DNA of 64,000 nucleotides from a virus. The translations under genes were made by a program, and so were the position numbers. The stretch is from positions 62,001 to 126,000 of IMG/VR virus record IMGVR_UViG_3300022890_000014; one strand, given 5' to 3'. Shown here piece by piece: positions 1-64,000 of the stretch (its first letter is position 1; each line of letters opens with the position of its first letter). Below the pieces are notes generated by a model, which was not told the origin of the DNA, made no database searches, and saw only the letters and a list, made by a program, of their open reading frames with translations.

Positions 1-411
1 GTATCTGGCCTTAGCGAGTGCCATGAAGATAATGATGAGCTAAAAAAAGTATGGAGACTCATATTTGGGCATGGTGATTATAATGGGCTGGTGAATGAGT
101 ACGAAGATGCCTACATGTCGTGGCCTAAGCCGGTAAACAAGGGCACTAGAATAGACCGTGTGCGCAACTACAACCTTAGATTAGATCAGTCCTACGAGCG
201 ACTACAGGATATGATCGAGACTATGCACTACCTATCAAATACAGTGGTTCTGGATATAGTTGGAGACTATGACTGGCACGAAAGCATTAACAGTGCAATT
301 ACTATCCTTGTTGACTCGCTACATGAGAGGTTGTGCAGACCTGATAACGAAACTATCTTCCGTGTCAAGAGAAAATACAAGAAACTAATGAATGAATTGG
401 GTGTCGCGTAA
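1..411 (+). CDS. Hypothetical protein, 5' end outside window
   Basis: The frame is open from base 1 (GTA TCT GGC ...) to a TAA at 409-411, so the gene begins upstream of the window. A GTG at 91 could start a 106-residue version, but no ribosome binding site precedes it. The product is charged and probably helical; I do not recognise a family. The stop codon is the TAA inside a copy of the dispersed palindrome at 406-420. The next gene starts 12 bases after that palindrome, in the same frame. Confidence 0.7.
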   Translation, partial: VSGLSECHEDNDELKKVWRLIFGHGDYNGLVNEYEDAYMSWPKPVNKGTRIDRVRNYNLRLDQSYERLQDMIETMHYLSNTVVLDIVGDYDWHESINSAITILVDSLHERLCRPDNETIFRVKRKYKKLMNELGVA

Positions 412-420
412 GGCTTACGC
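406..420. repeat. Palindrome copy, perfect
   Basis: Perfect core with central G. It provides the stop of the first gene, and the clamp-like gene starts 12 bases beyond it. Confidence 0.95.
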
Positions 421-432
421 AAAGGAAAAGAC

Positions 433-1629
433 ATGAAGAGTAGCCTAGTGTTCGATATTTTCAAAGAGAACGTCCCAAAATGGAACGCTATTCTATCAGC
501 AGTAGATAGTGCAATATCTGGCAAAGGTGAGAAGCTTATAGTTATTGAATCTGATGATGATGAACAAGTAGTAAAGTTCAGCACAGTGGGGTTTAATACT
601 CCTATATATTCAGAAATAGAAACTCTTGTTGAAGAGTCAGGAGTAGTATGTGTTGACCCAAAGATATTTTGCAAGATGGGCATTGCTAACAAGAATGAAG
701 ATGTACATGTGGAGGCAATCATCGACACTAAGGATGAGGAGGGTTCTGAGTGTGGAAAACTTATCATCTCGTTCGGAGAAAGCTATTCAGAAATTCCGGT
801 ATCAACTCAATATACGGCTGAGGAGATAGATGAAGATCATCATTTCTCGCCTATTATACCAAGCTCCCTCATTGATGGACTAAAGAAGGTAGAAAAGTTG
901 CATGATAAAAAAAGCAACACTTCTGCACCGTCAAGAGTTATAGTCGAGAGTGTTGTCTTTGGTACTGTCGATGGCAAACTATCCTTATCTGTCACTGACG
1001 CCACAGCACTTGCTCAGTCAATAACAGATAATATTAGTCCATGTGGAAAAAACCACAGCATTCACATCTCAGCAATCAAGCCATTACAAAAGTTCCTTGA
1101 GCACATGAGCAAGGAGAATAAGTTCTCATGGGCAATCACAGACAGCAAGATGTTATTTAGAGCAGGTAAAACTGTCATGTCTATATCCATGATCGAGACA
1201 CCACCTGTTGCAAACTCATTTGGTCAGTTCTTCTTTGATGTGCACGGACAGAGGAGTGTTGCTGTGGATAGAAAAGAATTCCTTGTTGCACTAAATAGGT
1301 GTGCAGGAATACAGACATCCTCAAAAAAGAAGCATGGCTTGCCAATAGTGTGTCAGTTGTCAGAAGGAAACTTGATAGTTGGACTGAGTGCTGCTGGTCT
1401 CAAGACAAGATCTAGAGTCAAATGCACTGTGCTAGATGAGTACGAAGCTGTTAGCTCATTCTGCGTGAACATAAAACATCTGATAGCAGCAGTTAAAAAC
1501 ATATCAGATGATATTCTTTCTATAGTCTTCATTGATGCAAGAGACAAAGATAACAAAATGAAGATGGCTAGATTAACTGGAATGGAAGACCAGTCATTCC
1601 GTGAAGCAATTATGCAAATGAGGATTTAA
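433..1629 (+). CDS. Beta-sliding-clamp-like protein
   Basis: This 398-residue protein has about the size of the three-domain bacterial DNA polymerase III beta clamp. The last residues, IMQMRI, resemble the conserved MPMRL-type clamp ending, and a segment near residue 175 (VFGTVDGKLSLSVTDATAL) resembles the clamp VATDGHRLA region. By family knowledge it would encircle DNA and tether the polymerase. The internal sequence is highly diverged, so this is a fold-level guess. The start is ATG at 433 behind AAAGGAAAAGAC. It ends in a TAATG overlap with the next gene, which suggests translational coupling. Confidence 0.6.
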   Translation: MKSSLVFDIFKENVPKWNAILSAVDSAISGKGEKLIVIESDDDEQVVKFSTVGFNTPIYSEIETLVEESGVVCVDPKIFCKMGIANKNEDVHVEAIIDTKDEEGSECGKLIISFGESYSEIPVSTQYTAEEIDEDHHFSPIIPSSLIDGLKKVEKLHDKKSNTSAPSRVIVESVVFGTVDGKLSLSVTDATALAQSITDNISPCGKNHSIHISAIKPLQKFLEHMSKENKFSWAITDSKMLFRAGKTVMSISMIETPPVANSFGQFFFDVHGQRSVAVDRKEFLVALNRCAGIQTSSKKKHGLPIVCQLSEGNLIVGLSAAGLKTRSRVKCTVLDEYEAVSSFCVNIKHLIAAVKNISDDILSIVFIDARDKDNKMKMARLTGMEDQSFREAIMQMRI

Positions 1630-1907
1630 TGAAACTATCAGATATTATTACGCATTTCAAAACAACAAGCAATCTCACTATCGAACTCACAAATTATTTA
1701 GTTGGAGCAGCAAAGCATGTTGGCTATCTAGATAAAGATATTCCAATCAGTGAGTGGCTAGAAATTGTTATTATTCCTTTGAATAAGGCTCTTAGTCATG
1801 AAGGAATACAAGGGATCTCCGTATGCGCTGGATGCGGCCTGCCAAGGCATTTAGGTAGATGCATGAAGAAACTAACCGCAGAAGAAGGAGAAAATGGCTT
1901 TGAGTGA
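1629..1907 (+). CDS. Small hypothetical protein with Cys cluster
   Basis: This 92-residue protein starts inside the stop codon of the clamp-like gene (TAATG). The C-terminal part has a CxxC pair, CAGC, followed by a further Cys (CMKK), a possible half zinc ribbon. It overlaps the next gene by 14 bases. I do not recognise a family. Confidence 0.75.
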   Translation: MKLSDIITHFKTTSNLTIELTNYLVGAAKHVGYLDKDIPISEWLEIVIIPLNKALSHEGIQGISVCAGCGLPRHLGRCMKKLTAEEGENGFE

Positions 1908-2442
1908 TAAACTATCTCATGTGTACAAGTGGACTGTAGCTGAATGTAATGAGCAGGTTGGGAGGTGGTTAACTCCAGTGCTTCCTAACCAGGCTGACTT
2001 TCCAGAGACCAAGATAACTCTTCTCGTAAAAGAAGACAGTACGTTCATAAAATCATCTGTCGTGTACGGTGTTCAGATAGAACAGCCTATACATGAGTTC
2101 GCAAAGATGATTATGGGTGTTAAGGTATTTGAGAAGAGAGAGAAAGAGAATACTATACTCACCATAGGAAACGAGGTTATTCCTGGTGGGCTGTATATTC
2201 TCTATAGTGTACTCGAACAACAAATGCTTTGTATGAATTTCTATACAGAGGCAGAAGCAAAAGCTTACAAGAACCACTTCGTTTATCTGGACTCAAAATA
2301 TCAATTAGGTCAGTTCGTTCCTCATAAGGTTCAAACAAGCTTCCCTCAACATCCTTGGTTCAATGGAGACTTTATTAATCCAGCAGAACTATCTTTTCTT
2401 ACTATATCTAGCAATAAGGTTGCAAAGGACAGCATGTCATGA
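1894..2442 (+). CDS. Hypothetical protein
   Basis: A 182-residue soluble protein with mixed alpha/beta character and no motif I recognise. The start ATG lies within the end of the upstream gene behind GAAGGAGAAA, a strong ribosome binding site. Its stop overlaps the next ATG (ATGATCATATTG follows CATGTCATGA), so four or five consecutive genes here appear to be translationally coupled. Confidence 0.8.
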   Translation: MALSDKLSHVYKWTVAECNEQVGRWLTPVLPNQADFPETKITLLVKEDSTFIKSSVVYGVQIEQPIHEFAKMIMGVKVFEKREKENTILTIGNEVIPGGLYILYSVLEQQMLCMNFYTEAEAKAYKNHFVYLDSKYQLGQFVPHKVQTSFPQHPWFNGDFINPAELSFLTISSNKVAKDSMS

Positions 2443-2684
2443 TCATATTGATTGTTGAGATAGCAGAAGATGTAGATACCTGGGTTTACCTAATCGATAC
2501 CAGAAAGATACTTGGTGTCAGATCGGAGGACTACAAGTACAAAGACCAGATAGACGAAGCTATGTCTAGTAAGGATAAATCTCTGTCTGGATGCACAGTG
2601 TTCATGTCACACGGCGACATGCCTAAATCAATATGTGTTAAGCCACCACAATTTGTGGAACACATGATTGAGTTTTCATACTAA
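2439..2684 (+). CDS. Small hypothetical protein
   Basis: An 81-residue protein overlapping the upstream stop by four bases (ATGA). It is acidic in the middle and has no recognised motif. It ends immediately before a palindrome copy at 2686-2700. Confidence 0.7.
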   Translation: MIILIVEIAEDVDTWVYLIDTRKILGVRSEDYKYKDQIDEAMSSKDKSLSGCTVFMSHGDMPKSICVKPPQFVEHMIEFSY

Positions 2685-2685
2685 T

Positions 2686-2700
2686 GCGTAAGCCTTACGC
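2686..2700. repeat. Palindrome copy, perfect
   Basis: Perfect core with central C, directly after the stop of the gene ending at 2684. Confidence 0.95.
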
Positions 2701-2716
2701 AAACGGAGAAAGTCTA

Positions 2717-3220
2717 ATGATCGAATACAAAAAGGTTGGAGAACTAGCTAACATTCACTGCATATCAGAATGGGACAGATGTCAAGTAGAGGAGGCTATC
2801 GAGCTACTGCAATTTCTATTCAAAAGAGGAAGCACCGAAGTAAAAGACTTCGAGTGGGAAGATGTTCACATGTTCGCTGGATGCAACGGAAGTATATTTC
2901 TTCAAAATAGACATGAACAAACAGCTGCGTACTCGAAATCAGACAATGAAATACTTCGTGTATATGATTGCTCATGCGGAGAAGAGATTCTTGGGTATGA
3001 AAATCTCCTTCAGCATATGGTAGACGAAACTGTTAGGGCTGTTGTTTTTGGAGATAGAGATATAAAAAGTTGTGGAGATTTCTTCTATGGTGTGTCGGGG
3101 ATAGACAAAGGAAAAATAGAGGAGTTATGGGAGTGGATAAAAAAAGAAATGAAAGAATGTGGCCTTGGAGATCCAGATCCAACAAGTCTAGAGGAATTGC
3201 AAGGAAAACAAAAAGGATAA
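2717..3220 (+). CDS. Hypothetical protein with CxC motif
   Basis: The frame could be read from an ATG at 2684 formed by the palindrome (MRKPYA...), but the real start is very probably ATG at 2717, preceded by CGGAGAAAGTCTA. The protein is then 167 residues, with a DCSCGEEI segment in the middle and a helical, acidic C-terminus. No family is recognised. Confidence 0.75.
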   Translation: MIEYKKVGELANIHCISEWDRCQVEEAIELLQFLFKRGSTEVKDFEWEDVHMFAGCNGSIFLQNRHEQTAAYSKSDNEILRVYDCSCGEEILGYENLLQHMVDETVRAVVFGDRDIKSCGDFFYGVSGIDKGKIEELWEWIKKEMKECGLGDPDPTSLEELQGKQKG

Positions 3221-3294
3221 TAAAAAAATATGATGTAGCCATACTTGTGGCTATATGGTACATCGGTGTGATAATCTTCTGCTATACACAATAA
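3127..3294 (+). CDS. Small single-pass membrane protein, overlaps upstream gene
   Basis: A 55-residue frame overlaps the end of the upstream gene in another phase. Its ATG at 3127 follows AGAGGAG closely. The N-terminal half is very basic. The C-terminus is one hydrophobic helix (AILVAIWYIGVIIFCY) that should span the membrane, so a C-tail-anchored protein is predicted. It ends just before a hairpin terminator. The function is unknown; size and topology alone do not make it a holin. Confidence 0.5.
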   Translation: MGVDKKRNERMWPWRSRSNKSRGIARKTKRIIKKYDVAILVAIWYIGVIIFCYTQ

Positions 3295-3296
3295 AA

Positions 3297-3336
3297 AAAG
3301 GGACAATCCGGTAGCCAGCCAGAAAGTCCCTTTCTT
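3297..3336 (+). terminator. Probable intrinsic terminator
   Basis: Arms AAAGGGAC (3297-3304) and GTCCCTTT (3326-3333) pair perfectly around a 21-base loop. An A-run lies before the hairpin and a T-rich stretch after it, so it could act on either strand. It closes the first plus-strand operon. Confidence 0.5.
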
Positions 3337-3352
3337 TATTGGAGAAGGTCTA

Positions 3353-3403
3353 ATGAACAACTCTTATGCGGAGGTTGTGACGCAAAGGAGTATGCGTACA
3401 TAG
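3353..3403 (+). CDS. Possible 16-residue mini-ORF
   Basis: A 16-codon frame ending in TAG follows a very strong ribosome binding site (GGAGAAGG, then TCTA before the ATG). It sits alone between a terminator and a convergent minus operon. The binding site is its only support. Confidence 0.25.
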   Translation: MNNSYAEVVTQRSMRT

Positions 3404-3429
3404 TCTCACACTGTTGTTCATTTGTCAAC

Positions 3430-3738
3430 TTATATTTTTTTACACAATGTACATATTTTTATCCTAGGCATCAACATTTGTTTTCTGCCAAACTCTTCTT
3501 TTATTCTATTTATTTCCGACAATGAATGTTCGACTAGTACATGTATATTTTTATTTCCACACAAACAACATCTTGATGATGCATTTTTAGGGATAATTCC
3601 ACGAGAAAGCCAAGAACCCCACGTCACAGTTTTATTCTTTCTGTTCAATGGATACTCTTTTTCAGACTCTACTACGTGAGAACCGCCCCACTTATCAGAT
3701 GATTGTCCGATAAGTTTTATTGATGTGGCCTTAGCCAT
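3430..3738 (-). CDS. Zinc-finger-like hypothetical protein
   Basis: A 102-residue basic protein with two CxxC pairs (CCLCGNK near residue 58 and CTLCKK at the C-terminus), which could bind one zinc ion. It is the last gene of a four-gene minus operon whose promoter region lies near 5322-5409. No specific family is recognised. Confidence 0.7.
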   Translation of the reverse strand: MAKATSIKLIGQSSDKWGGSHVVESEKEYPLNRKNKTVTWGSWLSRGIIPKNASSRCCLCGNKNIHVLVEHSLSEINRIKEEFGRKQMLMPRIKICTLCKKI

Positions 3739-3755
3739 CTAGTTACACTGACCAT

Positions 3756-4262
3756 TCATGTCGAGTTCCTTTCACACATCTTGCATAGTAACTTGTGGGC
3801 TTCTCTATACCCATCTGTTTTTGCTTTTACGAACACTCTTCTTTTTCTTTCTAAACCTTTTGCCCACCTCTTACATTTCTCACACCTTCCATTCATCATG
3901 CACCAATAGCAATAAGGAAGAACTTTTCCTTCATCTCCTGTTATCCAGAAGATATTTCTGTCTTCATATACCTTATCGCAGTTCGAGCATACTGATTCTG
4001 GATCTTGCAAGTATGCTTCTGAGTATAGGTCAAGGATTATGTAGTGCTTGCACCACGAATTCCTTTGTCTAACCCTTGTCATCTTATTTCCAACACTAGA
4101 GGAGTTAAGCATCTCTAGTGCATCTTCTATCATAACCTCCTTTATCGACTGCCCATATAGTTCTTCTGAAAGAATATCGTCTAACCTTCTGACAACAGAG
4201 ACTATTTTCTCCTCATACTTCTCTGGGTTATTGAAAATATCCATAAGGATTGATTCTGACAT
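3756..4262 (-). CDS. Cysteine-rich zinc-binding hypothetical protein
   Basis: ATG at 4262 is chosen because AGG lies five bases upstream; a GTG at 4268 is the alternative. The product is about 168 residues. The N-terminal half is helical. The C-terminal half holds a series of CxxC pairs (CSNC, CYWC, CEKC, CKMC), enough for two zinc ribbons. Nucleic-acid binding is plausible, but nothing more specific can be supported. Confidence 0.7.
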   Translation of the reverse strand: MSESILMDIFNNPEKYEEKIVSVVRRLDDILSEELYGQSIKEVMIEDALEMLNSSSVGNKMTRVRQRNSWCKHYIILDLYSEAYLQDPESVCSNCDKVYEDRNIFWITGDEGKVLPYCYWCMMNGRCEKCKRWAKGLERKRRVFVKAKTDGYREAHKLLCKMCERNST

Positions 4263-4268
4263 AAGCAC

Positions 4269-4568
4269 CTACTCTTTCAGTTTTCTTTCATCCCTTAAGT
4301 CTTTCAGGAAGTATATTATCTCTTCGTCGGATAGTATCATCGCCCCTAGGTTTTCTGCCTTCATTCTCATTGGTGCTGATAGATAAAACCTAGGAACATG
4401 CTCATCTGAACCTTTCACGAACCACTTGTCAGACCAACCTAAAACATGAACAAAATCTCTCAGGTCTTCCTCTTTTTCTGAGAATAGATAACACCAGTTA
4501 GGTCCATACATTGAAGCACCTTTTGGTAGCTTCCTAGCATTTAGATAGAGTCCTGATAAATATATCAC
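4269..4568 (-). CDS. DUF4031-like hypothetical protein
   Basis: A 99-residue protein whose layout (tryptophan- and histidine-containing core, then a helical SDEEIIYFLKDL tail) resembles the small DUF4031 proteins common in phages. No catalytic function is known to me. A palindrome copy at 4580-4594 lies just upstream, and the TAG stop overlaps the start region of the following gene. Confidence 0.6.
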   Translation of the reverse strand: MIYLSGLYLNARKLPKGASMYGPNWCYLFSEKEEDLRDFVHVLGWSDKWFVKGSDEHVPRFYLSAPMRMKAENLGAMILSDEEIIYFLKDLRDERKLKE

Positions 4569-4579
4569 TGTCCCTCCTT

Positions 4580-4594
4580 GCGTAAGCCTTACGC
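4580..4594. repeat. Palindrome copy, perfect
   Basis: Perfect core with central C, between two minus genes and two bases from the stop codon of the upstream gene. Confidence 0.95.
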
Positions 4595-4595
4595 A

Positions 4596-5321
4596 TTACG
4601 TGTGCATCTGAGATTTCTCATGGTCTACAGACAGACCACCATTCATTACTATTGCAGAGTTTGAGGTTCCAACAAGCATGTACTCGAAGTCCATGTACAT
4701 ACTGTCGTCATCTTCTATCTTTCCGTTACTGAACATCACGATGCCCTTAACATTAGAAGGGTATTTGCTAGCTATTGAGTCTACAGTATTAGACATGTTC
4801 TTACAGGTAGACATAAGAGAGATCCACCTTTTGAGCTTCATGAATCTTTCTGATGGTTTGGTTTTAGATTTTATAGATTTATATCTTGCTGTGTTGTCTT
4901 CTCCACGAAGTAGATTATCAACATCCATTCCATTGATCTTTTCTTCTCTTCCAAGAAGCATTTCAATAAGATGTCTTCCATCTATGCGTCCTGCCATGTC
5001 AAGAATGTGTGGACTCATTATGAGTGAATAAAGTGAGTTTCTAAGTATGTCTGAGATAATTTCATTCATCTCGACGTACTTTTCAATCATGCTTTTGAAT
5101 ATCTGATAAGTGCCTTCTCCTTTTGAAAGAATCCTGTGCGCTGGAGATCTAAGACTTGTTGACAGAGTATATTCAGTAAACTTAGTGTTCAATCCTAGAC
5201 CCCTGAAGATGGATATTATATCTCCATCTTCTTCCATGCATCTAATCATTCTTGATTGACATAAGTTGTCTCTAGAATTGATGATTGATCTTGGAGTTGC
5301 AAACCAAACTGCTTCTTTCAT
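4596..5321 (-). CDS. Hypothetical protein, first gene of minus operon
   Basis: A 241-residue protein, largely helical by composition, with no recognised motif. The start is ATG at 5321 behind CAGGAGATCGCC. A minus-strand TGGTACAAG at 5361-5369 could be its extended -10 promoter element. Confidence 0.8.
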   Translation of the reverse strand: MKEAVWFATPRSIINSRDNLCQSRMIRCMEEDGDIISIFRGLGLNTKFTEYTLSTSLRSPAHRILSKGEGTYQIFKSMIEKYVEMNEIISDILRNSLYSLIMSPHILDMAGRIDGRHLIEMLLGREEKINGMDVDNLLRGEDNTARYKSIKSKTKPSERFMKLKRWISLMSTCKNMSNTVDSIASKYPSNVKGIVMFSNGKIEDDDSMYMDFEYMLVGTSNSAIVMNGGLSVDHEKSQMHT

Positions 5322-5348
5322 GGCGATCTCCTGTTAGTGTAAATTGTA

Positions 5349-5378
5349 TTGACCTTCTATCTTGTACCAATATATAAT
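5349..5378 (+). promoter_or_regulatory. Sigma-70-like promoter
   Basis: TTGACC (5349-5354) and TATAAT (5373-5378) are separated by 18 bases, about 30 bases before the ATG at 5410. Confidence 0.6.
5361..5369 (-). promoter_or_regulatory. Possible extended -10 element
   Basis: Minus-strand TGGTACAAG resembles the recurrent TGGTATAAG motif of this genome and lies upstream of the minus gene starting at 5321. Confidence 0.35.
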
Positions 5379-5409
5379 GATTCATCACCCATGCATTGAG
5401 GAATGTAAA

Positions 5410-6462
5410 ATGAACAAACTAATGGTTCCTGGTAAATACATCAAGTCTATTACTACCGAGAAAGTTAACACGTACATAAAGGCAATAGCTGCTCTAAACA
5501 TAATTGCTTTGCAGGACGGAACAGATAGTATAGGACATATAGCTATAGCAGCAGAGAAGGAACTCAAGAGGTTCTCTAGTAAAAAGATTGAAGATCTAGC
5601 ATACGATTACAGCGGAAAGGATTCGTTTGTATCAAAAATGGTAGATGTGTGTAGGTGGGATTGGACTATACCTGGAACACTCCCTATACTTCTAGTAAAA
5701 AACTTACTTATGGCCTACAGGACCAGGTTGATGAACTGGGCTACAGGAAAGGAGTTTGGGGAAGCTATTCACAACAATGGCTTTGATAGGGGAAATAAAG
5801 AGAATAGAATGGACAACTTTCCATCTTTGCTTACGAGTCAACTCGAAGCTCTTGAGTTCATGGATAGCACATTAGATGCCTCTACTATGGCTATGTCCAA
5901 CTTTGGGATGTTTAAGCCTTTCTCTGGTGTAAACGAAGCTAGTGCTGTTCTTTTGAAGAGCCTTGTTGATATATGCTCCGCTCTTAAGCAAGCATGCAAC
6001 CCTATAGCTTCGGCATGCAACTGGAGATCAAATCTTCCTGTTCACTCCTTGTACATGATGACAATAAGAGCTATATCTGGAGGATCAATCATACCTACCT
6101 ATGATAATCACAGCAAGGAATACAGTCAGTCTCCAAACCTGAATATGCATTCCTTAGACATGATGATGTGCAAGAACCTCAATGATGTATACTCTGAACT
6201 ACACATGTTCGGACAGCAAATGGCAATCATATTCTTTGAGAAATCAAACTCCCCAATTGGCACAGTCGGCGGTGATATGATTAAAAAAATATCAGACATG
6301 CTGATATTCGAGTCCGTTTGCAAGATGGTTGGTTCCAAGGATAGGCTTGTCAGTAAACTAAGTTCCAAACTTAAGACAAACCTTCTGTTTGGAAGAAGTC
6401 GTATAGAACCACTGCTTAAGCTAATTCATGTGGAGTCTCAACTCCCTCGTTGGATTAGCTAG
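5410..6462 (+). CDS. Hypothetical protein
   Basis: ATG at 5410 is preferred over 5362 because it follows TGAGGAATGTAAA. The 350-residue product is mostly helical, with many Met and Ser residues and no motif I can name. It is a single-gene transcription unit with its own promoter. Its TAG stop overlaps the stop codon of the converging minus gene. Confidence 0.8.
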   Translation: MNKLMVPGKYIKSITTEKVNTYIKAIAALNIIALQDGTDSIGHIAIAAEKELKRFSSKKIEDLAYDYSGKDSFVSKMVDVCRWDWTIPGTLPILLVKNLLMAYRTRLMNWATGKEFGEAIHNNGFDRGNKENRMDNFPSLLTSQLEALEFMDSTLDASTMAMSNFGMFKPFSGVNEASAVLLKSLVDICSALKQACNPIASACNWRSNLPVHSLYMMTIRAISGGSIIPTYDNHSKEYSQSPNLNMHSLDMMMCKNLNDVYSELHMFGQQMAIIFFEKSNSPIGTVGGDMIKKISDMLIFESVCKMVGSKDRLVSKLSSKLKTNLLFGRSRIEPLLKLIHVESQLPRWIS

Positions 6463-6770
6463 TCTACATATCTCCATCTCCCAGACTTTGTTACTCTTGT
6501 CTCCAGTTCTGGAAACTCCCATAGTTTATTATTAAGGAACCATCTTCCAGAACACTGAGACACATCTACCCCAGGTATTCCACTTAACCTACTTCTTGTG
6601 GTTTGTGTCTTTTCACCACAGGAAGTAATGTGTATTCCTCCTTCTTTTAACCACGCTATCTTATTTCCAAACAGAAACATTTTGTCGCCTCTAACTGCCG
6701 TGTTGGTTCTGTGGAAATATCGTCCCTCAACTAATGCTTCACCTGCTCTGACTGATTGCTTTCTTGGCAT
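6459..6770 (-). CDS. Small conserved phage-type protein
   Basis: A 103-residue protein with the pattern NTAV...MFLFGNKIA...GIHITSCGEKTQTTRSRL. I associate this pattern with small phage or plasmid proteins of unknown role. ATG at 6770 follows TAGGAGTAAAAG. The stop overlaps the convergent gene at 6460-6462. Confidence 0.7.
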   Translation of the reverse strand: MPRKQSVRAGEALVEGRYFHRTNTAVRGDKMFLFGNKIAWLKEGGIHITSCGEKTQTTRSRLSGIPGVDVSQCSGRWFLNNKLWEFPELETRVTKSGRWRYVD

Positions 6771-6819
6771 CTTTTACTCCTACATGTTTTGTGGTTCAGT
6801 AAAAGACTTATACCCAATT

Positions 6820-6834
6820 GCGTAAGCCTTACGC
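6820..6834. repeat. Palindrome copy, perfect
   Basis: Perfect core with central C. On the minus strand its TAA ends the SNF2-like gene. Confidence 0.95.
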
Positions 6835-8649
6835 ATCATCAACATCCCTGAGTGACTCCCATATATTCTCAATATTAGGAACCAAGAAATCATCCATGCT
6901 AAATCCAGTAGATGTGATGGTCTGAGTTCTCTGTTTCTTTCTCATCGAAATCACAACCTTTTCATCACGGGTGTTTCTTGCTACGAGGAAGTATGCAAAA
7001 ATTGGTCTTTCTTGTCCATCTCTGTAGTTTCTATCGAATGATTGCTCGAAGTGCAGTAAGTTATCTGATAGAGAGAAGTAAAACATATAGTTAGCACACT
7101 GCATATTAGTCCCAACACCAACCGAAGCAGGATGAGCTACAAGAAAAATCTCTTCTGGCTCATCTAAGAACTTATCAAGAGCCTTCATTGTTTTGCCAGG
7201 TGTTTGCCCACCATAGGCAACCCCGTGATTTATACCTTTCTTTTTTAGCATTGCAGATATACTTCTGACTTCATGCTGAAACGAACACCATATTATTCCT
7301 TTGTTCTCTCTTATTTGAACCATCTCATCTACAAGTTCCTCAAGACACTCCATTTTTGCACTTGGTAGATCCTTCACTTCTCCTTCATCAGACTTGAAGA
7401 ATCCACTTGTTGCCTGTCTTAGTTTTGTGAACTTTGGAAGTAATTGTTCATATGAGGCTTGATGACCTTCATGCTCTGCAAACTGATCTTCGCATAGGTG
7501 CTTATAGAACGAACCTTGCTTTCTTCCCATCTTCACAGTCTTTAGAATGAGCGTTCTTTCTGGTAGGTCAAGCACGTCCTTCTTCATAAATCTAACTATG
7601 AATGGAGCTAGATGGTCTGCTAGCTGCCCTTCTGCCCCTCTCTTTGGAACCCAGTTGTATGAAAACTTGTTGTACTGGTATTTTTCGCGATAGGTTTTAT
7701 AATGTGTATCGAGTACGATACCGTTGTCTAGGAACTCGAATTGCCCGTAGTAGTCATCAATGCCGTTAGGTGCTGGAGATCCGTTAAGTATCATCTTGTG
7801 ATTTGCACTCTCAGATATTTTCTTTATCTTCTGTAGAGTCTTTGACTTCCAGTTCTTTATACCAGCAGACTCATCAACAATAACTAGATCTGGACCCCAA
7901 TCAATAATCCTAGGCATAAGACCAGCCAATGCTATGCTTGGGTTGCACAATATGATGTCGCACTTGGAGTCGAAGCAATCATCTATGTATCTCTGCTTCT
8001 TTTTACTAGTGAACTCAGACCATAGTATCCTATGGTCTAAAGACGTGAACTTTCGTATGTCACTTCTCCATGCATTCTTCATGGTAGATAATGGCGCTAA
8101 TACGAATGCTCTATCTATTATGCCTTGCTCAATGAGGAATTCTGCCCATACAAGAGACACATATGTTTTTCCAATACCCATGTCGAATAGAATTGCATGT
8201 GTATCCCTGACACCTAACTGCTCAAACATCCATCTTAGTGTTACTTGCTGATGCTTTCTTGGGTCCATCAGTGGAGACATCGCTCTTGGTAAATCAGGTA
8301 CTATTTCGTCATTCATGTAAGGCAATATGATTTCTTGCCTAAGTCTTACTAGAAGTTCTCTCTGTTTATTGTATATAGAATTCATCTTCTCAAGATATGA
8401 CTTTCTCATGTCATATTCTCTAGTCGATTCTATGTCAGGAACTAAGTCCTCAACTAGCTCAAGATTAACTCTTGACGCCTCCATTGTTATTGCGCCTGAG
8501 TCAGTCGGCGTAACATTGTAAAACATAGAGTGGAGTGCTGACTCCTCGTTCATATCTTTGTATTTAGGCTTGATTCGGAAGAATGATCTGTCCTCATAGT
8601 AGAATATATCTTTTTTCATTAGTTTCTCCATATAAGTATTTTCGGACAT
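6829..8649 (-). CDS. SNF2-family DEAD/H-box ATPase (helicase-like)
   Basis: This 606-residue protein has the ordered motifs of Swi2/Snf2 superfamily-2 ATPases. Walker A is DMGIGKT (156-162), the Walker B-like motif is DESA (259-262), motif III is NGSPAPN (289-295), and a C-terminal helicase half contains an SDNLLHFEQSFDRNYRDGQ motif VI region with an Arg that should serve as finger. By family knowledge it translocates on double-stranded DNA and remodels DNA or removes bound proteins. The stop TAA lies within the palindrome at 6820-6834. It is transcribed divergently from the gene at 8722. Confidence 0.9.
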   Translation of the reverse strand: MSENTYMEKLMKKDIFYYEDRSFFRIKPKYKDMNEESALHSMFYNVTPTDSGAITMEASRVNLELVEDLVPDIESTREYDMRKSYLEKMNSIYNKQRELLVRLRQEIILPYMNDEIVPDLPRAMSPLMDPRKHQQVTLRWMFEQLGVRDTHAILFDMGIGKTYVSLVWAEFLIEQGIIDRAFVLAPLSTMKNAWRSDIRKFTSLDHRILWSEFTSKKKQRYIDDCFDSKCDIILCNPSIALAGLMPRIIDWGPDLVIVDESAGIKNWKSKTLQKIKKISESANHKMILNGSPAPNGIDDYYGQFEFLDNGIVLDTHYKTYREKYQYNKFSYNWVPKRGAEGQLADHLAPFIVRFMKKDVLDLPERTLILKTVKMGRKQGSFYKHLCEDQFAEHEGHQASYEQLLPKFTKLRQATSGFFKSDEGEVKDLPSAKMECLEELVDEMVQIRENKGIIWCSFQHEVRSISAMLKKKGINHGVAYGGQTPGKTMKALDKFLDEPEEIFLVAHPASVGVGTNMQCANYMFYFSLSDNLLHFEQSFDRNYRDGQERPIFAYFLVARNTRDEKVVISMRKKQRTQTITSTGFSMDDFLVPNIENIWESLRDVDDA

Positions 8650-8661
8650 TATCTTATACCT

Positions 8662-8670
8662 TGGTATAAG
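8662..8670 (+). promoter_or_regulatory. Extended -10 promoter motif TGGTATAAG
   Basis: TGGTATAAG lies about 50 bases before the ATG at 8722 and just before a palindrome at 8679. It is also the right half of an inverted repeat, CTTATACC-TT-GGTATAAG (8653-8670), so both divergent genes may use it. Confidence 0.45.
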
Positions 8671-8678
8671 TATAGTAC

Positions 8679-8693
8679 GCGTAAGCCTTACGC
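8679..8693. repeat. Palindrome copy, perfect
   Basis: Perfect core with central C in a divergent intergenic region, directly downstream of a TGGTATAAG promoter motif. Confidence 0.95.
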
Positions 8694-8721
8694 AACAAAC
8701 AATAAAAAAAAGAGGTGTGTC

Positions 8722-9189
8722 ATGGACAGGCAGTACTACAAGGTCGTTAGAAGGCCGGAAAACTTCGTCGAAAAGTATCCTGAGTATGTATCTCAGTCAA
8801 GTATGGTATTCGAGCTGAAATATCGTCCTGATGAATGGACTAAGGCGATAGAAGGAACTGGCGTACTAGTTCACTACTTGGATGATGACGGACTATTTGA
8901 ACTTGCTAGATTCTTTAGACATGACCCATTTGCTGTTTTCAAAGTATCTGTTGAAGATGAAGTTCAGATGCCAAGCAAAAGGATTATAAGCAGCGGTTAC
9001 TCTGCGATAGTTGATAACTGGGTATATAGAAGTGGGATATTAGGAGAGGCTGAAGATTTGATTGCAGAATTTTGGGCTAATGAAAAACTTAATGTAAAAA
9101 CATCAACATGGCCCATACACTCCAAGGCATTCATAAGAGTCAAGTTGGTCAAAGAGGTGAATTATGAAGAAGTACTACATAATATATGA
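8722..9189 (+). CDS. Hypothetical protein
   Basis: A 155-residue acidic protein starting behind AAAGAGGTGTGTC. No motif is recognised. It overlaps the next gene by 26 bases, so the two are probably co-translated. Confidence 0.8.
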   Translation: MDRQYYKVVRRPENFVEKYPEYVSQSSMVFELKYRPDEWTKAIEGTGVLVHYLDDDGLFELARFFRHDPFAVFKVSVEDEVQMPSKRIISSGYSAIVDNWVYRSGILGEAEDLIAEFWANEKLNVKTSTWPIHSKAFIRVKLVKEVNYEEVLHNI

Positions 9190-9529
9190 GGACACAACTA
9201 GAGATTGGGTTGAACATATATTGAGAAACACTGGAAGGATGTGGACTAAATTCCTGTATCTCCCAGATGATAACGATGTTGCATACCTAAGGTGTATAGG
9301 CTACACATCTGAGAATAGAGGAACAGAAGCGGGGGATGTGCCCAAATCAACTCAGGAGTTTGCAGAGTTTGACAACACTCATAGAAAGACTCAGTATATA
9401 GACAGTATGCAGATGTTCGAGGAAGAAGACTTTCCAGAATACATGCCTTCTTTATTCAAGGTATACTTAGGTGAGTTTCCGTCAAAAGAAGAAGCTCTAG
9501 AATACTACAAGAATACAGATCTTGCGTAA
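9164..9529 (+). CDS. Hypothetical protein
   Basis: A 121-residue acidic protein with start ATG at 9164 behind AGAGGTGAATT. No family is recognised. It ends in Ala-stop (GCG TAA) supplied by the palindrome at 9524-9538. Confidence 0.8.
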   Translation: MKKYYIIYEDTTRDWVEHILRNTGRMWTKFLYLPDDNDVAYLRCIGYTSENRGTEAGDVPKSTQEFAEFDNTHRKTQYIDSMQMFEEEDFPEYMPSLFKVYLGEFPSKEEALEYYKNTDLA

Positions 9530-9538
9530 GGCTTACGC
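9524..9538. repeat. Palindrome copy, perfect
   Basis: Perfect core with central G. It provides the stop of the upstream gene, and the next ATG is 12 bases beyond it. Confidence 0.95.
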
Positions 9539-9550
9539 GAAGGACTAACA

Positions 9551-9886
9551 ATGACATTCTCAGAATTGTTTACGAATTTCCTGAAAGAAGAAAAGCTACT
9601 TAATGAAGGTGGAGAGTTCCGCACATGGGACAACAAACCAAGAATGATACGCAGAAACAGCAGTAACTTGGCGTCAAAACTATATAGCGAAGTAGTTAGA
9701 GCAAAGAGAGAAGATACCGGCATTATCTCTGATGAATGCTGTATTATATTCTGTACTGAAAATATGATTTCTGTAGTTGGCGGGGTAGACTCTATTCATG
9801 GTATAGAGAGTAAGCTGGAATACATGGATGAAAGAGCTTCTACTTCGGATTTTCCAACGCTACCAACTCCCCAACAAAAGAAGTAG
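9551..9886 (+). CDS. Hypothetical protein
   Basis: A 111-residue protein starting 12 bases after the palindrome, behind GAAGGACTAACA. No family is recognised. Its 3' end overlaps the convergent minus gene by 47 bases, an unusually deep convergent overlap. Confidence 0.7.
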   Translation: MTFSELFTNFLKEEKLLNEGGEFRTWDNKPRMIRRNSSNLASKLYSEVVRAKREDTGIISDECCIIFCTENMISVVGGVDSIHGIESKLEYMDERASTSDFPTLPTPQQKK

Positions 9887-10370
9887 GTAGCACATTCAGT
9901 GTGGCCTTGACTCTTCCAATTTCAGATGGCTTCAATTCAGAGATGGGAGTACCTGGGGCTATCTTGATTTCGATTGAGTCTCTAACGATACGAGAAGAAA
10001 CAAAGTCTATCTTACCAAGGATATTCTGAGTTTCTTTGTCTCTAATAACAATAGAGAAGGACTCTTCTGCGTTGGTCTTGCTAAACGGACATTTGATTGT
10101 GCGCTTGCTTGCAGCTAAGAGTTCATCGTATTCTTTTTTTACCGCACTGATAGTGACCTTGGCTTGCTGCCTCTTATTCCTGCTATCGTTGACTGTGTTA
10201 AAAACAGTCTCTAACTCGTACCCCCTCTCAATACCTTCGTTAATCATTGACTTGTCAATGGAATCCAGAATGTGAGTAACATCCATGAGGTGTTTTCTTG
10301 ACTTTCTCGGATCTATGATTACTGTAGATCCGTCACCAAATGCTGTTATCGGCTTTGCTTTTTTTGACAT
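9840..10370 (-). CDS. Hypothetical protein
   Basis: A 176-residue basic protein with a central coiled-coil-like helix and a beta-rich C-terminal half. No family is recognised. The start ATG at 10370 follows TTGGAGAAATC, and a near-consensus minus promoter lies at 10408-10436. Confidence 0.8.
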   Translation of the reverse strand: MSKKAKPITAFGDGSTVIIDPRKSRKHLMDVTHILDSIDKSMINEGIERGYELETVFNTVNDSRNKRQQAKVTISAVKKEYDELLAASKRTIKCPFSKTNAEESFSIVIRDKETQNILGKIDFVSSRIVRDSIEIKIAPGTPISELKPSEIGRVKATLNVLPTSFVGELVALENPK

Positions 10371-10407
10371 GATTTCTCCAATTTGTTTTTAATATAATGA
10401 CGTGCTG

Positions 10408-10436
10408 ATTGTAGACTATCAATCAGAGTAAGTCAA
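10408..10436 (-). promoter_or_regulatory. Sigma-70-like promoter
   Basis: On the minus strand, TTGACT (10436-10431) and TACAAT (10413-10408) are separated by exactly 17 bases, upstream of the gene starting at 10370. Confidence 0.65.
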
Positions 10437-10450
10437 CAGTAAGGATTGTA

Positions 10451-10975
10451 ATGATGCTGGATACACTTATGGTTATGGATGTTGACATTCTGACAAAGCG
10501 CGTGTCAGTGGCTAGGTTCCGACTTAGACCATTAGGACTGATAGGTGTTGTATACGGAGAGTCTGAGTATCCTTATGATGATATAGCCGACATACTGAGA
10601 CAAGCAACTATATGGCAGACGTATGATAGAAACTCTATCCTACTAATACCTGATGGTGCTATGTCTCTTGAATGGTCTTCTTTCTTCTCTTGCTATGTAA
10701 AAAGAGAGAATGGTAGAGAAAAGCTAGTTAGTTACTGTGGACCGTTCGATGGATTCCATCTTGAGCCAGTATCAGATAAAATAAAGCTCTACTCTTTGTC
10801 TGGCAAGTTTATAGATATGATCGAGAAGAACCCTATAGAGAGGGAGTTGGAAGAGACTATTCTAAATAAAGAAGAGTGGGACTGGATGTCATCAGCAGCT
10901 ATAGCACACCTCTTCAATAGAGGGTTGTGCAGCGAAACCAATAACATGAACGGAGTCCCAGTGTTGAAGTTCTAG
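10451..10975 (+). CDS. Hypothetical protein
   Basis: A 174-residue protein starting behind GTAAGGATTGTA. The N-terminal MLDTLMVMDVDIL segment looks like a beta strand followed by acidic residues, but no catalytic motif follows. The stop codon overlaps the stop of the convergent gene (TAG/CTA). Confidence 0.75.
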   Translation: MMLDTLMVMDVDILTKRVSVARFRLRPLGLIGVVYGESEYPYDDIADILRQATIWQTYDRNSILLIPDGAMSLEWSSFFSCYVKRENGREKLVSYCGPFDGFHLEPVSDKIKLYSLSGKFIDMIEKNPIERELEETILNKEEWDWMSSAAIAHLFNRGLCSETNNMNGVPVLKF

Positions 10976-11241
10976 AATAGGTCTTTTAGCTTAGGATTAA
11001 TTTTCTCACTAACAACCACTTCGTCTGCAATTTCTCCATCGTGGAATGTAATGGAAACTTTGTCAGGATTGCCTATCGAACTATTGAGAGAGACAGACCT
11101 GACTCCATTGTCCTTCATATACTTCTCAAGCTTATTGCTTGCCTTTGTCAGTCGCCTTTTTGAATCATAGAGGCGACAGTATTTTCTATGCTTATCTCTT
11201 ACCAATTGTGCTGCTTTTTTAGCGATTTCTTCTGAACTCAT
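10972..11241 (-). CDS. Small basic hypothetical protein
   Basis: An 89-residue protein. The N-terminal two thirds are basic and helical, and the C-terminus is beta-rich. It starts within the end of the upstream gene (23-base overlap). No family is recognised. Confidence 0.7.
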   Translation of the reverse strand: MSSEEIAKKAAQLVRDKHRKYCRLYDSKRRLTKASNKLEKYMKDNGVRSVSLNSSIGNPDKVSITFHDGEIADEVVVSEKINPKLKDLF

Positions 11242-11539
11242 TTTTTGCTTCTCCTTGTATTGTATCCATTATGCGCATAGACTTCCTTGGGTTCTCTTTG
11301 AATTCAACTTCGAGTCCAATGACCCAATCTCTGACATCTTTATCACTTTGATTTTCTACGCAATACCCCTTAAGTATTGCGATTAGTGTTTCTAAGAAGC
11401 TGGCTATATCATCATCTGCATCTTGACTACCCGATGATAACAGATCTTTCATCCATTTGTGAATCTTGAGAGAATCACTTTCAGCACTATCCATTTCGTG
11501 ATTGTATGCGGCGATAACTTTTTCTTCAATATTGAACAT
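11219..11539 (-). CDS. Small acidic hypothetical protein
   Basis: A 106-residue acidic helical protein and the first gene of a two-gene minus operon. It starts about 15 bases from a degenerate palindrome at 11554. No family is recognised. Confidence 0.7.
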   Translation of the reverse strand: MFNIEEKVIAAYNHEMDSAESDSLKIHKWMKDLLSSGSQDADDDIASFLETLIAILKGYCVENQSDKDVRDWVIGLEVEFKENPRKSMRIMDTIQGEAKNEFRRNR

Positions 11540-11553
11540 CTATTTCTCCGTTT

Positions 11554-11568
11554 GCGTAAGGCTTACTC
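11554..11568. repeat. Palindrome copy, one mismatch
   Basis: GCGTAAGGCTTACTC matches the core except at position 14. Confidence 0.8.
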
Positions 11569-11743
11569 ATTTCTATTCTTCTCCAATTTATAGGCTGAAT
11601 TGCCTACTAGATTACTTATACCTAGTTATTTCTCTATGCAAGAAGCGTGCCAACTATGAATGATGTGTTATCCTAGGGGTACATAGAGCATTACTTTATG
11701 CAGATGAACATTGTATCGAACGCGCAACAGAATGCTCGCTGTG

Positions 11744-11768
11744 TTGCTCTCTGCTATCCTCAGAGCAA
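11744..11768. repeat. Inverted repeat TTGCTCT / AGAGCAA
   Basis: Seven perfect pairs around an 11-base loop, inside the non-coding region. Confidence 0.6.
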
Positions 11769-11845
11769 TCCTAGTGGATATAATCACCTAGGGAATTGAC
11801 CAGCACGGCTCAGGATTATAATGAGGAAGCTATGAGCTAGACAAT

Positions 11846-11860
11846 TGGTAAGCCTTACTC
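11846..11860. repeat. Palindrome copy, degenerate
   Basis: TGGTAAGCCTTACTC differs from the core at three positions. Confidence 0.5.
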
Positions 11861-12132
11861 ATGAGCCGTTTCGATTCTCACCATTACTATTTGACCAGAA
11901 GCACTCTGATAGCTCCTGACAGCAAATTCTGCATAGGCTTACATACTCATTTGATACGATGTTCATCTGGACACCTAGAATCCACTCTGTGGGCACCATA
12001 TGAAGGATTCCTATATACTCATCAATTCCTACCAAACTAGTTCCCCCTAAAACAGACTTCAGACATATATACAGCCCCGCAGGTAGGTCATGAGAACCAA
12101 ATCGGAGAAAGTGATAAAACAGTTTATTTGAG

Positions 12133-12167
12133 AAAACTAATACAAGGGGTAAAACTAATACAGGGGT
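12133..12167 (+). repeat. Tandem direct repeat, iteron-like
   Basis: AAAACTAATACAAGGGGT (12133-12150) is followed immediately by AAAACTAATACAGGGGT (12151-12167), which lacks one A. Confidence 0.7.
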
Positions 12168-12204
12168 TGGAGGGACGAGGAAGAAAAAAGAATAGTATAT
12201 ATGA

Positions 12205-12238
12205 ATATATATTTAAGTTTATATATTTAAATATATAT
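12205..12238. repeat. AT-only inverted repeat
   Basis: ATATATATTTAA (12205-12216) pairs perfectly with TTAAATATATAT (12227-12238) within a roughly 50-base stretch of A and T only interrupted by two or three G. It is a candidate unwinding element. Confidence 0.7.
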
Positions 12239-12554
12239 AGTATTATTACTGGGTGGGCTGGCTGGGGTTAGAGATTTGCGCTTAGAATGCCTTACGGATT
12301 GAGTACTTAGAATTTTTTATTGACTATTTTCTTGATACCCATTGACAAGCAAAACGCATATATACGAGCTTACGCAACTTGGAAAAACATAAGTCCTCTA
12401 TCTATTATAATTGCTCTTTTGCGCTTTTTGTGGAAACAAACTATTAATGAGTGACAAAAAACGTCACTGTGGAATCACACAAGTATATGCATTTTGTGTT
12501 TTCTATAAGTTGGCATACTTCTTGCATAGAATATTTGCATACATTTATTCAAGT

Positions 12555-12569
12555 GCGTAAGCCTTACAT
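12555..12569. repeat. Palindrome copy, two mismatches
   Basis: GCGTAAGCCTTACAT lies two bases upstream of a TGGTATAAG motif before the primase gene. Confidence 0.7.
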
Positions 12570-12570
12570 G

Positions 12571-12579
12571 TGGTATAAG
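12571..12579 (+). promoter_or_regulatory. Extended -10 promoter motif TGGTATAAG
   Basis: It lies 60 bases before the primase-helicase ATG. The region at -35 is not canonical, as expected for extended -10 promoters. It abuts a degenerate palindrome, so a palindrome-binding protein would compete with RNA polymerase here. Confidence 0.45.
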
Positions 12580-12639
12580 AATAACAGCATATCACGAACT
12601 TAATCGCCACTATAGCCATAATCATCAACCGAGGTAATA

Positions 12640-15600
12640 ATGAACAGAACTACGGTAATTCAGAGGTACTCAGAAGCTATAGCTCCGTACTACAAGCCGC
12701 ATGGTCTTGTTGAGGTATGGGCTACAGGAAGTAAGAAAAAATGGACAAGGATAAGAATAGAGAACATCTCAGCGTGGACTGAAGCTGTAGGGAATACAGA
12801 CGTACATTGTACTCTACAGCAGTTCAAGATTCATCCAACACCATTCGAGGGAAAAGACAAGCATAGTGAGCCATACATAGCTCCGATATTCTTTGAGTTC
12901 GATGCATCAGAAAAGAGAGGGACAACACTAGAAGACTCTCGTAAGGATGCAATGAAGCTATGCACGTTCATTATAAACTCTGTCAATCCAGCCAAAGGAG
13001 TGTTGCGTATCTGGTACTCGGGGAGTCGAGGCTTCCACATTACAATAGATCCTCGTATGTTTGGCATACTACCAGACCCAGAACTACACATGTTCTACAA
13101 GGTTATTGCATTCCATTACGCAGAATTACTTAACTTGAAAACTCTAGACGAACAGGTGTATTCTGTACGAAGAACATTTAGGTTGCCAGATTCTAAGCGA
13201 AGTACTCAATGGGAGAGGGGTAAAGGAGACCTTGTAGACCAGCACAAGGTCGAGATAGAGTTCAATGAACTAGACATGATGTCTGTCGATGAGATACGAG
13301 AATTAGGAAGTGAGCCAAGAGGAGCACTATATAGTGACGAAGAGCTTGCTAGTATAGAGTTCAACCCAGACAGCACAAAATGGCTAAGGCATGCATACCA
13401 AGAGTTTCAGAATGAAAAAAGACTGAAAAACACGTCAAATAAGACTAAGGTTGTCATCAAAGCTGCTGATGACCAATCATTCCCAATATGTATAAAAGCT
13501 ATACTTGAATATGAGTTCGCAACAGACAAGCGCAATAAAGCCTGTTTGTCGTTGCTTTGTTTCCTAAATGATAGTGGTCGGTCGTATGATGACTCATGGG
13601 CTATCATTGAGGAATGGACAAGAGGTATTCCCTGGGACACTAAAAAAGAGGAAGAAAGAGTAGCAAACGCAAGAGCAATCATGCGTCGTGTGTTTACTGA
13701 AGACTCTATATACAACTTCGAGTGTCAATTTATCAGGTCGTGTGCTGGTGTTAACAACTCAAATAACGAGGTGTCAATACCATGTCTATACAACAACTGT
13801 AAGTTTGTCGAGAGTTCTGAGACAAGTTCAAGTGATGCTCCTAGAATTGAGCTTCAAGAATTCATCAGACCTGAGTACAATCGGACTCCGTGTAAGGCTT
13901 ACGCACACCTAATTGGCTTCATGGATAGAGCATTTTCTGTTCCAGCACAAGTAAGACTTAGTTGTCCTCATATTCTCAGTGATGGGAATACTCATCTTGT
14001 TCTTTGCGATACATGTGCAATGCCTAGTACTTCTGAGCAAATAAGCAGCGAAGATACACACGGGCAGGCATTGTCTAGAACAATGGAGATAAACCTCTTA
14101 CGTAATGGACTAGCCTTAATTGACGTGACATCTAAGATGAAGAAAGGGATGATACGTAGCTTGGCTGGTATTCATCCAAAGTGCCAGTCGTGGAGGATGG
14201 AAGAGGTTCAGAGTGCCACTATTAGACAGGTGATGCTTAAACCTCCATCAATTGATGAGTCGTCGTCTTCAGTATGGGATGCAGAAAGCTTTGAGGCTAA
14301 AAAGCAAGTAGGATTCCTAGCTACTAGAGAAGAAGACTCTATCTTGTCAAAAGAGAATACCGAAGTAGAGATTGTTGCTATGCCAATGGCATCACCTAAA
14401 GACCAGAGTATTCATCTTGCTATTTCTGGCATGACTAGTAGTGAGTCTGACTTAGATAAGTTTACAGTCACAGACGAGCTAAAGGAGCAACTATACTCTA
14501 TACATGCTGTAAAAGAAGGAGATACGGTAGAAGGTAAAGTCTTTGATAGAATACAGAAGATTGCATCACATATAGGTATTAGAGGAAGAGATGAGTTGAT
14601 ACTAGCAATGGACTTGGTGTTTCACTCAACTATGGCAGTAAAGCTAAGTGAGAAGGACATCGAAGAAAGAGGCTGGATGCAGTTGCTAGTCGTTGGAGAT
14701 CCAGGGCAAGGCAAGAGTAGTATCAGCAAAAGCCTCATGCGACATTACAATCTTGGACGCTCGATAGAATGTGGAGGCGCATCACGCACAGGCATCGTAT
14801 ATAGTATTGACATTACAAAGTACGGAAAAATGCTTGTTTGGGGTGTACTACCACAAGAGGATAGGCGACTGGTTGTAATAGATGAGTTCCACCAGTTAGA
14901 CGCAGAAGACCTTGAGATGATGACAGGTATGAGATCGTCAGGAATAGTAAAGGTCAATCGTATAGTTAGTGGAACAACACTATGTAGAACCAGAATGATA
15001 TTCCTTGCGAACCCTCCTGGTGATGGCAAGCTAGATGGGTACAGCTTCGGAATCAAGGCTATTAATGCGGTTATGACTAAGCAGCAAGATATACGCAGAC
15101 TTGACCTAGCTTCTATATGTAGGTCTGGTGATGTTAGCTTGGAAGATCTTAATAAGGTCTCTACAGATGGAGACTACGGAGAATATGAACCAAACTCTTG
15201 CAAGAACCTAATCTTATGGGCATGGACAAGGAAGACAGAACATATCAAATGGACTGAGCAGGCTGTTACTACTCTGATGAAGCAGTCTATTGATATAGCT
15301 AGATGGCTTGAGTGCGACATATCACTTGCAGAAGGTAGCGACATGAGATTCAGGCTTGCTAGGATAGCTCAGTCTGTTGCAGCCATGTGCTACTCATCTG
15401 ATTCCGAAGGCGAGAACCTTTGGATAAAACCAGAACATGTTGAGTTCGCAGCAGATGTATTTGTGCAATTGTCTACATCTGTTGGCAAAATGAACCTTCA
15501 TGTATATGCAAAGTCGTGGCAAGCAAGAAACACACTAACCGACAAGCAAAGAGAGGACTTAGGCAGAACACTAACTGGTAATACATGGTTCTTGGTGTTC

Positions 15601-15867
15601 TGTGATCACATGCTAACTCACGACTTCTTTCGCAAGGAAGATGTATCTGTATTGGTCGATATGGACGTTGAAGACTTTAAGGAGCTATGGAAGTTCCTTA
15701 TCCGTTCAAACATGATAGAACAAGCTAAGGGCGGCAGAGGATTCAGAAAGAACCCTAAGTTCACCCTGTGGCTAGGAGAACATATAAAAGGGATGAAGCC
15801 AGAAGAAATATCTAACTCTGTAACTCTTTCTGGAGATCAGTATCTTGGTGATGCTGAGTATGAATGA
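12640..15867 (+). CDS. AEP primase fused to MCM-like AAA+ helicase
   Basis: This 1075-residue fusion carries two replication activities. The N-terminal part has archaeo-eukaryotic primase motifs: FEFD (85-88), SGSRGFH with His133, and D170 followed by RRTFRLPDS (177-185). The C-terminal part is an AAA+ domain with Walker A GDPGQGKSS (686-694), Walker B IDEFH (Asp748, Glu749) and an ANPP sensor-1 segment near 790. Between Walker A and B the arrangement (GGASRTGIVYS, then a strand and VIDE) follows MCM helicases rather than DnaB. It should synthesise primers and unwind DNA at the fork. The start follows CCGAGGTAATA. A palindrome variant at 13890 is read as CKAYA within the linker. AEP-MCM fusions are known in some Bacillus integrated elements; I do not recall them as common in myoviruses. 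Confidence 0.88.
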   Translation: MNRTTVIQRYSEAIAPYYKPHGLVEVWATGSKKKWTRIRIENISAWTEAVGNTDVHCTLQQFKIHPTPFEGKDKHSEPYIAPIFFEFDASEKRGTTLEDSRKDAMKLCTFIINSVNPAKGVLRIWYSGSRGFHITIDPRMFGILPDPELHMFYKVIAFHYAELLNLKTLDEQVYSVRRTFRLPDSKRSTQWERGKGDLVDQHKVEIEFNELDMMSVDEIRELGSEPRGALYSDEELASIEFNPDSTKWLRHAYQEFQNEKRLKNTSNKTKVVIKAADDQSFPICIKAILEYEFATDKRNKACLSLLCFLNDSGRSYDDSWAIIEEWTRGIPWDTKKEEERVANARAIMRRVFTEDSIYNFECQFIRSCAGVNNSNNEVSIPCLYNNCKFVESSETSSSDAPRIELQEFIRPEYNRTPCKAYAHLIGFMDRAFSVPAQVRLSCPHILSDGNTHLVLCDTCAMPSTSEQISSEDTHGQALSRTMEINLLRNGLALIDVTSKMKKGMIRSLAGIHPKCQSWRMEEVQSATIRQVMLKPPSIDESSSSVWDAESFEAKKQVGFLATREEDSILSKENTEVEIVAMPMASPKDQSIHLAISGMTSSESDLDKFTVTDELKEQLYSIHAVKEGDTVEGKVFDRIQKIASHIGIRGRDELILAMDLVFHSTMAVKLSEKDIEERGWMQLLVVGDPGQGKSSISKSLMRHYNLGRSIECGGASRTGIVYSIDITKYGKMLVWGVLPQEDRRLVVIDEFHQLDAEDLEMMTGMRSSGIVKVNRIVSGTTLCRTRMIFLANPPGDGKLDGYSFGIKAINAVMTKQQDIRRLDLASICRSGDVSLEDLNKVSTDGDYGEYEPNSCKNLILWAWTRKTEHIKWTEQAVTTLMKQSIDIARWLECDISLAEGSDMRFRLARIAQSVAAMCYSSDSEGENLWIKPEHVEFAADVFVQLSTSVGKMNLHVYAKSWQARNTLTDKQREDLGRTLTGNTWFLVFCDHMLTHDFFRKEDVSVLVDMDVEDFKELWKFLIRSNMIEQAKGGRGFRKNPKFTLWLGEHIKGMKPEEISNSVTLSGDQYLGDAEYE
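13890..13904. repeat. Palindrome copy inside primase-helicase gene, one mismatch
   Basis: GTGTAAGGCTTACGC lies in the coding sequence in the frame read C-K-A-Y-A, which avoids the TAA. Confidence 0.85.
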
Positions 15868-15884
15868 TAGGTGTAAAATTCCTA

Positions 15885-15913
15885 TTGACTTAATCACTAC
15901 GATGTGAGATAGT
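15885..15913 (+). promoter_or_regulatory. Weak promoter candidate
   Basis: TTGACT (15885-15890), a 17-base spacer, then GATAGT (15908-15913). It precedes the terminator at 15928, so a transcript would either be very short or read through into the next operon. Confidence 0.3.
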
Positions 15914-15927
15914 GCCTGTTGGTACTA

Positions 15928-15964
15928 AGAGCAAGGTGTACCAGATATATCTTGCTCTTTTTTT
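15928..15964 (+). terminator. Intrinsic terminator
   Basis: AGAGCAAG (15928-15935) pairs with CTTGCTCT (15951-15958), followed by seven T. It ends the primase-helicase transcript. Confidence 0.8.
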
Positions 15965-15966
15965 AA

Positions 15967-16023
15967 TGCGTAAGAAGTATCATGTAAGTATCATGTAAGT
16001 ATTACTTACGTAAGGCTTACGCA
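15967..16023. repeat. Composite palindrome element
   Basis: A half-site TGCGTAAG (15967) is followed by two 11-base tandem units containing ATCATGTAAG, a CTTAC half-site, and a palindrome at 16008-16022 (one mismatch, ACG for GCG). Related composites occur on the minus strand at 35144-35189 and in reduced form at 51940-51982. The GTAAG spacing suggests cooperative protein binding. It lies directly upstream of the ribosome binding site of the next gene. Confidence 0.75.
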
Positions 16024-16040
16024 AACAATTGGAGAAGGTA

Positions 16041-17270
16041 ATGAGCAAAGAAGTTATTGATAAGAACAAAAAAGAGTTTAGTGAGGCTGTTATGAATAAT
16101 GATAGGCTAAAGATTGCCGAACTGACTAAAGGCGACAAAGAGATTGAAGTCAGCAGCATGTTCGATGATGACGAAGAGATTGAGATTTCTGGAGATCTCG
16201 GTGTTACGAATCCAGATGAATACAGAGAGATGGCTGCGGAGCTAACCAAAGGTACAACCCATAAGAAAGTCAACGATTCAGATTTAATGAAGGATCAGAG
16301 AGTAATCAACCTACTCACAGAAAAGATCCCAGAAGTTGGAGGACTGTACAAAGAGTATCCAGAAGACTTCAGCATGAAGGATGTCATCTCAGAAACAATG
16401 AAGCTTATCTTCTTGACCGCTGGCATGGCTAAAGAGTCCGGTATCTCACTTGGTGCTATCGAAAACGATTCTGAAAGTCTCAGCAGATTCGTTGGCACGA
16501 TCTCTGACGAAATACAAGAACGACTAAACATCTATCGCCCAGCAGGAAAAGATGCTGCCAGAATCCGCATGGGTGAGTGGCTTGTGTCAAACTCTGACAA
16601 TCAAGTTATGTTTGTCAATGCTTTGTCTGGTTTTCCCGATGGAAGCTTGGCTTATATTATAGCTGGAGCAAACGAAGAGTTCGTTACTCTTGAAATCGAT
16701 CCTGATGTTGTTGGCCTGTATTCCTTCTATGGTGAGAATGGATTCAGCAAAAACATTAAACCAGACCAGAAACAACTCAAGCCCGCTATCTTTATTAAGA
16801 GATGGGATGAGATTCTTGAGTACGGATTCTGCCTAACAAAGAGAGTCGATCTTGTTGACGGTATGCATCCAGAAGCTTCTACTCCAGAAGAAAACAAAAG
16901 AGGTGCTGTTAGTTATCCTGAAGTAGCACCAGGAGCAGAAGCAGGTTCTATCGTGTATCCAGAGAGTCTTCTTCCTACAGAGCCTATTCTTAAGAAGAAA
17001 ATGGAGAGTGACTTCAATGACCTCTCTTCAGAAGATAAAAACAAAATTGCAACGCTATCTCTAACGGATGGAAATTCTGCTATTGAGATATGTGTCAGAA
17101 ATAATGTCGATCCAAGCTCGTTTGTCAGAGCCATGTCTCAGAATGGGTACAGCATCGATAAAGAACACGGTGTGTTTGTGACAACTCCTGCTGAAGCACC
17201 TGTTGTCGATGAAACACCAGAAGACAACACAGGCAACGCACTTAGCTCTATGATGAACTTCATGGGATAG
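16041..17270 (+). CDS. Hypothetical protein
   Basis: ATG at 16041 follows TTGGAGAAGGTA; the in-frame TTG at 16029 is part of that site. The 409-residue product is acidic, with a helical N-terminal half, a mixed central domain and a low-complexity C-terminal linker. No family is recognised. As first gene of the operon encoding the Gp3-like and ParB-like proteins, it may serve DNA metabolism. Confidence 0.8.
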   Translation: MSKEVIDKNKKEFSEAVMNNDRLKIAELTKGDKEIEVSSMFDDDEEIEISGDLGVTNPDEYREMAAELTKGTTHKKVNDSDLMKDQRVINLLTEKIPEVGGLYKEYPEDFSMKDVISETMKLIFLTAGMAKESGISLGAIENDSESLSRFVGTISDEIQERLNIYRPAGKDAARIRMGEWLVSNSDNQVMFVNALSGFPDGSLAYIIAGANEEFVTLEIDPDVVGLYSFYGENGFSKNIKPDQKQLKPAIFIKRWDEILEYGFCLTKRVDLVDGMHPEASTPEENKRGAVSYPEVAPGAEAGSIVYPESLLPTEPILKKKMESDFNDLSSEDKNKIATLSLTDGNSAIEICVRNNVDPSSFVRAMSQNGYSIDKEHGVFVTTPAEAPVVDETPEDNTGNALSSMMNFMG

Positions 17271-17309
17271 ATTAACTACCTCTTCACACAAAACACGGAG
17301 AAATAAAAG

Positions 17310-18209
17310 ATGAGTACAGGATCTCCAGAATACTTTCAGGTTCCAGTAGAAGGAGAGGTGGTTGATAGGTTAGCTGGCATAGCTTCTGATCTAAACCTTC
17401 CTGATGTAGCCTCTATTGTTAACGGAATATTGAAGGAAAAAATCTTTCAGATCACTGGTGAGAATCTAGCTAAACCAGTGGTTCAAAAACCAAGCGTAAG
17501 CCTTACGCAACCACAAAATCCCTCTGTCGATGTTATGAATCTAGCAGATGAGCTTATTGCTGCTTCATCGAATGATGGGATGCTCAGTAACTCTCTCGGT
17601 CCATCACTGAATAGTGAAGCCACTCTAAACGATCTTCCTAGTTCACTACAGAAGCAAGCGGCTACTTACGTTGCACCTGCTCCTACTCCAAATGACAACC
17701 AGGTAAATACTCAGGATAGCGAAATAAAGAACATGTTGATGTCTCTATCAAATGAAATCAGGACAATTGGAAGTAGAGTAGAGTCGATTGAAGGAGCACA
17801 GAAACCTGTCCCTTTCGTCCAAGCGGGGAAAAAATCTTCTAGACCTGAAGATTCTCCGCATTGGAGAGCCGATGGTGTTCCCCCAGGTTTGTATCCAAGA
17901 TGCGCAGAGACATTTGTGATGGACCCAACGGTTAAACCTGCTACAAGCGATAGATGCACTCCGTATACTCAGGTAAACAATGCCGAAGGTAGATCTATTC
18001 ATAGATTCCTTGGCTGGAGAAGCCCACCAAAGAAGACACAAGGAAGACAGGCTGCACCTGTTGTTAACCATAAGCTTCCACCTTCCATAAGGGAGGCCCC
18101 TGTAGCATGGCATCACTCTTCGATGTTTCCAGATCATAAATCTACCCAGGTAGAGTATCCCACTGATGACAAGAAGGGTAAACGAAGAATTTTCATTAGT
18201 CCTGGTTGA
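17310..18209 (+). CDS. Hypothetical protein with palindrome in coding sequence
   Basis: A 299-residue protein with start ATG behind ACGGAGAAATAAAAG. The N-terminal 50 residues are helical. A Pro-, Gln- and Ser-rich linker follows, and the C-terminal half is rich in Pro, His and Arg. A perfect palindrome at 17494-17508 is read as S-V-S-L-T-Q at the beginning of the linker, where sequence constraint should be low. No family is recognised. Confidence 0.75.
   Translation: MSTGSPEYFQVPVEGEVVDRLAGIASDLNLPDVASIVNGILKEKIFQITGENLAKPVVQKPSVSLTQPQNPSVDVMNLADELIAASSNDGMLSNSLGPSLNSEATLNDLPSSLQKQAATYVAPAPTPNDNQVNTQDSEIKNMLMSLSNEIRTIGSRVESIEGAQKPVPFVQAGKKSSRPEDSPHWRADGVPPGLYPRCAETFVMDPTVKPATSDRCTPYTQVNNAEGRSIHRFLGWRSPPKKTQGRQAAPVVNHKLPPSIREAPVAWHHSSMFPDHKSTQVEYPTDDKKGKRRIFISPG
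17494..17508. repeat. Palindrome copy inside a gene, perfect
   Basis: Perfect core with central C in the coding sequence, read S-V-S-L-T. Confidence 0.95.
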
Positions 18210-18233
18210 TGACTATGAGAAATCTGGTATAAG
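18206..18233 (+). promoter_or_regulatory. Promoter with extended -10
   Basis: TTGATG (18206-18211), 16 bases, then TATAAG (18228-18233) inside TGGTATAAG. It lies about 50 bases before the ATG at 18285. Confidence 0.55.
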
Positions 18234-18284
18234 TCTTCTGTAAGTGTTAGTCATATTAATTGCTAATTTGGAGAAGAAAAAAGC

Positions 18285-19703
18285 ATGCTGATGATTATTC
18301 GCAAGGAAGCCCAGAGGGCCAACCACATTAGAATTGGTGTACCTTCTGGGCAAGAGGTTGCTTCTACCAGAGTCAAAGGTAAGAAAGCTGCAATCAAGAA
18401 GCTTCCATTCTTTCAGTTCTGCAACACCGTAAGAAACGACCAGGGGTACTATGACCTTGACCATGAGATGCACGAAAAGATTGGTCCAGAGCCAGAGAGT
18501 TTTGGTCCTGTCTTTCTGACAAGCGACCATATCCATGAGTGTATCGAGTCTGGGTTTAGCTTTTGGAAAGGCCCAGGAGGAAAAGGAAAGCTATTTTGTG
18601 GTCGAGCCCTTAGTGTTTTCGACGAGGGTGTTATTCGCACTGGTAATGCCTCAAGAAGAAGAGGTGAAGACTTCTTTGACTTTGAATGTAATGCAAATGA
18701 ATGCCCTGACTTCAAAAGTGGTTCATGCGGCATCTTCACTAAGTACAAGTTTTTCCATCCAGAAACAATACGGTTTGGCGAGTGTGACATGACTATAAAG
18801 TCATACCGTGGAATGGGAGCAATGATAGGTTTCCTTTCTACCATCATGTCTACCGGACTATTCAAGATTGATGTTGAAAGAGGCATCATACATGGTCTCT
18901 CTAAGATACCAATCATGTTTGAGATGAGAGGAATGACCATTACTAACAATGGATACACCTCTAAGGCTTGGTATCCAACACCAGTTGTCTACAATGATAC
19001 AAAAAAGCCAGCACTACTTCTCGTAAAGAGTATAGCGGAAAGTATTGTAAAGCAGACCCAAAACCTGCTGGGTCCAGTAGTCTCCAATCAAGTAAGAATG
19101 ATTGAGGGAATCAAGTCAAATGAGAACATTGATCTTGAAGACTTCCTAGAGGTTATAGATGAGCCAGATAAAAAAGATAAAAAAACCCTTGACTATCCTC
19201 AAGAATCTGATAAGGTAAGTAAAGAGTTAGCTGATGCAGACAGAGCAATCAAGGAACAGCAGAATATAGAAGCAGCCAACATCAGTGCTCAAAAACTCAG
19301 AGATATGCAGGCCCCACAAGCAGCAGTCGAACAAGTTGTTCCAGAACCAGTGAAAACAGTAGCTCCTATACCAACACCAAGCGAGCCAACACCTGAACCA
19401 CAACAAGAGCAAGAATCAACACAGGAAGGTTTTCATATCTTCTCTGCTAACAATCAAGAGGGGACTATTAATAGATACCTTCTTGATCAATTAGAGAGTA
19501 GATTCATCCTGAAGGCAACATCAAAAGAGCATGGAACAATATCTGTTCTTTCTTGGGGTCCAAATCGCACAGAAATTGACATAGCCCTCTCTTCAAAGGA
19601 ACTTGCAGACAGGTTCGAGAAGTCAGGATGGAAGATTCCGAAGCTATTCTTTATGGCTGATGGCAGAGGACTTGACGTAGCATACGAGAAGTTGAGCAAA
19701 TGA
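18285..19703 (+). CDS. Gp3/RDF-like metal-binding protein
   Basis: A 472-residue protein starting behind TTTGGAGAAGAAAAAGC. It has a Cys cluster, FECNANECPDFKSGSCG, followed by a GFLSTIMSTGLF helix and a GIIHGLSKIPIMFEM strand region. I recall this arrangement from phage proteins annotated as recombination-directionality-factor-like (Gp3-like) or metal-binding. The C-terminal third is a Pro/Gln linker and a small domain (about 390-472). No integrase is visible, so a role in DNA replication or recombination is as likely as directionality control. Confidence 0.5.
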   Translation: MLMIIRKEAQRANHIRIGVPSGQEVASTRVKGKKAAIKKLPFFQFCNTVRNDQGYYDLDHEMHEKIGPEPESFGPVFLTSDHIHECIESGFSFWKGPGGKGKLFCGRALSVFDEGVIRTGNASRRRGEDFFDFECNANECPDFKSGSCGIFTKYKFFHPETIRFGECDMTIKSYRGMGAMIGFLSTIMSTGLFKIDVERGIIHGLSKIPIMFEMRGMTITNNGYTSKAWYPTPVVYNDTKKPALLLVKSIAESIVKQTQNLLGPVVSNQVRMIEGIKSNENIDLEDFLEVIDEPDKKDKKTLDYPQESDKVSKELADADRAIKEQQNIEAANISAQKLRDMQAPQAAVEQVVPEPVKTVAPIPTPSEPTPEPQQEQESTQEGFHIFSANNQEGTINRYLLDQLESRFILKATSKEHGTISVLSWGPNRTEIDIALSSKELADRFEKSGWKIPKLFFMADGRGLDVAYEKLSK

Positions 19704-19954
19704 CAAGAACAGGAAAATTGGTACAAGATACTCGCAAGAAAAGAATTTTGAAAGTAGAGTGTGCCAATTCGACTGTTATCATTATTGGCGCTAATGATAA
19801 CATCGCAAACATCCTAGAAGGTGGAGCCTTGGTTGACGGTAAAGCGCCTATGCAATTGCGTTGCATACATGAAATAGATTGGGTTGAAGGAGAAATCAAC
19901 CTAATCAGTAAGAAGAAACTGTTTCCTCCAGTTCTAAACGAAGAGGTTGCGTAA
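19700..19954 (+). CDS. Small hypothetical protein
   Basis: An 84-residue basic protein whose ATG overlaps the upstream stop (ATGA). It looks beta-rich and ends in Ala-stop supplied by the palindrome at 19949-19963. It lies directly before the ParB-like gene. No family is recognised. Confidence 0.75.
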   Translation: MTRTGKLVQDTRKKRILKVECANSTVIIIGANDNIANILEGGALVDGKAPMQLRCIHEIDWVEGEINLISKKKLFPPVLNEEVA

Positions 19955-19963
19955 GCCTTACGC
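19949..19963. repeat. Palindrome copy, perfect
   Basis: Perfect core with central C. It ends the 84-residue gene and lies 22 bases before the ParB-like start codon, so it could serve autoregulation. Confidence 0.95.
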
Positions 19964-19985
19964 ACCAATAACGGAGAAGTCTAGA

Positions 19986-21620
19986 ATGACAATCGCTAAG
20001 AAAATCCTAACCACATGCACCCCCGAACAATTGATTATCGTCAGCAACATTAAGTCCGGTGAACTCAAAAACGTCGAGAGCCTTGGCCGCACGATGCTGC
20101 CACCCACGGGACAGAAGGTTCCACTGCTTGTTTTCCAGGTTGCTGATGATCTCAAAGTCATCTATGCTGCTCTTAAAGAAAGAGGGGTTGAACTAGAAGA
20201 TCTCTTGGTAGAACTCAAAGATCTCGATAAAGAGACCGAGAAGACCGACTACGAAGAGTTAGAACGTATGATTGAGGGTGTCCGAGCTAATATAAAATTG
20301 ATGGAACAAGACCTCGAAATCCTTGAAGAAGTGGAAGACCCCGAAAATACCTACCGTATTGTTGATGGTCATCGCCGCTTCACCGCTGGTGTCTTCATTG
20401 GTCTCTCAAGCTTCGATATTATCATCCATCCCGCAGAAGCCGACCCATCAAAGGTCATCACTGACCAGATGATTTTGGGTATGCAACAAGAAACCCTGTC
20501 AAAACTCGACGAAGCCCGTACCTACCGCAACCTTCGCAGCTTAGGCAAAACACAAGACGAAATCATCAAAGATACTGGTAATGCCGTTAAGCGTTCCACT
20601 ATCCTTCAGCGTGGCAAAATCCTCGACGTTTATGAAAGAGTTGAGCAGTTCCCACAAGCTAACGAAGAAGCTAGCGTCTTCCTCGATGCAATCGATAACG
20701 ATTCTTTCAAAGTCCAGATTCTCACCAAAATGGGTCAGTATCTCGAAGAAGATGATGTCGCCGATTCTGGCTGGTTGTGGATGATTGAACTCGCTAACAC
20801 AGGCGTTTCCGGTGAAAACTTCGCCACACAATGCAACGATAAATTCGGTGCAAAAGCTGGCCCGACCTCAACTGCAAAGAGCACTGAAGAAGGTGGAATC
20901 AAGACCGCTGGTGGTGTTCGTAAACGCAATGCTTCTGAAATCGAAAAGACATGCAAGTTCTGGCAAAACCTCGCAACCGCCGGACTCGAAAACAGAGCCG
21001 AAAAAGGAGATGCCTGTAATATCTCCAAGATCGATCAGGCTCGCGTCGAGTACGCTGCTTTGCAAGCAGAATGCGATCTCGGTGGAGAAGAGCCTCCAGT
21101 ACCCGAAAGCTTCAAGAAAGCTGCTGAGTACATGAAGAAGCAAGAAAAAGCTGCTGAAGTCAAAGACAAGGAAGCTAAGGCCGCTCTTAAGACCGAAGCA
21201 TCGAAAGAAAAGAAAGAAGCCGCCTCTGCTGAGAAAGAGAAGAAAAAACTCATTATCGATGAGTTCAAGAATCTCTACAAGCTTGATGTCAAAGCTGTCG
21301 AAACCACAATCAAGGCAAACAACGCCAAGATTACCAAGCTCAACGAAAAGATCACAACAGAGAAAGATGAAACCAAACTCAAGAGAGCAACTGGGGAACT
21401 CGAAAAAGCAGTGAATATGCAACTTGTCTTAGACAAGAAGCTTGCTAGCGCTAAAGAGTCTCACGAAGCGTCTAAACCCGAATGGCTGAAAGAAGACGAA
21501 GCCAAGAAGGAAAAAGCCAGAATCGAACGTGAAGCCAAGAAAGCTGACGAAGCTCTCGAAGCTGCCTCTAAGCCAGTCGTCGTCGAAGCTCCAGAAGCTC
21601 CAGAAGCTCCAGTCGAATAA
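19986..21620 (+). CDS. Orphan ParB-like DNA-binding protein
   Basis: ATG at 19986 follows ACGGAGAAGTCTAGA; an upstream frame beginning MRKPYA is a by-product of the palindrome. The 544-residue protein has the ParB/Srx-type N-domain: VDGHRRFTAG (127-136) corresponds to the ParB GERRxxA box and MQQETL (166-171) to the ENxQRxDL box. The latter leads into a helix-turn-helix-like region (about 188-211). A charged helical insertion (about 60-118) precedes the GHRR box, and a long Lys/Glu-rich coiled coil (about 395-530) ends in an EAPEAP tail. Known ParB and Noc proteins load on palindromes as CTP-dependent clamps. No ParA partner is visible. Its C-ending codons differ from the neighbours and resemble those of the capsid genes, which suggests high expression. 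A strong terminator follows. Confidence 0.75.
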   Translation: MTIAKKILTTCTPEQLIIVSNIKSGELKNVESLGRTMLPPTGQKVPLLVFQVADDLKVIYAALKERGVELEDLLVELKDLDKETEKTDYEELERMIEGVRANIKLMEQDLEILEEVEDPENTYRIVDGHRRFTAGVFIGLSSFDIIIHPAEADPSKVITDQMILGMQQETLSKLDEARTYRNLRSLGKTQDEIIKDTGNAVKRSTILQRGKILDVYERVEQFPQANEEASVFLDAIDNDSFKVQILTKMGQYLEEDDVADSGWLWMIELANTGVSGENFATQCNDKFGAKAGPTSTAKSTEEGGIKTAGGVRKRNASEIEKTCKFWQNLATAGLENRAEKGDACNISKIDQARVEYAALQAECDLGGEEPPVPESFKKAAEYMKKQEKAAEVKDKEAKAALKTEASKEKKEAASAEKEKKKLIIDEFKNLYKLDVKAVETTIKANNAKITKLNEKITTEKDETKLKRATGELEKAVNMQLVLDKKLASAKESHEASKPEWLKEDEAKKEKARIEREAKKADEALEAASKPVVVEAPEAPEAPVE

Positions 21621-21666
21621 GTTTGTACTAGCCAATGGCTAGTTGGTTCTAGAAACAGCAAAGAAG

Positions 21667-21696
21667 AGGGCGGTCCACATGGTCGCCCTTTTTTTA
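21667..21696 (+). terminator. Intrinsic terminator
   Basis: AGGGCG (21667-21672) pairs with CGCCCT (21684-21689), followed by eight T. A second inverted repeat, ACTAGCC/GGCTAGT, lies at 21627-21643. The next gene starts only 11 bases after the T-run. Confidence 0.85.
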
Positions 21697-21706
21697 TGGG
21701 GATGTA

Positions 21707-22306
21707 ATGAAACTAATAGTTGTGGAGGGTGTGAGAGGAGTTGGCAAGGATACATTTGCTGAAGTTCTCGCAGATGAGCTTCGCTCAGAAGGTGTCAATG
21801 TAATAATGTCAACTGAGCCTACTGAGGGCTTATATGGAGGGAGAGCTTTATTCAGAACTTCAAGAGGCTACAATGATGTTGAGACATCACTCTTGTTCTT
21901 CCTTGATAGAAAAACTCACATAGAAGACCTAAAAAAGATATGTCCACCGGATGGGATAGCAATCATCGTAAGGTACTCACTCAGTACATATGTATATCAG
22001 GATGATAAAAGTCTTACCGAGATGTTGCACAAAAGAATAGACAAGCCCGATTTCACTGTTCTGCTTGATTCAGATTTTGATACGTGGAAAGGAATCAACT
22101 CACGAAGCTCTAGTACAGGAGACAGAGCAAAACTTCGCTCAAGTGACATGGACGAAGAGAGATACACAAAGTATCGCAAGCTGTACATGGATGGTGTTAA
22201 ATCTCCGAACTTAACCAAAAAATATGTTGTCATTAATGCCTTCAACGATGTTAGCAAGATGGTTGAGAAGGTATGGGTTGACATGCTAGAACTAATAGGA
22301 AAGTAA
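21707..22306 (+). CDS. Thymidylate-kinase-like protein
   Basis: This 199-residue protein matches the size of dTMP kinases. It shows a P-loop, EGVRGVGKDT (7-16), the FLDRKTHIEDLKK helix equivalent to the family DRxxH segment, and an RYSLSTYVYQ element matching the RYxxSxxAYQ nucleotide-binding motif. It should phosphorylate dTMP to dTDP with ATP. It begins behind GGGGATGTA immediately after a terminator, and its stop abuts the next ATG. Confidence 0.82.
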   Translation: MKLIVVEGVRGVGKDTFAEVLADELRSEGVNVIMSTEPTEGLYGGRALFRTSRGYNDVETSLLFFLDRKTHIEDLKKICPPDGIAIIVRYSLSTYVYQDDKSLTEMLHKRIDKPDFTVLLDSDFDTWKGINSRSSSTGDRAKLRSSDMDEERYTKYRKLYMDGVKSPNLTKKYVVINAFNDVSKMVEKVWVDMLELIGK

Positions 22307-22636
22307 ATGGTTGCACTAGATAAGTTTGCTGAAGAGAAAAGCAGAGCATTAATGTTGGCAAAGTCTAGTATCACCCAGGAAGCTGGTAATAAAAAGGTGA
22401 TGACTAGTCTGGAATCAGCTATTCATAATGTATTAGCAAAGAAACCATCGTCACATATTTGCATACCAAGCTTCATGTCTGGTATAGCCATACATGCCAA
22501 GGATGAAGAACTGGTAACAGCAAAGAAAGTTATCGGACCACTCATACACGACATGATTGATAGAGGTCATATCAAAAGACATGATACTATCGATGCATAC
22601 GTTAGAGGGTATAAGTTTATAGACTGGGAAATCTAA
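22307..22636 (+). CDS. Small hypothetical protein
   Basis: A 109-residue protein whose ATG directly follows the stop of the kinase. It has a helical N-terminus and a C-terminal half that could form a winged-helix-like unit; no firm motif. It precedes a perfect palindrome. Confidence 0.7.
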   Translation: MVALDKFAEEKSRALMLAKSSITQEAGNKKVMTSLESAIHNVLAKKPSSHICIPSFMSGIAIHAKDEELVTAKKVIGPLIHDMIDRGHIKRHDTIDAYVRGYKFIDWEI

Positions 22637-22660
22637 GCTCAAACCGTGTGTGTTCTCTGT

Positions 22661-22675
22661 GCGTAAGCCTTACGC
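22661..22675. repeat. Palindrome copy, perfect
   Basis: Perfect core with central C, followed six bases later by eight T. This is one of the few copies that could double as a weak terminator. Confidence 0.95.
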
Positions 22676-22702
22676 ACTAACTTTTTTTTCAAGGAGAAAC
22701 TA

Positions 22703-23917
22703 ATGACAGCTGTATCTGAGTTCTTAGAGAAATACAAAGACTTTACTCCGTGGAGTACCACCAAGATCGCTGCAACTCAATGCCCCTATTATACAAACAA
22801 GGTGACATCACTAGGACATGGAGACACCTTTAAAGACCTTGATGTTGTAAATGTGTTTGCGAATGAGTATCTTGAAGGTGGACTAACTGTACATGACATG
22901 ATGGAAAACTGGAATCGACATCATGTATACGGTGATAGACTTAAAACTGCTGGCGAAATGCTTGCCAGTAAGAAGCTCTCCACCGATGAGATGTTGTTGT
23001 GCTCTAGACAGTACAAAAAGACAAAGAACCACTTCCAGTACAATGAAGATGGTACTCCGAAGTTCGATGGTGGCAAGGTCTTACTTATCGAAGAGTACGT
23101 CGGTTTAGATAAGGACGGCAATCCAACAACCAATCCAGATGAGGTATTCTTCGGAGGAACTATGGATCTTGTCCAAGGTGAGCAGGACGGCGAGATCCTG
23201 ATCACTGATTATAAAAGACAGTTCAACATCCTGTCCGAGACTGACATCGCTAAGAAGTTCCAAACAAAAGTGTACTTGTGTATCTTAGCAAGAATGTTCA
23301 ACGCCACCAAGGTCACATTCCGAATGTACTTCCTTCGATGGAATACATGGAGAGATGTCTCTGTATCTGGCATCGAAGCTGCATTGTGGTGGGATGAGAT
23401 CTGTGATGTTGCTGAAGCAAGACAAAGCCTGATAGAGACGTGGAAAGACAATCCAATCGCAATCCCTGGAGACTTCTGCTCATTATGCTTCTTTGCCAAC
23501 GAGTGCCCTGCGTTGTCTCTTGATTCTTCGGAAACAGGAGTTATTAGAAACTCTGTCGATGCAAGCATAGCTGCTGGTCTTCTTCTCATTGGAAAGAAGC
23601 GTGTCTCTGAGGGTGAAAGACTTCTCAAGGCTTGGTGTTCCAACAATGGTAATGTGCAAATAGGAGACTCATACTTTGGGTATCATGTGTCTGAGAATCC
23701 TTCTTGGAATGTTACTAATCATGAAGAGTTTGACAAGATTGTCTCTGGTCAAAACAGTAAGCCTCAAGCATACAAGAACTACAAGAGCGATAAGCTAAAA
23801 TCAATCATGAAAAAGGCAGAAAAGGAAGCTGCAAAAGGAAAGCCAGAACTTCTATCAAGTCTATCAGAGCATGTGAATCCATTCTACAAAACCACATTCA
23901 AAGCTAAAAAGGCGTAG
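22703..23917 (+). CDS. Cas4/AddB-like PD-(D/E)XK nuclease with Fe-S cluster
   Basis: A 404-residue RecB-family nuclease. Visible motifs are GGTMDLV near 150, DYKRQ near 168 (the D...ExK-type core) and QTKVY near 187 (the QxxxY motif). Cys27 together with Cys259, Cys262 and Cys268 (C-x2-C-x5-C) matches the four-cysteine iron-sulphur arrangement of Cas4 and AddB nucleases. It should resect DNA ends or process recombination intermediates. ATG at 22703 follows AAGGAGAAACTA. There is no CRISPR array or Cas1 nearby, so a repair or replication role is favoured. Confidence 0.8.
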   Translation: MTAVSEFLEKYKDFTPWSTTKIAATQCPYYTNKVTSLGHGDTFKDLDVVNVFANEYLEGGLTVHDMMENWNRHHVYGDRLKTAGEMLASKKLSTDEMLLCSRQYKKTKNHFQYNEDGTPKFDGGKVLLIEEYVGLDKDGNPTTNPDEVFFGGTMDLVQGEQDGEILITDYKRQFNILSETDIAKKFQTKVYLCILARMFNATKVTFRMYFLRWNTWRDVSVSGIEAALWWDEICDVAEARQSLIETWKDNPIAIPGDFCSLCFFANECPALSLDSSETGVIRNSVDASIAAGLLLIGKKRVSEGERLLKAWCSNNGNVQIGDSYFGYHVSENPSWNVTNHEEFDKIVSGQNSKPQAYKNYKSDKLKSIMKKAEKEAAKGKPELLSSLSEHVNPFYKTTFKAKKA

Positions 23918-23919
23918 CC

Positions 23920-24453
23920 ATGAAGAAAGCTCCCATCAACAAACTTCTTGTGCTAGGTGATAACGTTCTTGTCAGAGTGGTTCCACCAAAAAAGGTTTTG
24001 TCTTACGGTATCATCATTCCTGGCGAGATTGACGATACTACTCTCTCTCATTCAAGATGTGTTCAGATTATAGCTATCGGTGAAGGCAAGCGCGTTAAGT
24101 ATAAAACTGACAAGCTGTGGGTCGAAGGAACTCACAGATGGAGAGATGTAGTTCATGAGTTGCCAGCAGGCAAGCCAAGCAAGAAATATGTTGAAGCATT
24201 AGAGGTTGGCAAATTCTACATCATGGCACATCCTTTCTGTGCCAATGTACGCATTGAAGTGCGCACTGTTCCAGAAGCTATTGCGAAACTCTTTCATGAT
24301 GATGAAGTCAACGTTGTTGATGGTGTGAAAGAATACAGTGTCGGAATACTCCAAGCCAACGAGTTAACACTTGCTATTGAACTCGAAGAGTGCGAGACTG
24401 AACACCATATCATGCAATACGTAGAGTACGGAAAACAAATATCTATAGGATAG
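23920..24453 (+). CDS. GroES-like co-chaperonin fold protein
   Basis: A 177-residue protein. Its first half has the order LGDNVLVRVVPPKK ... YGIIIPGEID ... VQIIAIGEGK, which resembles Cpn10/GroES (LGDRVLV ... GIILP ... VVAVGxGK). A 60-residue C-terminal extension is not typical. By family knowledge it could cap the host GroEL during capsid-protein folding. It begins three bases after the nuclease stop. Confidence 0.5.
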   Translation: MKKAPINKLLVLGDNVLVRVVPPKKVLSYGIIIPGEIDDTTLSHSRCVQIIAIGEGKRVKYKTDKLWVEGTHRWRDVVHELPAGKPSKKYVEALEVGKFYIMAHPFCANVRIEVRTVPEAIAKLFHDDEVNVVDGVKEYSVGILQANELTLAIELEECETEHHIMQYVEYGKQISIG

Positions 24454-24457
24454 TGCT

Positions 24458-24889
24458 ATGAGCATTGTGAGGTCTGATGCTATGACTCTGTTGAGGTTGG
24501 CTTTTAGTAAGATGTTGTGGATTTATGTATGCAGTATCACCAGAGATAAAGATGAGAGAGTTGAGATACATTCTCATACACTACATACAATAGATCATAT
24601 GTGCGCGAACAGGTATTCTATACCGAACAAAGTATGGACCAGGAGAGATGCAAAGAGAGTTCTTACATACATTGAGAATATAATGCCTGAGAAGAAACGG
24701 CATCTTCTTGATCAGGCTATAGCAAAAATTGATTCAGAGGATGTAACTTTTGAGAGGAAGTCAGATCTTCACGAATCCAGAGAAAACAAATCTGTTGACA
24801 AATCGTATGAATTGAGAGATCATACAAAGGTAGCATACGGAATCACCGCTGAATCGATAAGAAAAGAGATAGGCACCTGTTCTAAGTAG
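24458..24889 (+). CDS. Hypothetical protein
   Basis: A 143-residue basic helical protein with no recognised motif, starting five bases after the upstream stop. It is the last gene before an intrinsic terminator. Confidence 0.75.
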   Translation: MSIVRSDAMTLLRLAFSKMLWIYVCSITRDKDERVEIHSHTLHTIDHMCANRYSIPNKVWTRRDAKRVLTYIENIMPEKKRHLLDQAIAKIDSEDVTFERKSDLHESRENKSVDKSYELRDHTKVAYGITAESIRKEIGTCSK

Positions 24890-24916
24890 AGGCTGTCTGT
24901 CATAAAAACATTAATT

Positions 24917-24946
24917 TGCGGAGTTAGCACCTTCGCATTTTTTTTT
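24917..24946 (+). terminator. Intrinsic terminator abutting a ribosome binding site
   Basis: TGCGGAG (24917-24923) pairs with CTTCGCA (24931-24937) with one G-T pair, followed by nine T. The T-run runs directly into AGGAGATACTA and the ATG at 24958. Confidence 0.8.
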
Positions 24947-24957
24947 AGGAGATACTA

Positions 24958-25353
24958 ATGAGAAAAGGATCAGTAAGCACCAAGAGAGAGCTTAAACAAA
25001 ACGTCCAAGGCAAGTGGAGAGAAAAGACTATCCATGAGCATGCTCACGATGGCATCTCATTTATTCTCAAGAAGCTCAACGAAGAAGATGGCGTACAGTA
25101 TCATCTGTGCAGAGAGAAAGAGACAGTCGAAGGTAAGCCTGAAACTGCGAAATACATGAACCAGTTCACTGTAAATGGTGATGAGAAAGCTATGTCTGTA
25201 ACTGGTAACGCTGTTGTATCTTGGTTCGATATGGAAGGCAATCATCACGATAGAAAAACCAAAGTCACATACAAGTTTACTGGGTATATAGGAAGAGATA
25301 ATCTGCATCAGAACACACTGATAGTAGAAGAATACGAAGTCGATGGAATCTAG
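24958..25353 (+). CDS. Hypothetical protein
   Basis: A 131-residue protein with alternating beta strands, possibly a small beta-barrel. No family is recognised. It starts behind AGGAGATACTA, which overlaps the T-run of a terminator. Confidence 0.75.
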   Translation: MRKGSVSTKRELKQNVQGKWREKTIHEHAHDGISFILKKLNEEDGVQYHLCREKETVEGKPETAKYMNQFTVNGDEKAMSVTGNAVVSWFDMEGNHHDRKTKVTYKFTGYIGRDNLHQNTLIVEEYEVDGI

Positions 25354-25358
25354 TGTTT

Positions 25359-25373
25359 GCGTAAGCCTTACGC
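25359..25373. repeat. Palindrome copy, perfect
   Basis: Perfect core with central C, five bases after a stop codon. T6 follows about 14 bases later. Confidence 0.95.
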
Positions 25374-25411
25374 ATGGACTGATATAACTTTTTTAGCATG
25401 GAGAATGTCAA

Positions 25412-26479
25412 ATGATTAGGTCAGAGGTTGTTATTAGTAATTGTTCCGTCAAAGAAAACAAGGGTGGCGGCAAGTGGTATCTTCAAGGCAAGCTAAAACG
25501 GGTCGGAGAAGACGTTCTGGACTTCAAGTTCTGGGACTACAGAGATCCCGAAGATGCTAGTCAAGAGCCAAAAGCAGCGAAAGATGGTTTCTATCTCGTA
25601 GAGTTCAAGATTGATCAATGGAAAGGAATAAATCAGGCTGTCATAAGCGCGATGAAGGAGACTGAGCATCCAAGTCAAGAGCTTAGAAATTGCGCAGTCG
25701 TGAAGCCTATAGCAGATATAGACATCGAGGATGTTTTAAAGAGGCTTTCATTCTACATTTCGTCTATAGAGAATGAGGCGATAAAAGACCTAGTGAAGAT
25801 GTGTCTTTCTGTGTCAGTTTTTGACTGGGACTCAAAATGGGAGCCTGAAGATATAGTTGATGTGCTTACCAGCGGTCCATCAAAATTCACAGAAATGTGG
25901 GGGGCACGAAGCCCTGGTCATCATTCGTACACCGGCGGGTGGCTTGTACATACATACGAGGTTCTTGATGGGGCAATGGGAATACTTAGTGCATCAGGCA
26001 GGATTTCTGAATTTCACAGATCTGCAACTGCTATTCCTGCTCCAATGAAGGATGCAACGATAGCCTCTGCTATCTTACATGACATTGGCAAGTTTTTCGA
26101 GTACGATATATCAAGTGGTATGTCCTGTAAGAGATCTGACGTAGGAGACTTACATTCTGGACATCTATTCTTATCGGTTCGTGTCATAGATAGAGTAATT
26201 GATATGATAGACAATCTAAGAAATTCATCAGCAGGCTCATTAAGAAGTGGCGCAACTGGAGAAGTGATTGAGCATATCATGCATGCGGTAGCTTCGCATC
26301 ATGGATTGGATGGTAATCCAGAGTCCTCACCAAGAACTATACCTGCCATATGCCTACACCACGCAGATGCCGCAACCTCGTCCATTACAAAAATCAAAGA
26401 CAATATCTTTGAAGCCGAAGGAGGAAGAAAGAAACACTTTGGAGAAATGCTTGTTAAGATGAATGCAGGTTTATATTAA
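25412..26479 (+). CDS. YhaM-like 3'-5' exonuclease (OB fold + HD domain)
   Basis: A 355-residue protein. The first about 85 residues look like an OB fold. An HD phosphohydrolase domain follows, with HHSYTGGWLVHTYEV near 170, the HDIGK signature near 223, GHLFLS, and a distal HHG near 296 followed by HHADA. This order is that of the bacterial YhaM family, which degrades RNA and single-stranded DNA from the 3' end with divalent metal. Start ATG at 25412 follows TGGAGAATGTCAA. Confidence 0.8.
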   Translation: MIRSEVVISNCSVKENKGGGKWYLQGKLKRVGEDVLDFKFWDYRDPEDASQEPKAAKDGFYLVEFKIDQWKGINQAVISAMKETEHPSQELRNCAVVKPIADIDIEDVLKRLSFYISSIENEAIKDLVKMCLSVSVFDWDSKWEPEDIVDVLTSGPSKFTEMWGARSPGHHSYTGGWLVHTYEVLDGAMGILSASGRISEFHRSATAIPAPMKDATIASAILHDIGKFFEYDISSGMSCKRSDVGDLHSGHLFLSVRVIDRVIDMIDNLRNSSAGSLRSGATGEVIEHIMHAVASHHGLDGNPESSPRTIPAICLHHADAATSSITKIKDNIFEAEGGRKKHFGEMLVKMNAGLY

Positions 26480-26502
26480 AATTTTAGAGTGGAGAATACA
26501 TT

Positions 26503-27219
26503 ATGAAGAATAGAGTAGGTGGCCTAACCATAAATCGCAAAACGATAGTGGCTACTCTTTTCTTAAGCTTTGTTGCTATAGCTATCCCATTTTTGTATGT
26601 GTATGCAGCAGATACAAAAGCTGCTAGAACGATAAAGCATATTAAAGATACTATGACTGTAGAGTATATCGTTGCTGTAGTCGTAGCATCGTATGTAATT
26701 ATTACCTTCTTCCTTGAGTTCTTTAAGAAGATGGGATGGGTAAAAAGCAAGGCTGATTCACAGACTGGAGATATTTTTGAACTAAAGAACGTTTTGATGC
26801 CCAAAGGAATTGACTTTAAAAAAACAGAGATAGGTGCTATAATAAAGCGCAGTGAAGATGTTGAGGATGCAGTAAAAGATATTGCTTCTCTTCTACACAG
26901 CTTGTCCTCTGTTAAAGAAGACTGCAAAGAGATAAAGTCAAGACTAGAGGGGTGTGATGAGCACTATAGGAAAACCTCAAGGGTATACGATCTTCTGGAG
27001 ACAGATGTAGGTTCAACTCCTAAATTCTGGTGTTCTGGTCATGACAAGTTAGAAGCTGATAGCGATAGCCTTATAGTGCTATTGAAAGATCTAACTTCAA
27101 GGGTTGATGTTATGACCGAGAGCATAGAGAAGAATCAAGAAATCCAGAGGATGTATGTTCAGAATCAATCATCAATGACAGCTTTACTTGAACTTATCCT
27201 TCAGAAGAAAGCTGTGTAA
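26503..27219 (+). CDS. Membrane protein with cytoplasmic coiled coil
   Basis: A 238-residue protein. Two hydrophobic segments (about 13-34 and 52-72) make a hairpin membrane anchor. Residues 80-238 are charged and helical with heptad-like spacing. I do not recognise a family. It could anchor a replication or genome structure to the membrane, but that is inference. Start follows TGGAGAATACATT. Confidence 0.75.
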   Translation: MKNRVGGLTINRKTIVATLFLSFVAIAIPFLYVYAADTKAARTIKHIKDTMTVEYIVAVVVASYVIITFFLEFFKKMGWVKSKADSQTGDIFELKNVLMPKGIDFKKTEIGAIIKRSEDVEDAVKDIASLLHSLSSVKEDCKEIKSRLEGCDEHYRKTSRVYDLLETDVGSTPKFWCSGHDKLEADSDSLIVLLKDLTSRVDVMTESIEKNQEIQRMYVQNQSSMTALLELILQKKAV

Positions 27220-27239
27220 CTATCCCTGGAGTACAGAGA

Positions 27240-27437
27240 ATGCAACGAACACTGGATGCCACTGGAATGTTTAGTTTGGTCTCTAGCACATCTGACAAAC
27301 TGGACAAGCTAATGGAGAAGCATCTTCCAATTAACAGCCAAACAAGACGGAAGATAGTACTCTCGCCAAAGAGTGTTCCTTCTGGCAGCAAAAACCTTTC
27401 GCGTAAGGCTTACGCAGGAAAAGAAAACGGAGAATGA
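27240..27437 (+). CDS. Small hypothetical protein, palindrome in 3' end
   Basis: A 65-residue protein starting behind TGGAGTACAGAGA. The palindrome at 27401-27415 is read in frame as S-R-K-A-Y-A near its C-terminus. Its stop TGA lies within the leader of the next gene. Confidence 0.6.
   Translation: MQRTLDATGMFSLVSSTSDKLDKLMEKHLPINSQTRRKIVLSPKSVPSGSKNLSRKAYAGKENGE
27401..27415. repeat. Palindrome copy, perfect
   Basis: Perfect core with central G, inside the last codons of the 65-residue gene. Confidence 0.93.
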
Positions 27438-27438
27438 T

Positions 27439-27882
27439 ATGAGCGGTTCCAAAAAGTTTGCAAGCAAGAGAAGCGGAAATATCTCGGCAAAAGGTCCGAG
27501 AACAACTACAGATAGTGACCAGACCAGAATTGAGAGACAAAAGAAGTCTGTCAAGTTATCTGAGAAGGCATATATCTGCGATCAGTGTGGAGGCAAAGGA
27601 ACATTGATGCTTCCTGAGTTCCGAAAGGAAGACGAGGGGGTAATATGGTTCCTGAAGCTCAAGAAAGCTCTTGCTTGCAAGCCTGATGGATGGAACTTAT
27701 TCATGACGGGAAAGGATATTATTGTTATAAGAGATCCAGAGAATGTAAATGAACCTTTAGATGTCTCTGGATTACGTCTCAATCTAGGTCAAATCATAGC
27801 ATATGAATCTGCTGCTCTTGACCTAGGCATAGACCTTCCAGACATGGAACAACCAGAGGAGGGCGAACCTTCTGCTGAATAG
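27439..27882 (+). CDS. Hypothetical protein with CxxC motif
   Basis: ATG at 27439 (MSGSKK) is preferred because ACGGAGAATGAT precedes it; the frame extends upstream to a GTG. The 147-residue product has a basic N-terminal tail, ICDQCGGKG, and a helical acidic C-terminus. No family is recognised. It lies nine bases before the UvrD-like helicase and may be its partner. Confidence 0.75.
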   Translation: MSGSKKFASKRSGNISAKGPRTTTDSDQTRIERQKKSVKLSEKAYICDQCGGKGTLMLPEFRKEDEGVIWFLKLKKALACKPDGWNLFMTGKDIIVIRDPENVNEPLDVSGLRLNLGQIIAYESAALDLGIDLPDMEQPEEGEPSAE

Positions 27883-27890
27883 GAGTTGCC

Positions 27891-29705
27891 TTGAAGAAAT
27901 TCATAGATGGACTAACCGAAGAACAGAAAGCCCCGATTGAGAACTATCAGGGTGGTCCAACAAGGATAACAGCGATACCTGGTTCTGGAAAGACAAGAAC
28001 CTTAGTAGCACTAGCTGCTTTCCTTTGGGATAAATATGGAGGAACTAAAAGCAATCCAAAGACAAGGCTGATAACCTTCACGACAAAAGCTGCGAACGAA
28101 GCAAGAGAAAGACTAACCCTCCTGTGTGGACCTAAAGTTCTAAACTCCGTAACAAATTTTCATCAGCTAGCAAGCAGAATATATAGGTCTAGCAAACCTG
28201 ATTATTTCTGGCCGTCAGATTGCACATATACGGCTAACTCCATAGATAAGACTGTATACAACATGCTAATGGAGAAGTATGATTTAGACCTAGACAAGAA
28301 CGAAGTCAATAGGAAATGGAGCGAAACAGTAAATGGAATAGCGTCTATAGAAGAAGCTGAGAATGAGTTTATGTTCTGCGGGTCAGAAGAATCACAGATA
28401 ATATACGAGATGTTGCAAATATATAAGAAGAAAAAGATACTTCCGCTTGACCTACTAGTTCCTCTCGCCGTGTCACTACTCCGAAGAAGCTCAAGGCAAA
28501 CATGTGAATACCTACTAGTTGATGAGTTTCAAGATTCAAACAAATCACAAATGGAGTTCTGCAAGCTATTACTAGGTAATAGCAACAATATTATTGTAGC
28601 TGGTGACAAGAACCAGAGTATCTACCAATGGAGAGGAGCAAGACCAGAGAACATTGGCTATGAGTTTGAGAAGAGATACAAGGGTTTTAGTTCCTATATG
28701 TTAACGAAAAACTTCCGTTCCACGCCAATCATTCTATCTGCTGCTAAAGGTGTGCTTGAGCAGCTACATGAAGATGTGCCTCAACATGTAGCACATAGTA
28801 CAGACTGTAGTGGAAAGATATACTTTTCAGAGCCATACGGGATGAAAGAGGAGGCTTCTTTGGTATCTCGCTGGATAAACAAGAAAGTAGCCGAAGGATT
28901 GGAATACAAAGACTTCTACATATTATATAGAATGCATAGCAATATGTACGAAGTTGAAAAGTCCTTGATAAACAATAGAATACCGTATATAATTCATAAA
29001 GGGTCGTCGTTCTTCAATAGGATGGAAGTACTAGATCTTATCGCATACATCAAATGGGCCATAAATCCAAGAGATAGAGAGAGTGCTGAGAGAGTAATCA
29101 ATAAACCGAGGAGAGGTATAGGCAAGGTGACTCTTGGCAAGATAAATCTAAACTACACTGATACTAGTGATTGGCCTAAGAAAGCTATGCCTCTGAATGA
29201 TTTCATGGTAGGTTTAAACTGGTTAATCGAGAACCTATGTGCAGAACCAGACTCTCTTGTCGAAGAATTACTAGAGAAAACTGGACTGTACGAGTTCTAT
29301 GAAAACGACCCTGATAGACAAGACTCAATGATGGCTATCCTTACGATGGCTAAAGAAGCAAAAGAAGCTGGTCTTAGTCCAAAGGAGTTTCTTGACGAAC
29401 TATTCCTGTGTCAACCAGCAGACTCGAACGACGATAACGCTGTCAGGCTTATGACTATGCATTCCGCAAAAGGTCTTGAGTCTAAGGCAGTAATATTAAT
29501 ACATGCCTGCGATGCTATCATCACAGCAGGAGATGAAGAGGAGTGTAATCTTGTATACGTAGCTGTTAGTAGAGCAGAAAAGGAACTGTTAATTTCTAGT
29601 CCACAGGTTGTGTACAGATTTGGTACTCCAATAGTAACAGACAGAACATGCTTTCTAGACCACATAAACAAAGAGACATTTGGAGATAGACTTGAGATAC
29701 TATAG
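27891..29705 (+). CDS. UvrD/Rep-type superfamily 1 helicase
   Basis: A 604-residue protein with all main SF1A motifs: a P-loop ending GSGKT (31-35), motif Ia TFTTKAANEARERL, Walker B VDEFQD near 210, motif III GDKNQSIYQWRGA, motif IV NFRSTPIIL, motif V MTMHSAKGLE and motif VI VAVSRAEKELLIS. It should translocate 3' to 5' on single-stranded DNA during replication or repair. The start is TTG at 27891 behind TAGGAGTTGCC. A terminator follows. Confidence 0.93.
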   Translation: MKKFIDGLTEEQKAPIENYQGGPTRITAIPGSGKTRTLVALAAFLWDKYGGTKSNPKTRLITFTTKAANEARERLTLLCGPKVLNSVTNFHQLASRIYRSSKPDYFWPSDCTYTANSIDKTVYNMLMEKYDLDLDKNEVNRKWSETVNGIASIEEAENEFMFCGSEESQIIYEMLQIYKKKKILPLDLLVPLAVSLLRRSSRQTCEYLLVDEFQDSNKSQMEFCKLLLGNSNNIIVAGDKNQSIYQWRGARPENIGYEFEKRYKGFSSYMLTKNFRSTPIILSAAKGVLEQLHEDVPQHVAHSTDCSGKIYFSEPYGMKEEASLVSRWINKKVAEGLEYKDFYILYRMHSNMYEVEKSLINNRIPYIIHKGSSFFNRMEVLDLIAYIKWAINPRDRESAERVINKPRRGIGKVTLGKINLNYTDTSDWPKKAMPLNDFMVGLNWLIENLCAEPDSLVEELLEKTGLYEFYENDPDRQDSMMAILTMAKEAKEAGLSPKEFLDELFLCQPADSNDDNAVRLMTMHSAKGLESKAVILIHACDAIITAGDEEECNLVYVAVSRAEKELLISSPQVVYRFGTPIVTDRTCFLDHINKETFGDRLEIL

Positions 29706-29730
29706 CTATCTATACTGAATGTAGAAGTAT

Positions 29731-29759
29731 CCTGCTCTATCAAGGGCAGGTATTTTTTT
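29731..29759 (+). terminator. Intrinsic terminator abutting a ribosome binding site
   Basis: CCTGCTC (29731-29737) pairs with GGGCAGG (29744-29750), followed by TA and seven T that run into AGGAAAAACT before the ATG at 29770. Confidence 0.82.
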
Positions 29760-29769
29760 AGGAAAAACT

Positions 29770-30132
29770 ATGCCTGATGAAAAGTATATAAGGATAGTAG
29801 GATGCTTAAATGGACTGGACGGTGAGACGCCAGAGCTTCCAGAAGATGAGTGCTTAAATCCTTGCATGTGGAGGATTAATGCACCAGAGTATAACAATTG
29901 TTGCTGGGTTGTATCTGAAACAACAGAGGGGATTAATGATTTAAGAAAGCTTGGAAAGATGACTGGCATGGCTCATGAAAGTGTAAGGATTGTAATAAGG
30001 AATGCTTTAGAGAAGCTACCCAAGAACCTCGAAGAACTAGACGCAGCATGTAAAAAGATAGATGGAGAAGGTGTTAGGGATAGAGTTAGGATTGATAGAT
30101 ACATGAATGATATAATCACAAAACTAATGTAG
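29770..30132 (+). CDS. Hypothetical protein
   Basis: A 120-residue protein with five Cys in the first half (CLNG, CLNPC, CCW) and a helical C-terminus. No family is recognised. Its ribosome binding site touches the T-run of the upstream terminator. Confidence 0.75.
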   Translation: MPDEKYIRIVGCLNGLDGETPELPEDECLNPCMWRINAPEYNNCCWVVSETTEGINDLRKLGKMTGMAHESVRIVIRNALEKLPKNLEELDAACKKIDGEGVRDRVRIDRYMNDIITKLM

Positions 30133-30171
30133 TTTGCGGTATAAGCCTTTTACGTGGAGAAACAAATTAAT

Positions 30172-30186
30172 GCGTAAGTCTTACGC
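30172..30186. repeat. Palindrome copy, central T
   Basis: GCGTAAGTCTTACGC has perfect arms but T at the centre. A partial copy (GCGGTATAAGCCTTTTACG) lies about 35 bases upstream. Confidence 0.85.
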
Positions 30187-30197
30187 AAGGATGTATC

Positions 30198-30704
30198 ATG
30201 GCTAAGATTACTAATGAGAAAATGTTCATGGATTGGTTCTCAAAGAACTTAATCAAAGTATTATCACCAGATTCTAAAGTAAAGAGGTTGTCGGACAGGT
30301 CTTCTTCTGGTTATCCAGACCTAATAATTATTACACCTAGCAATGGTGTTGTTGCTGTTGAACTTAAGTTTATAAAACATGAGCCTTCACCTGGGAAAAG
30401 CCCATTCTCTCATAAACTATCTTCTCTACAGGAGAGGTTTCTGGATGACTGGGGTAAATCATGTGGTGGTAAATCGTTTATGGTTACTGGGGTTCTTGCA
30501 AGAGGAAGCAGTGAAGATAGAATAATAGTTACGAGTCACAATAGATTGGGTGAGCTTAATCTACGAGGCTGTTGCTCCATGAACGAGCTTGGGTTAGTAT
30601 CTGATGTATTCTTTATTGACATTGGTGCTGATATTGCAGCATTAAATGATCCTTTCTATGAAGAAGAATGCTGCAACCTGAGAGCACTACTACTAGGAAT
30701 GTAA
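30198..30704 (+). CDS. VRR-NUC/PD-(D/E)XK-like nuclease
   Basis: A 168-residue protein. GYPDLIII (34-41) and AVELKF (51-56) supply the PD...ExK catalytic core, and LSSLQERFLDDW (about 75-86) matches the helix with conserved Gln seen in VRR-NUC enzymes. Family members cut branched DNA, so a Holliday-junction resolvase-like role is plausible. It starts 11 bases after the palindrome. Confidence 0.7.
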   Translation: MAKITNEKMFMDWFSKNLIKVLSPDSKVKRLSDRSSSGYPDLIIITPSNGVVAVELKFIKHEPSPGKSPFSHKLSSLQERFLDDWGKSCGGKSFMVTGVLARGSSEDRIIVTSHNRLGELNLRGCCSMNELGLVSDVFFIDIGADIAALNDPFYEEECCNLRALLLGM

Positions 30705-30705
30705 A

Positions 30706-31392
30706 ATGGTCAAGGTAAATAAAAAAAGATCTGGGATAGTCAAGCCTGAGAACCTTAGTCCCGCTGAATTTATGAAGTGGAGACATAAGGTTGTAGCAAA
30801 AAGAGGGCAGAGTATATTCAATGATATGGGCATACCTCTACCTGATGAGTTTGAGGAAGTGTCAGAGTATCAACAAGGAGTGTTCAACGATAGTGTTGAG
30901 CAGGCGATCTCCGACAAGTCTAGAGAGATGAGAAGTCAAGATGAGGGAGCACTAGCCAGGAAGGAGTTCGATTTCGTGTCGGAGGACGACTGGTCAACAT
31001 TACAATCGGGTTCTAAGTTTGAAGGCAATCAAGTTAGGTTTAAAGAGTTCAGGGGTAGGAACTACGACATGGAGTATGTTATATCGCCCCCAGATGTAGT
31101 ATGGCATATATTCTATCCATCCAACACTATGATGAATAAAGAAGTCATGATGGAAATACACTCTATACTAAAGCCATTTGTGCCTAGGCAGTGGAGAGTA
31201 TCGTTGTCGTTTGAGAGCAAAGTATCTCCATACTCATCTGCTGTAGAAGGCAGGGGTGATGACGTAATAGAGTGCTGTTCTTACTCAGTGAAGTTCCATG
31301 AGTTAAACCAAGAGCCAGGTGCAGCACATATAATGACTCAGATTCTCAATGAGTTCTTGCAGAAGTTTGTCATGATGGTTCATGCAATATAA
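30706..31392 (+). CDS. Hypothetical protein
   Basis: A 228-residue protein whose ATG overlaps the upstream stop (GTAAAATGG). It has a basic N-terminus, an acidic middle and a beta-rich C-terminal half. No family is recognised. Confidence 0.78.
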   Translation: MVKVNKKRSGIVKPENLSPAEFMKWRHKVVAKRGQSIFNDMGIPLPDEFEEVSEYQQGVFNDSVEQAISDKSREMRSQDEGALARKEFDFVSEDDWSTLQSGSKFEGNQVRFKEFRGRNYDMEYVISPPDVVWHIFYPSNTMMNKEVMMEIHSILKPFVPRQWRVSLSFESKVSPYSSAVEGRGDDVIECCSYSVKFHELNQEPGAAHIMTQILNEFLQKFVMMVHAI

Positions 31393-31405
31393 TAGGAGAG
31401 TAATA

Positions 31406-31693
31406 GTGACACCGAATATGGAAATAGATGTAGTCACATCATTAACCGCCAGATACTTAAGGGAAGAAGCGGAGGGTAAAAAGCTATGTGGATACGGTTC
31501 TATGCTTAATGGAATGGACACTGTGGTTCGCATAGAGCTTGAGGATGGATACTTGCACAACCCGTGTATAGTATCTGGAATCGAGGAAGTTCCTGGCGGT
31601 TACACATATACAATGGTTCATGCGTTCCGTCCGATAGTATATAGAAATGTTCAGCCAGGACAGTTCAGGATAATGAAAACGTTTGATGCGTAA
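31406..31693 (+). CDS. Hypothetical protein
   Basis: GTG at 31406 is chosen because TAGGAGAGTAATA precedes it; an ATG at 31382 lies inside the upstream gene without a binding site. The 95-residue product is beta-rich. Its stop is the TAA of the palindrome at 31688-31702. Confidence 0.65.
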   Translation: MTPNMEIDVVTSLTARYLREEAEGKKLCGYGSMLNGMDTVVRIELEDGYLHNPCIVSGIEEVPGGYTYTMVHAFRPIVYRNVQPGQFRIMKTFDA

Positions 31694-31702
31694 GCCTTAC
31701 GC
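31688..31702. repeat. Palindrome copy, perfect
   Basis: Perfect core with central C. It provides GCG-TAA for the upstream gene, and the next ATG is 12 bases beyond it in the same frame. Confidence 0.95.
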
Positions 31703-31714
31703 AGGGGAATAGAA

Positions 31715-31945
31715 ATGCATGACAGTAAAGAAAGGAAAAGGTTGGCTAAGTATGGATTAAACATATACCTAGTAATGTTTGTTGACTGCTCTGACAGCAA
31801 CAACATACTTAAAGAGTGCGTTGTTCAAGAAAGATCAGAATTTGAAGCAAGGATTCGTGCTAAAACACTATTCGATCACGATAGGCACTACTGTCCTAGG
31901 ATTCGCAAAGCTGGCTGCTACAGAATAGAATCATGCGAGGTGTAA
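31715..31945 (+). CDS. Small basic hypothetical protein
   Basis: A 76-residue protein starting 12 bases after the palindrome behind AGGGGAATAGAA. It is rich in Arg and Lys with five Cys. No family is recognised. Its TAA is followed directly by the next ATG. Confidence 0.7.
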   Translation: MHDSKERKRLAKYGLNIYLVMFVDCSDSNNILKECVVQERSEFEARIRAKTLFDHDRHYCPRIRKAGCYRIESCEV

Positions 31946-32164
31946 ATGATTTGTAAAAACAAAGAGTGCAAGAAAGAGTTTAAAGAATCAGAAATAGATG
32001 AGTTAGAATTCTTTCATTGCTGCGATTGCGACAATATAGAGTATATCATGAGGGTGTGCCCACACTGCGGCTGTGATGTAGATGAGGAACCTGATGATTC
32101 TGCTGATGATGACAGAAAAGCTTATTTAGCACCAGCGGTTCCTCCTGAAAAAATGAAGTTCTAA
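31946..32164 (+). CDS. Small zinc-ribbon protein
   Basis: A 72-residue acidic protein with CKNKEC, CCDC and CPHCGC clusters, enough for one or two zinc ribbons, then an Asp-rich tail. The binding site GAGGTG lies in the end of the upstream gene. Confidence 0.75.
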   Translation: MICKNKECKKEFKESEIDELEFFHCCDCDNIEYIMRVCPHCGCDVDEEPDDSADDDRKAYLAPAVPPEKMKF

Positions 32165-32182
32165 ATACAAGAGGTTGTACAG

Positions 32183-32482
32183 ATGCCAACAGTTCGTGAA
32201 ACAGTAGAAACAGAAGTGGAAGTAAGATTAGAGTTCCAAATGTGGTGTGGTATTTGTGGTGCTGGAATATGCCACAATACAGAGTATGTAGATGGGTCGG
32301 ATAATCACTTCAATACTTACTGTGATAGCTGCAATGAAGAGAAGGAAAATCTGGAAACTGAGAGGGATGAACTAAAAGAGTCGTGCGAGAGCATGAAAGA
32401 AGAGAACGAAGAATTGGAAGAGAAAATTGAGGAGCTAGAGGAGAAGATCAAGGAATTGGAACTAGAATCAAAACTCGAATAG
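32183..32482 (+). CDS. Zinc finger with C-terminal coiled coil
   Basis: A 99-residue protein. CGICGAGIC and CDSC (about 22-53) form a four-Cys zinc site. Residues 55-99 are almost entirely Glu, Lys and Leu in heptad order, a long coiled coil that should give dimers. The specific role is unknown. Confidence 0.75.
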   Translation: MPTVRETVETEVEVRLEFQMWCGICGAGICHNTEYVDGSDNHFNTYCDSCNEEKENLETERDELKESCESMKEENEELEEKIEELEEKIKELELESKLE

Positions 32483-32499
32483 ATTAACGGAGAAAGATA

Positions 32500-32793
32500 G
32501 TGATTAAAAAATACACAAAGATTCCAGTAGAAATCGAAGCGATCCAATTCACTGGATACAATAACGCTCATTGCCAAGCGTTTATCGGTGATAACTTTGA
32601 CAACACAAGAAACTATCCAAACATCAAGACTGACAGAGGAGTGATGAGAGTTAACAAGGGAGATTTTATTATCAAAGGTGTCGAAGGTGAATTCTATCCA
32701 TGTGACCCAGATGTATTCAAGAAAACATATTCAAACTCAAATGAATGTGACACGGAGAAAACTAGTGAAGATAACAGTGAGAACAAGATCTGA
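32500..32793 (+). CDS. Conserved phage protein of unknown function
   Basis: A 97-residue protein starting with GTG at 32500 behind ACGGAGAAAGATA. The IPVEIEAIQFTG beginning and GDFIIKGVEGEFYPCDPDVFKKTY segment are a pattern I recognise from many phage genomes (small proteins often near replication genes). No biochemical function is known to me. Confidence 0.7.
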   Translation: MIKKYTKIPVEIEAIQFTGYNNAHCQAFIGDNFDNTRNYPNIKTDRGVMRVNKGDFIIKGVEGEFYPCDPDVFKKTYSNSNECDTEKTSEDNSENKI

Positions 32794-33010
32794 CGCAGAA
32801 GTTGAGAGATGTGGTGACAGATCTGCAATACAAATACATATTGACGAGAGGAAAGTCTTTTCTGTATGTGATGGGGAGCCAGAAGACGCCACGTTGTCTA
32901 GGGACTACAATGATTGCTGGTTCATACCTGATTTGCTAGAGAAAGCTTACAATGCAGGTAAGGCTGGAGAAAAGTTTGAGCTTGTCTACGAAGACGATGA
33001 CGGCATATAA
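32765..33010 (+). CDS. Small acidic hypothetical protein, overlaps upstream gene
   Basis: GTG at 32765 follows ACGGAGAAAACTA and gives an 81-residue product; an ATG at 32678 lies far inside the upstream gene. The first 29 bases overlap the upstream gene in another phase. No family is recognised. Confidence 0.6.
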   Translation: MKITVRTRSDAEVERCGDRSAIQIHIDERKVFSVCDGEPEDATLSRDYNDCWFIPDLLEKAYNAGKAGEKFELVYEDDDGI

Positions 33011-33031
33011 AGCACAAACGGAGAAATAACC

Positions 33032-33250
33032 ATGAAAAGATACCTACTTATCCTGTTCTACTCATTCTTCACGACGTACAGCATTGTTTTCGCAACTAAG
33101 TACACACTGATTGCCCAAGGTTTACTTAAGGGAGATGGTGATAGTAGTCACACTCTAGTACCTTCGTGGCTAGGTGCCATTGTATGGGTTGGTGCATGCC
33201 TTGTAGTATGTTCTTCTGGAGCGTTCGCTAAAAAGAAAGAGGAGAAGTAG
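33032..33250 (+). CDS. Small two-pass membrane protein
   Basis: A 72-residue protein. A basic start and hydrophobic segment (about 4-24) are followed by a second hydrophobic segment (about 48-64) and a KKKEEK tail. Topology would put both ends inside. The function is unknown; a holin-like or superinfection role is possible but unsupported. Confidence 0.65.
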   Translation: MKRYLLILFYSFFTTYSIVFATKYTLIAQGLLKGDGDSSHTLVPSWLGAIVWVGACLVVCSSGAFAKKKEEK

Positions 33251-33256
33251 ATACTT

Positions 33257-33589
33257 ATGGCAAATATCAGCAAACAAAAACTCGCAGAATTGCTACGTGC
33301 AAAAGAAAAACTTAATGCCTTGGAAAATGGAGGCGTTGATAATTGGGAATGGTACGACAAATCACTGGAAGAATGGCACAAAAATAATGACCTCATCGAA
33401 TCGAGAGAAGAGCTGCTCAACGAGCTTTCCGAGGTGTTTGGTGAATGCGCCTATGAACCATCTGAACGCGGGGCTGGTATTGCATTCAACGACGATCTCA
33501 TGGAAGCAGCCATGAACGTGCTAGAAAGACATGGTGTGACTTTCACTAAAAACAAAGTGATTAGAATCTTGCTAGAGATGACATGGTAG
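33257..33589 (+). CDS. Hypothetical protein
   Basis: A 110-residue acidic helical protein. Its C-ending codons look more like the capsid and ParB-like genes than its neighbours. No family is recognised. Confidence 0.75.
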   Translation: MANISKQKLAELLRAKEKLNALENGGVDNWEWYDKSLEEWHKNNDLIESREELLNELSEVFGECAYEPSERGAGIAFNDDLMEAAMNVLERHGVTFTKNKVIRILLEMTW

Positions 33590-33618
33590 GTACTTGTCTA
33601 AAGAACAGATCGGGTACT

Positions 33619-33684
33619 TTGGGTTCGATTCCCATTCAATCTTGGTGACGTGAATACCTGATCATAGTGGGGTTCGAGTCCCCG
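33619..33684 (+). other. tRNA-like T-arm remnants
   Basis: Two T-arm-like motifs, TTGGG-TTCGATT-CCCAT (33619-33635) and TGGGG-TTCGAGT-CCCCG (33668-33684), lie 33 bases apart. I could not fold a complete cloverleaf with acceptor and D-arm around either. They may be decayed tRNA genes in a stretch without a solid gene (33590-33717). Confidence 0.3.
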
Positions 33685-33717
33685 CCGCTAGCTTCACACA
33701 AGAGAGGTGAGAATATC

Positions 33718-33828
33718 ATGACTGATAACTAAAAGCCTGTGTTCGAGATAAAAGAAGAGCAGTTATCAAGAGAAGAGCTTTCTAGGTACGCAACCGAAAA
33801 CGAAGAAAGGTTATCTAAAAAAGAATGA
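33718..33828 (+). pseudogene. Small frame with in-frame TAA at codon 5
   Basis: ATG at 33718 sits behind GAGAGGTGAGAATATC, but the fifth codon is TAA (33730-33732). The same frame then continues for 31 charged, coding-like codons and ends in TGA overlapping the next ATG (ATGA). A nonsense mutation in a 36-residue gene, or a real 29-residue gene starting at GTG 33739 with a four-codon leader, would both fit. Confidence 0.4.
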
Positions 33829-34472
33829 CATACGACACTTCAGTTAGTCCGGCCTTTATTGGCATCTCAGGAATCATAGGCGTTGGAAAATCAACACTAA
33901 CCAAAGCTCTATCAAAGAGACTTGGTATTCCTGCGCACTATGAGCCAGTAGAGGATAATGAATACCTCAAAGACTTTTACAAAGATCCAGCCAGGTATTC
34001 TTTCTCAATGCAGATCTATCTTCTCTCACGGAGGTTTGAGCAGCATCAAAGAATTATCTGGTCTGGTCTTGGTGGTATTCAGGACCGGACTATCTACGAA
34101 GATACCGTATTCGCATCCATGCTAAAAAAAGATGGCCTCATGAGTGAGAGAGACTATGAGTGCTATGCTAGACTGTTCAAGAACATGGCTAACTTCATGT
34201 GTAAGCCAAGCCTAATCATCCATCTAGATGCAGCACCAGAAGAAGCCATATCAAGAGCAAGGCAAAGAAATCGTGAAGCAGAGAGCACTCTGTCTCTTGA
34301 GTACATGACAAAGTTGTATAATGAATATCAGGTGTTCATTAATGAGATTAGCGAGTCGATCAAAGTCATAAGAGTCAACTGGGGAATATCATCACTAGAG
34401 ACAACAGATACGGTCGCAGACAAGATTCTCAAAGCTCTTGACCAAAAAACACTAAACAATATGGTGAAGTAA
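33825..34472 (+). CDS. Deoxynucleoside kinase
   Basis: A 215-residue protein of the dNK/dGK/dAK family. It shows a P-loop, GIIGVGKST (16-24), an EPVEDNEYL substrate-binding segment, and QDRTIYEDTVFA corresponding to the DRS motif. RARQRNREAE is a lid with several Arg. It phosphorylates deoxynucleosides to monophosphates and would work with the thymidylate-kinase-like protein to raise the dNTP pool. The ATG overlaps the stop of the small upstream frame. Confidence 0.9.
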   Translation: MTYDTSVSPAFIGISGIIGVGKSTLTKALSKRLGIPAHYEPVEDNEYLKDFYKDPARYSFSMQIYLLSRRFEQHQRIIWSGLGGIQDRTIYEDTVFASMLKKDGLMSERDYECYARLFKNMANFMCKPSLIIHLDAAPEEAISRARQRNREAESTLSLEYMTKLYNEYQVFINEISESIKVIRVNWGISSLETTDTVADKILKALDQKTLNNMVK

Positions 34473-34732
34473 TGTCTGATGTGAAAAAGACGATATATGC
34501 CGAAAATAATGCCGACACGTTCAACAGAATCGCAAGAGACAAAGATCAGAACCAAAACAGTGAGAGATTCAAGAAGAAAGATCCATATGGAAGGAAGTGG
34601 GACATCACCAACTACAAAGTTCATTACTGCGACATTGATTGCAAGATGAAGCTATACCTAAATGGCGCTGAAGTGGATCTTCCTAACAACACGAGAGAGC
34701 GATTCGCAACACATGTGAACGGAGCAGCATAA
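34472..34732 (+). CDS. Small hypothetical protein
   Basis: An 86-residue charged protein whose ATG overlaps the kinase stop (TAATG). No family is recognised. It is the last gene of the long plus-strand block. Confidence 0.7.
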   Translation: MSDVKKTIYAENNADTFNRIARDKDQNQNSERFKKKDPYGRKWDITNYKVHYCDIDCKMKLYLNGAEVDLPNNTRERFATHVNGAA

Positions 34733-34759
34733 AGAAAGCGCAGGTGCTTTCAGTACCGT

Positions 34760-35065
34760 TTAGTGCCATACAGTGGGTATCATTTCGATGCCCATTTTTT
34801 TATGAACATACAACGATACCATTCCCTCTACTGCTATCAACTGTCCAGAGCCGCACCACTCTGGAATTCTCGCTCTCTTTCCTTCTGCCTTTCTCATGCT
34901 CCGGAGTGCCCCTGCTGTTGTAATAACTATTGGTCTCTTCTGCCCAAACTTATCTATTCGCCATTTCACTACCGACACTGTATCTGAATGATTAATGATT
35001 TGATCAAGAAGATCATTTTCCTCTACAAGAATGTCCTTTACTTCTCTCATGATAACTTTACTCAT
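34760..35065 (-). CDS. Small hypothetical protein
   Basis: A 101-residue protein with start ATG at 35065 behind AGAGGTGAGTT. The middle (VSVVKWRIDKFGQKRPIVITTAG) looks beta-rich. No family is recognised. Its leader GAGGTGAGTT-ATG is shared with the next minus gene upstream. Confidence 0.65.
   Translation of the reverse strand: MSKVIMREVKDILVEENDLLDQIINHSDTVSVVKWRIDKFGQKRPIVITTAGALRSMRKAEGKRARIPEWCGSGQLIAVEGMVSLYVHKKMGIEMIPTVWH
34774..34801 (+). terminator. Intrinsic terminator within a convergent gene
   Basis: GGGTATC (34775-34781) pairs with GATGCCC (34787-34793) around ATTTC, followed by A and seven T. It ends the plus-strand block while lying inside the 3' coding end of the minus gene at 34760. 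Confidence 0.82.
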
Positions 35066-35143
35066 AACTCACCTCTGCGTTACGAACTTTTTTTAGATAA
35101 GCGAAGCAGAGTGCTACACGTCTCTATTGGTCTTATACTCATA

Positions 35144-35189
35144 TGCGTAAGCCTTACGCAAGTAATATTTACATGATATTTCTTACGCA
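35144..35189. repeat. Composite palindrome element (minus orientation)
   Basis: It contains the perfect palindrome 35145-35159 (central C) plus half-site CTTACGCA at 35182-35189. On the minus strand it reads as a shorter version of the element at 15967-16023, lacking one 11-base unit. Confidence 0.8.
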
Positions 35190-35336
35190 TGAAGTTAATT
35201 CTAGAAAGAACGCACGAATGCGCTCTAGTTGTCTTCCCACCTCTTCTTTTAACCATTCAGCACCAAAACACGTAGACTTGTATAATTTAGACACTAGCGA
35301 TTTTGGGTCCACGAATACTATTTTAACATTTCTCAT
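35169..35336 (-). CDS. Small hypothetical protein, 55 residues
   Basis: ATG at 35336 follows AGAGGTGAGTT, the same leader as the gene at 35065. The 55-residue product begins MRNVKIVFVDP and is helical toward its end. The last codons (SCVRNIM-stop) fall within the composite palindrome element. An extended -10 motif lies at 35376-35384. Confidence 0.55.
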   Translation of the reverse strand: MRNVKIVFVDPKSLVSKLYKSTCFGAEWLKEEVGRQLERIRAFFLELTSCVRNIM

Positions 35337-35375
35337 AACTCACCTCTATTGTTGTGATTAATTAGAACTATCATT

Positions 35376-35384
35376 CTTATACCA
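35376..35384 (-). promoter_or_regulatory. Extended -10 promoter motif TGGTATAAG
   Basis: Minus-strand TGGTATAAG lies 40 bases before the ATG at 35336. Confidence 0.5.
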
Positions 35385-35406
35385 ATATAATAAATAAAAA
35401 TAGTTC

Positions 35407-35435
35407 TTGACATCCATCTTGATATGATGTATACT
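35407..35435 (+). promoter_or_regulatory. Near-consensus sigma-70 promoter
   Basis: TTGACA (35407-35412) and TATACT (35430-35435) are separated by 17 bases. It is the best promoter I found in the window and drives the ribbon-helix-helix gene at 35477. Confidence 0.8.
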
Positions 35436-35476
35436 GTTAATCAAAGATCATAAAACACTGTAAGGAGTGATGCGAT

Positions 35477-35692
35477 ATGGGAAACAAATGGGGCGGTAAA
35501 AGAAAAGGTTCTGGCAGACCACTAGGAAGCGTTTCAGGGAATAAGAAGAAAGAGATAATATCTTTCAGGGTTGATGATGATGTGTACGAGCAATTGTCGG
35601 AACTAGGAAAGAAGAAGGGTGTGTCAGAAAACATAGTCTCTAGGGATATTATAAAATCAACACTAGTTAAGTTCAAGCTTGCTGGTGCGTAA
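35477..35692 (+). CDS. Ribbon-helix-helix DNA-binding protein with AT-hook-like N-terminus
   Basis: A 71-residue basic protein. GGKRKGSGRP (6-15) resembles an AT-hook or the N-terminal arm of phage and plasmid regulators. ISFRVDDDVYEQLSEL followed by GVSENIVSRDIIKSTL (about 28-63) is a ribbon-helix-helix fold with the DNA-contacting strand at 28-32. RHH proteins bind palindromic or repeated operators as dimers. It has a near-consensus promoter and starts behind AAGGAG. Its stop is the TAA of a palindrome copy, so it is a second candidate reader of the repeat. Confidence 0.8.
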   Translation: MGNKWGGKRKGSGRPLGSVSGNKKKEIISFRVDDDVYEQLSELGKKKGVSENIVSRDIIKSTLVKFKLAGA

Positions 35693-35701
35693 GGCTTACG
35701 C
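35687..35701. repeat. Palindrome copy, perfect; stop-start module
   Basis: Perfect core with central G. It provides GCG-TAA for the RHH gene, and GCGTAAGGCTTACGCAATG then runs into the next ATG at 35703 with AAGG as the only ribosome binding core. Confidence 0.95.
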
Positions 35702-35702
35702 A

Positions 35703-36029
35703 ATGACTACATTAGAAGAAATTAAGAAATCCCATCCAGAAGTAGAATCAAAACTTGACTGTCAGTACGGGCAGTATCTCGGAGTAACAGCAGAAAGATG
35801 GAAGCAAGCTAAAGATGTCTACCTAGCAGAGATACTTACTGGACATCACAGCAACGATAAAATTAGTACATGGAAGGCAAGAGACCTAGTCAAGTCTGCA
35901 TTGAACTTTGAGCCGAAAGGAATTTGCAGCACTTACGAAGAAGATGACGAGATTTTTATGGAGGATGAGTTTTCTGGAAATGAGCTTAGAGGTGCATATC
36001 TTTCAGGAATACTTAGTGTCACTAAATAG
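35703..36029 (+). CDS. Hypothetical protein
   Basis: ATG at 35703 begins one base after the palindrome core; an earlier in-frame start lies inside the RHH gene. The 108-residue product is helical and acidic. No family is recognised. Confidence 0.7.
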   Translation: MTTLEEIKKSHPEVESKLDCQYGQYLGVTAERWKQAKDVYLAEILTGHHSNDKISTWKARDLVKSALNFEPKGICSTYEEDDEIFMEDEFSGNELRGAYLSGILSVTK

Positions 36030-36046
36030 TTAATTGGAGAAAGTCT

Positions 36047-36718
36047 ATGAAAGAAGATCTAAACAAGTATGTGGCGCAAGCAGAACCTTACGACTTTACT
36101 ATACAGAACAGAGTAGCGTATCATAAGAATCAAGCGTACTATGTCATAGTATCGAAAGAGAAAGGTTCACATCCTAAGATATGGAGAAACATAGCATTCA
36201 CAGATGATATTATGGCTCAACTATTCTTTGACCAAGAAGCATTCGCTATACCATCAGTGTTTATGCCAAATAGGTATTCAATAGAGAGAATTCATAATCG
36301 AAGAATGGAAGAGTCCAAGGATATTGTAATATACGATTACCCGAAAGAACTCAATTTAGTTATGAATGCTGGGTTCGATGGTATGGGTATCAGTGTGAAG
36401 ATGAAGATTCACCGTGGGGACAATGCGGATACAGTATATTATACAGGAAGATTCTTCACGCTTGGCTTCGGTGAAAACAACGAAGTCATGAATATGAATG
36501 ATAACTTTGATGAGGATGACTGTGAGAAGCAAGACAGAATGATAGAATCCCAGAGTCAGATGTTTGGCATACGACTTAGACCAGGGTGCTTTTCTCCTGA
36601 AAGAAAGTCATACATATCTATGAGAGCAGATGGTATTCCTGGGTTGTGGTATATATCTATAGGAGAAAGAAGAGAAAAGCTTAGAGATAGAATGAGGGTT
36701 TATCGAGAGAAACTTTAG
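36047..36718 (+). CDS. Hypothetical protein
   Basis: A 223-residue protein starting behind TTGGAGAAAGTCT. Mixed alpha/beta, no motif recognised. It is the last plus-strand gene before the virion block converges on it. Confidence 0.78.
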   Translation: MKEDLNKYVAQAEPYDFTIQNRVAYHKNQAYYVIVSKEKGSHPKIWRNIAFTDDIMAQLFFDQEAFAIPSVFMPNRYSIERIHNRRMEESKDIVIYDYPKELNLVMNAGFDGMGISVKMKIHRGDNADTVYYTGRFFTLGFGENNEVMNMNDNFDEDDCEKQDRMIESQSQMFGIRLRPGCFSPERKSYISMRADGIPGLWYISIGERREKLRDRMRVYREKL

Positions 36719-36721
36719 TAT

Positions 36722-36736
36722 GCGTAAGGCTTACGC
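36722..36736. repeat. Palindrome copy, perfect
   Basis: Perfect core with central G, at the convergent junction between plus and minus gene blocks. Confidence 0.95.
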
Positions 36737-36754
36737 ACTAGTCGCTCATTGGTT

Positions 36755-36823
36755 TTACACTATGTTTATTCCGCAGTTGATAATGCCTAGGGCTTCTTTT
36801 GTTAATACTACTATGTCAGTCAT
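36755..36823 (-). CDS. Possible 22-residue ORF
   Basis: ATG at 36823 follows TGAGGCCGTC and gives MTDIVVLTKEALGIINCGIN-type sequence ending in TAA. It is the distal end of the virion operon. Only the binding site supports it. Confidence 0.25.
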   Translation of the reverse strand: MTDIVVLTKEALGIINCGINIV

Positions 36824-36839
36824 GACGGCCTCATGTTTG

Positions 36840-37628
36840 TTAGGGAATGTACTCAACGCCTTGTTGGATGGTGAAATTGGAAAAGTCTACATCCGCGTTA
36901 ACCGCACCAATACCAAGTGCGGAAAGCTGGCAAAGACAGGGAACCCCAACTTGATCCATCGCCTGAAACCCACTGATTGCTACCCAGCTTGATTCTGATG
37001 GTGCAGGAGTCTCAGCACTAAGGGAATAGTATATCTGAACGAAATCACCGAGCAAGACTATCCGCACCCAGCACTCATGCACATTGGGCATTATGGTATT
37101 AACAAAACTGGCCCCTGCGTAGCTCTGCATATAGCTAGCAGTGTCCGAGGAGTTGCGAACTAGGGACGCTATTACTATATGACTACCGCTGACAGTGTTT
37201 GCTAGAGTGATTCTGTTCTGAGTGTTTGGGATTATGGAACTTATGTAGCATTGTACAGATATAGGTAAATAAGTAATAACTTTACTACTGAGTTCTGCAT
37301 AAGTAAATGGCGCACCTGCTACATCATAGATATGCAACCTGCTTGCAACTGCTGTGATAGTTGAACCTCCCGCAGTTGTCAGAGTCCAATCAGCATCAAG
37401 CAAAGCACCCGCCCCATCCACAATAGCCGACAGATCGTTTTCGTACCGGCCATCCAGTGCCATTTTCTTATCAGCACTTGCGCCAGTAGGAAACGAAGCT
37501 TTTTGGTCAGCGGTAAGGAATTGAGTATCACTGGCTAGCGCCACAGGGTCCGTGACATCTGCTGTATTGGGATATGAAGCTTTTTGGTCAGCAGATAAGG
37601 AGGAATATAGTGTGCTTATCTTTGTCAT
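36840..37628 (-). CDS. Fibre-like virion protein, tandem paralogue 1
   Basis: A 262-residue protein, one of four tandem paralogues. The N-terminal part has two copies of a DQKASxP...PLALASD...LT repeat where the others have three. A shared core LDGRYENDLSAxVDGAGALLDxxW follows, then a beta-rich domain of about 150 residues that looks like a concanavalin-type sandwich and ends QQGVEYIP. It is closest to the fourth paralogue. Surface exposure on the tail or capsid is inferred from context. Start follows AGGAGGCTACC. Confidence 0.75.
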   Translation of the reverse strand: MTKISTLYSSLSADQKASYPNTADVTDPVALASDTQFLTADQKASFPTGASADKKMALDGRYENDLSAIVDGAGALLDADWTLTTAGGSTITAVASRLHIYDVAGAPFTYAELSSKVITYLPISVQCYISSIIPNTQNRITLANTVSGSHIVIASLVRNSSDTASYMQSYAGASFVNTIMPNVHECWVRIVLLGDFVQIYYSLSAETPAPSESSWVAISGFQAMDQVGVPCLCQLSALGIGAVNADVDFSNFTIQQGVEYIP

Positions 37629-37637
37629 GGTAGCCTC

Positions 37638-38531
37638 CTATGGTACGTACTGTACGCTACGCTGGATGGTTAAATTTGAGAAGGCATATGTAGACGCTAA
37701 AGCAACTGGACCTTGCAACATCAGGTTGAAATAAGATGGAGTCATGATACTTGACACTGTTTGCGGAGCAACAGTTATCTTGATCCAGTCGGATTCCGAA
37801 GGAGGATCTGTCTCTAGGTTGGTAGAATAATAACCCTGTGCAATCCCACCTAGGAGAACTGTCCTCAACCAACATCCCATGGCAGGTGCGCCATAAACTA
37901 TAGTATTTACCCCTGTAACGGTGCTTGCCACGAAAAACCCTCCGGCTAGATTACCATACTGCAAAATTACTTTGTTTGCTATAGCCGTACCTGCAAATGA
38001 ATTTAGATAGGCCCAAGCATACGAACCCAACACAGGAGCCGCAGAGTACATATATAGTTGCATCGATATTGGCAAATAATCAAAAGTCGGGCTATTTAAA
38101 GTCAGTCTCGGTAGACCTGCCCCCGCTCCGTGATGGAGTTGAAGCCTATTCGCAACGGTTGTGATAGTGGAACCAACGGGGACGTATAAACTCCAATCAG
38201 GATCAAGCAATGCCCCTGCTGCGTCCACGACAGCCGACAAATCATTCTCGTATCTCCCATCCAGCATGATCTGATTGTCAGCATCAGCAGTGGCCGGAAA
38301 GCTCGCCTTCTGATCCGCTGTCGCAAATCTAGCATCACTGGCCAATGCCAGCGGATTTGCTAAGTTAGCACCTACGGGAAAAGAGGCTGCTTGTGCAGCC
38401 GTAAGTATTTTGCTATTGCTCTTGATAGTCAACGGGTCTAGTGGTCCAGCGCCGTCTGGGAATGCGGCAACCTGATCAGCAGTAAGCCCGTTGGCTATTA
38501 ACAGATATTCTTTACCATTTGTTCGAGACAT
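37638..38531 (-). CDS. Fibre-like virion protein, tandem paralogue 2
   Basis: A 297-residue member of the four-gene family with three N-terminal ADQxASFP repeats, the LDGRYENDLSAVVDAAG core and a beta-rich C-terminal domain ending QRSVQYVP. The C-terminal half is closer to paralogue 3 (shared SDWxxI...QTVSS...TP) than to 1 and 4. The variable loops of the sandwich differ most, as expected for a receptor- or glycan-binding surface. Confidence 0.75.
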   Translation of the reverse strand: MSRTNGKEYLLIANGLTADQVAAFPDGAGPLDPLTIKSNSKILTAAQAASFPVGANLANPLALASDARFATADQKASFPATADADNQIMLDGRYENDLSAVVDAAGALLDPDWSLYVPVGSTITTVANRLQLHHGAGAGLPRLTLNSPTFDYLPISMQLYMYSAAPVLGSYAWAYLNSFAGTAIANKVILQYGNLAGGFFVASTVTGVNTIVYGAPAMGCWLRTVLLGGIAQGYYSTNLETDPPSESDWIKITVAPQTVSSIMTPSYFNLMLQGPVALASTYAFSNLTIQRSVQYVP

Positions 38532-38544
38532 GTCTTTTCCTTAT

Positions 38545-38559
38545 GCGTAAGGCTTACGC
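38545..38559. repeat. Palindrome copy, perfect
   Basis: Perfect core with central G, between paralogues 2 and 3. Confidence 0.95.
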
Positions 38560-38566
38560 ACTAAGA

Positions 38567-39436
38567 TTATGGGACGTACTTGACGCCCTGCTGGACGGTT
38601 AGATTGGAAAAGTCAAACGTAGAAGCTACACCAACTCCATTTGTAGTATAGAATCTAAGTCTAAATGGAGTCACAAGTGAGCTTACTGTTTGGAATGTAT
38701 TTATAGCTGTCCAGTCACTTTCTGATGGAGGATCGGCTTCCAGATTGGTGGAATAAAAAACTTGTAGTTTCCCACCTAGTAAAACTAATCTTAACCAACA
38801 ACCTGAAACAAGAGCTATATTAGTAGATACAAGTGTTGCACCCACGTAACTGTTAATTTCACTATTTCCACCAGCATCTCTACCTAATGCTACAGATACT
38901 AAATTTGCTGCTGTTACTGGTGATGCTAATTCGATAGCTGCTTCGGTTTCATTTACAGGGATGACTGAGTTGACGTATGCCTGTACGGAGATAGGAAGGT
39001 ATCCAAAAATAGGGCTATTAAGAGTGGCGACTGGCTCACCAGCGCCAGCATCTCGAAATATCCGAAACCTACCACCGACATTAGTTAGTGATGTATTAGC
39101 AATTGCTGTTTTAGTCCAGTTTACATCTGTCTCTGCTGTGGATAAATCATCTACATACAATCCGCTCAATGCCAACTGTTCATCAGCATCAACTCCTGTG
39201 GGGATACTTGCTTTCTCATCAGATGTTAGAAAACTAGAATCACTAGCTAAAGCTACAGGATTTATACCACTAGCCAATACTGGGATTGATGCTTTCTGAT
39301 CTGCTGTGAGTATTTCGCCATCGCTCTCTAGCAATAATGGATCTGCTGCGCTTGCCCCTGTTGGGACTGACGCAATCTGGCTAGGAGTAAGCCCGTTGAC
39401 TACATCGCTATACTCTATGCCGTCTGTTCTTGACAT
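38567..39436 (-). CDS. Fibre-like virion protein, tandem paralogue 3
   Basis: A 289-residue member of the family with three N-terminal repeats (SQIASVP, DQKASIP, DEKASIP). The core is altered to LSGLYVDDLSTAETDVNW. The beta-rich C-terminal domain ends QQGVKYVP. The start and N-terminus MSRTDGIEYSD match paralogue 2 (MSRTNGKEY). Confidence 0.75.
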   Translation of the reverse strand: MSRTDGIEYSDVVNGLTPSQIASVPTGASAADPLLLESDGEILTADQKASIPVLASGINPVALASDSSFLTSDEKASIPTGVDADEQLALSGLYVDDLSTAETDVNWTKTAIANTSLTNVGGRFRIFRDAGAGEPVATLNSPIFGYLPISVQAYVNSVIPVNETEAAIELASPVTAANLVSVALGRDAGGNSEINSYVGATLVSTNIALVSGCWLRLVLLGGKLQVFYSTNLEADPPSESDWTAINTFQTVSSLVTPFRLRFYTTNGVGVASTFDFSNLTVQQGVKYVP

Positions 39437-39482
39437 GACTTTTCCTTTTGGAGATATTGTTTACGTTGTTGCGACATAGTAT

Positions 39483-40370
39483 TTAAGGGATATATTCTAC
39501 TCCGTGCTGGACTTTAAGATTTGAAAAGTCAGTTCTTGCATTTAGACCACCTAAGCCCAATGCTGAAAGTTGCAAGAAAGAAGGTGTTCCAACTCGGTCC
39601 ATTGCCTGGAAACCATTAACTGATGTCCAGTCAGATTCAGAAGGAGGATTAGATTCTATATTAGTCGAGTAATACATCTGCACTGAATCTCCAAGAAGAA
39701 CTAATCTTAACCAACATTCATAAATGTTAGCTATAGCTGTGCTAACAAGTGAGCTACCTGCATAGCTTTGTATAGTGCTGATAGTATCAATAGTGTTTCT
39801 GTCTAGAAAAATTCTTGCCAATATAGTACCTGTGCTTGAGTATAACCCTAAACTAGATTGCGTTCCACCTGCCGCTATTACAGAACTTACATAGCATTGA
39901 ATAGCGATAGGTAAATAATTAAAGACTGGAGTACTGAGAGTTGCAGATGTTAGAGGCAGTGCCGTTATATCATAAAGACGCAGCCTGTTTGCAACAGTGA
40001 TGATTGTTGATCCACCAGCAGTAGATAGAGTCCAGTTCGGATCTAATAAAACCCCTGCACCATCCACGACAGCCGACAGATCATTTTCGTACTTGCCATC
40101 TAGCTCAAGCTGTTTGCTCGCACTAGCGCCAGTAGGAATACTGGCTTTCTCATCAGCCGTAAGGAATCTCGCGTCACTAGCTAATGCCAATGGATTTATA
40201 GCTGTCGCCAACGCAGGAATACTAGCAGCCTGATCTAGTGTGAGTATCTTTGGATTACTCTCAAGTATCAGTGGATTTACAGCAGTAGCCAGTGCTGGTA
40301 CGGATGCAACCTCATCAGGAGTAAGCCCAGTTGCTATGTCGCTGTACTCTTCTCCGCTTACTCTTCCCAT
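39483..40370 (-). CDS. Fibre-like virion protein, tandem paralogue 4
   Basis: A 295-residue member with three N-terminal repeats and the core LDGKYENDLSAVVDGAG. The C-terminal domain shares FQAMDRVGTPSFLQLSALG and QHGVEYIP with paralogue 1. The 1-4 and 2-3 similarity suggests a duplicated pair followed by rearrangement or gene conversion. Confidence 0.75.
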   Translation of the reverse strand: MGRVSGEEYSDIATGLTPDEVASVPALATAVNPLILESNPKILTLDQAASIPALATAINPLALASDARFLTADEKASIPTGASASKQLELDGKYENDLSAVVDGAGVLLDPNWTLSTAGGSTIITVANRLRLYDITALPLTSATLSTPVFNYLPIAIQCYVSSVIAAGGTQSSLGLYSSTGTILARIFLDRNTIDTISTIQSYAGSSLVSTAIANIYECWLRLVLLGDSVQMYYSTNIESNPPSESDWTSVNGFQAMDRVGTPSFLQLSALGLGGLNARTDFSNLKVQHGVEYIP

Positions 40371-40382
40371 GATATTTCCTCT

Positions 40383-40397
40383 GCGTAAGCCTTACGC
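40383..40397. repeat. Palindrome copy, perfect
   Basis: Perfect core with central C, between paralogue 4 and the upstream gene. Confidence 0.95.
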
Positions 40398-40428
40398 AAT
40401 GAAAGGTTTGCCTGATATGTCTTACTCA

Positions 40429-40884
40429 CTAACCAATAGTATCTTGCCACTTGATGTATATTGTTGCTTTGCATGCCACAGTAGTAACACCGATACTGGT
40501 AAGTTCAAGCTTGTCACCAACCATAAGAGTTGGCAATTCATCTCTTGTCTCATTGAACGAAAAATCGCCAGCAGCAGCCGCAGTAAGAAGGATGAATTCG
40601 TCTGCTCCACGGATTCTTTTTAGGACCCACGATGTTGTGCCAGCACCAAAGGTAAAGTCAATCTGTGTTACTTTGAGCGGCTTTGGATGTCCGAAAGTGA
40701 ACAGTCCTGCTCTGTCGTTAACAGAGTCATGAGGGACTTTGAATGTACCTTTATCGAATACACCAGCATCAGCATGACCTGCGGTGTCTTCATTTGTTGG
40801 TTGTAGTCCGTCAAAAACAATTCCTATGTCTAAGTTTTGTTCATAGGCAACTGGATACACACTGCCCATTATTCGTCTAGCCAT
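40429..40884 (-). CDS. Hypothetical virion protein
   Basis: A 151-residue beta-rich protein beginning MARRIMGSVYPVAYEQNLDI. It could be a small jelly-roll or tail decoration protein. The assignment to the virion rests on position between the fibre paralogues and the tail tube. Confidence 0.65.
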   Translation of the reverse strand: MARRIMGSVYPVAYEQNLDIGIVFDGLQPTNEDTAGHADAGVFDKGTFKVPHDSVNDRAGLFTFGHPKPLKVTQIDFTFGAGTTSWVLKRIRGADEFILLTAAAAGDFSFNETRDELPTLMVGDKLELTSIGVTTVACKATIYIKWQDTIG

Positions 40885-40889
40885 TATCT

Positions 40890-41243
40890 TTACCTATCTT
40901 GGTGAATGTTATACATCTTTAGGAGAGCACTCTTTAGTGAGTCAATTATCTCTTTTTTTTGCTCTTCTGTCAATTCGCCACGGGTCGGAAACATCACCTG
41001 ATAGCACTTTTTGCTGTTTGGTTCGCACACCATATCTCTATCATCGATAACTCTCACATGTATACCAGATCTAGAGCCAGATATAGTTTCTATTTGTTCA
41101 TTTGTAAAAAACGTTCCAGGCTCTTGCATTCTTTTAGTGAACCTTTGTGTCATAGGCAGACTGGATGCGTTTATAGGTGAGTTGCTTTCAATCCTGTCCA
41201 TAAACATTTGATTGTATTCTTCTGCGGTTTTTTCTTTACTCAT
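40890..41243 (-). CDS. Small hypothetical protein
   Basis: ATG at 41243 is chosen because TTTGGAGAAGATA precedes it. The 117-residue product is helical at both ends. No family is recognised. Its ATG overlaps the stop of an interrupted upstream frame (ATGAGTAA). Confidence 0.68.
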   Translation of the reverse strand: MSKEKTAEEYNQMFMDRIESNSPINASSLPMTQRFTKRMQEPGTFFTNEQIETISGSRSGIHVRVIDDRDMVCEPNSKKCYQVMFPTRGELTEEQKKEIIDSLKSALLKMYNIHQDR

Positions 41244-41469
41244 TATCTTCTCCAAATCTAACATTCTTTAGAGTGATAGATTTTCCAAGACTTCTGCCAC
41301 GTATAAACACACAGTTTTCAGATATTAGCATTTCAAAAATCTTTGTACTAAGATTTTACAGTCTCTCTTTTTCACTAACAGAAAAACTCTTAATCACACC
41401 AATCGGCATTGAGGGATCTACAACAACACCTATACCGTTGATTTCTTGATATTCTTTCTTGCTACTCAT
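41236..41469 (-). pseudogene. Small gene interrupted by in-frame TAA
   Basis: ATG at 41469 (behind AGGAGTGAGTG) opens a frame of 77 codons whose 38th codon is TAA (41358-41356). Both halves look coding: ...IKSFSVSEKERL before the stop, and IFEMLISENCVFIRGRSLGK after it. Its end overlaps the next start by the usual ATGAGTAA coupling. A nonsense mutation, two tiny genes (37 and 31 residues) or readthrough could explain it. Confidence 0.45.
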
Positions 41470-41782
41470 CACTCACTCCTGTATTGGAAAGATAGCGTAA
41501 AAGATTCTCTTCGTTTACATACTCCTTGCTATGAACAAAGATTCCGTTTATCTTTTCAACATTTACTATTTCTGCAATACTTGATGCCACTACGCGGTCG
41601 GTTATAAGACTTTTTATCATATGTGAACAACTATCCTCCTTGTAGTGTTTAAGGAAATCTTCTTCACTATAGCAAGATCCAGGCATAGGAATACCCATTG
41701 CAACCTTGCCTGTATCCCCTCTGTTAATTTTATTGTATGTAACTAGAATTAATAGATATGAAGATATGAAGTCATACTGCAC
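41462..41782 (-). CDS. Small hypothetical protein
   Basis: The longest frame starts with GTG at 41782, almost touching AGGAGT, which is too close for good initiation. ATG at 41698, behind AAGGTTGCA, would give 78 residues (MGIPMPGSCY...). The sequence is soluble and acidic, with no family recognised. It overlaps the interrupted frame at 41469. Confidence 0.6.
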   Translation of the reverse strand: MQYDFISSYLLILVTYNKINRGDTGKVAMGIPMPGSCYSEEDFLKHYKEDSCSHMIKSLITDRVVASSIAEIVNVEKINGIFVHSKEYVNEENLLRYLSNTGVSDE

Positions 41783-41847
41783 ACTCCTTTTGGTTATTGG
41801 TGTATACAGTATATCATGTTCTGGATGGAATACAAGAGGGGGATTTA

Positions 41848-42543
41848 TTAGACGGAAAGTTTCATTCTGGCAGGCACTACTCTATCAAACTGACCTGAGC
41901 CACCTTCCATAAGCAGGACGCTACCGGAAGAAATAGAGAGTTGGTGTCCTTGTACATATAGGTATTCGAGATAGAGTGCGCCAACATCTCTATTTGTCAT
42001 ATCTCTAAAGTACAAGAGGTTCCCAGTGGGTTGATTGAAAACGTCGGAGTACAGAGACATCCAGAAATTATCAAACCCAGGGTTAACCTTAAGTTCAGGA
42101 GGAGCCTGACCAGCGTTAGGAGCGTATTTGATATGGAGTTGTGCAGGATTGATGCTGAACTTAGTGCTCGTATAGTAAGCATACAAGGCTCTAAGAAGAG
42201 TAACACCATGATAGAAGACTCGACCCCAGTTCATAGAGCCAACGACTCTACCAGGGATGAAGTAACTTCTTGCAGAACCAATCTCAAAGATTCGTTGAAG
42301 TTGTTTTGATTGAGAAAGTCCAGCATTTTCCATAACACCAATTGGATAAACTTGCTGGTCTACCAAACTTGAGTTGTCCATACCCTGAGTTGCACTCTGG
42401 TTGATATTGGACGTGATGTCCGGTGGTCCAGAGGCAAGCAGAGTAGACTCAGCAGATACAAACTGTCCACCTTCAAGTTCGCTTTGAACATGAAATGTGT
42501 GGAAGTTCCAAGTGCTGAGACTAGTCGTTGCGTTCTTTGCCAT
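41848..42543 (-). CDS. Tail tube protein
   Basis: A 231-residue protein. Size, position directly after the sheath, and the central stretch FEIGSARSYFIPGR...GRVFYHGVTLLRALY (about 87-125) fit tail tube proteins of large myoviruses. It should form the inner tube that the sheath drives through the host envelope. Start ATG at 42543 lies behind AGAAGGATTTTTTTAAA. Confidence 0.7.
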   Translation of the reverse strand: MAKNATTSLSTWNFHTFHVQSELEGGQFVSAESTLLASGPPDITSNINQSATQGMDNSSLVDQQVYPIGVMENAGLSQSKQLQRIFEIGSARSYFIPGRVVGSMNWGRVFYHGVTLLRALYAYYTSTKFSINPAQLHIKYAPNAGQAPPELKVNPGFDNFWMSLYSDVFNQPTGNLLYFRDMTNRDVGALYLEYLYVQGHQLSISSGSVLLMEGGSGQFDRVVPARMKLSV

Positions 42544-42560
42544 TTTAAAAAAATCCTTCT

Positions 42561-42575
42561 GCGTAAGGCTTACGC
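42561..42575. repeat. Palindrome copy, perfect
   Basis: Perfect core with central G, between the sheath and tube genes. Confidence 0.95.
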
Positions 42576-42585
42576 ATTATGTCAT

Positions 42586-45500
42586 TTACGTTCTGACAGT
42601 CATCAACATTCTGTTGTGAGGCACAGGAGCATCGACATACCATTGATGCTCAGTTTGGTCTATCTCTGTCTCTGAAACGTCAAGCTTTTCAAGTCGCATT
42701 TCGTTGACAAGTTTACCTGCGCGTACATCACTGAACTCTTCACAGAAAGTGACTACGGCAGAGGCAGTAGTTCTCAACTGAGAGAGAAGCTCATCAGAGA
42801 TATTATATTTACCTATCCAAACTGAGAATTCTTGACGGATAACTCTCGTTACATAGTCAATAATCTTAGTGATAGAAAGTTCTTGCTTCTTGATGCTGGA
42901 AATATCAGTTGTTAGCTGATGTCGAATATGAGGTGTATCACCTGAGTCATCCTGATGAATAATCATTACACCACCACCAGCGATAGTGTTTAGCTGCGCT
43001 CTTGTGAAATAGTTGTCGGATTTGCCATGAGGAGCACTAGTGAAGCCAGTGAATCCAAGCTTAGACAAACCTTGTTGTGGAGCTAGCCCAGCAACGAAAG
43101 CACCGACTGCAACTCCCCAGTAGTATCCTGGCGCTGTTACGGAGGCTCCTGCTACATCAAAGACTGACTGATCAGGCCAAACCAAAGTGGTTCGTCTGTC
43201 TGCGAATGAGGCAGCATAGTCTCTGATAGCTTCTGCTTGCTCATCTTTTGTCTTCGGTTTAACTAACGTATATATCAGTGAGGATAAAACACCAGTAAAG
43301 ATTGCTGTGAGACCAGTCATTGAGAACTCATCGCCAACCACTGTTTTCACTATCTCTTCCGACACAACAGTATCGATAACATAGTCACCAGCGATAGCTG
43401 TTGGAGAAGTGACTCTTATCACGTCACCAGCGATGAACCCCTTGGTTACAAAAGTCTCACCAGTAACAGTAAGCTCTCTAAAGTCTCTCTGTACAGAGTA
43501 GTCTATAGAGGATTCACTTACCATAGGAGTAAGAGTTTTATCTTCGAGGCTAAAGGTGTTGTTTCCAGGTGTACTGGAGAACTCCATCTCGAAACCACCA
43601 AGATCTTCGGCAGTAGAAGAAACACCTTGTGTAGCCACAGCACCGAAAGCGGTTGTGTTAGTAAGGATAAGTTCTTCTTGTTTCACAGATTGCACGGTAT
43701 ACGATTGACCTGCGTATGTTCCCGTAAGGATTCTTACAGTTCTACCAGCGTCACCGAACCCGATTGTTCCGAAGCCAGCTATTGCAACAGAGCATAGGTT
43801 TGTTCCAGCGAACTTCTGTCCCCAGTCTTTGTTTGTAATAATGTAGTTGTGGCTCGCGTCCAACTCTGCAATTAAGAATGTCTCAGACACATAGTCTTGA
43901 TCTGCGATTGAGGCAGACACGGCATTTGCGCCAGCAGGCCATACGACCAGAAGATTTCCTAGTGTTACTTTTATATCAGAATCGATAGCAGTAATCTCTT
44001 GCACATCGATAGCTCCAGTCACATCATCAATGAATCTTAGTTCTCTTCCGATGTCTCCGAAGCCGAATGTTCCAGCAGCGAAACCACTTAGAGTTTTGGC
44101 TCCAACATCTTTAACCCCAACAAGAGCATTTCCTCTGCCAGAATATGACAGTGTATTACTCACCATTACTGTAGTCACGCCGTTGAACTCGCCAGCACCA
44201 GCGGCACCAGTTAGTTTAACAACAGAGACGGAGCAACTAGCTGTAGCATCATTAACAGTGATAGAGGCTACTGTACATGTACTTCCGTCACCAGGAGCAG
44301 TAACTATTGTATGAGACTTATTATCAGCAGGAGTAGCAGATCCGGACACTAGAACCTGAGCGCCGACAAGACCAGTGAATGTACCAGGAACACCTGAATC
44401 AACTAAGTTTGTTGCGGCTGTAAGAGCAACAGTACCAGCTATAGATCTGTTTAGTCTTGAGGCTGTGACACCTGGGGTTGCGAATACGTCATCGTATCCA
44501 ATAACAGACACCTGAGACATATTTGGAGTTGTGTATGCGACAGGAGGAACCACAGTATCATATGCTATATCAACATCAATACTAGAGTAGTCAGTAACAT
44601 TTAATGCGCTAATCTCAGTAGACATAGCATTAGATGAAATAACACCGTCCATTAGTGTGGGAAGCCAAGCAATGCACTTCAGACCTACGGGAGCTACGCC
44701 TTCGCTAGCAAGGTATCTGAATGTTCCAGCGGGTCCAGTAAGTCTGATTGTGTCTAGTGTTCCAGCTAGAGCACTACCAGAGTCAGAAGCAGTAAGACCG
44801 AATGTGCAAGAACGGATTCTATTTCCGTATGCTGCAACATAACCACGATTTGGTGACACTTCAAGAAGAACTCCAGGATCTTTTATTTTAAGATGCTCAG
44901 AGTTATTGACCCCCCAGAAGCCGTCATTAGTAAGAGTACTTCCTGACGCCTTAACTAAGTCTGTTGAGTAATCAACTGGAAGAGGAGAGACTGTTCCGTC
45001 GAAATCGGGGAATTTAACAACGCCTCTACTCCAAAGCCTATTACTCTTGTCGTTGAACTCTGCATCGTCGGAAGCTGCAACTTCTGTGACACCATTAATG
45101 TCCCATGCTACTGCTGTGTCTTTTGCATCGATAATGCTTTCGACAATCAGAGAGGTGTTGATGACAACAATTCTGACTCTATTCCAGTCTTTAGTTGGGT
45201 CAGATACGTCTCTGGCATGAGTACTCATCAAAGAGTTGTGACCTGCGTTCTGCGTAAGGCCTACGAGGACATATGCATCTTCGTCTGCAATGCGTGTAAG
45301 CGAGTCGCCAAACCCAAGCTTTGCCATGCTGTCAAATTCATACAAACCTGACTTCACACCAGCGATAACATCCATGCCGCTAAAATAAATCTTAGAGGTA
45401 GTATTTTCTCTTGCTTTGGACAAGGCCATCGCGAGAGGGTTGTACTCAGATGTGATACCAATCTTTGTGGCAATCTGTGTGCTTGCTTCGATGTAGCCAG

Positions 45501-46440
45501 TCTGATTAACCAAGCCAGTCTTAACTGAGCGGTAATTAACCTTGATAGTTCCAGATACAATAGGTCCAGTAGGAGTATTGGTATCTTGGATTCCAGAGAC
45601 CAAGGACAATTTGTCTCTTAGTACTGTGAAGTCTGTATCTCTTACTAGCTTCACAGCATTAATGTTCTGTGTTGCAGAAACAGCTATACTATCTAGGATG
45701 GCTGTCACTCTCCAGGGATTATCATCTCCAGTAGGGGCAACACCCTGAGTAACATCTACGTAACTAGAGGTTGTTGCATCAACAGCAGAAATTGTGTAGC
45801 TAGTTGCGAACCCTGCTCCCATCTCAAGTTTGTCTAGGATTCTTGCGTCATCCAGCTTGGCTGAAGAGTAGAATCTTTGAACGACACCACTGGTTGGGAT
45901 AATGGACGAATTTACAGTTTCAACAACAGTAAAGTTTGCACCGGTAAGAGTTACGGAATCTCCTGGTGCATTAACTGTACTGATAGTCCTAAGACCTCTA
46001 TCAGCCGCAGTGCCAGAGTGAACATAGATGCTCTTGCCTACATCAGTAGGGCTGAATGTTCCTGTGGGAAATCCACTAAGAGTTGTAGATGCTAGACCTT
46101 TAGCTCCAACCGCGTAGTGTCTAGTTCCACCGAAGTATCCAGTAGCAAACGAGTCAATGACTTTTTTGCCATCAACAACATAGACTTCTACAGGATACTC
46201 AAGCTCATTTGTTTCCCAAGTGTCGGACGTTCCTTGGTCAACATACTCATTGCTTCCAAGGCTAGGATAATCAACATCCTTGGAACTTCCACTATACGCA
46301 TCGACTGGGCTATTGGTCGCCAAAAACTGGACGTTGTACCCTGGGCCGACTACGTACAAGGGAAGGATTGGGTTCGTAATAGCAGTTGATGTCCCTGTAA
46401 ACTGCTGAATGATTGTGATACCCAGTTCCTTATACGACAT
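42586..46440 (-). CDS. Tail sheath protein, oversized (1284 residues)
   Basis: The N-terminus (MSYKELGITIIQQFTGTSTA...PLYVVGPGYN) and the C-terminal about 250 residues fit contractile tail sheaths. The C-terminal part has YYWGVAVGAFVAGLAPQQGLSKLGFTG, then an INxI-type HQDDSGD segment and a final domain ending in VPHNRMLMTVRT. Usual sheaths are about 400-700 residues. Here roughly 700 extra residues carry repeated beta-modules with a SGFxxGTFxxxDxGRxxxx pattern (about residues 150, 790 and 870), probably on the tail surface. A degenerate palindrome at 45252 is read V-G-L-T-Q. Start lies behind ACGGAGAAAGTAAT. Confidence 0.82.
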   Translation of the reverse strand: MSYKELGITIIQQFTGTSTAITNPILPLYVVGPGYNVQFLATNSPVDAYSGSSKDVDYPSLGSNEYVDQGTSDTWETNELEYPVEVYVVDGKKVIDSFATGYFGGTRHYAVGAKGLASTTLSGFPTGTFSPTDVGKSIYVHSGTAADRGLRTISTVNAPGDSVTLTGANFTVVETVNSSIIPTSGVVQRFYSSAKLDDARILDKLEMGAGFATSYTISAVDATTSSYVDVTQGVAPTGDDNPWRVTAILDSIAVSATQNINAVKLVRDTDFTVLRDKLSLVSGIQDTNTPTGPIVSGTIKVNYRSVKTGLVNQTGYIEASTQIATKIGITSEYNPLAMALSKARENTTSKIYFSGMDVIAGVKSGLYEFDSMAKLGFGDSLTRIADEDAYVLVGLTQNAGHNSLMSTHARDVSDPTKDWNRVRIVVINTSLIVESIIDAKDTAVAWDINGVTEVAASDDAEFNDKSNRLWSRGVVKFPDFDGTVSPLPVDYSTDLVKASGSTLTNDGFWGVNNSEHLKIKDPGVLLEVSPNRGYVAAYGNRIRSCTFGLTASDSGSALAGTLDTIRLTGPAGTFRYLASEGVAPVGLKCIAWLPTLMDGVISSNAMSTEISALNVTDYSSIDVDIAYDTVVPPVAYTTPNMSQVSVIGYDDVFATPGVTASRLNRSIAGTVALTAATNLVDSGVPGTFTGLVGAQVLVSGSATPADNKSHTIVTAPGDGSTCTVASITVNDATASCSVSVVKLTGAAGAGEFNGVTTVMVSNTLSYSGRGNALVGVKDVGAKTLSGFAAGTFGFGDIGRELRFIDDVTGAIDVQEITAIDSDIKVTLGNLLVVWPAGANAVSASIADQDYVSETFLIAELDASHNYIITNKDWGQKFAGTNLCSVAIAGFGTIGFGDAGRTVRILTGTYAGQSYTVQSVKQEELILTNTTAFGAVATQGVSSTAEDLGGFEMEFSSTPGNNTFSLEDKTLTPMVSESSIDYSVQRDFRELTVTGETFVTKGFIAGDVIRVTSPTAIAGDYVIDTVVSEEIVKTVVGDEFSMTGLTAIFTGVLSSLIYTLVKPKTKDEQAEAIRDYAASFADRRTTLVWPDQSVFDVAGASVTAPGYYWGVAVGAFVAGLAPQQGLSKLGFTGFTSAPHGKSDNYFTRAQLNTIAGGGVMIIHQDDSGDTPHIRHQLTTDISSIKKQELSITKIIDYVTRVIRQEFSVWIGKYNISDELLSQLRTTASAVVTFCEEFSDVRAGKLVNEMRLEKLDVSETEIDQTEHQWYVDAPVPHNRMLMTVRT
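45252..45266. repeat. Palindrome copy inside sheath gene, two mismatches
   Basis: GCGTAAGGCCTACGA within coding sequence, read V-G-L-T-Q on the minus strand. Confidence 0.65.
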
Positions 46441-46456
46441 ATTACTTTCTCCGTTT

Positions 46457-46471
46457 GCGTAAGGCTTACGC
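46457..46471. repeat. Palindrome copy, perfect
   Basis: Perfect core with central G, upstream of the sheath start. Confidence 0.95.
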
Positions 46472-46478
46472 AGGCAAA

Positions 46479-47180
46479 TTAAGATATGATTACAATAGCT
46501 CTTTCACCATATATCGGATCAAAAACTTGCGATGATTTGAATATCATATTCCTAAGTATAGGGAAGTGTGTTCTGTCAACAGACACTCCAACTTCCTTAA
46601 CTATCCCCGCGCTTATAGTACATACCCAGCTTGCTGTTTTAGAATCTTTCCTGACAGCCACTAAATCTGACATTGTAGGGCTACCAACTGAGTATATTGT
46701 AAACTTTTTTAGAGGTTCTGTCAGAAACGTTAGGGCATTAAAAATTAACGAGGAATATAATTCGACATGACTATAATCGCCATAGACCCTTATGTTCAGT
46801 CCACAGCTAACTAGGTCTAGCTTTTTATATTTCTCACCAGTCATGCTTATCTCTGAAAACCTACCTAAACCACCTCTGTTGAGCGCAGTTACAGGACCCC
46901 TTTTTATAACGATGATTGGGTCCATACCAAGGTCAAGTTGAGAGAAACCTAGGTGATCTATTATTTGAATCCTTCGTTCCGGTTCTACGTCTTTATCATT
47001 ATATGAAAACTTATGCGGCAGATCATCACCTAAAAAAAGACCTTGAATAAATACAAGCATTGTCTCTGTTATCAAGGCCCCAATATTGAACCCAAATGGC
47101 AGAACTGTCTTTGGACCTTGTTGTGCCCGTGAGAACTGCACGTCTGGAAGGTGACTTCCTTCTTTGTTTTCTAAGCCCAT
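46479..47180 (-). CDS. Virion protein of unknown role (tail region)
   Basis: A 233-residue protein. The middle is beta-rich (IDHLGFSQLDLGMDPIIVIKRG) and the end contains FDPIYGERAIVIIS. Its position upstream of the sheath suggests a tail terminator or tail completion role. No family is recognised with confidence. Confidence 0.65.
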   Translation of the reverse strand: MGLENKEGSHLPDVQFSRAQQGPKTVLPFGFNIGALITETMLVFIQGLFLGDDLPHKFSYNDKDVEPERRIQIIDHLGFSQLDLGMDPIIVIKRGPVTALNRGGLGRFSEISMTGEKYKKLDLVSCGLNIRVYGDYSHVELYSSLIFNALTFLTEPLKKFTIYSVGSPTMSDLVAVRKDSKTASWVCTISAGIVKEVGVSVDRTHFPILRNMIFKSSQVFDPIYGERAIVIIS

Positions 47181-47181
47181 A

Positions 47182-47487
47182 CTAGAAGCCCTCCTTGCTA
47201 GCTTGAGAGAGAGTTACTTTGAATGCCTTAGAAACCATCTTTGCCATGTCTGATTTCTTACCAAAAGAATCGTCTAGGTCTATATCTACCTGATCGTCAG
47301 TTGATTCATCGTCGTAGCTCTCGTATATTCTTACCTTGACTTTCTTACCATAAATGTATACTTCAGCCCTTCCAATCTTCTTGGACTTGTTTACTTCTGA
47401 ATCAAGAATCTCCTGAAGGTTCTCTTTGTACTTAGTGAGAAACCTTTCGGACATCAAGTTCTTGCTTAGTTTTGTCTGTAGTCTCAT
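47182..47487 (-). CDS. Small basic virion-region protein
   Basis: ATG at 47487 follows TGAGGTTTAAATCA; an ATG at 47502 lacks a binding site. The product is about 101 residues, with a basic N-terminal helix and an acidic YESYDDESTDDQVDID segment. Size and position fit a head-tail joining protein, but this is inference. Confidence 0.6.
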   Translation of the reverse strand: MRLQTKLSKNLMSERFLTKYKENLQEILDSEVNKSKKIGRAEVYIYGKKVKVRIYESYDDESTDDQVDIDLDDSFGKKSDMAKMVSKAFKVTLSQASKEGF

Positions 47488-47534
47488 TGATTTAAACCTC
47501 ATGTGTGTCTATATACTACACTAGTTTTGAGGCT

Positions 47535-47549
47535 GCGTAAGGCTTACGC
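47535..47549. repeat. Palindrome copy, perfect
   Basis: Perfect core with central G. On the minus strand its TAA is the stop of the HExxH gene at 47544. Confidence 0.95.
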
Positions 47550-48350
47550 ACTGGGGAGAGGTGGTGTTTTTGACTTGTTTGCTCGCTCACTGATTACTTC
47601 TTCTATTATTACTGGTGCTTGTCCAAGAGCCATGCCAGCTAGTGCTCCTACTGGACCAAACATAGATCCAACCATAGTTCCTCCGACTGTACTAACGAGC
47701 CTTCCTCTGTTCTGATGGAAGTTTCTAAGGTAAGTTTTTCCAGTATCTTCTTCGATTTGAGACTTCTCTTCTCCGTCTGCAACTTGAGACCAAGCAACTC
47801 TCTCCTTCTCCATTACATCTTCATCATGTATTTTCTTGGAGAATAGTCTAGCTAGACCTCTTGGAATATTAGCTCCACCATATGCAGTAGCTAGCTCGCC
47901 ATCATCTCTCTTCTTACTGAAGTCTGCTATATGCCCAATCTCATGATCAATAACTACTGGATTCATCTTCTTTGGAGCAATGATGTAATCTCCAGTATCA
48001 CCAGAGAACGCTAAGGCGTTACCACCATTAAGAACAACATTCTCCATGTATTCTTTAGGTCCGTTGCCCTTGAACTCTTTGTCCATTAGTACACCAACAT
48101 CTTTGACTGAAGAGACTAGGTTGACTTTACTGTTAGCTTTCAAGACTCTCTTCTTTACATTGGTTGCATTTCTACTCATGTGAGCGTCAATGTCTTCCTG
48201 TCTAGTTCTATTCTGAGACGAAGAATACACATCGTACAATCCAAGCCCTGTTAGCCCTAGGCCCACAGCACCTATGCCACCAGCAAGCCATGGATTGATT
48301 CCAGCCTGCTTTGTCATGCCGTAGAGTATTCCATTGTATATACTATTCAT
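47544..48350 (-). CDS. Virion-associated HExxH metallopeptidase-like protein
   Basis: A 268-residue protein. IDHEIGHIAD (HEIGH, 136-140) is a zincin active-site motif, and EKERVAW (about 184) could give the third ligand. Hydrophobic Gly/Ala/Leu-rich segments flank the domain (about 20-40 and 222-248), so it may be membrane-inserted. The N-terminus IYNGILYGMTKQAG resembles that of the gene at 50079. Roles could be host envelope penetration during ejection or virion maturation; neither is shown. The start overlaps the upstream gene by eight bases. Confidence 0.65.
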   Translation of the reverse strand: MNSIYNGILYGMTKQAGINPWLAGGIGAVGLGLTGLGLYDVYSSSQNRTRQEDIDAHMSRNATNVKKRVLKANSKVNLVSSVKDVGVLMDKEFKGNGPKEYMENVVLNGGNALAFSGDTGDYIIAPKKMNPVVIDHEIGHIADFSKKRDDGELATAYGGANIPRGLARLFSKKIHDEDVMEKERVAWSQVADGEEKSQIEEDTGKTYLRNFHQNRGRLVSTVGGTMVGSMFGPVGALAGMALGQAPVIIEEVISERANKSKTPPLPSA

Positions 48351-49314
48351 CTGGATTTATCCTAGATGTTCTTGCTTTAGGAAGCCCAGTTCTGCAACCG
48401 AACCAAGTCTTCCTTGACCTTGCCCAAACAATGTCCATGTAGTCGCGTATAGCAGCTAGGTCATTAGTTAGGTTGAGTTGCTTCTGCTCTGGAGATGAGA
48501 ACTCGACTGGCTTCAAATGTATCATTTGTATGACACCAATCTCTCCGCTCTCAGCAGCTATCCACTTTTTGTTCTCAACCCTATACATACCACCATTCAA
48601 GCCAGGGACTAGAACTACATCTCTCTTTTTGAAGTCTGGGTAGTTAACTGTCCAGAACTGCTTATCTTCTATCTCAAGCTCAAAATCGGCCATCTGTATA
48701 ATTTCAACAGTGGGACTCATCGAACCATAGAACTTTGTTGGAGTTTCAGCATATGGATACATCCATCCAGTACCCATGCACAATGTGTGCTTCTCATCGT
48801 TTGGTCTACCCCTGACAGGATTCCAGCATGTACATCTTGAACCCCATTGTCTTTGGGGGAAGAAGTACGATAGAGATCCAACAGGGAACTTTTCAAGCAT
48901 CATAAGGTGTCGTCGTATGATCTCAGATGCAACCTGAGAAGGCACACTATTCTCATGAATACTTATAGGTCCAAACTCTGCTGTGTCTCCAGATGGAGTA
49001 TGAGTCATCCTGAGCTTATAGAACATCTTTCTCCACAAGGAGAAGAGAGACTCTGGTTCATCTAGATATTCTGTGATACCAGTAAGCTCGTTTGTCACCT
49101 CATCGAATTCGCCTACATCAGTGAATCCTCTGAGGATTATAAACGTGTAGTCATCTATGTCGAAGTCAGACCCAATTATGTTAGAGACACCCCATCTCAG
49201 CATTACCTGATGCCTGTTTATCACAGCGCATTGGAACTGCTCTAGTTCTGGTATGTTGTCACTTGCATAGGAGAAGTCCTCTCTAAGCACAGGCATTGTC
49301 TGAAATGTAGTCAT
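48343..49314 (-). CDS. Virion protein with CxC...CxGTGW cysteine motif
   Basis: A 323-residue protein. CTCWNPVRGRPNDEKHTLC followed by MGTGW near residue 170 resembles a zinc-ribbon-like motif I associate with large-phage structural proteins. The surrounding domain is beta-rich. A neck or head-completion role is suggested by position. Its ATG directly follows a palindrome, with AAGG of the repeat as ribosome binding core. Confidence 0.65.
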   Translation of the reverse strand: MTTFQTMPVLREDFSYASDNIPELEQFQCAVINRHQVMLRWGVSNIIGSDFDIDDYTFIILRGFTDVGEFDEVTNELTGITEYLDEPESLFSLWRKMFYKLRMTHTPSGDTAEFGPISIHENSVPSQVASEIIRRHLMMLEKFPVGSLSYFFPQRQWGSRCTCWNPVRGRPNDEKHTLCMGTGWMYPYAETPTKFYGSMSPTVEIIQMADFELEIEDKQFWTVNYPDFKKRDVVLVPGLNGGMYRVENKKWIAAESGEIGVIQMIHLKPVEFSSPEQKQLNLTNDLAAIRDYMDIVWARSRKTWFGCRTGLPKARTSRINPDE

Positions 49315-49315
49315 T

Positions 49316-49330
49316 GCGTAAGCCTTACGC
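49316..49330. repeat. Palindrome copy, perfect; abuts a start codon
   Basis: On the minus strand GCGTAAGGCTTACGCAATG joins the repeat to the ATG at 49314. No other ribosome binding site is visible. Confidence 0.95.
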
Positions 49331-49371
49331 GCTAGCGTTGTTAGTCTTTTCCTAGGTGATGTCCAGCACCC

Positions 49372-50079
49372 CTAGTCGCTGAGTCCAGCATAAGCTAATC
49401 CACCCATTCCAGCCAACCCTGCTGTTCCAGCTAGAGCTTTTGCCCATGTAGGCATGCTGCTGATTCTAGACATAATGCCTTTGCCTACTGATTTTGCTTC
49501 TGGAGCGATAGCACTCTCTGTTCTACCTAGGTTTTCTGTGATAGATGGCTTCATTGGTCCTGGTGCTATTGGCGCTACCGATGACTTTAGTGATGCTGGT
49601 TCTGGATGGCCGATATAGTTTCTTACTACGTTGCCAGTTCTCTCTTCAAGCTTCCTAGCTTTAATCACGTCGTTTACACTTATTCCTCCTGTTGGCCTAA
49701 GTGTAGATTCTGGATTAAAGAGGTTAATGTTTGGAAATGGTCTTTTGCGTTTAGTCTCTTGACCAAGCATTTGAGAGAGAGTTGTATCTGCTGCAATAGG
49801 AACTCTATCTAGGTGTTGAACTCTACCTCCGCCACCTCTTACTGTATTCTCAAGAATATTGACATCTTTAGCTAATGCCTGCTGTATATTTGTAGGCTGC
49901 TTTCGTAGAGTTAAATTTGCTCTAGCAGCAGGGGTTCCCTGTAGTCGATCATATTTAATCTGCTTTTTCGATCCGCTCCAGTTTCCAGCCTGTCTATCTG
50001 CCTGTTGCGCCTGAACTTCAGCAAATGCCTCTTCAACACCAGCACGTTTCGTCATCCCAAGAAATATTCCGTTGTACAT
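49372..50079 (-). CDS. Virion-region protein with hydrophobic C-terminus
   Basis: ATG at 50079 follows TTGGAGACTAAT and gives about 235 residues. The N-terminus MYNGIFLGMTKRAG resembles the HExxH protein at 48350. The C-terminus (MPTWAKALAGTAGLAGMGGLAYAG) is a Gly/Ala hydrophobic helix. It could be an internal or ejected protein; no family is recognised. Confidence 0.65.
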   Translation of the reverse strand: MYNGIFLGMTKRAGVEEAFAEVQAQQADRQAGNWSGSKKQIKYDRLQGTPAARANLTLRKQPTNIQQALAKDVNILENTVRGGGGRVQHLDRVPIAADTTLSQMLGQETKRKRPFPNINLFNPESTLRPTGGISVNDVIKARKLEERTGNVVRNYIGHPEPASLKSSVAPIAPGPMKPSITENLGRTESAIAPEAKSVGKGIMSRISSMPTWAKALAGTAGLAGMGGLAYAGLSD

Positions 50080-50080
50080 A

Positions 50081-50185
50081 TTAGTCTCCAAATGTTGCGT
50101 ACCCTAATCCACTTATTCCAGCCAATCCTGCTGTCCCAGCTAGAACTTTTGCCCATGTTGGCATACCGCTAACTCTATTTTTCAT
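50081..50185 (-). CDS. Truncated duplicate of the downstream gene's C-terminus
   Basis: A 34-residue frame starts at ATG 50185 directly after a palindrome (AAGG as binding core) and stops one base before the next ATG. Its sequence (SGMPTWAKVLAGTAGLAG...) matches the last 33 residues of the neighbouring product at about two thirds of positions. The repeat thus marks the breakpoint of a partial duplication that kept an open frame. Confidence 0.55.
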   Translation of the reverse strand: MKNRVSGMPTWAKVLAGTAGLAGISGLGYATFGD

Positions 50186-50186
50186 T

Positions 50187-50201
50187 GCGTAAGCCTTACG
50201 C
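50187..50201. repeat. Palindrome copy, perfect; stop-start module
   Basis: On the minus strand its TAA ends the gene at 50196, and its AAGG and final A lead directly into the ATG at 50185. Confidence 0.95.
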
Positions 50202-50603
50202 GTTGTTGAATTTGTCAAACATTTTCTGTGCAGCGTCGAGTGCGTAGTTCATGTGTAGTTTAGACACCGGAACCTTGTTGCTTATGACATCTGCAATGCT
50301 TTTGTAGTACTTGTCAGCATCTTCGACTACTGCATAAGCGACCTTTCCACCTTCAACATTATACGACAGTTCGCGTATCATTGTCACTTTAGCTTTATTG
50401 GACAGGAACCATTTTACTGATTCCGAGGCAGTTTGTCGAGATATGATTCCAGGTTCAGCAACATCTTGTTGTAAGTTAATTTCCCGTTCGCTCTGGACTG
50501 AGTTAGAACTATCTTCCTTGGTGACTGGTATATCTTTTTTAGATGATCTCTGTTCTCGAAGGCAAAGGTTTCTTTGCTTCCAGGCATTAAGTGTGTCTGA
50601 CAT
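50196..50603 (-). CDS. Hypothetical virion-region protein
   Basis: A 135-residue protein with a charged, disordered first half and a helical second half. The last codons lie in the palindrome (NNA-stop). No family is recognised. Confidence 0.7.
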   Translation of the reverse strand: MSDTLNAWKQRNLCLREQRSSKKDIPVTKEDSSNSVQSEREINLQQDVAEPGIISRQTASESVKWFLSNKAKVTMIRELSYNVEGGKVAYAVVEDADKYYKSIADVISNKVPVSKLHMNYALDAAQKMFDKFNNA

Positions 50604-50615
50604 TTCTTTGTTCTC

Positions 50616-51404
50616 TTAATTGTCATAGTTATCTATCATCCTTAGATTTGGCGCTGCCAGATGCTCAAGGTTTCCATTGTGATAGTCAGCGATGATGTCG
50701 TCGATTATCTTCTCGGAAAGATAGTCGCTTCGTTTGTCAGTAGCCATCCAGAGGTACATTGCTGTGCGGAAGAATAGATACGCACGAGCTTTATGTATGC
50801 CTTCCCATTCAATGAATTTATCTGGATCAACCATACATCTGACTTCTAATTGATTCCTATAAGCATGATACTCAATCCATTGTCTACCATATGCAAACTT
50901 GAACGGAAGCAGAGCGAATATATACAACCACACATATAGAGGGATTATAATAGATTGAGCGATCCATCTCATGGGAGCAATTAGATCAGATATGAATGGC
51001 CTGAACGGTTCGTTGTGATTCAAATACATCATTTGGTTGACATGTACAAACTCGTGTCTAAATATCTCATATCTAGGCAGAGGATCTAGATCTCGGAGTT
51101 CATCAATGGTATATGGCACATACACAGTACGCAGGATAGTTGTCCAATACCTGTTCATGAACTTATCATTTACTCTCCAGTAGCTAGAGAATAACTTCAA
51201 GAAGAACGAGATAGCAATCATAAGCCAAGATTCGGACTTGGGCTTTACTTTTATTCTCCAGTAGTTCACAAGCTGATTATCTATCCATAACCAGTATAAC
51301 TTCTGATCATAACCCTGTAGCTTTGCCGCCTGCATGTCTATAGGATCTGTGGTGTTGAAGCCAAGAATTCGATAGAAACTTTCGGTTCTGCTATTTACTT
51401 TCAT
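50616..51404 (-). CDS. Membrane-associated HExxH metallopeptidase-like protein
   Basis: A 262-residue protein. FRHEFVHVNQ (HEFVH, 117-121) is a zincin motif, and WIEYHAYRNQLEVR (about 177-190) offers Glu and His as further ligands. Hydrophobic helices lie before (about 58-74) and after the motif (about 150-172). It is the second HExxH protein in this block and unrelated to the first outside the motif. The start overlaps the upstream gene. Confidence 0.65.
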   Translation of the reverse strand: MKVNSRTESFYRILGFNTTDPIDMQAAKLQGYDQKLYWLWIDNQLVNYWRIKVKPKSESWLMIAISFFLKLFSSYWRVNDKFMNRYWTTILRTVYVPYTIDELRDLDPLPRYEIFRHEFVHVNQMMYLNHNEPFRPFISDLIAPMRWIAQSIIIPLYVWLYIFALLPFKFAYGRQWIEYHAYRNQLEVRCMVDPDKFIEWEGIHKARAYLFFRTAMYLWMATDKRSDYLSEKIIDDIIADYHNGNLEHLAAPNLRMIDNYDN

Positions 51405-51873
51405 CTATAACCTCCGTCATTACTGTTAGCACCTTGCTAGATATTTCTCGGTTAAGTCTATCGAATGTATCCATACCCATGTATTCAATGATATGCATGA
51501 TTTCTTTTGCAAAGTGAAGTTTTTCACTGAATACTCTTAAGTAGACTTCACCTTCTATAAAACACAGTGTTGACATCTTTTCAAAGTTAAGGAACGTCAT
51601 GTTTATATTTGATGTATCATCACCAGATATAGTGTGCCATCCATTTTTTCTATCGCACACATTGTATCTGTACCAAATAGCACTAGCACCTTTTTCTGCG
51701 ATACCAGTCTCTACGAACCCACCGTAGAGCATACCTCCTTTATCTTCTCTTACTGCTGTTTTTTTGCTATTGATTGAGTATGGAGAGAGCGACGTGAACT
51801 CTTTGAGCCACTTGATTGATTCTTCTGCGGTGTCGGGTAGCCAGTTAATCTTGTCTGTTACTGCTTGAAACAT
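51391..51873 (-). CDS. Hypothetical virion-region protein
   Basis: A 160-residue protein, beta-rich in the middle and helical at the end, no recognised motif. ATG at 51873 follows AGAGGTGAAATC. It is the first gene after a composite palindrome and an extended -10 motif. Confidence 0.72.
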   Translation of the reverse strand: MFQAVTDKINWLPDTAEESIKWLKEFTSLSPYSINSKKTAVREDKGGMLYGGFVETGIAEKGASAIWYRYNVCDRKNGWHTISGDDTSNINMTFLNFEKMSTLCFIEGEVYLRVFSEKLHFAKEIMHIIEYMGMDTFDRLNREISSKVLTVMTEVIDESK

Positions 51874-51917
51874 GATTTCACCTCTAGTAATATGTTGATG
51901 TTTAGCACAGTAACAGA

Positions 51918-51926
51918 CTTATACCA
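51918..51926 (-). promoter_or_regulatory. Extended -10 promoter motif TGGTATAAG
   Basis: Minus-strand TGGTATAAG lies 45 bases before the ATG at 51873. Confidence 0.5.
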
Positions 51927-51939
51927 CTAGTTCACTGGT

Positions 51940-51982
51940 TGCGTAATGAATATCAAGTAAGCTTACGCGTAAGCCTTACGCA
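51940..51982. repeat. Composite palindrome element, short form
   Basis: Half-site TGCGTAA (51940), a TATCAAGTAAG segment and an overlapping CTTACGC lead into the perfect palindrome at 51967-51981. The order resembles the elements at 15967 and 35144. Confidence 0.75.
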
Positions 51983-51984
51983 GA

Positions 51985-52479
51985 CTATATGGACAGCGTG
52001 TTCGAGAACCACCCCATAACACCATAAGGACTTCCGATACCTGTAGGACTACCTGTGATGTCAGCAATATTTAGTGCTTGTTTCAACTCATCTGCTTGCT
52101 GCTCAAACTTCTGCCAAAGCTCATTAGCTTTAGATCTGTAGCTAGCAGCCATAGAATGAGTATCAACTGTCATTCCAGCCGCAGAGTATCCGAGGTGGTT
52201 TCTATCGTGCAGGATTGCCGAAGATTCAAGGAGACGACTCATAGTACCAGTTATAAGAAGATCCTGTGATGGGAAGTCGTTGATTGTGGATGATCCGATA
52301 GGAGGAGGCATAGTATTGTACCTATCTATAGTATCCTCAATAGCATTCTTTATTTCACTGTCAGTCTGCTCTTGTCTTCCTATTAGCTCATTAAGATGAT
52401 CAAAGTCAATCATTCTTCTGCGAACTTTGTTTACGAACCATTCAAGAGCCTTTTCATACGTAGTCAATTCAGTTGACAT
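51985..52479 (-). CDS. Helical virion-region protein
   Basis: A 164-residue, mostly helical protein with a central MPPPIGSS turn. Size and location next to the capsid gene fit a head-tail connector, but this is inference. Start lies behind ACGGAGAAATGTA. Confidence 0.68.
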   Translation of the reverse strand: MSTELTTYEKALEWFVNKVRRRMIDFDHLNELIGRQEQTDSEIKNAIEDTIDRYNTMPPPIGSSTINDFPSQDLLITGTMSRLLESSAILHDRNHLGYSAAGMTVDTHSMAASYRSKANELWQKFEQQADELKQALNIADITGSPTGIGSPYGVMGWFSNTLSI

Positions 52480-52537
52480 TACATTTCTCCGTGGTTATTA
52501 GTTTCTGAAATAACATTGTATCACAAATGTAGTAGAT

Positions 52538-52574
52538 ACAAAAATGCCCAACTCAGACTAGCCAAGTCGGGCAT
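52538..52574 (-). terminator. Intrinsic terminator after the capsid gene
   Basis: On the minus strand AATGCCCGACT pairs with AGTTGGGCATT (11 pairs, one G-T), followed by T4-T5. It separates the capsid gene from the downstream connector and tail genes. Confidence 0.8.
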
Positions 52575-52611
52575 TCATGAACCACCAGCCTACCTAGAGG
52601 TAGTTACGTGA

Positions 52612-53538
52612 TTAGAGTCCTGTCAGTGGATTGGGTACATCGATTGTGAGTTTGCATGTACCTTTGTTGTTTCCAAAGACCATGCTGATGTATTCCCAAG
52701 CCTTCATGAAGATCATGTCGTAATCTTTCTTGATAGCGAATCGGGTATCGCCCATAAGATAGAAGACTCCAAGCATTTCTGGCTTAGTGAACCCATAGAT
52801 GGAACCAGGAGCAACGGTGTCCTTGATTGTGGTGACGAGCTTGTGACCTTGAATGGTCTCGTAGCTCCAACCGCCCACAGTCATTTCACCAGCGATTTTG
52901 TCTCCGACGACGGTAGCGGGGAGGCTACACCAGTCATCGAAGTCAACTTTGTGCATGAGGGTGCAGTCGAAGTTGAGGCTGTCACCGTCAATCATCTTAA
53001 ACAATGCGGTAAGCAATTGTCGGTCAATCATTGTGGCAGGAGAGGTGATGAGCTTGCCAGTTGCGGCTGCGGCTGCATTGGAAAGTTCGATAAGCTTGTC
53101 ATCTTCTACTTTTTCAATATCTTTGACGGAGATCTTTTCGATCCACTCAGTCACGGGATAGTTGAAAGCAAGAAGGAGAGCTTCTTGAATCGAGTACTCA
53201 AGGGTCTCAATCTTATAGAGCTTTGCAGTGAAGCGGTCGCCTTCGATGAAGCGCCCATCGTGGGCACCCATGAAGTTAGCGGCCATAGCTTGTGTATCAT
53301 CATAAGCTCTGTCAATGATCTTTTCGAGTTGATCATGAGTGGTTGAGCGTTGGCAGTCATCAGCGGTGATGATTTCGGGTGGAATAATACTTCTAGCGAA
53401 TCCGCGTTCTCGAATCTTGAGTTGAATGAAGTTTCTTGTTGCGGCGGCTGCTTTATGTAATCCACCATTCTCACCAAGTCTCTTAACAAAAAGGCGATTG
53501 AACTGGCGGGGTTCCATGCCGGTTACTGTATCAAACAT
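52612..53538 (-). CDS. Major capsid protein (likely HK97 fold)
   Basis: ATG at 53538 follows TGAGGTCAAAT; the alternative is four codons upstream. The 308-residue product has a helical N-arm, a long charged helix, and a C-terminal half with GSIYGFTKPEMLGVFYLMGDTRFAIKKDYDMIFMKAWEYISMVF, the beta-strand and P-domain layout typical of HK97-type capsids. Many C-ending codons, a terminator behind it, and a decoration-like gene upstream support a highly expressed capsid gene. Confidence 0.75.
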   Translation of the reverse strand: MFDTVTGMEPRQFNRLFVKRLGENGGLHKAAAATRNFIQLKIRERGFARSIIPPEIITADDCQRSTTHDQLEKIIDRAYDDTQAMAANFMGAHDGRFIEGDRFTAKLYKIETLEYSIQEALLLAFNYPVTEWIEKISVKDIEKVEDDKLIELSNAAAAATGKLITSPATMIDRQLLTALFKMIDGDSLNFDCTLMHKVDFDDWCSLPATVVGDKIAGEMTVGGWSYETIQGHKLVTTIKDTVAPGSIYGFTKPEMLGVFYLMGDTRFAIKKDYDMIFMKAWEYISMVFGNNKGTCKLTIDVPNPLTGL

Positions 53539-53568
53539 ATTTGACCTCATTTATAAAAAAAGATAATT

Positions 53569-53581
53569 GGGGTTGAACCCC
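53569..53581 (-). promoter_or_regulatory. Hairpin upstream of capsid gene
   Basis: GGGGTT-G-AACCCC is a near-perfect 13-base palindrome. On the minus strand it is followed after seven bases by T7. It may be an attenuator or a 5' stabilising hairpin for capsid mRNA. Confidence 0.4.
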
Positions 53582-53615
53582 GCGTAAGGCGTGTTGCGTA
53601 AGGCTCTTAGTCTTT

Positions 53616-53630
53616 GCGTAAGCCTTACGC
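53616..53630. repeat. Palindrome copy, perfect, with two partial copies
   Basis: Perfect core with central C. Partial copies GCGTAAGGCGTG (53582) and GCGTAAGGCTCTTAG (53596) lie immediately upstream, so the site is a cluster before the capsid gene. Confidence 0.95.
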
Positions 53631-53640
53631 AGCCAACGAA

Positions 53641-54093
53641 CTAGGCGTTGATGCGAACCTTAAGAAGACCAGATGCGGGAACTTCAATGACAGTCCCCTT
53701 GATATTCGATTCGTCATCGCTTGCAGCCAAGTATGTCGTGATAACGCCAGCAACAATAACGATAGGAAGGTCTTTTGCCCAAGCAGGACGGGCACCAGCA
53801 GGAGTAACTTCGTAGCCATCAGTGATAGCTTCGTGTGCGCCTTTACCAACGGCAACGCCATTGACTGCATCAGAGTCGGGAGCTTCGGAACCGGAGATGA
53901 CAGGAAAGAGAATATCTTTATGGTTCGCACCAACAGTAGTAGAAGCGGCAGGACTGACGATTGCTTCGTATGCTGCGTTCTGATATACCCACTGGCCTTT
54001 TGCCATAGCAGCAGTTGTAGAGGCAGCAGCAATGGTCCATTGGTGCCGTTCAAGCGTGGAGCCGAGGCCACGAGTAATTTTATAAATAGACAT
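53641..54093 (-). CDS. Capsid decoration-like protein
   Basis: A 150-residue Ala/Gly/Val-rich protein with codon use like the capsid gene. Size, composition and position directly upstream of the capsid gene fit a head decoration or stabilisation protein. No motif is decisive. ATG at 54093 lies behind AAAAGGAGATAGCTTAA. Confidence 0.65.
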   Translation of the reverse strand: MSIYKITRGLGSTLERHQWTIAAASTTAAMAKGQWVYQNAAYEAIVSPAASTTVGANHKDILFPVISGSEAPDSDAVNGVAVGKGAHEAITDGYEVTPAGARPAWAKDLPIVIVAGVITTYLAASDDESNIKGTVIEVPASGLLKVRINA

Positions 54094-54118
54094 TTAAGCT
54101 ATCTCCTTTTGAGACTTA

Positions 54119-55198
54119 TTAAGAGCCTGGATAACTACCTGTGTTAATAGATCCAGATACGAAATCGTTCATGTAAGAATTTGCAGTCTTTCCAATCGGA
54201 ACAGGCTGACCTGGGTGCTTTCTTCTTTCACTAATATCAACATCACTAGTCTCGCCTTCGCCTTCATAAACCTCACCTATGCTTGCAGCATATTTTGGAA
54301 TAGGTCTACTTGGTTCAGCTTCGACATAGTTGTTGTTGCTATTTATGTTGCTGTATAGACTAGAAAGGTCGTCTTCTCCACTGCTTGTTTCTGCGATCTT
54401 TGGTTGGTGTGCTTCTGGCATAGAGCTAGACTGTATGCTTTGACCAACCCAAACATCGATATTTTCAGGTCTTAGTACTTGGTTAGCTACAAGTGTGGCA
54501 GCTTCCTTGTACAGACCGATAACTTTACTTTGCGTGTTAGCAAGATCTTGCAACCTAGTGATCTCATCTGATTGAGCCTTGAGTTGCATGCCTGCACTTT
54601 TCATAAGTTCTTGTTGTCTGCTCATCACTTCTTCGCTTTGTTTTGTTAATCCAGCATACTGACGAATTCTATTGAGCCTTCCTTTTGCTGCTACGTTTGC
54701 TTGATTTCTAGCAGGTGCTCCTGCCTGATAATTATCAAGTTTCTCATGGAGATACATAGTTCCAGCAAGTGGTAGAGCTATAGCTTTCACGGCACTAGAT
54801 TCGAGAGGTGCTGTAATTCTGTGAGAAATAAGCTTTCCTTCTCCAGACTGAGCAAGAAGCTTTGATATATGTTCAGGTGAAAAGTTAAGCCTCTTGCTTG
54901 CATCAGCAACATCTTTGGGAGTGACCTTGTATTTGGTTAGTCCACCGATACCAGGAATCTCACCAAGATACTTATTATATACTGAGCCTAGTCCAGTTGT
55001 CAGCTTCTCAGAGGGAGCAACGATACCATATTCAATAGCTTTTGAGCCTAGAGTATCTTTTGAGAGATACTTCTCTGCCGGATTGATAATCTTGCCTACA
55101 AGATCTCCAATCCACTTTATGGGCATGGTTGCGAATGAATCGACACCTCTTACACGAGTTGCCGCATCCATTACTGCTTTTCCAGAAGGCAGAGGCAT
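54119..55198 (-). CDS. Internal or structural virion protein
   Basis: A 359-residue protein. A coiled-coil stretch (about 185-235, SRQQELMKSAG...DEITRLQ) lies before a disordered Pro/Ser-rich C-terminal part with KTANSYMNDF. Possible internal head or scaffold-type protein. Codon use is the AT-rich kind. Confidence 0.65.
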   Translation of the reverse strand: MPLPSGKAVMDAATRVRGVDSFATMPIKWIGDLVGKIINPAEKYLSKDTLGSKAIEYGIVAPSEKLTTGLGSVYNKYLGEIPGIGGLTKYKVTPKDVADASKRLNFSPEHISKLLAQSGEGKLISHRITAPLESSAVKAIALPLAGTMYLHEKLDNYQAGAPARNQANVAAKGRLNRIRQYAGLTKQSEEVMSRQQELMKSAGMQLKAQSDEITRLQDLANTQSKVIGLYKEAATLVANQVLRPENIDVWVGQSIQSSSMPEAHQPKIAETSSGEDDLSSLYSNINSNNNYVEAEPSRPIPKYAASIGEVYEGEGETSDVDISERRKHPGQPVPIGKTANSYMNDFVSGSINTGSYPGS

Positions 55199-55201
55199 AA
55201 T

Positions 55202-56062
55202 CTATCTTCTTCCCATTCGTTGTTGCAATGCGTTTGCTAACTCTTGTTGTCCAGCTTCTTTTCCACCTGAGCGACCAGCTAGGTAAGCTCCACCACCAAC
55301 AACAGGAAGTCCAACTACTCCCCATCTGCCAATGCTTCCAAGCCTAGTGTTAGGCTTTACATCTTTAGAAACAGAATCCACCAGTTGGTCAGTTGGTTTT
55401 TCAGTTGGTTTTTCACCTGGAACTTTACTTGGTGGTCCAGGCTTAGGCGCTACTTTTGGCGTAGTTTTAGCGGCACCAGATGCGAAACCAGTAGGAGTCG
55501 AGGCTTCCACTTTGGCAACTTCTTTACCCCAGTTTTTACCAACTCCAGAACTAAAAACACTAGGCTTAACTGGTTTCTGAACACTCTTAGCAGCCATTTG
55601 TTCTCCAGCACCAGCAACTCGCATGCCTATGTTAGACATTTGTCGACCTAGCCAGTTACCAATTCGGGCAGTCTTAAGAAGCTCTTCTTCTGCATGCGTA
55701 AGGCTTACGCCTGCTTCAGCTTTTTCGGAAGTGGACTCAATGAAATCATTAAGCCAAGGAGAGGGCATACCTTGAAGATCGATGCCAGCCTCTTTTGTAA
55801 TGAATGAGAAGTCTCGATCTTTGATAGGGCCAAATCTGCTACTAAGAGCTATCTGGCTCAGTTCAGATGAGATCTTCTCAAGCATTGACCTTCCGAGGTC
55901 TGACAATCCATCTCCAGAGGGAAGCGTATCATGCCATCTAGATTCCTCTTCCTTAATGAACAACGAGGATTGCTTCGCCTGCATACAAGAAAGAGCGGTG
56001 TTAGCCTCTACGTCTTGAGCAAAAGAATTAATTCCGTTCATATAGTTGTCGAATCCAGACAT
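55202..56062 (-). CDS. Virion protein with hydrophobic C-terminus, palindrome inside
   Basis: A 286-residue protein with a helical N-terminal half, a Lys/Pro/Thr linker (about 170-235) and a hydrophobic GVVGLPVVGGGAYLAG segment near the end. A perfect palindrome at 55696-55710 is read G-V-S-L-T-H. No family is recognised. Confidence 0.68.
   Translation of the reverse strand: MSGFDNYMNGINSFAQDVEANTALSCMQAKQSSLFIKEEESRWHDTLPSGDGLSDLGRSMLEKISSELSQIALSSRFGPIKDRDFSFITKEAGIDLQGMPSPWLNDFIESTSEKAEAGVSLTHAEEELLKTARIGNWLGRQMSNIGMRVAGAGEQMAAKSVQKPVKPSVFSSGVGKNWGKEVAKVEASTPTGFASGAAKTTPKVAPKPGPPSKVPGEKPTEKPTDQLVDSVSKDVKPNTRLGSIGRWGVVGLPVVGGGAYLAGRSGGKEAGQQELANALQQRMGRR
55696..55710. repeat. Palindrome copy inside a gene, perfect
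   Basis: Perfect core with central G, in coding sequence on the minus strand, read G-V-S-L-T. Confidence 0.95.
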
Positions 56063-56077
56063 GTTATCTCTCCGAGC

Positions 56078-56368
56078 TTATCCGCAAAAAAGGTTGAAGA
56101 GATTCCTGGCAGCTTGGGGTTGCCCAGTCTGCGAAGCGATCTTATTGAGTTCGTTGGCGATGCCATGCTTGATGCCGTCAGAAACGATAATGCCGTAAGC
56201 TTGCTTATTTTCAGAAGCTTGCTTTGACATTTCTTCTTTTTGCATTTGGGCTTCTGCAACTTTCTCAAGGTATTGTTCATTAGAGAGTCCGTGAGCAGCA
56301 GCGGTCTTCGCAAGCTGGTCATCGTGACCGGAAAACTCTCTGTCATAAAGTTCAGCCAAAGTAATCAT
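56078..56368 (-). CDS. Small helical virion protein with GLSxEQY motif
   Basis: A 96-residue helical protein. AKTAAAHGLSNEQYLEKVAEA (20-40) resembles a segment of the gene at 57179. Capsid-like codon use suggests abundance. Possibly an internal head or scaffold component. Confidence 0.65.
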   Translation of the reverse strand: MITLAELYDREFSGHDDQLAKTAAAHGLSNEQYLEKVAEAQMQKEEMSKQASENKQAYGIIVSDGIKHGIANELNKIASQTGQPQAARNLFNLFCG

Positions 56369-56441
56369 TCTTTTATTCTCCGATTTATATACAGGCTATG
56401 TACATAAATGTTATTGCGTAAGATTCAACACGGAAGTCTTT

Positions 56442-56456
56442 GCGTAAGCCTTACGC
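56442..56456. repeat. Palindrome copy, perfect
   Basis: Perfect core with central C; a half-site GCGTAAG lies 27 bases upstream (56415). Confidence 0.95.
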
Positions 56457-56483
56457 GACACCGAAATGCCGCGAAATTGTAGA

Positions 56484-57179
56484 CTAGGTAAGAGCTTCGT
56501 ATCCACCGTAACCAGCACCGGCTAGACCAACAGCGGGAAGGCCACCTTCAAGAGCAAGACGGCCAGCAGCTTCGCCACGACCCATCTGCTGAACAGCTTT
56601 TGCACCTTCTGTGCTAAATAGCGGCATTTGTGCAGCGCCACCCTCGCCGAGGCCAGTAGCTCTCTGCCCAAGGTTCTTCAAGCGGCTCATGTAGTTACCA
56701 GCGGCTTCACCTGTAGCGCGACCTGCATTGCCGATTGCTCCACCAGCACTACTAATCATTCTTGACAACCAGTTAGCCACTTCGGGCGTAACTGCTTCAG
56801 CGGCACTGGCACTCTTGATGAGTTCGGCAGCTTCACCGTAGCCATTCAAGCGGAGCATATTTTCCATGAGACCGAGCTTGGCAACTTGGGCAAGCTTGAC
56901 ATGAACTTCAGAGACGCGATCTCGTACAGGATCGGCACAGGCGAACTTGGTGAGTTCGTCAAAGTAACCAAGAGCCATAACTTCGCCAAGATACTCGTTC
57001 GTGGCGGCAACTTTGTTCATCATAGCTTCTTGGTTGACAACTTGGCTAGCTTTCTTGTCCATGTATTGTTCTACAGAAAGACCTTCAGCAGCAGCGGCTC
57101 TTGCCCAACCATCTCCCTGCTCAGGAGTTTGTTGTTGAGCAGTCTTGGTCATGGTATTATAAAGGGATAATAGACTCAT
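56484..57179 (-). CDS. Helical virion protein with GLSxEQY motif
   Basis: A 231-residue Ala-rich helical protein. AAAAEGLSVEQYMDKKA (about 28-44) matches the smaller protein at 56368, and the C-terminus has a Gly-rich hydrophobic end (LPAVGLAGAGYGG). It could be an internal head protein. Codon use is capsid-like. Confidence 0.68.
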   Translation of the reverse strand: MSLLSLYNTMTKTAQQQTPEQGDGWARAAAAEGLSVEQYMDKKASQVVNQEAMMNKVAATNEYLGEVMALGYFDELTKFACADPVRDRVSEVHVKLAQVAKLGLMENMLRLNGYGEAAELIKSASAAEAVTPEVANWLSRMISSAGGAIGNAGRATGEAAGNYMSRLKNLGQRATGLGEGGAAQMPLFSTEGAKAVQQMGRGEAAGRLALEGGLPAVGLAGAGYGGYEALT

Positions 57180-57239
57180 ATCTTCTCCTAGTTATAGAAC
57201 TCAATCTTTTTGAAGATTGGTTTACTATATTGTTGCCGA

Positions 57240-57515
57240 CTACTTGGAAGCTTCTTCTTCCATCTTCTTTTTGTATTCGGGGTCTTTCTTCATCTTGGCG
57301 ATGATTGCTTTCTTCTTGTCAGATTTCTTTTCGTCGTCGCTCTTGCTGTCTTCTTCAGTTGTGCCAGTTGCTTCTTCGGCAGCTTTCTGAAGCTCTGCAC
57401 GAAGGACAGCTTGTCCGAGCTTGTACATGTTTTCGACTTTTTCGCCGAGGTTTTCTGTATTAACAGAAGCGACTTTTTGCTGAGAGCTATTATTGATCAA
57501 ACCAAGGATACTCAT
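57240..57515 (-). CDS. Small acidic/basic helical protein, scaffold-like
   Basis: A 91-residue protein with a helical first half and a second half made almost entirely of Lys, Glu, Asp and Ser. Short charged helical proteins near capsid genes are often scaffold or internal proteins; this is inference. Confidence 0.65.
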   Translation of the reverse strand: MSILGLINNSSQQKVASVNTENLGEKVENMYKLGQAVLRAELQKAAEEATGTTEEDSKSDDEKKSDKKKAIIAKMKKDPEYKKKMEEEASK

Positions 57516-57554
57516 TTCTTACCTCTCGAATTATTTCTAGTAGAAATTCTCATT

Positions 57555-57569
57555 GCGTAAGGCCTACGC
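57555..57569. repeat. Palindrome copy, one mismatch
   Basis: GCGTAAGGCCTACGC differs at one arm position. Confidence 0.85.
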
Positions 57570-57577
57570 ACATAAGA

Positions 57578-58057
57578 TTAGCTGTGGGAAATAGCCATGA
57601 TTGCAGAAGTTCCTTGAGGGGAGCCACTAAGAGTGTGGATACCATCATTGGAAATATCAGCCAAGCCAGCTTGCACTTTTCTCTGCTCAACTTTGGCAGC
57701 AAACAGATCGTTGTTGTACTGACTTCCATCATTTGGCTTCACGGTACTGAGAGTATCAGCTTGCCCAGGACCATCACCAGGAACTTCAATTCCACCCTTG
57801 GGGGACGTAACGGCAGCGGAGGGAGGAAGATTGGTGTTCATTCCAGAGAGTTCTGCACCAGCAACGACTGCGGCAGAGATCTTGGACATCATGTTGAGAT
57901 AGCCCTTGCCAATAAAAGCGCCTTCGCCTTTGGCATGAGAAGCGATCTTTTCGAGTTGGGATTCTTTTTCGACGATAATAGAAGCAATCTTTTCAAAGGT
58001 GCCTTCTGTGGTTCCGCCATTGGCTTGCTCTTGCAAGAAATTCATTAAGCTAGACAT
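57578..58057 (-). CDS. Virion-region protein
   Basis: ATG at 58057 follows CGAGGAGAAACGGTT and gives 159 residues. It has a helical N-terminal half and a Gly/Pro/Ser-rich C-terminal half, with capsid-like codon use. A possible minus promoter (TATAAT at 58116-58111 with AAGACA about 18 bases further) lies in the 98-base gap upstream. Confidence 0.65.
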   Translation of the reverse strand: MSSLMNFLQEQANGGTTEGTFEKIASIIVEKESQLEKIASHAKGEGAFIGKGYLNMMSKISAAVVAGAELSGMNTNLPPSAAVTSPKGGIEVPGDGPGQADTLSTVKPNDGSQYNNDLFAAKVEQRKVQAGLADISNDGIHTLSGSPQGTSAIMAISHS

Positions 58058-58155
58058 AACCGTTTCTCCTCGGTTTACTGTTTTAAACATTTGTCAATTT
58101 AGCTTCAACCATTATAATTTATATTTCACACTTTGTCTTTTTTGTAAAATGAAAT

Positions 58156-64000: not shown

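Follow-up and report, generated by a model that had tools for sequence, protein, structure and literature searches.

A regularly spaced palindrome array spanning a large phage genome and an orphan ParB-fold protein as its possible reader

A 17-bp palindrome, TGCGTAAGSCTTACGCA, occurs in 82 copies with two mismatches or fewer in a 150,744-bp virus record, and the placement of these copies is best explained by distance along the DNA and not by gene regulation. On balance, comparison of sequences leans toward the palindromes being loading sites distributed over the whole phage genome and read by an orphan clamp of the ParB type that the phage encodes itself. The wider picture, in which a ParB-type sliding clamp and a regular palindrome array with a spacing of about 1.8 kb cover an entire viral genome as virus-made chromatin or as a self-mark, with relatives pairing a protein of this kind with palindromes of their own, clustered in G023 and perhaps dispersed in G003, is more tentative and slightly more open to doubt than to belief.

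The window is the whole stretch of DNA that was analyzed, 64,000 nucleotides at positions 62001 to 126000 of the record. An RNA polymerase (RNAP)-like protein of 2,520 amino acids is encoded by a single open frame at record positions 2278 to 9840 and matches PHROGs of phage RNA polymerase subunits. Together with the genes for a DNA polymerase III alpha-like protein, a terminase large subunit, and a RecBCD inhibitor similar to T7 gp5.9, this indicates a large tailed phage. A tyrosine integrase was not detected in the record and a TetR_N domain was not detected in the phage; an HTH_3 protein (record positions 23450 to 23794) and a winged-helix protein (record positions 130695 to 131549) are encoded. 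The window also contains four consecutive paralogous genes on the minus strand (positions 36840 to 40370), the products of which share repeats and are 262 to 297 amino acids long, and an AT-rich, gene-poor region (positions 11999 to 12640) with TATATATTTAAATATATA and a weakened copy of the palindrome, which is a possible replication origin.

The initial annotation had claimed dozens of palindromes, and these were recovered: 33 of the 82 copies are located inside the window, and the reversed control of TGCGTAAGSCTTACGCA had 0 copies in the record. The copies in the window, none of which has a strand, are as follows (window positions).

405–421, palindrome copy
2685–2701, palindrome copy
4579–4595, palindrome copy
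6819–6835, palindrome copy
8678–8694, palindrome copy
9523–9539, palindrome copy, overlaps the stop codon of gene 9164–9529
11553–11569, palindrome copy
13889–13905, palindrome copy with 2 mismatches, within a primase-like gene (1,075 amino acids)
16007–16023, palindrome copy
17493–17509, palindrome copy, within gene 17310–18209
19948–19964, palindrome copy, overlaps the stop of gene 19700–19954, 21 nt before the parB-like start codon
22660–22676, palindrome copy
25358–25374, palindrome copy
27400–27416, palindrome copy
30171–30187, palindrome copy with a central T
31687–31703, palindrome copy
35144–35160, palindrome copy
35686–35702, palindrome copy
36721–36737, palindrome copy
38544–38560, palindrome copy
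40382–40398, palindrome copy
42560–42576, palindrome copy
46456–46472, palindrome copy
47534–47550, palindrome copy
49315–49331, palindrome copy
50186–50202, palindrome copy
51966–51982, palindrome copy
53615–53631, palindrome copy
55695–55711, palindrome copy, within gene 55202–56062
56441–56457, palindrome copy
57554–57570, palindrome copy
59605–59621, perfect palindrome copy, within gene 58156–61620 (1,154 amino acids)
62652–62668, palindrome copy

Over the 82 sites of the record, the mean gap between palindromes was 1,833 bp with a coefficient of variation (CV) of 0.44 and a maximum of 3.9 kb, compared to a CV of about 1.0 for random positions, for random gene junctions, and for the stoperators of mycobacteriophage Bxb1. 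None of 5,000 random draws from uniform, random-junction, and mixed null models was as regular, and the palindrome counts per 5-kb window had a variance-to-mean ratio of 0.23. No base is located farther than 1.94 kb from a palindrome and 97.5% of the genome is within 1.5 kb of one; random placement brought 80% within this distance, and in each of 300 draws its maximum distance was at least 2.8 kb.

Sixty-seven copies were assigned to gene junctions and 15 to the interior of genes, a division that is approximate because the gene boundaries came from a simple gene caller of our own. Genes were avoided where junctions exist, and three copies are inside the 7.6-kb RNAP gene. The in-gene sites were 2.2 kb away from the nearest junction site compared to an expected 0.97 kb (p = 6e-6), which is farther than for coding DNA in general, and they therefore occupy the gaps that long genes leave. 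Divergent junctions were not enriched, with a site at 6 of 14 of them and at 56 of 126 co-directional junctions. Seventeen copies contain the stop codon of the upstream gene (GCG-TAA), and the start codon typically follows 10 to 13 nt past a junction palindrome, which just fits a ribosome site. Beyond this ribosome site, no conservation of the flanks was found, so that the palindrome is not part of a longer mobile element, and the center base had no clear bias with respect to the gene strand. Regular, independent of direction, and present also inside genes, the sites are more compatible with a genome-wide mark at the level of the DNA than with promoter operators or hairpins in RNA. The phage-wide palindrome system that had been proposed is supported as one acting on DNA. 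The palindrome just before the start of the parB-like gene, to which the initial annotation had drawn attention, is indeed present 21 nt upstream, but it was rejected as evidence for a link between gene and palindrome: since about 40% of the gene junctions carry a site, this copy is not special and proves nothing on autoregulation.

The open reading frame in front of which this copy is located had been read as a ParB-family gene, and this was borne out by its matches. The 544-amino-acid product matched PHROG 6218, “ParB-like partition protein” (E = 5.6e-11), PHROG 1033 (E = 1e-4), and PDB 1vz0, the Spo0J of Thermus (E = 1.8e-6), with a subthreshold match to Pfam ParB_N (13.8 bits). A structure model built with 25 relatives reached a pLDDT of mostly 75 to 91 at residues 90 to 210, and a Foldseek search with the predicted model gave ParB, Noc, and KorB as the best PDB matches; a single-sequence model without an alignment was uninformative for the ParB domain. 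A search of IMG/VR gave no close relatives of either the protein or the palindrome. The gene and the parts of its product are the following (window positions).

19986–21620, plus strand, orphan ParB-fold protein of 544 amino acids (PHROG 6218, PDB 1vz0, Foldseek ParB/Noc/KorB)
20367–20378, plus strand, GxxR phosphate box (Box II), residues 128–131 GHRR, invariant in the alignment
20475–20498, plus strand, degenerate Box III, residues 164–171 LGMQQETL (consensus ENMQRxDL), from the alignment
20544–20630, plus strand, helix-turn-helix (HTH) region, residues 187–215, from the Spo0J alignment, model pLDDT of about 70 to 90
21105–21563, plus strand, long C-terminal coiled coil, residues about 374–526, from DSSP and the single-sequence model, pLDDT of about 52 to 92

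Most of the architecture described by the initial annotation could be found again: the GxxR box as G128-H-R-R131, the HTH in the Spo0J alignment and the model, and the long coiled coil, as predicted by the model, at the C terminus. The ENxQR-like box has an aligned counterpart, but this is degenerate, with the core LGMQQ instead of ENMQR. Box I (C motif, NPRxx) was not recognizable in the alignment; the model contains a helical N-terminal insertion at this place and, with low confidence, a helix at residues 2 to 10. Homology of the N-terminal domain and the HTH assign the protein to the ParB fold by sequence and fold. The orphan status was confirmed insofar as searches of the complete 150.7-kb record detected neither a ParA (AAA_31) nor a second ParB. 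Since a ParA partner is absent and Box III deviates from the consensus, the protein was classified only as a ParB-fold protein. Phages frequently encode orphan ParB-CTPase-fold proteins whose boxes have diverged; in orphan ParB-fold proteins, Box III is often lost and other nucleotides can be bound (PMC12704722), so that a CTP switch cannot be assumed here. In KorB, the equivalent Box III change N146A led to a loss of hydrolysis and to impaired clamp closing (PMC11790492).

Relatives of the RNAP are encoded in 60 IMG/VR loci; the RNAP as a single-sequence query found none. HMM searches of 41 records with RNAP relatives yielded one ParB-fold gene, in the 176,864-bp record G023. This phage contains 16 perfect copies of a different palindrome, the 16-mer AATGGCCATGGCCATT, which span about 2.6 kb when counted across both contig ends; both ends are located in the same 35-bp tandem array, which holds some of the copies. 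They are clustered and not dispersed, about 55 kb from the parB-like gene, and no ParA was found in G023. The cluster at the record ends resembles a centromere or an origin. In seven ParB-negative relatives of 172 to 193 kb (D181, Arash, G005, G006, G009, G021, and G040), no perfect palindrome of at least 14 bp exceeded 4 copies, and the few palindromes present were gapped, terminator-like stems or AT runs. Co-occurrence of gene and motif in related phages had been set beforehand as a check, and the proposal withstood it: among nine large phages sharing the RNAP, both phages with a ParB-like gene (this one and G023) had a multicopy perfect palindrome and none of the seven without the gene did, a pattern that has an exact probability of 1/36 if gene and palindrome were independent, with two ParB-positive phages only. 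As a comparison of sequences, this supports the ParB-like protein as a candidate reader of the palindrome. Another RNAP relative, the 27-kb fragment G003, contains four copies of GCGAAACCGGTTTCGC 5 to 7 kb apart, and a second contig of its sample (3300009503) has two more, 7.4 kb apart. The GCGAAACCGGTTTCGC contigs of this sample (L028, L087, and L158) probably represent a second case of a phage in which a palindrome is dispersed; no ParB gene was seen in the 27-kb fragment, with most of that genome missing. At other phage ParB genes, multicopy palindromes formed small clusters at some loci and were absent from most, which is not decisive.

A scan of bacterial and archaeal genomes for the 17-mer gave 30 hits, near the number expected by chance, and none of the genomes scanned had more than one local copy. 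The identical 17-mer is located upstream of TetR-like genes in Actinobacteria (L202, L212, L213, L214, L220, and L199), an assignment made by reading the open reading frames, which was done in L202, L220, and L199 only. Variants such as TGCGTATGACATACGC are adjacent to it in several of these loci, where it is probably an operator. Because of these identical copies, the 17-mer alone does not name its reader. The hits in Fibrobacter were rejected as a host signature: all are in the same flanking sequence and thus represent a single shared occurrence, with one repeat-protein gene in the three loci for which open reading frames were listed.

If the palindromes are read by the ParB-like protein, a dimer would recognize the site via its HTHs and may close as a nucleotide-switched clamp, which would spread or slide about 1 to 2 kb from each palindrome, as KorB does. 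Between them, the clamps from neighboring palindromes would cover the replicating phage genome in its entirety; the coiled coil may link or bridge them, or may recruit a partner. Such clamps would likely serve genome-wide marking, compaction, or protection of the phage DNA and not partition, be it as a nucleoid-like organization or to tell phage from host DNA. Features that argue against this reader are the degenerate Box III, the unrecognizable Box I, the encoded HTH_3 and winged-helix proteins, the clustering of the sites in G023, the 17-mer in Actinobacteria, and the G003 fragment without a visible ParB gene.

By analogy, the protein may work most like KorB or Noc, with KorB being at least as close an analogue as Noc. 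The KorB operator site has a central S, and plasmid RK2 has far fewer KorB sites than the 82 found here. KorB, the ParB-family CTPase clamp and repressor of this plasmid, can slide as far as 1.5 kb away from its site (PMC11790492); this distance matches the spacing of the palindromes and was counted in favor of reading by a clamp. KorB and the phage system have in common a ParB fold, an HTH, and dispersed palindromes, which are operators in the case of KorB. The KorB sites are tied to promoters and KorB has the partner KorA, whereas in the phage the sites are evenly spaced without enrichment at divergent junctions, and the protein has a long coiled coil. The palindromes have about 30 times the density of Noc sites. 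Noc, which acts in nucleoid occlusion in Bacillus, is an orphan relative of ParB that recognizes 16-bp sites dispersed in large numbers (PMC8429893), and the phage likewise combines an orphan with dispersed palindromes, its ParB-like protein being the candidate reader. Noc binds the membrane, to which an N-terminal amphipathic helix targets it, and has its sites on the host chromosome, whereas the sites described here are on the phage. The 15-bp SPBRE repeat of SPbeta is also dispersed in a phage genome, but at about 10 sites, which are located at promoters and read by the recombinase-derived repressor MrpR (PMC10516654). Among other phage ParB-CTPase-fold proteins, orphans with divergent boxes are likewise frequent, with no site arrays described for them in the available part of PMC12704722.

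Alternatively, the palindromes may be operators or stoperator-like sites, at which a conventional phage HTH regulator, for instance the encoded HTH_3 protein, would block transcription initiation or elongation genome-wide. A 17-bp palindrome has a usual size for a dimeric repressor, the identical 17-mer upstream of the TetR-like genes of Actinobacteria fits this, and many copies are in short intergenic gaps ahead of start codons. Mycobacteriophage genomes contain tens of stoperator repeats, 24 in L5 and 34 in Bxb1 or one per 1.5 to 2.2 kb (PMC3029335), which equals the density of the palindromes. However, stoperators are asymmetric 13-bp sites, and those of Bxb1, when measured here, were irregular (CV, 0.93 to 0.99; variance-to-mean ratio per 5 kb, 1.6 to 2.2) and oriented with transcription, whereas the palindromes are symmetric, regular (0.44 and 0.23), unbiased by strand at the center base, and found also inside genes. 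The missing enrichment at divergent, promoter-bearing junctions and the lack of a detected tyrosine integrase or TetR_N domain also disagree with such regulation, which is unlikely. An element at the RNA level, a hairpin next to ribosome sites affecting mRNA processing, stability, or translation, would agree with the palindromes that in many operons are 10 to 13 nt before a start codon and overlap the previous stop; the unbiased center base at junctions, the perfect copies inside long genes, a spacing that follows distance and not operons, and the unconserved flanks make it very improbable.

The palindromes could also serve packaging or compaction through a different reader, either a nucleoid or partition protein of the host or another DNA-binding protein of the phage, with the ParB-like protein being unrelated to them. 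The regularity of the sites applies here as it does to a ParB clamp, and the phage encodes further DNA-binding candidates; on the other hand, no scanned bacterial or archaeal genome had the 17-mer in more than one local copy, and the gene occurs together with a palindrome in relatives, leaving this reading rather improbable. A partition centromere of a plasmid-like prophage, as in the ParABS systems of P1 or N15, would account for the ParB-fold gene and for the centromere-like cluster in G023, but without a ParA in this phage or in G023, without an integrase found, and with 82 dispersed sites that are not a centromere, it is hardly credible.

To our knowledge, a gene-independent rule for the spacing of sites over an entire phage genome is undescribed in the literature searched. 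Should another protein read the palindromes, the regular array would still need a new explanation. If, however, the ParB-type clamp reads them, the virus would be marking or organizing its DNA in a new manner, and the strict spacing would be a natural readout of the distance over which the clamp spreads. ParB-type CTP switches, with their roles in segregation, division control, and plasmid silencing, would then also serve to organize or mark viral DNA.
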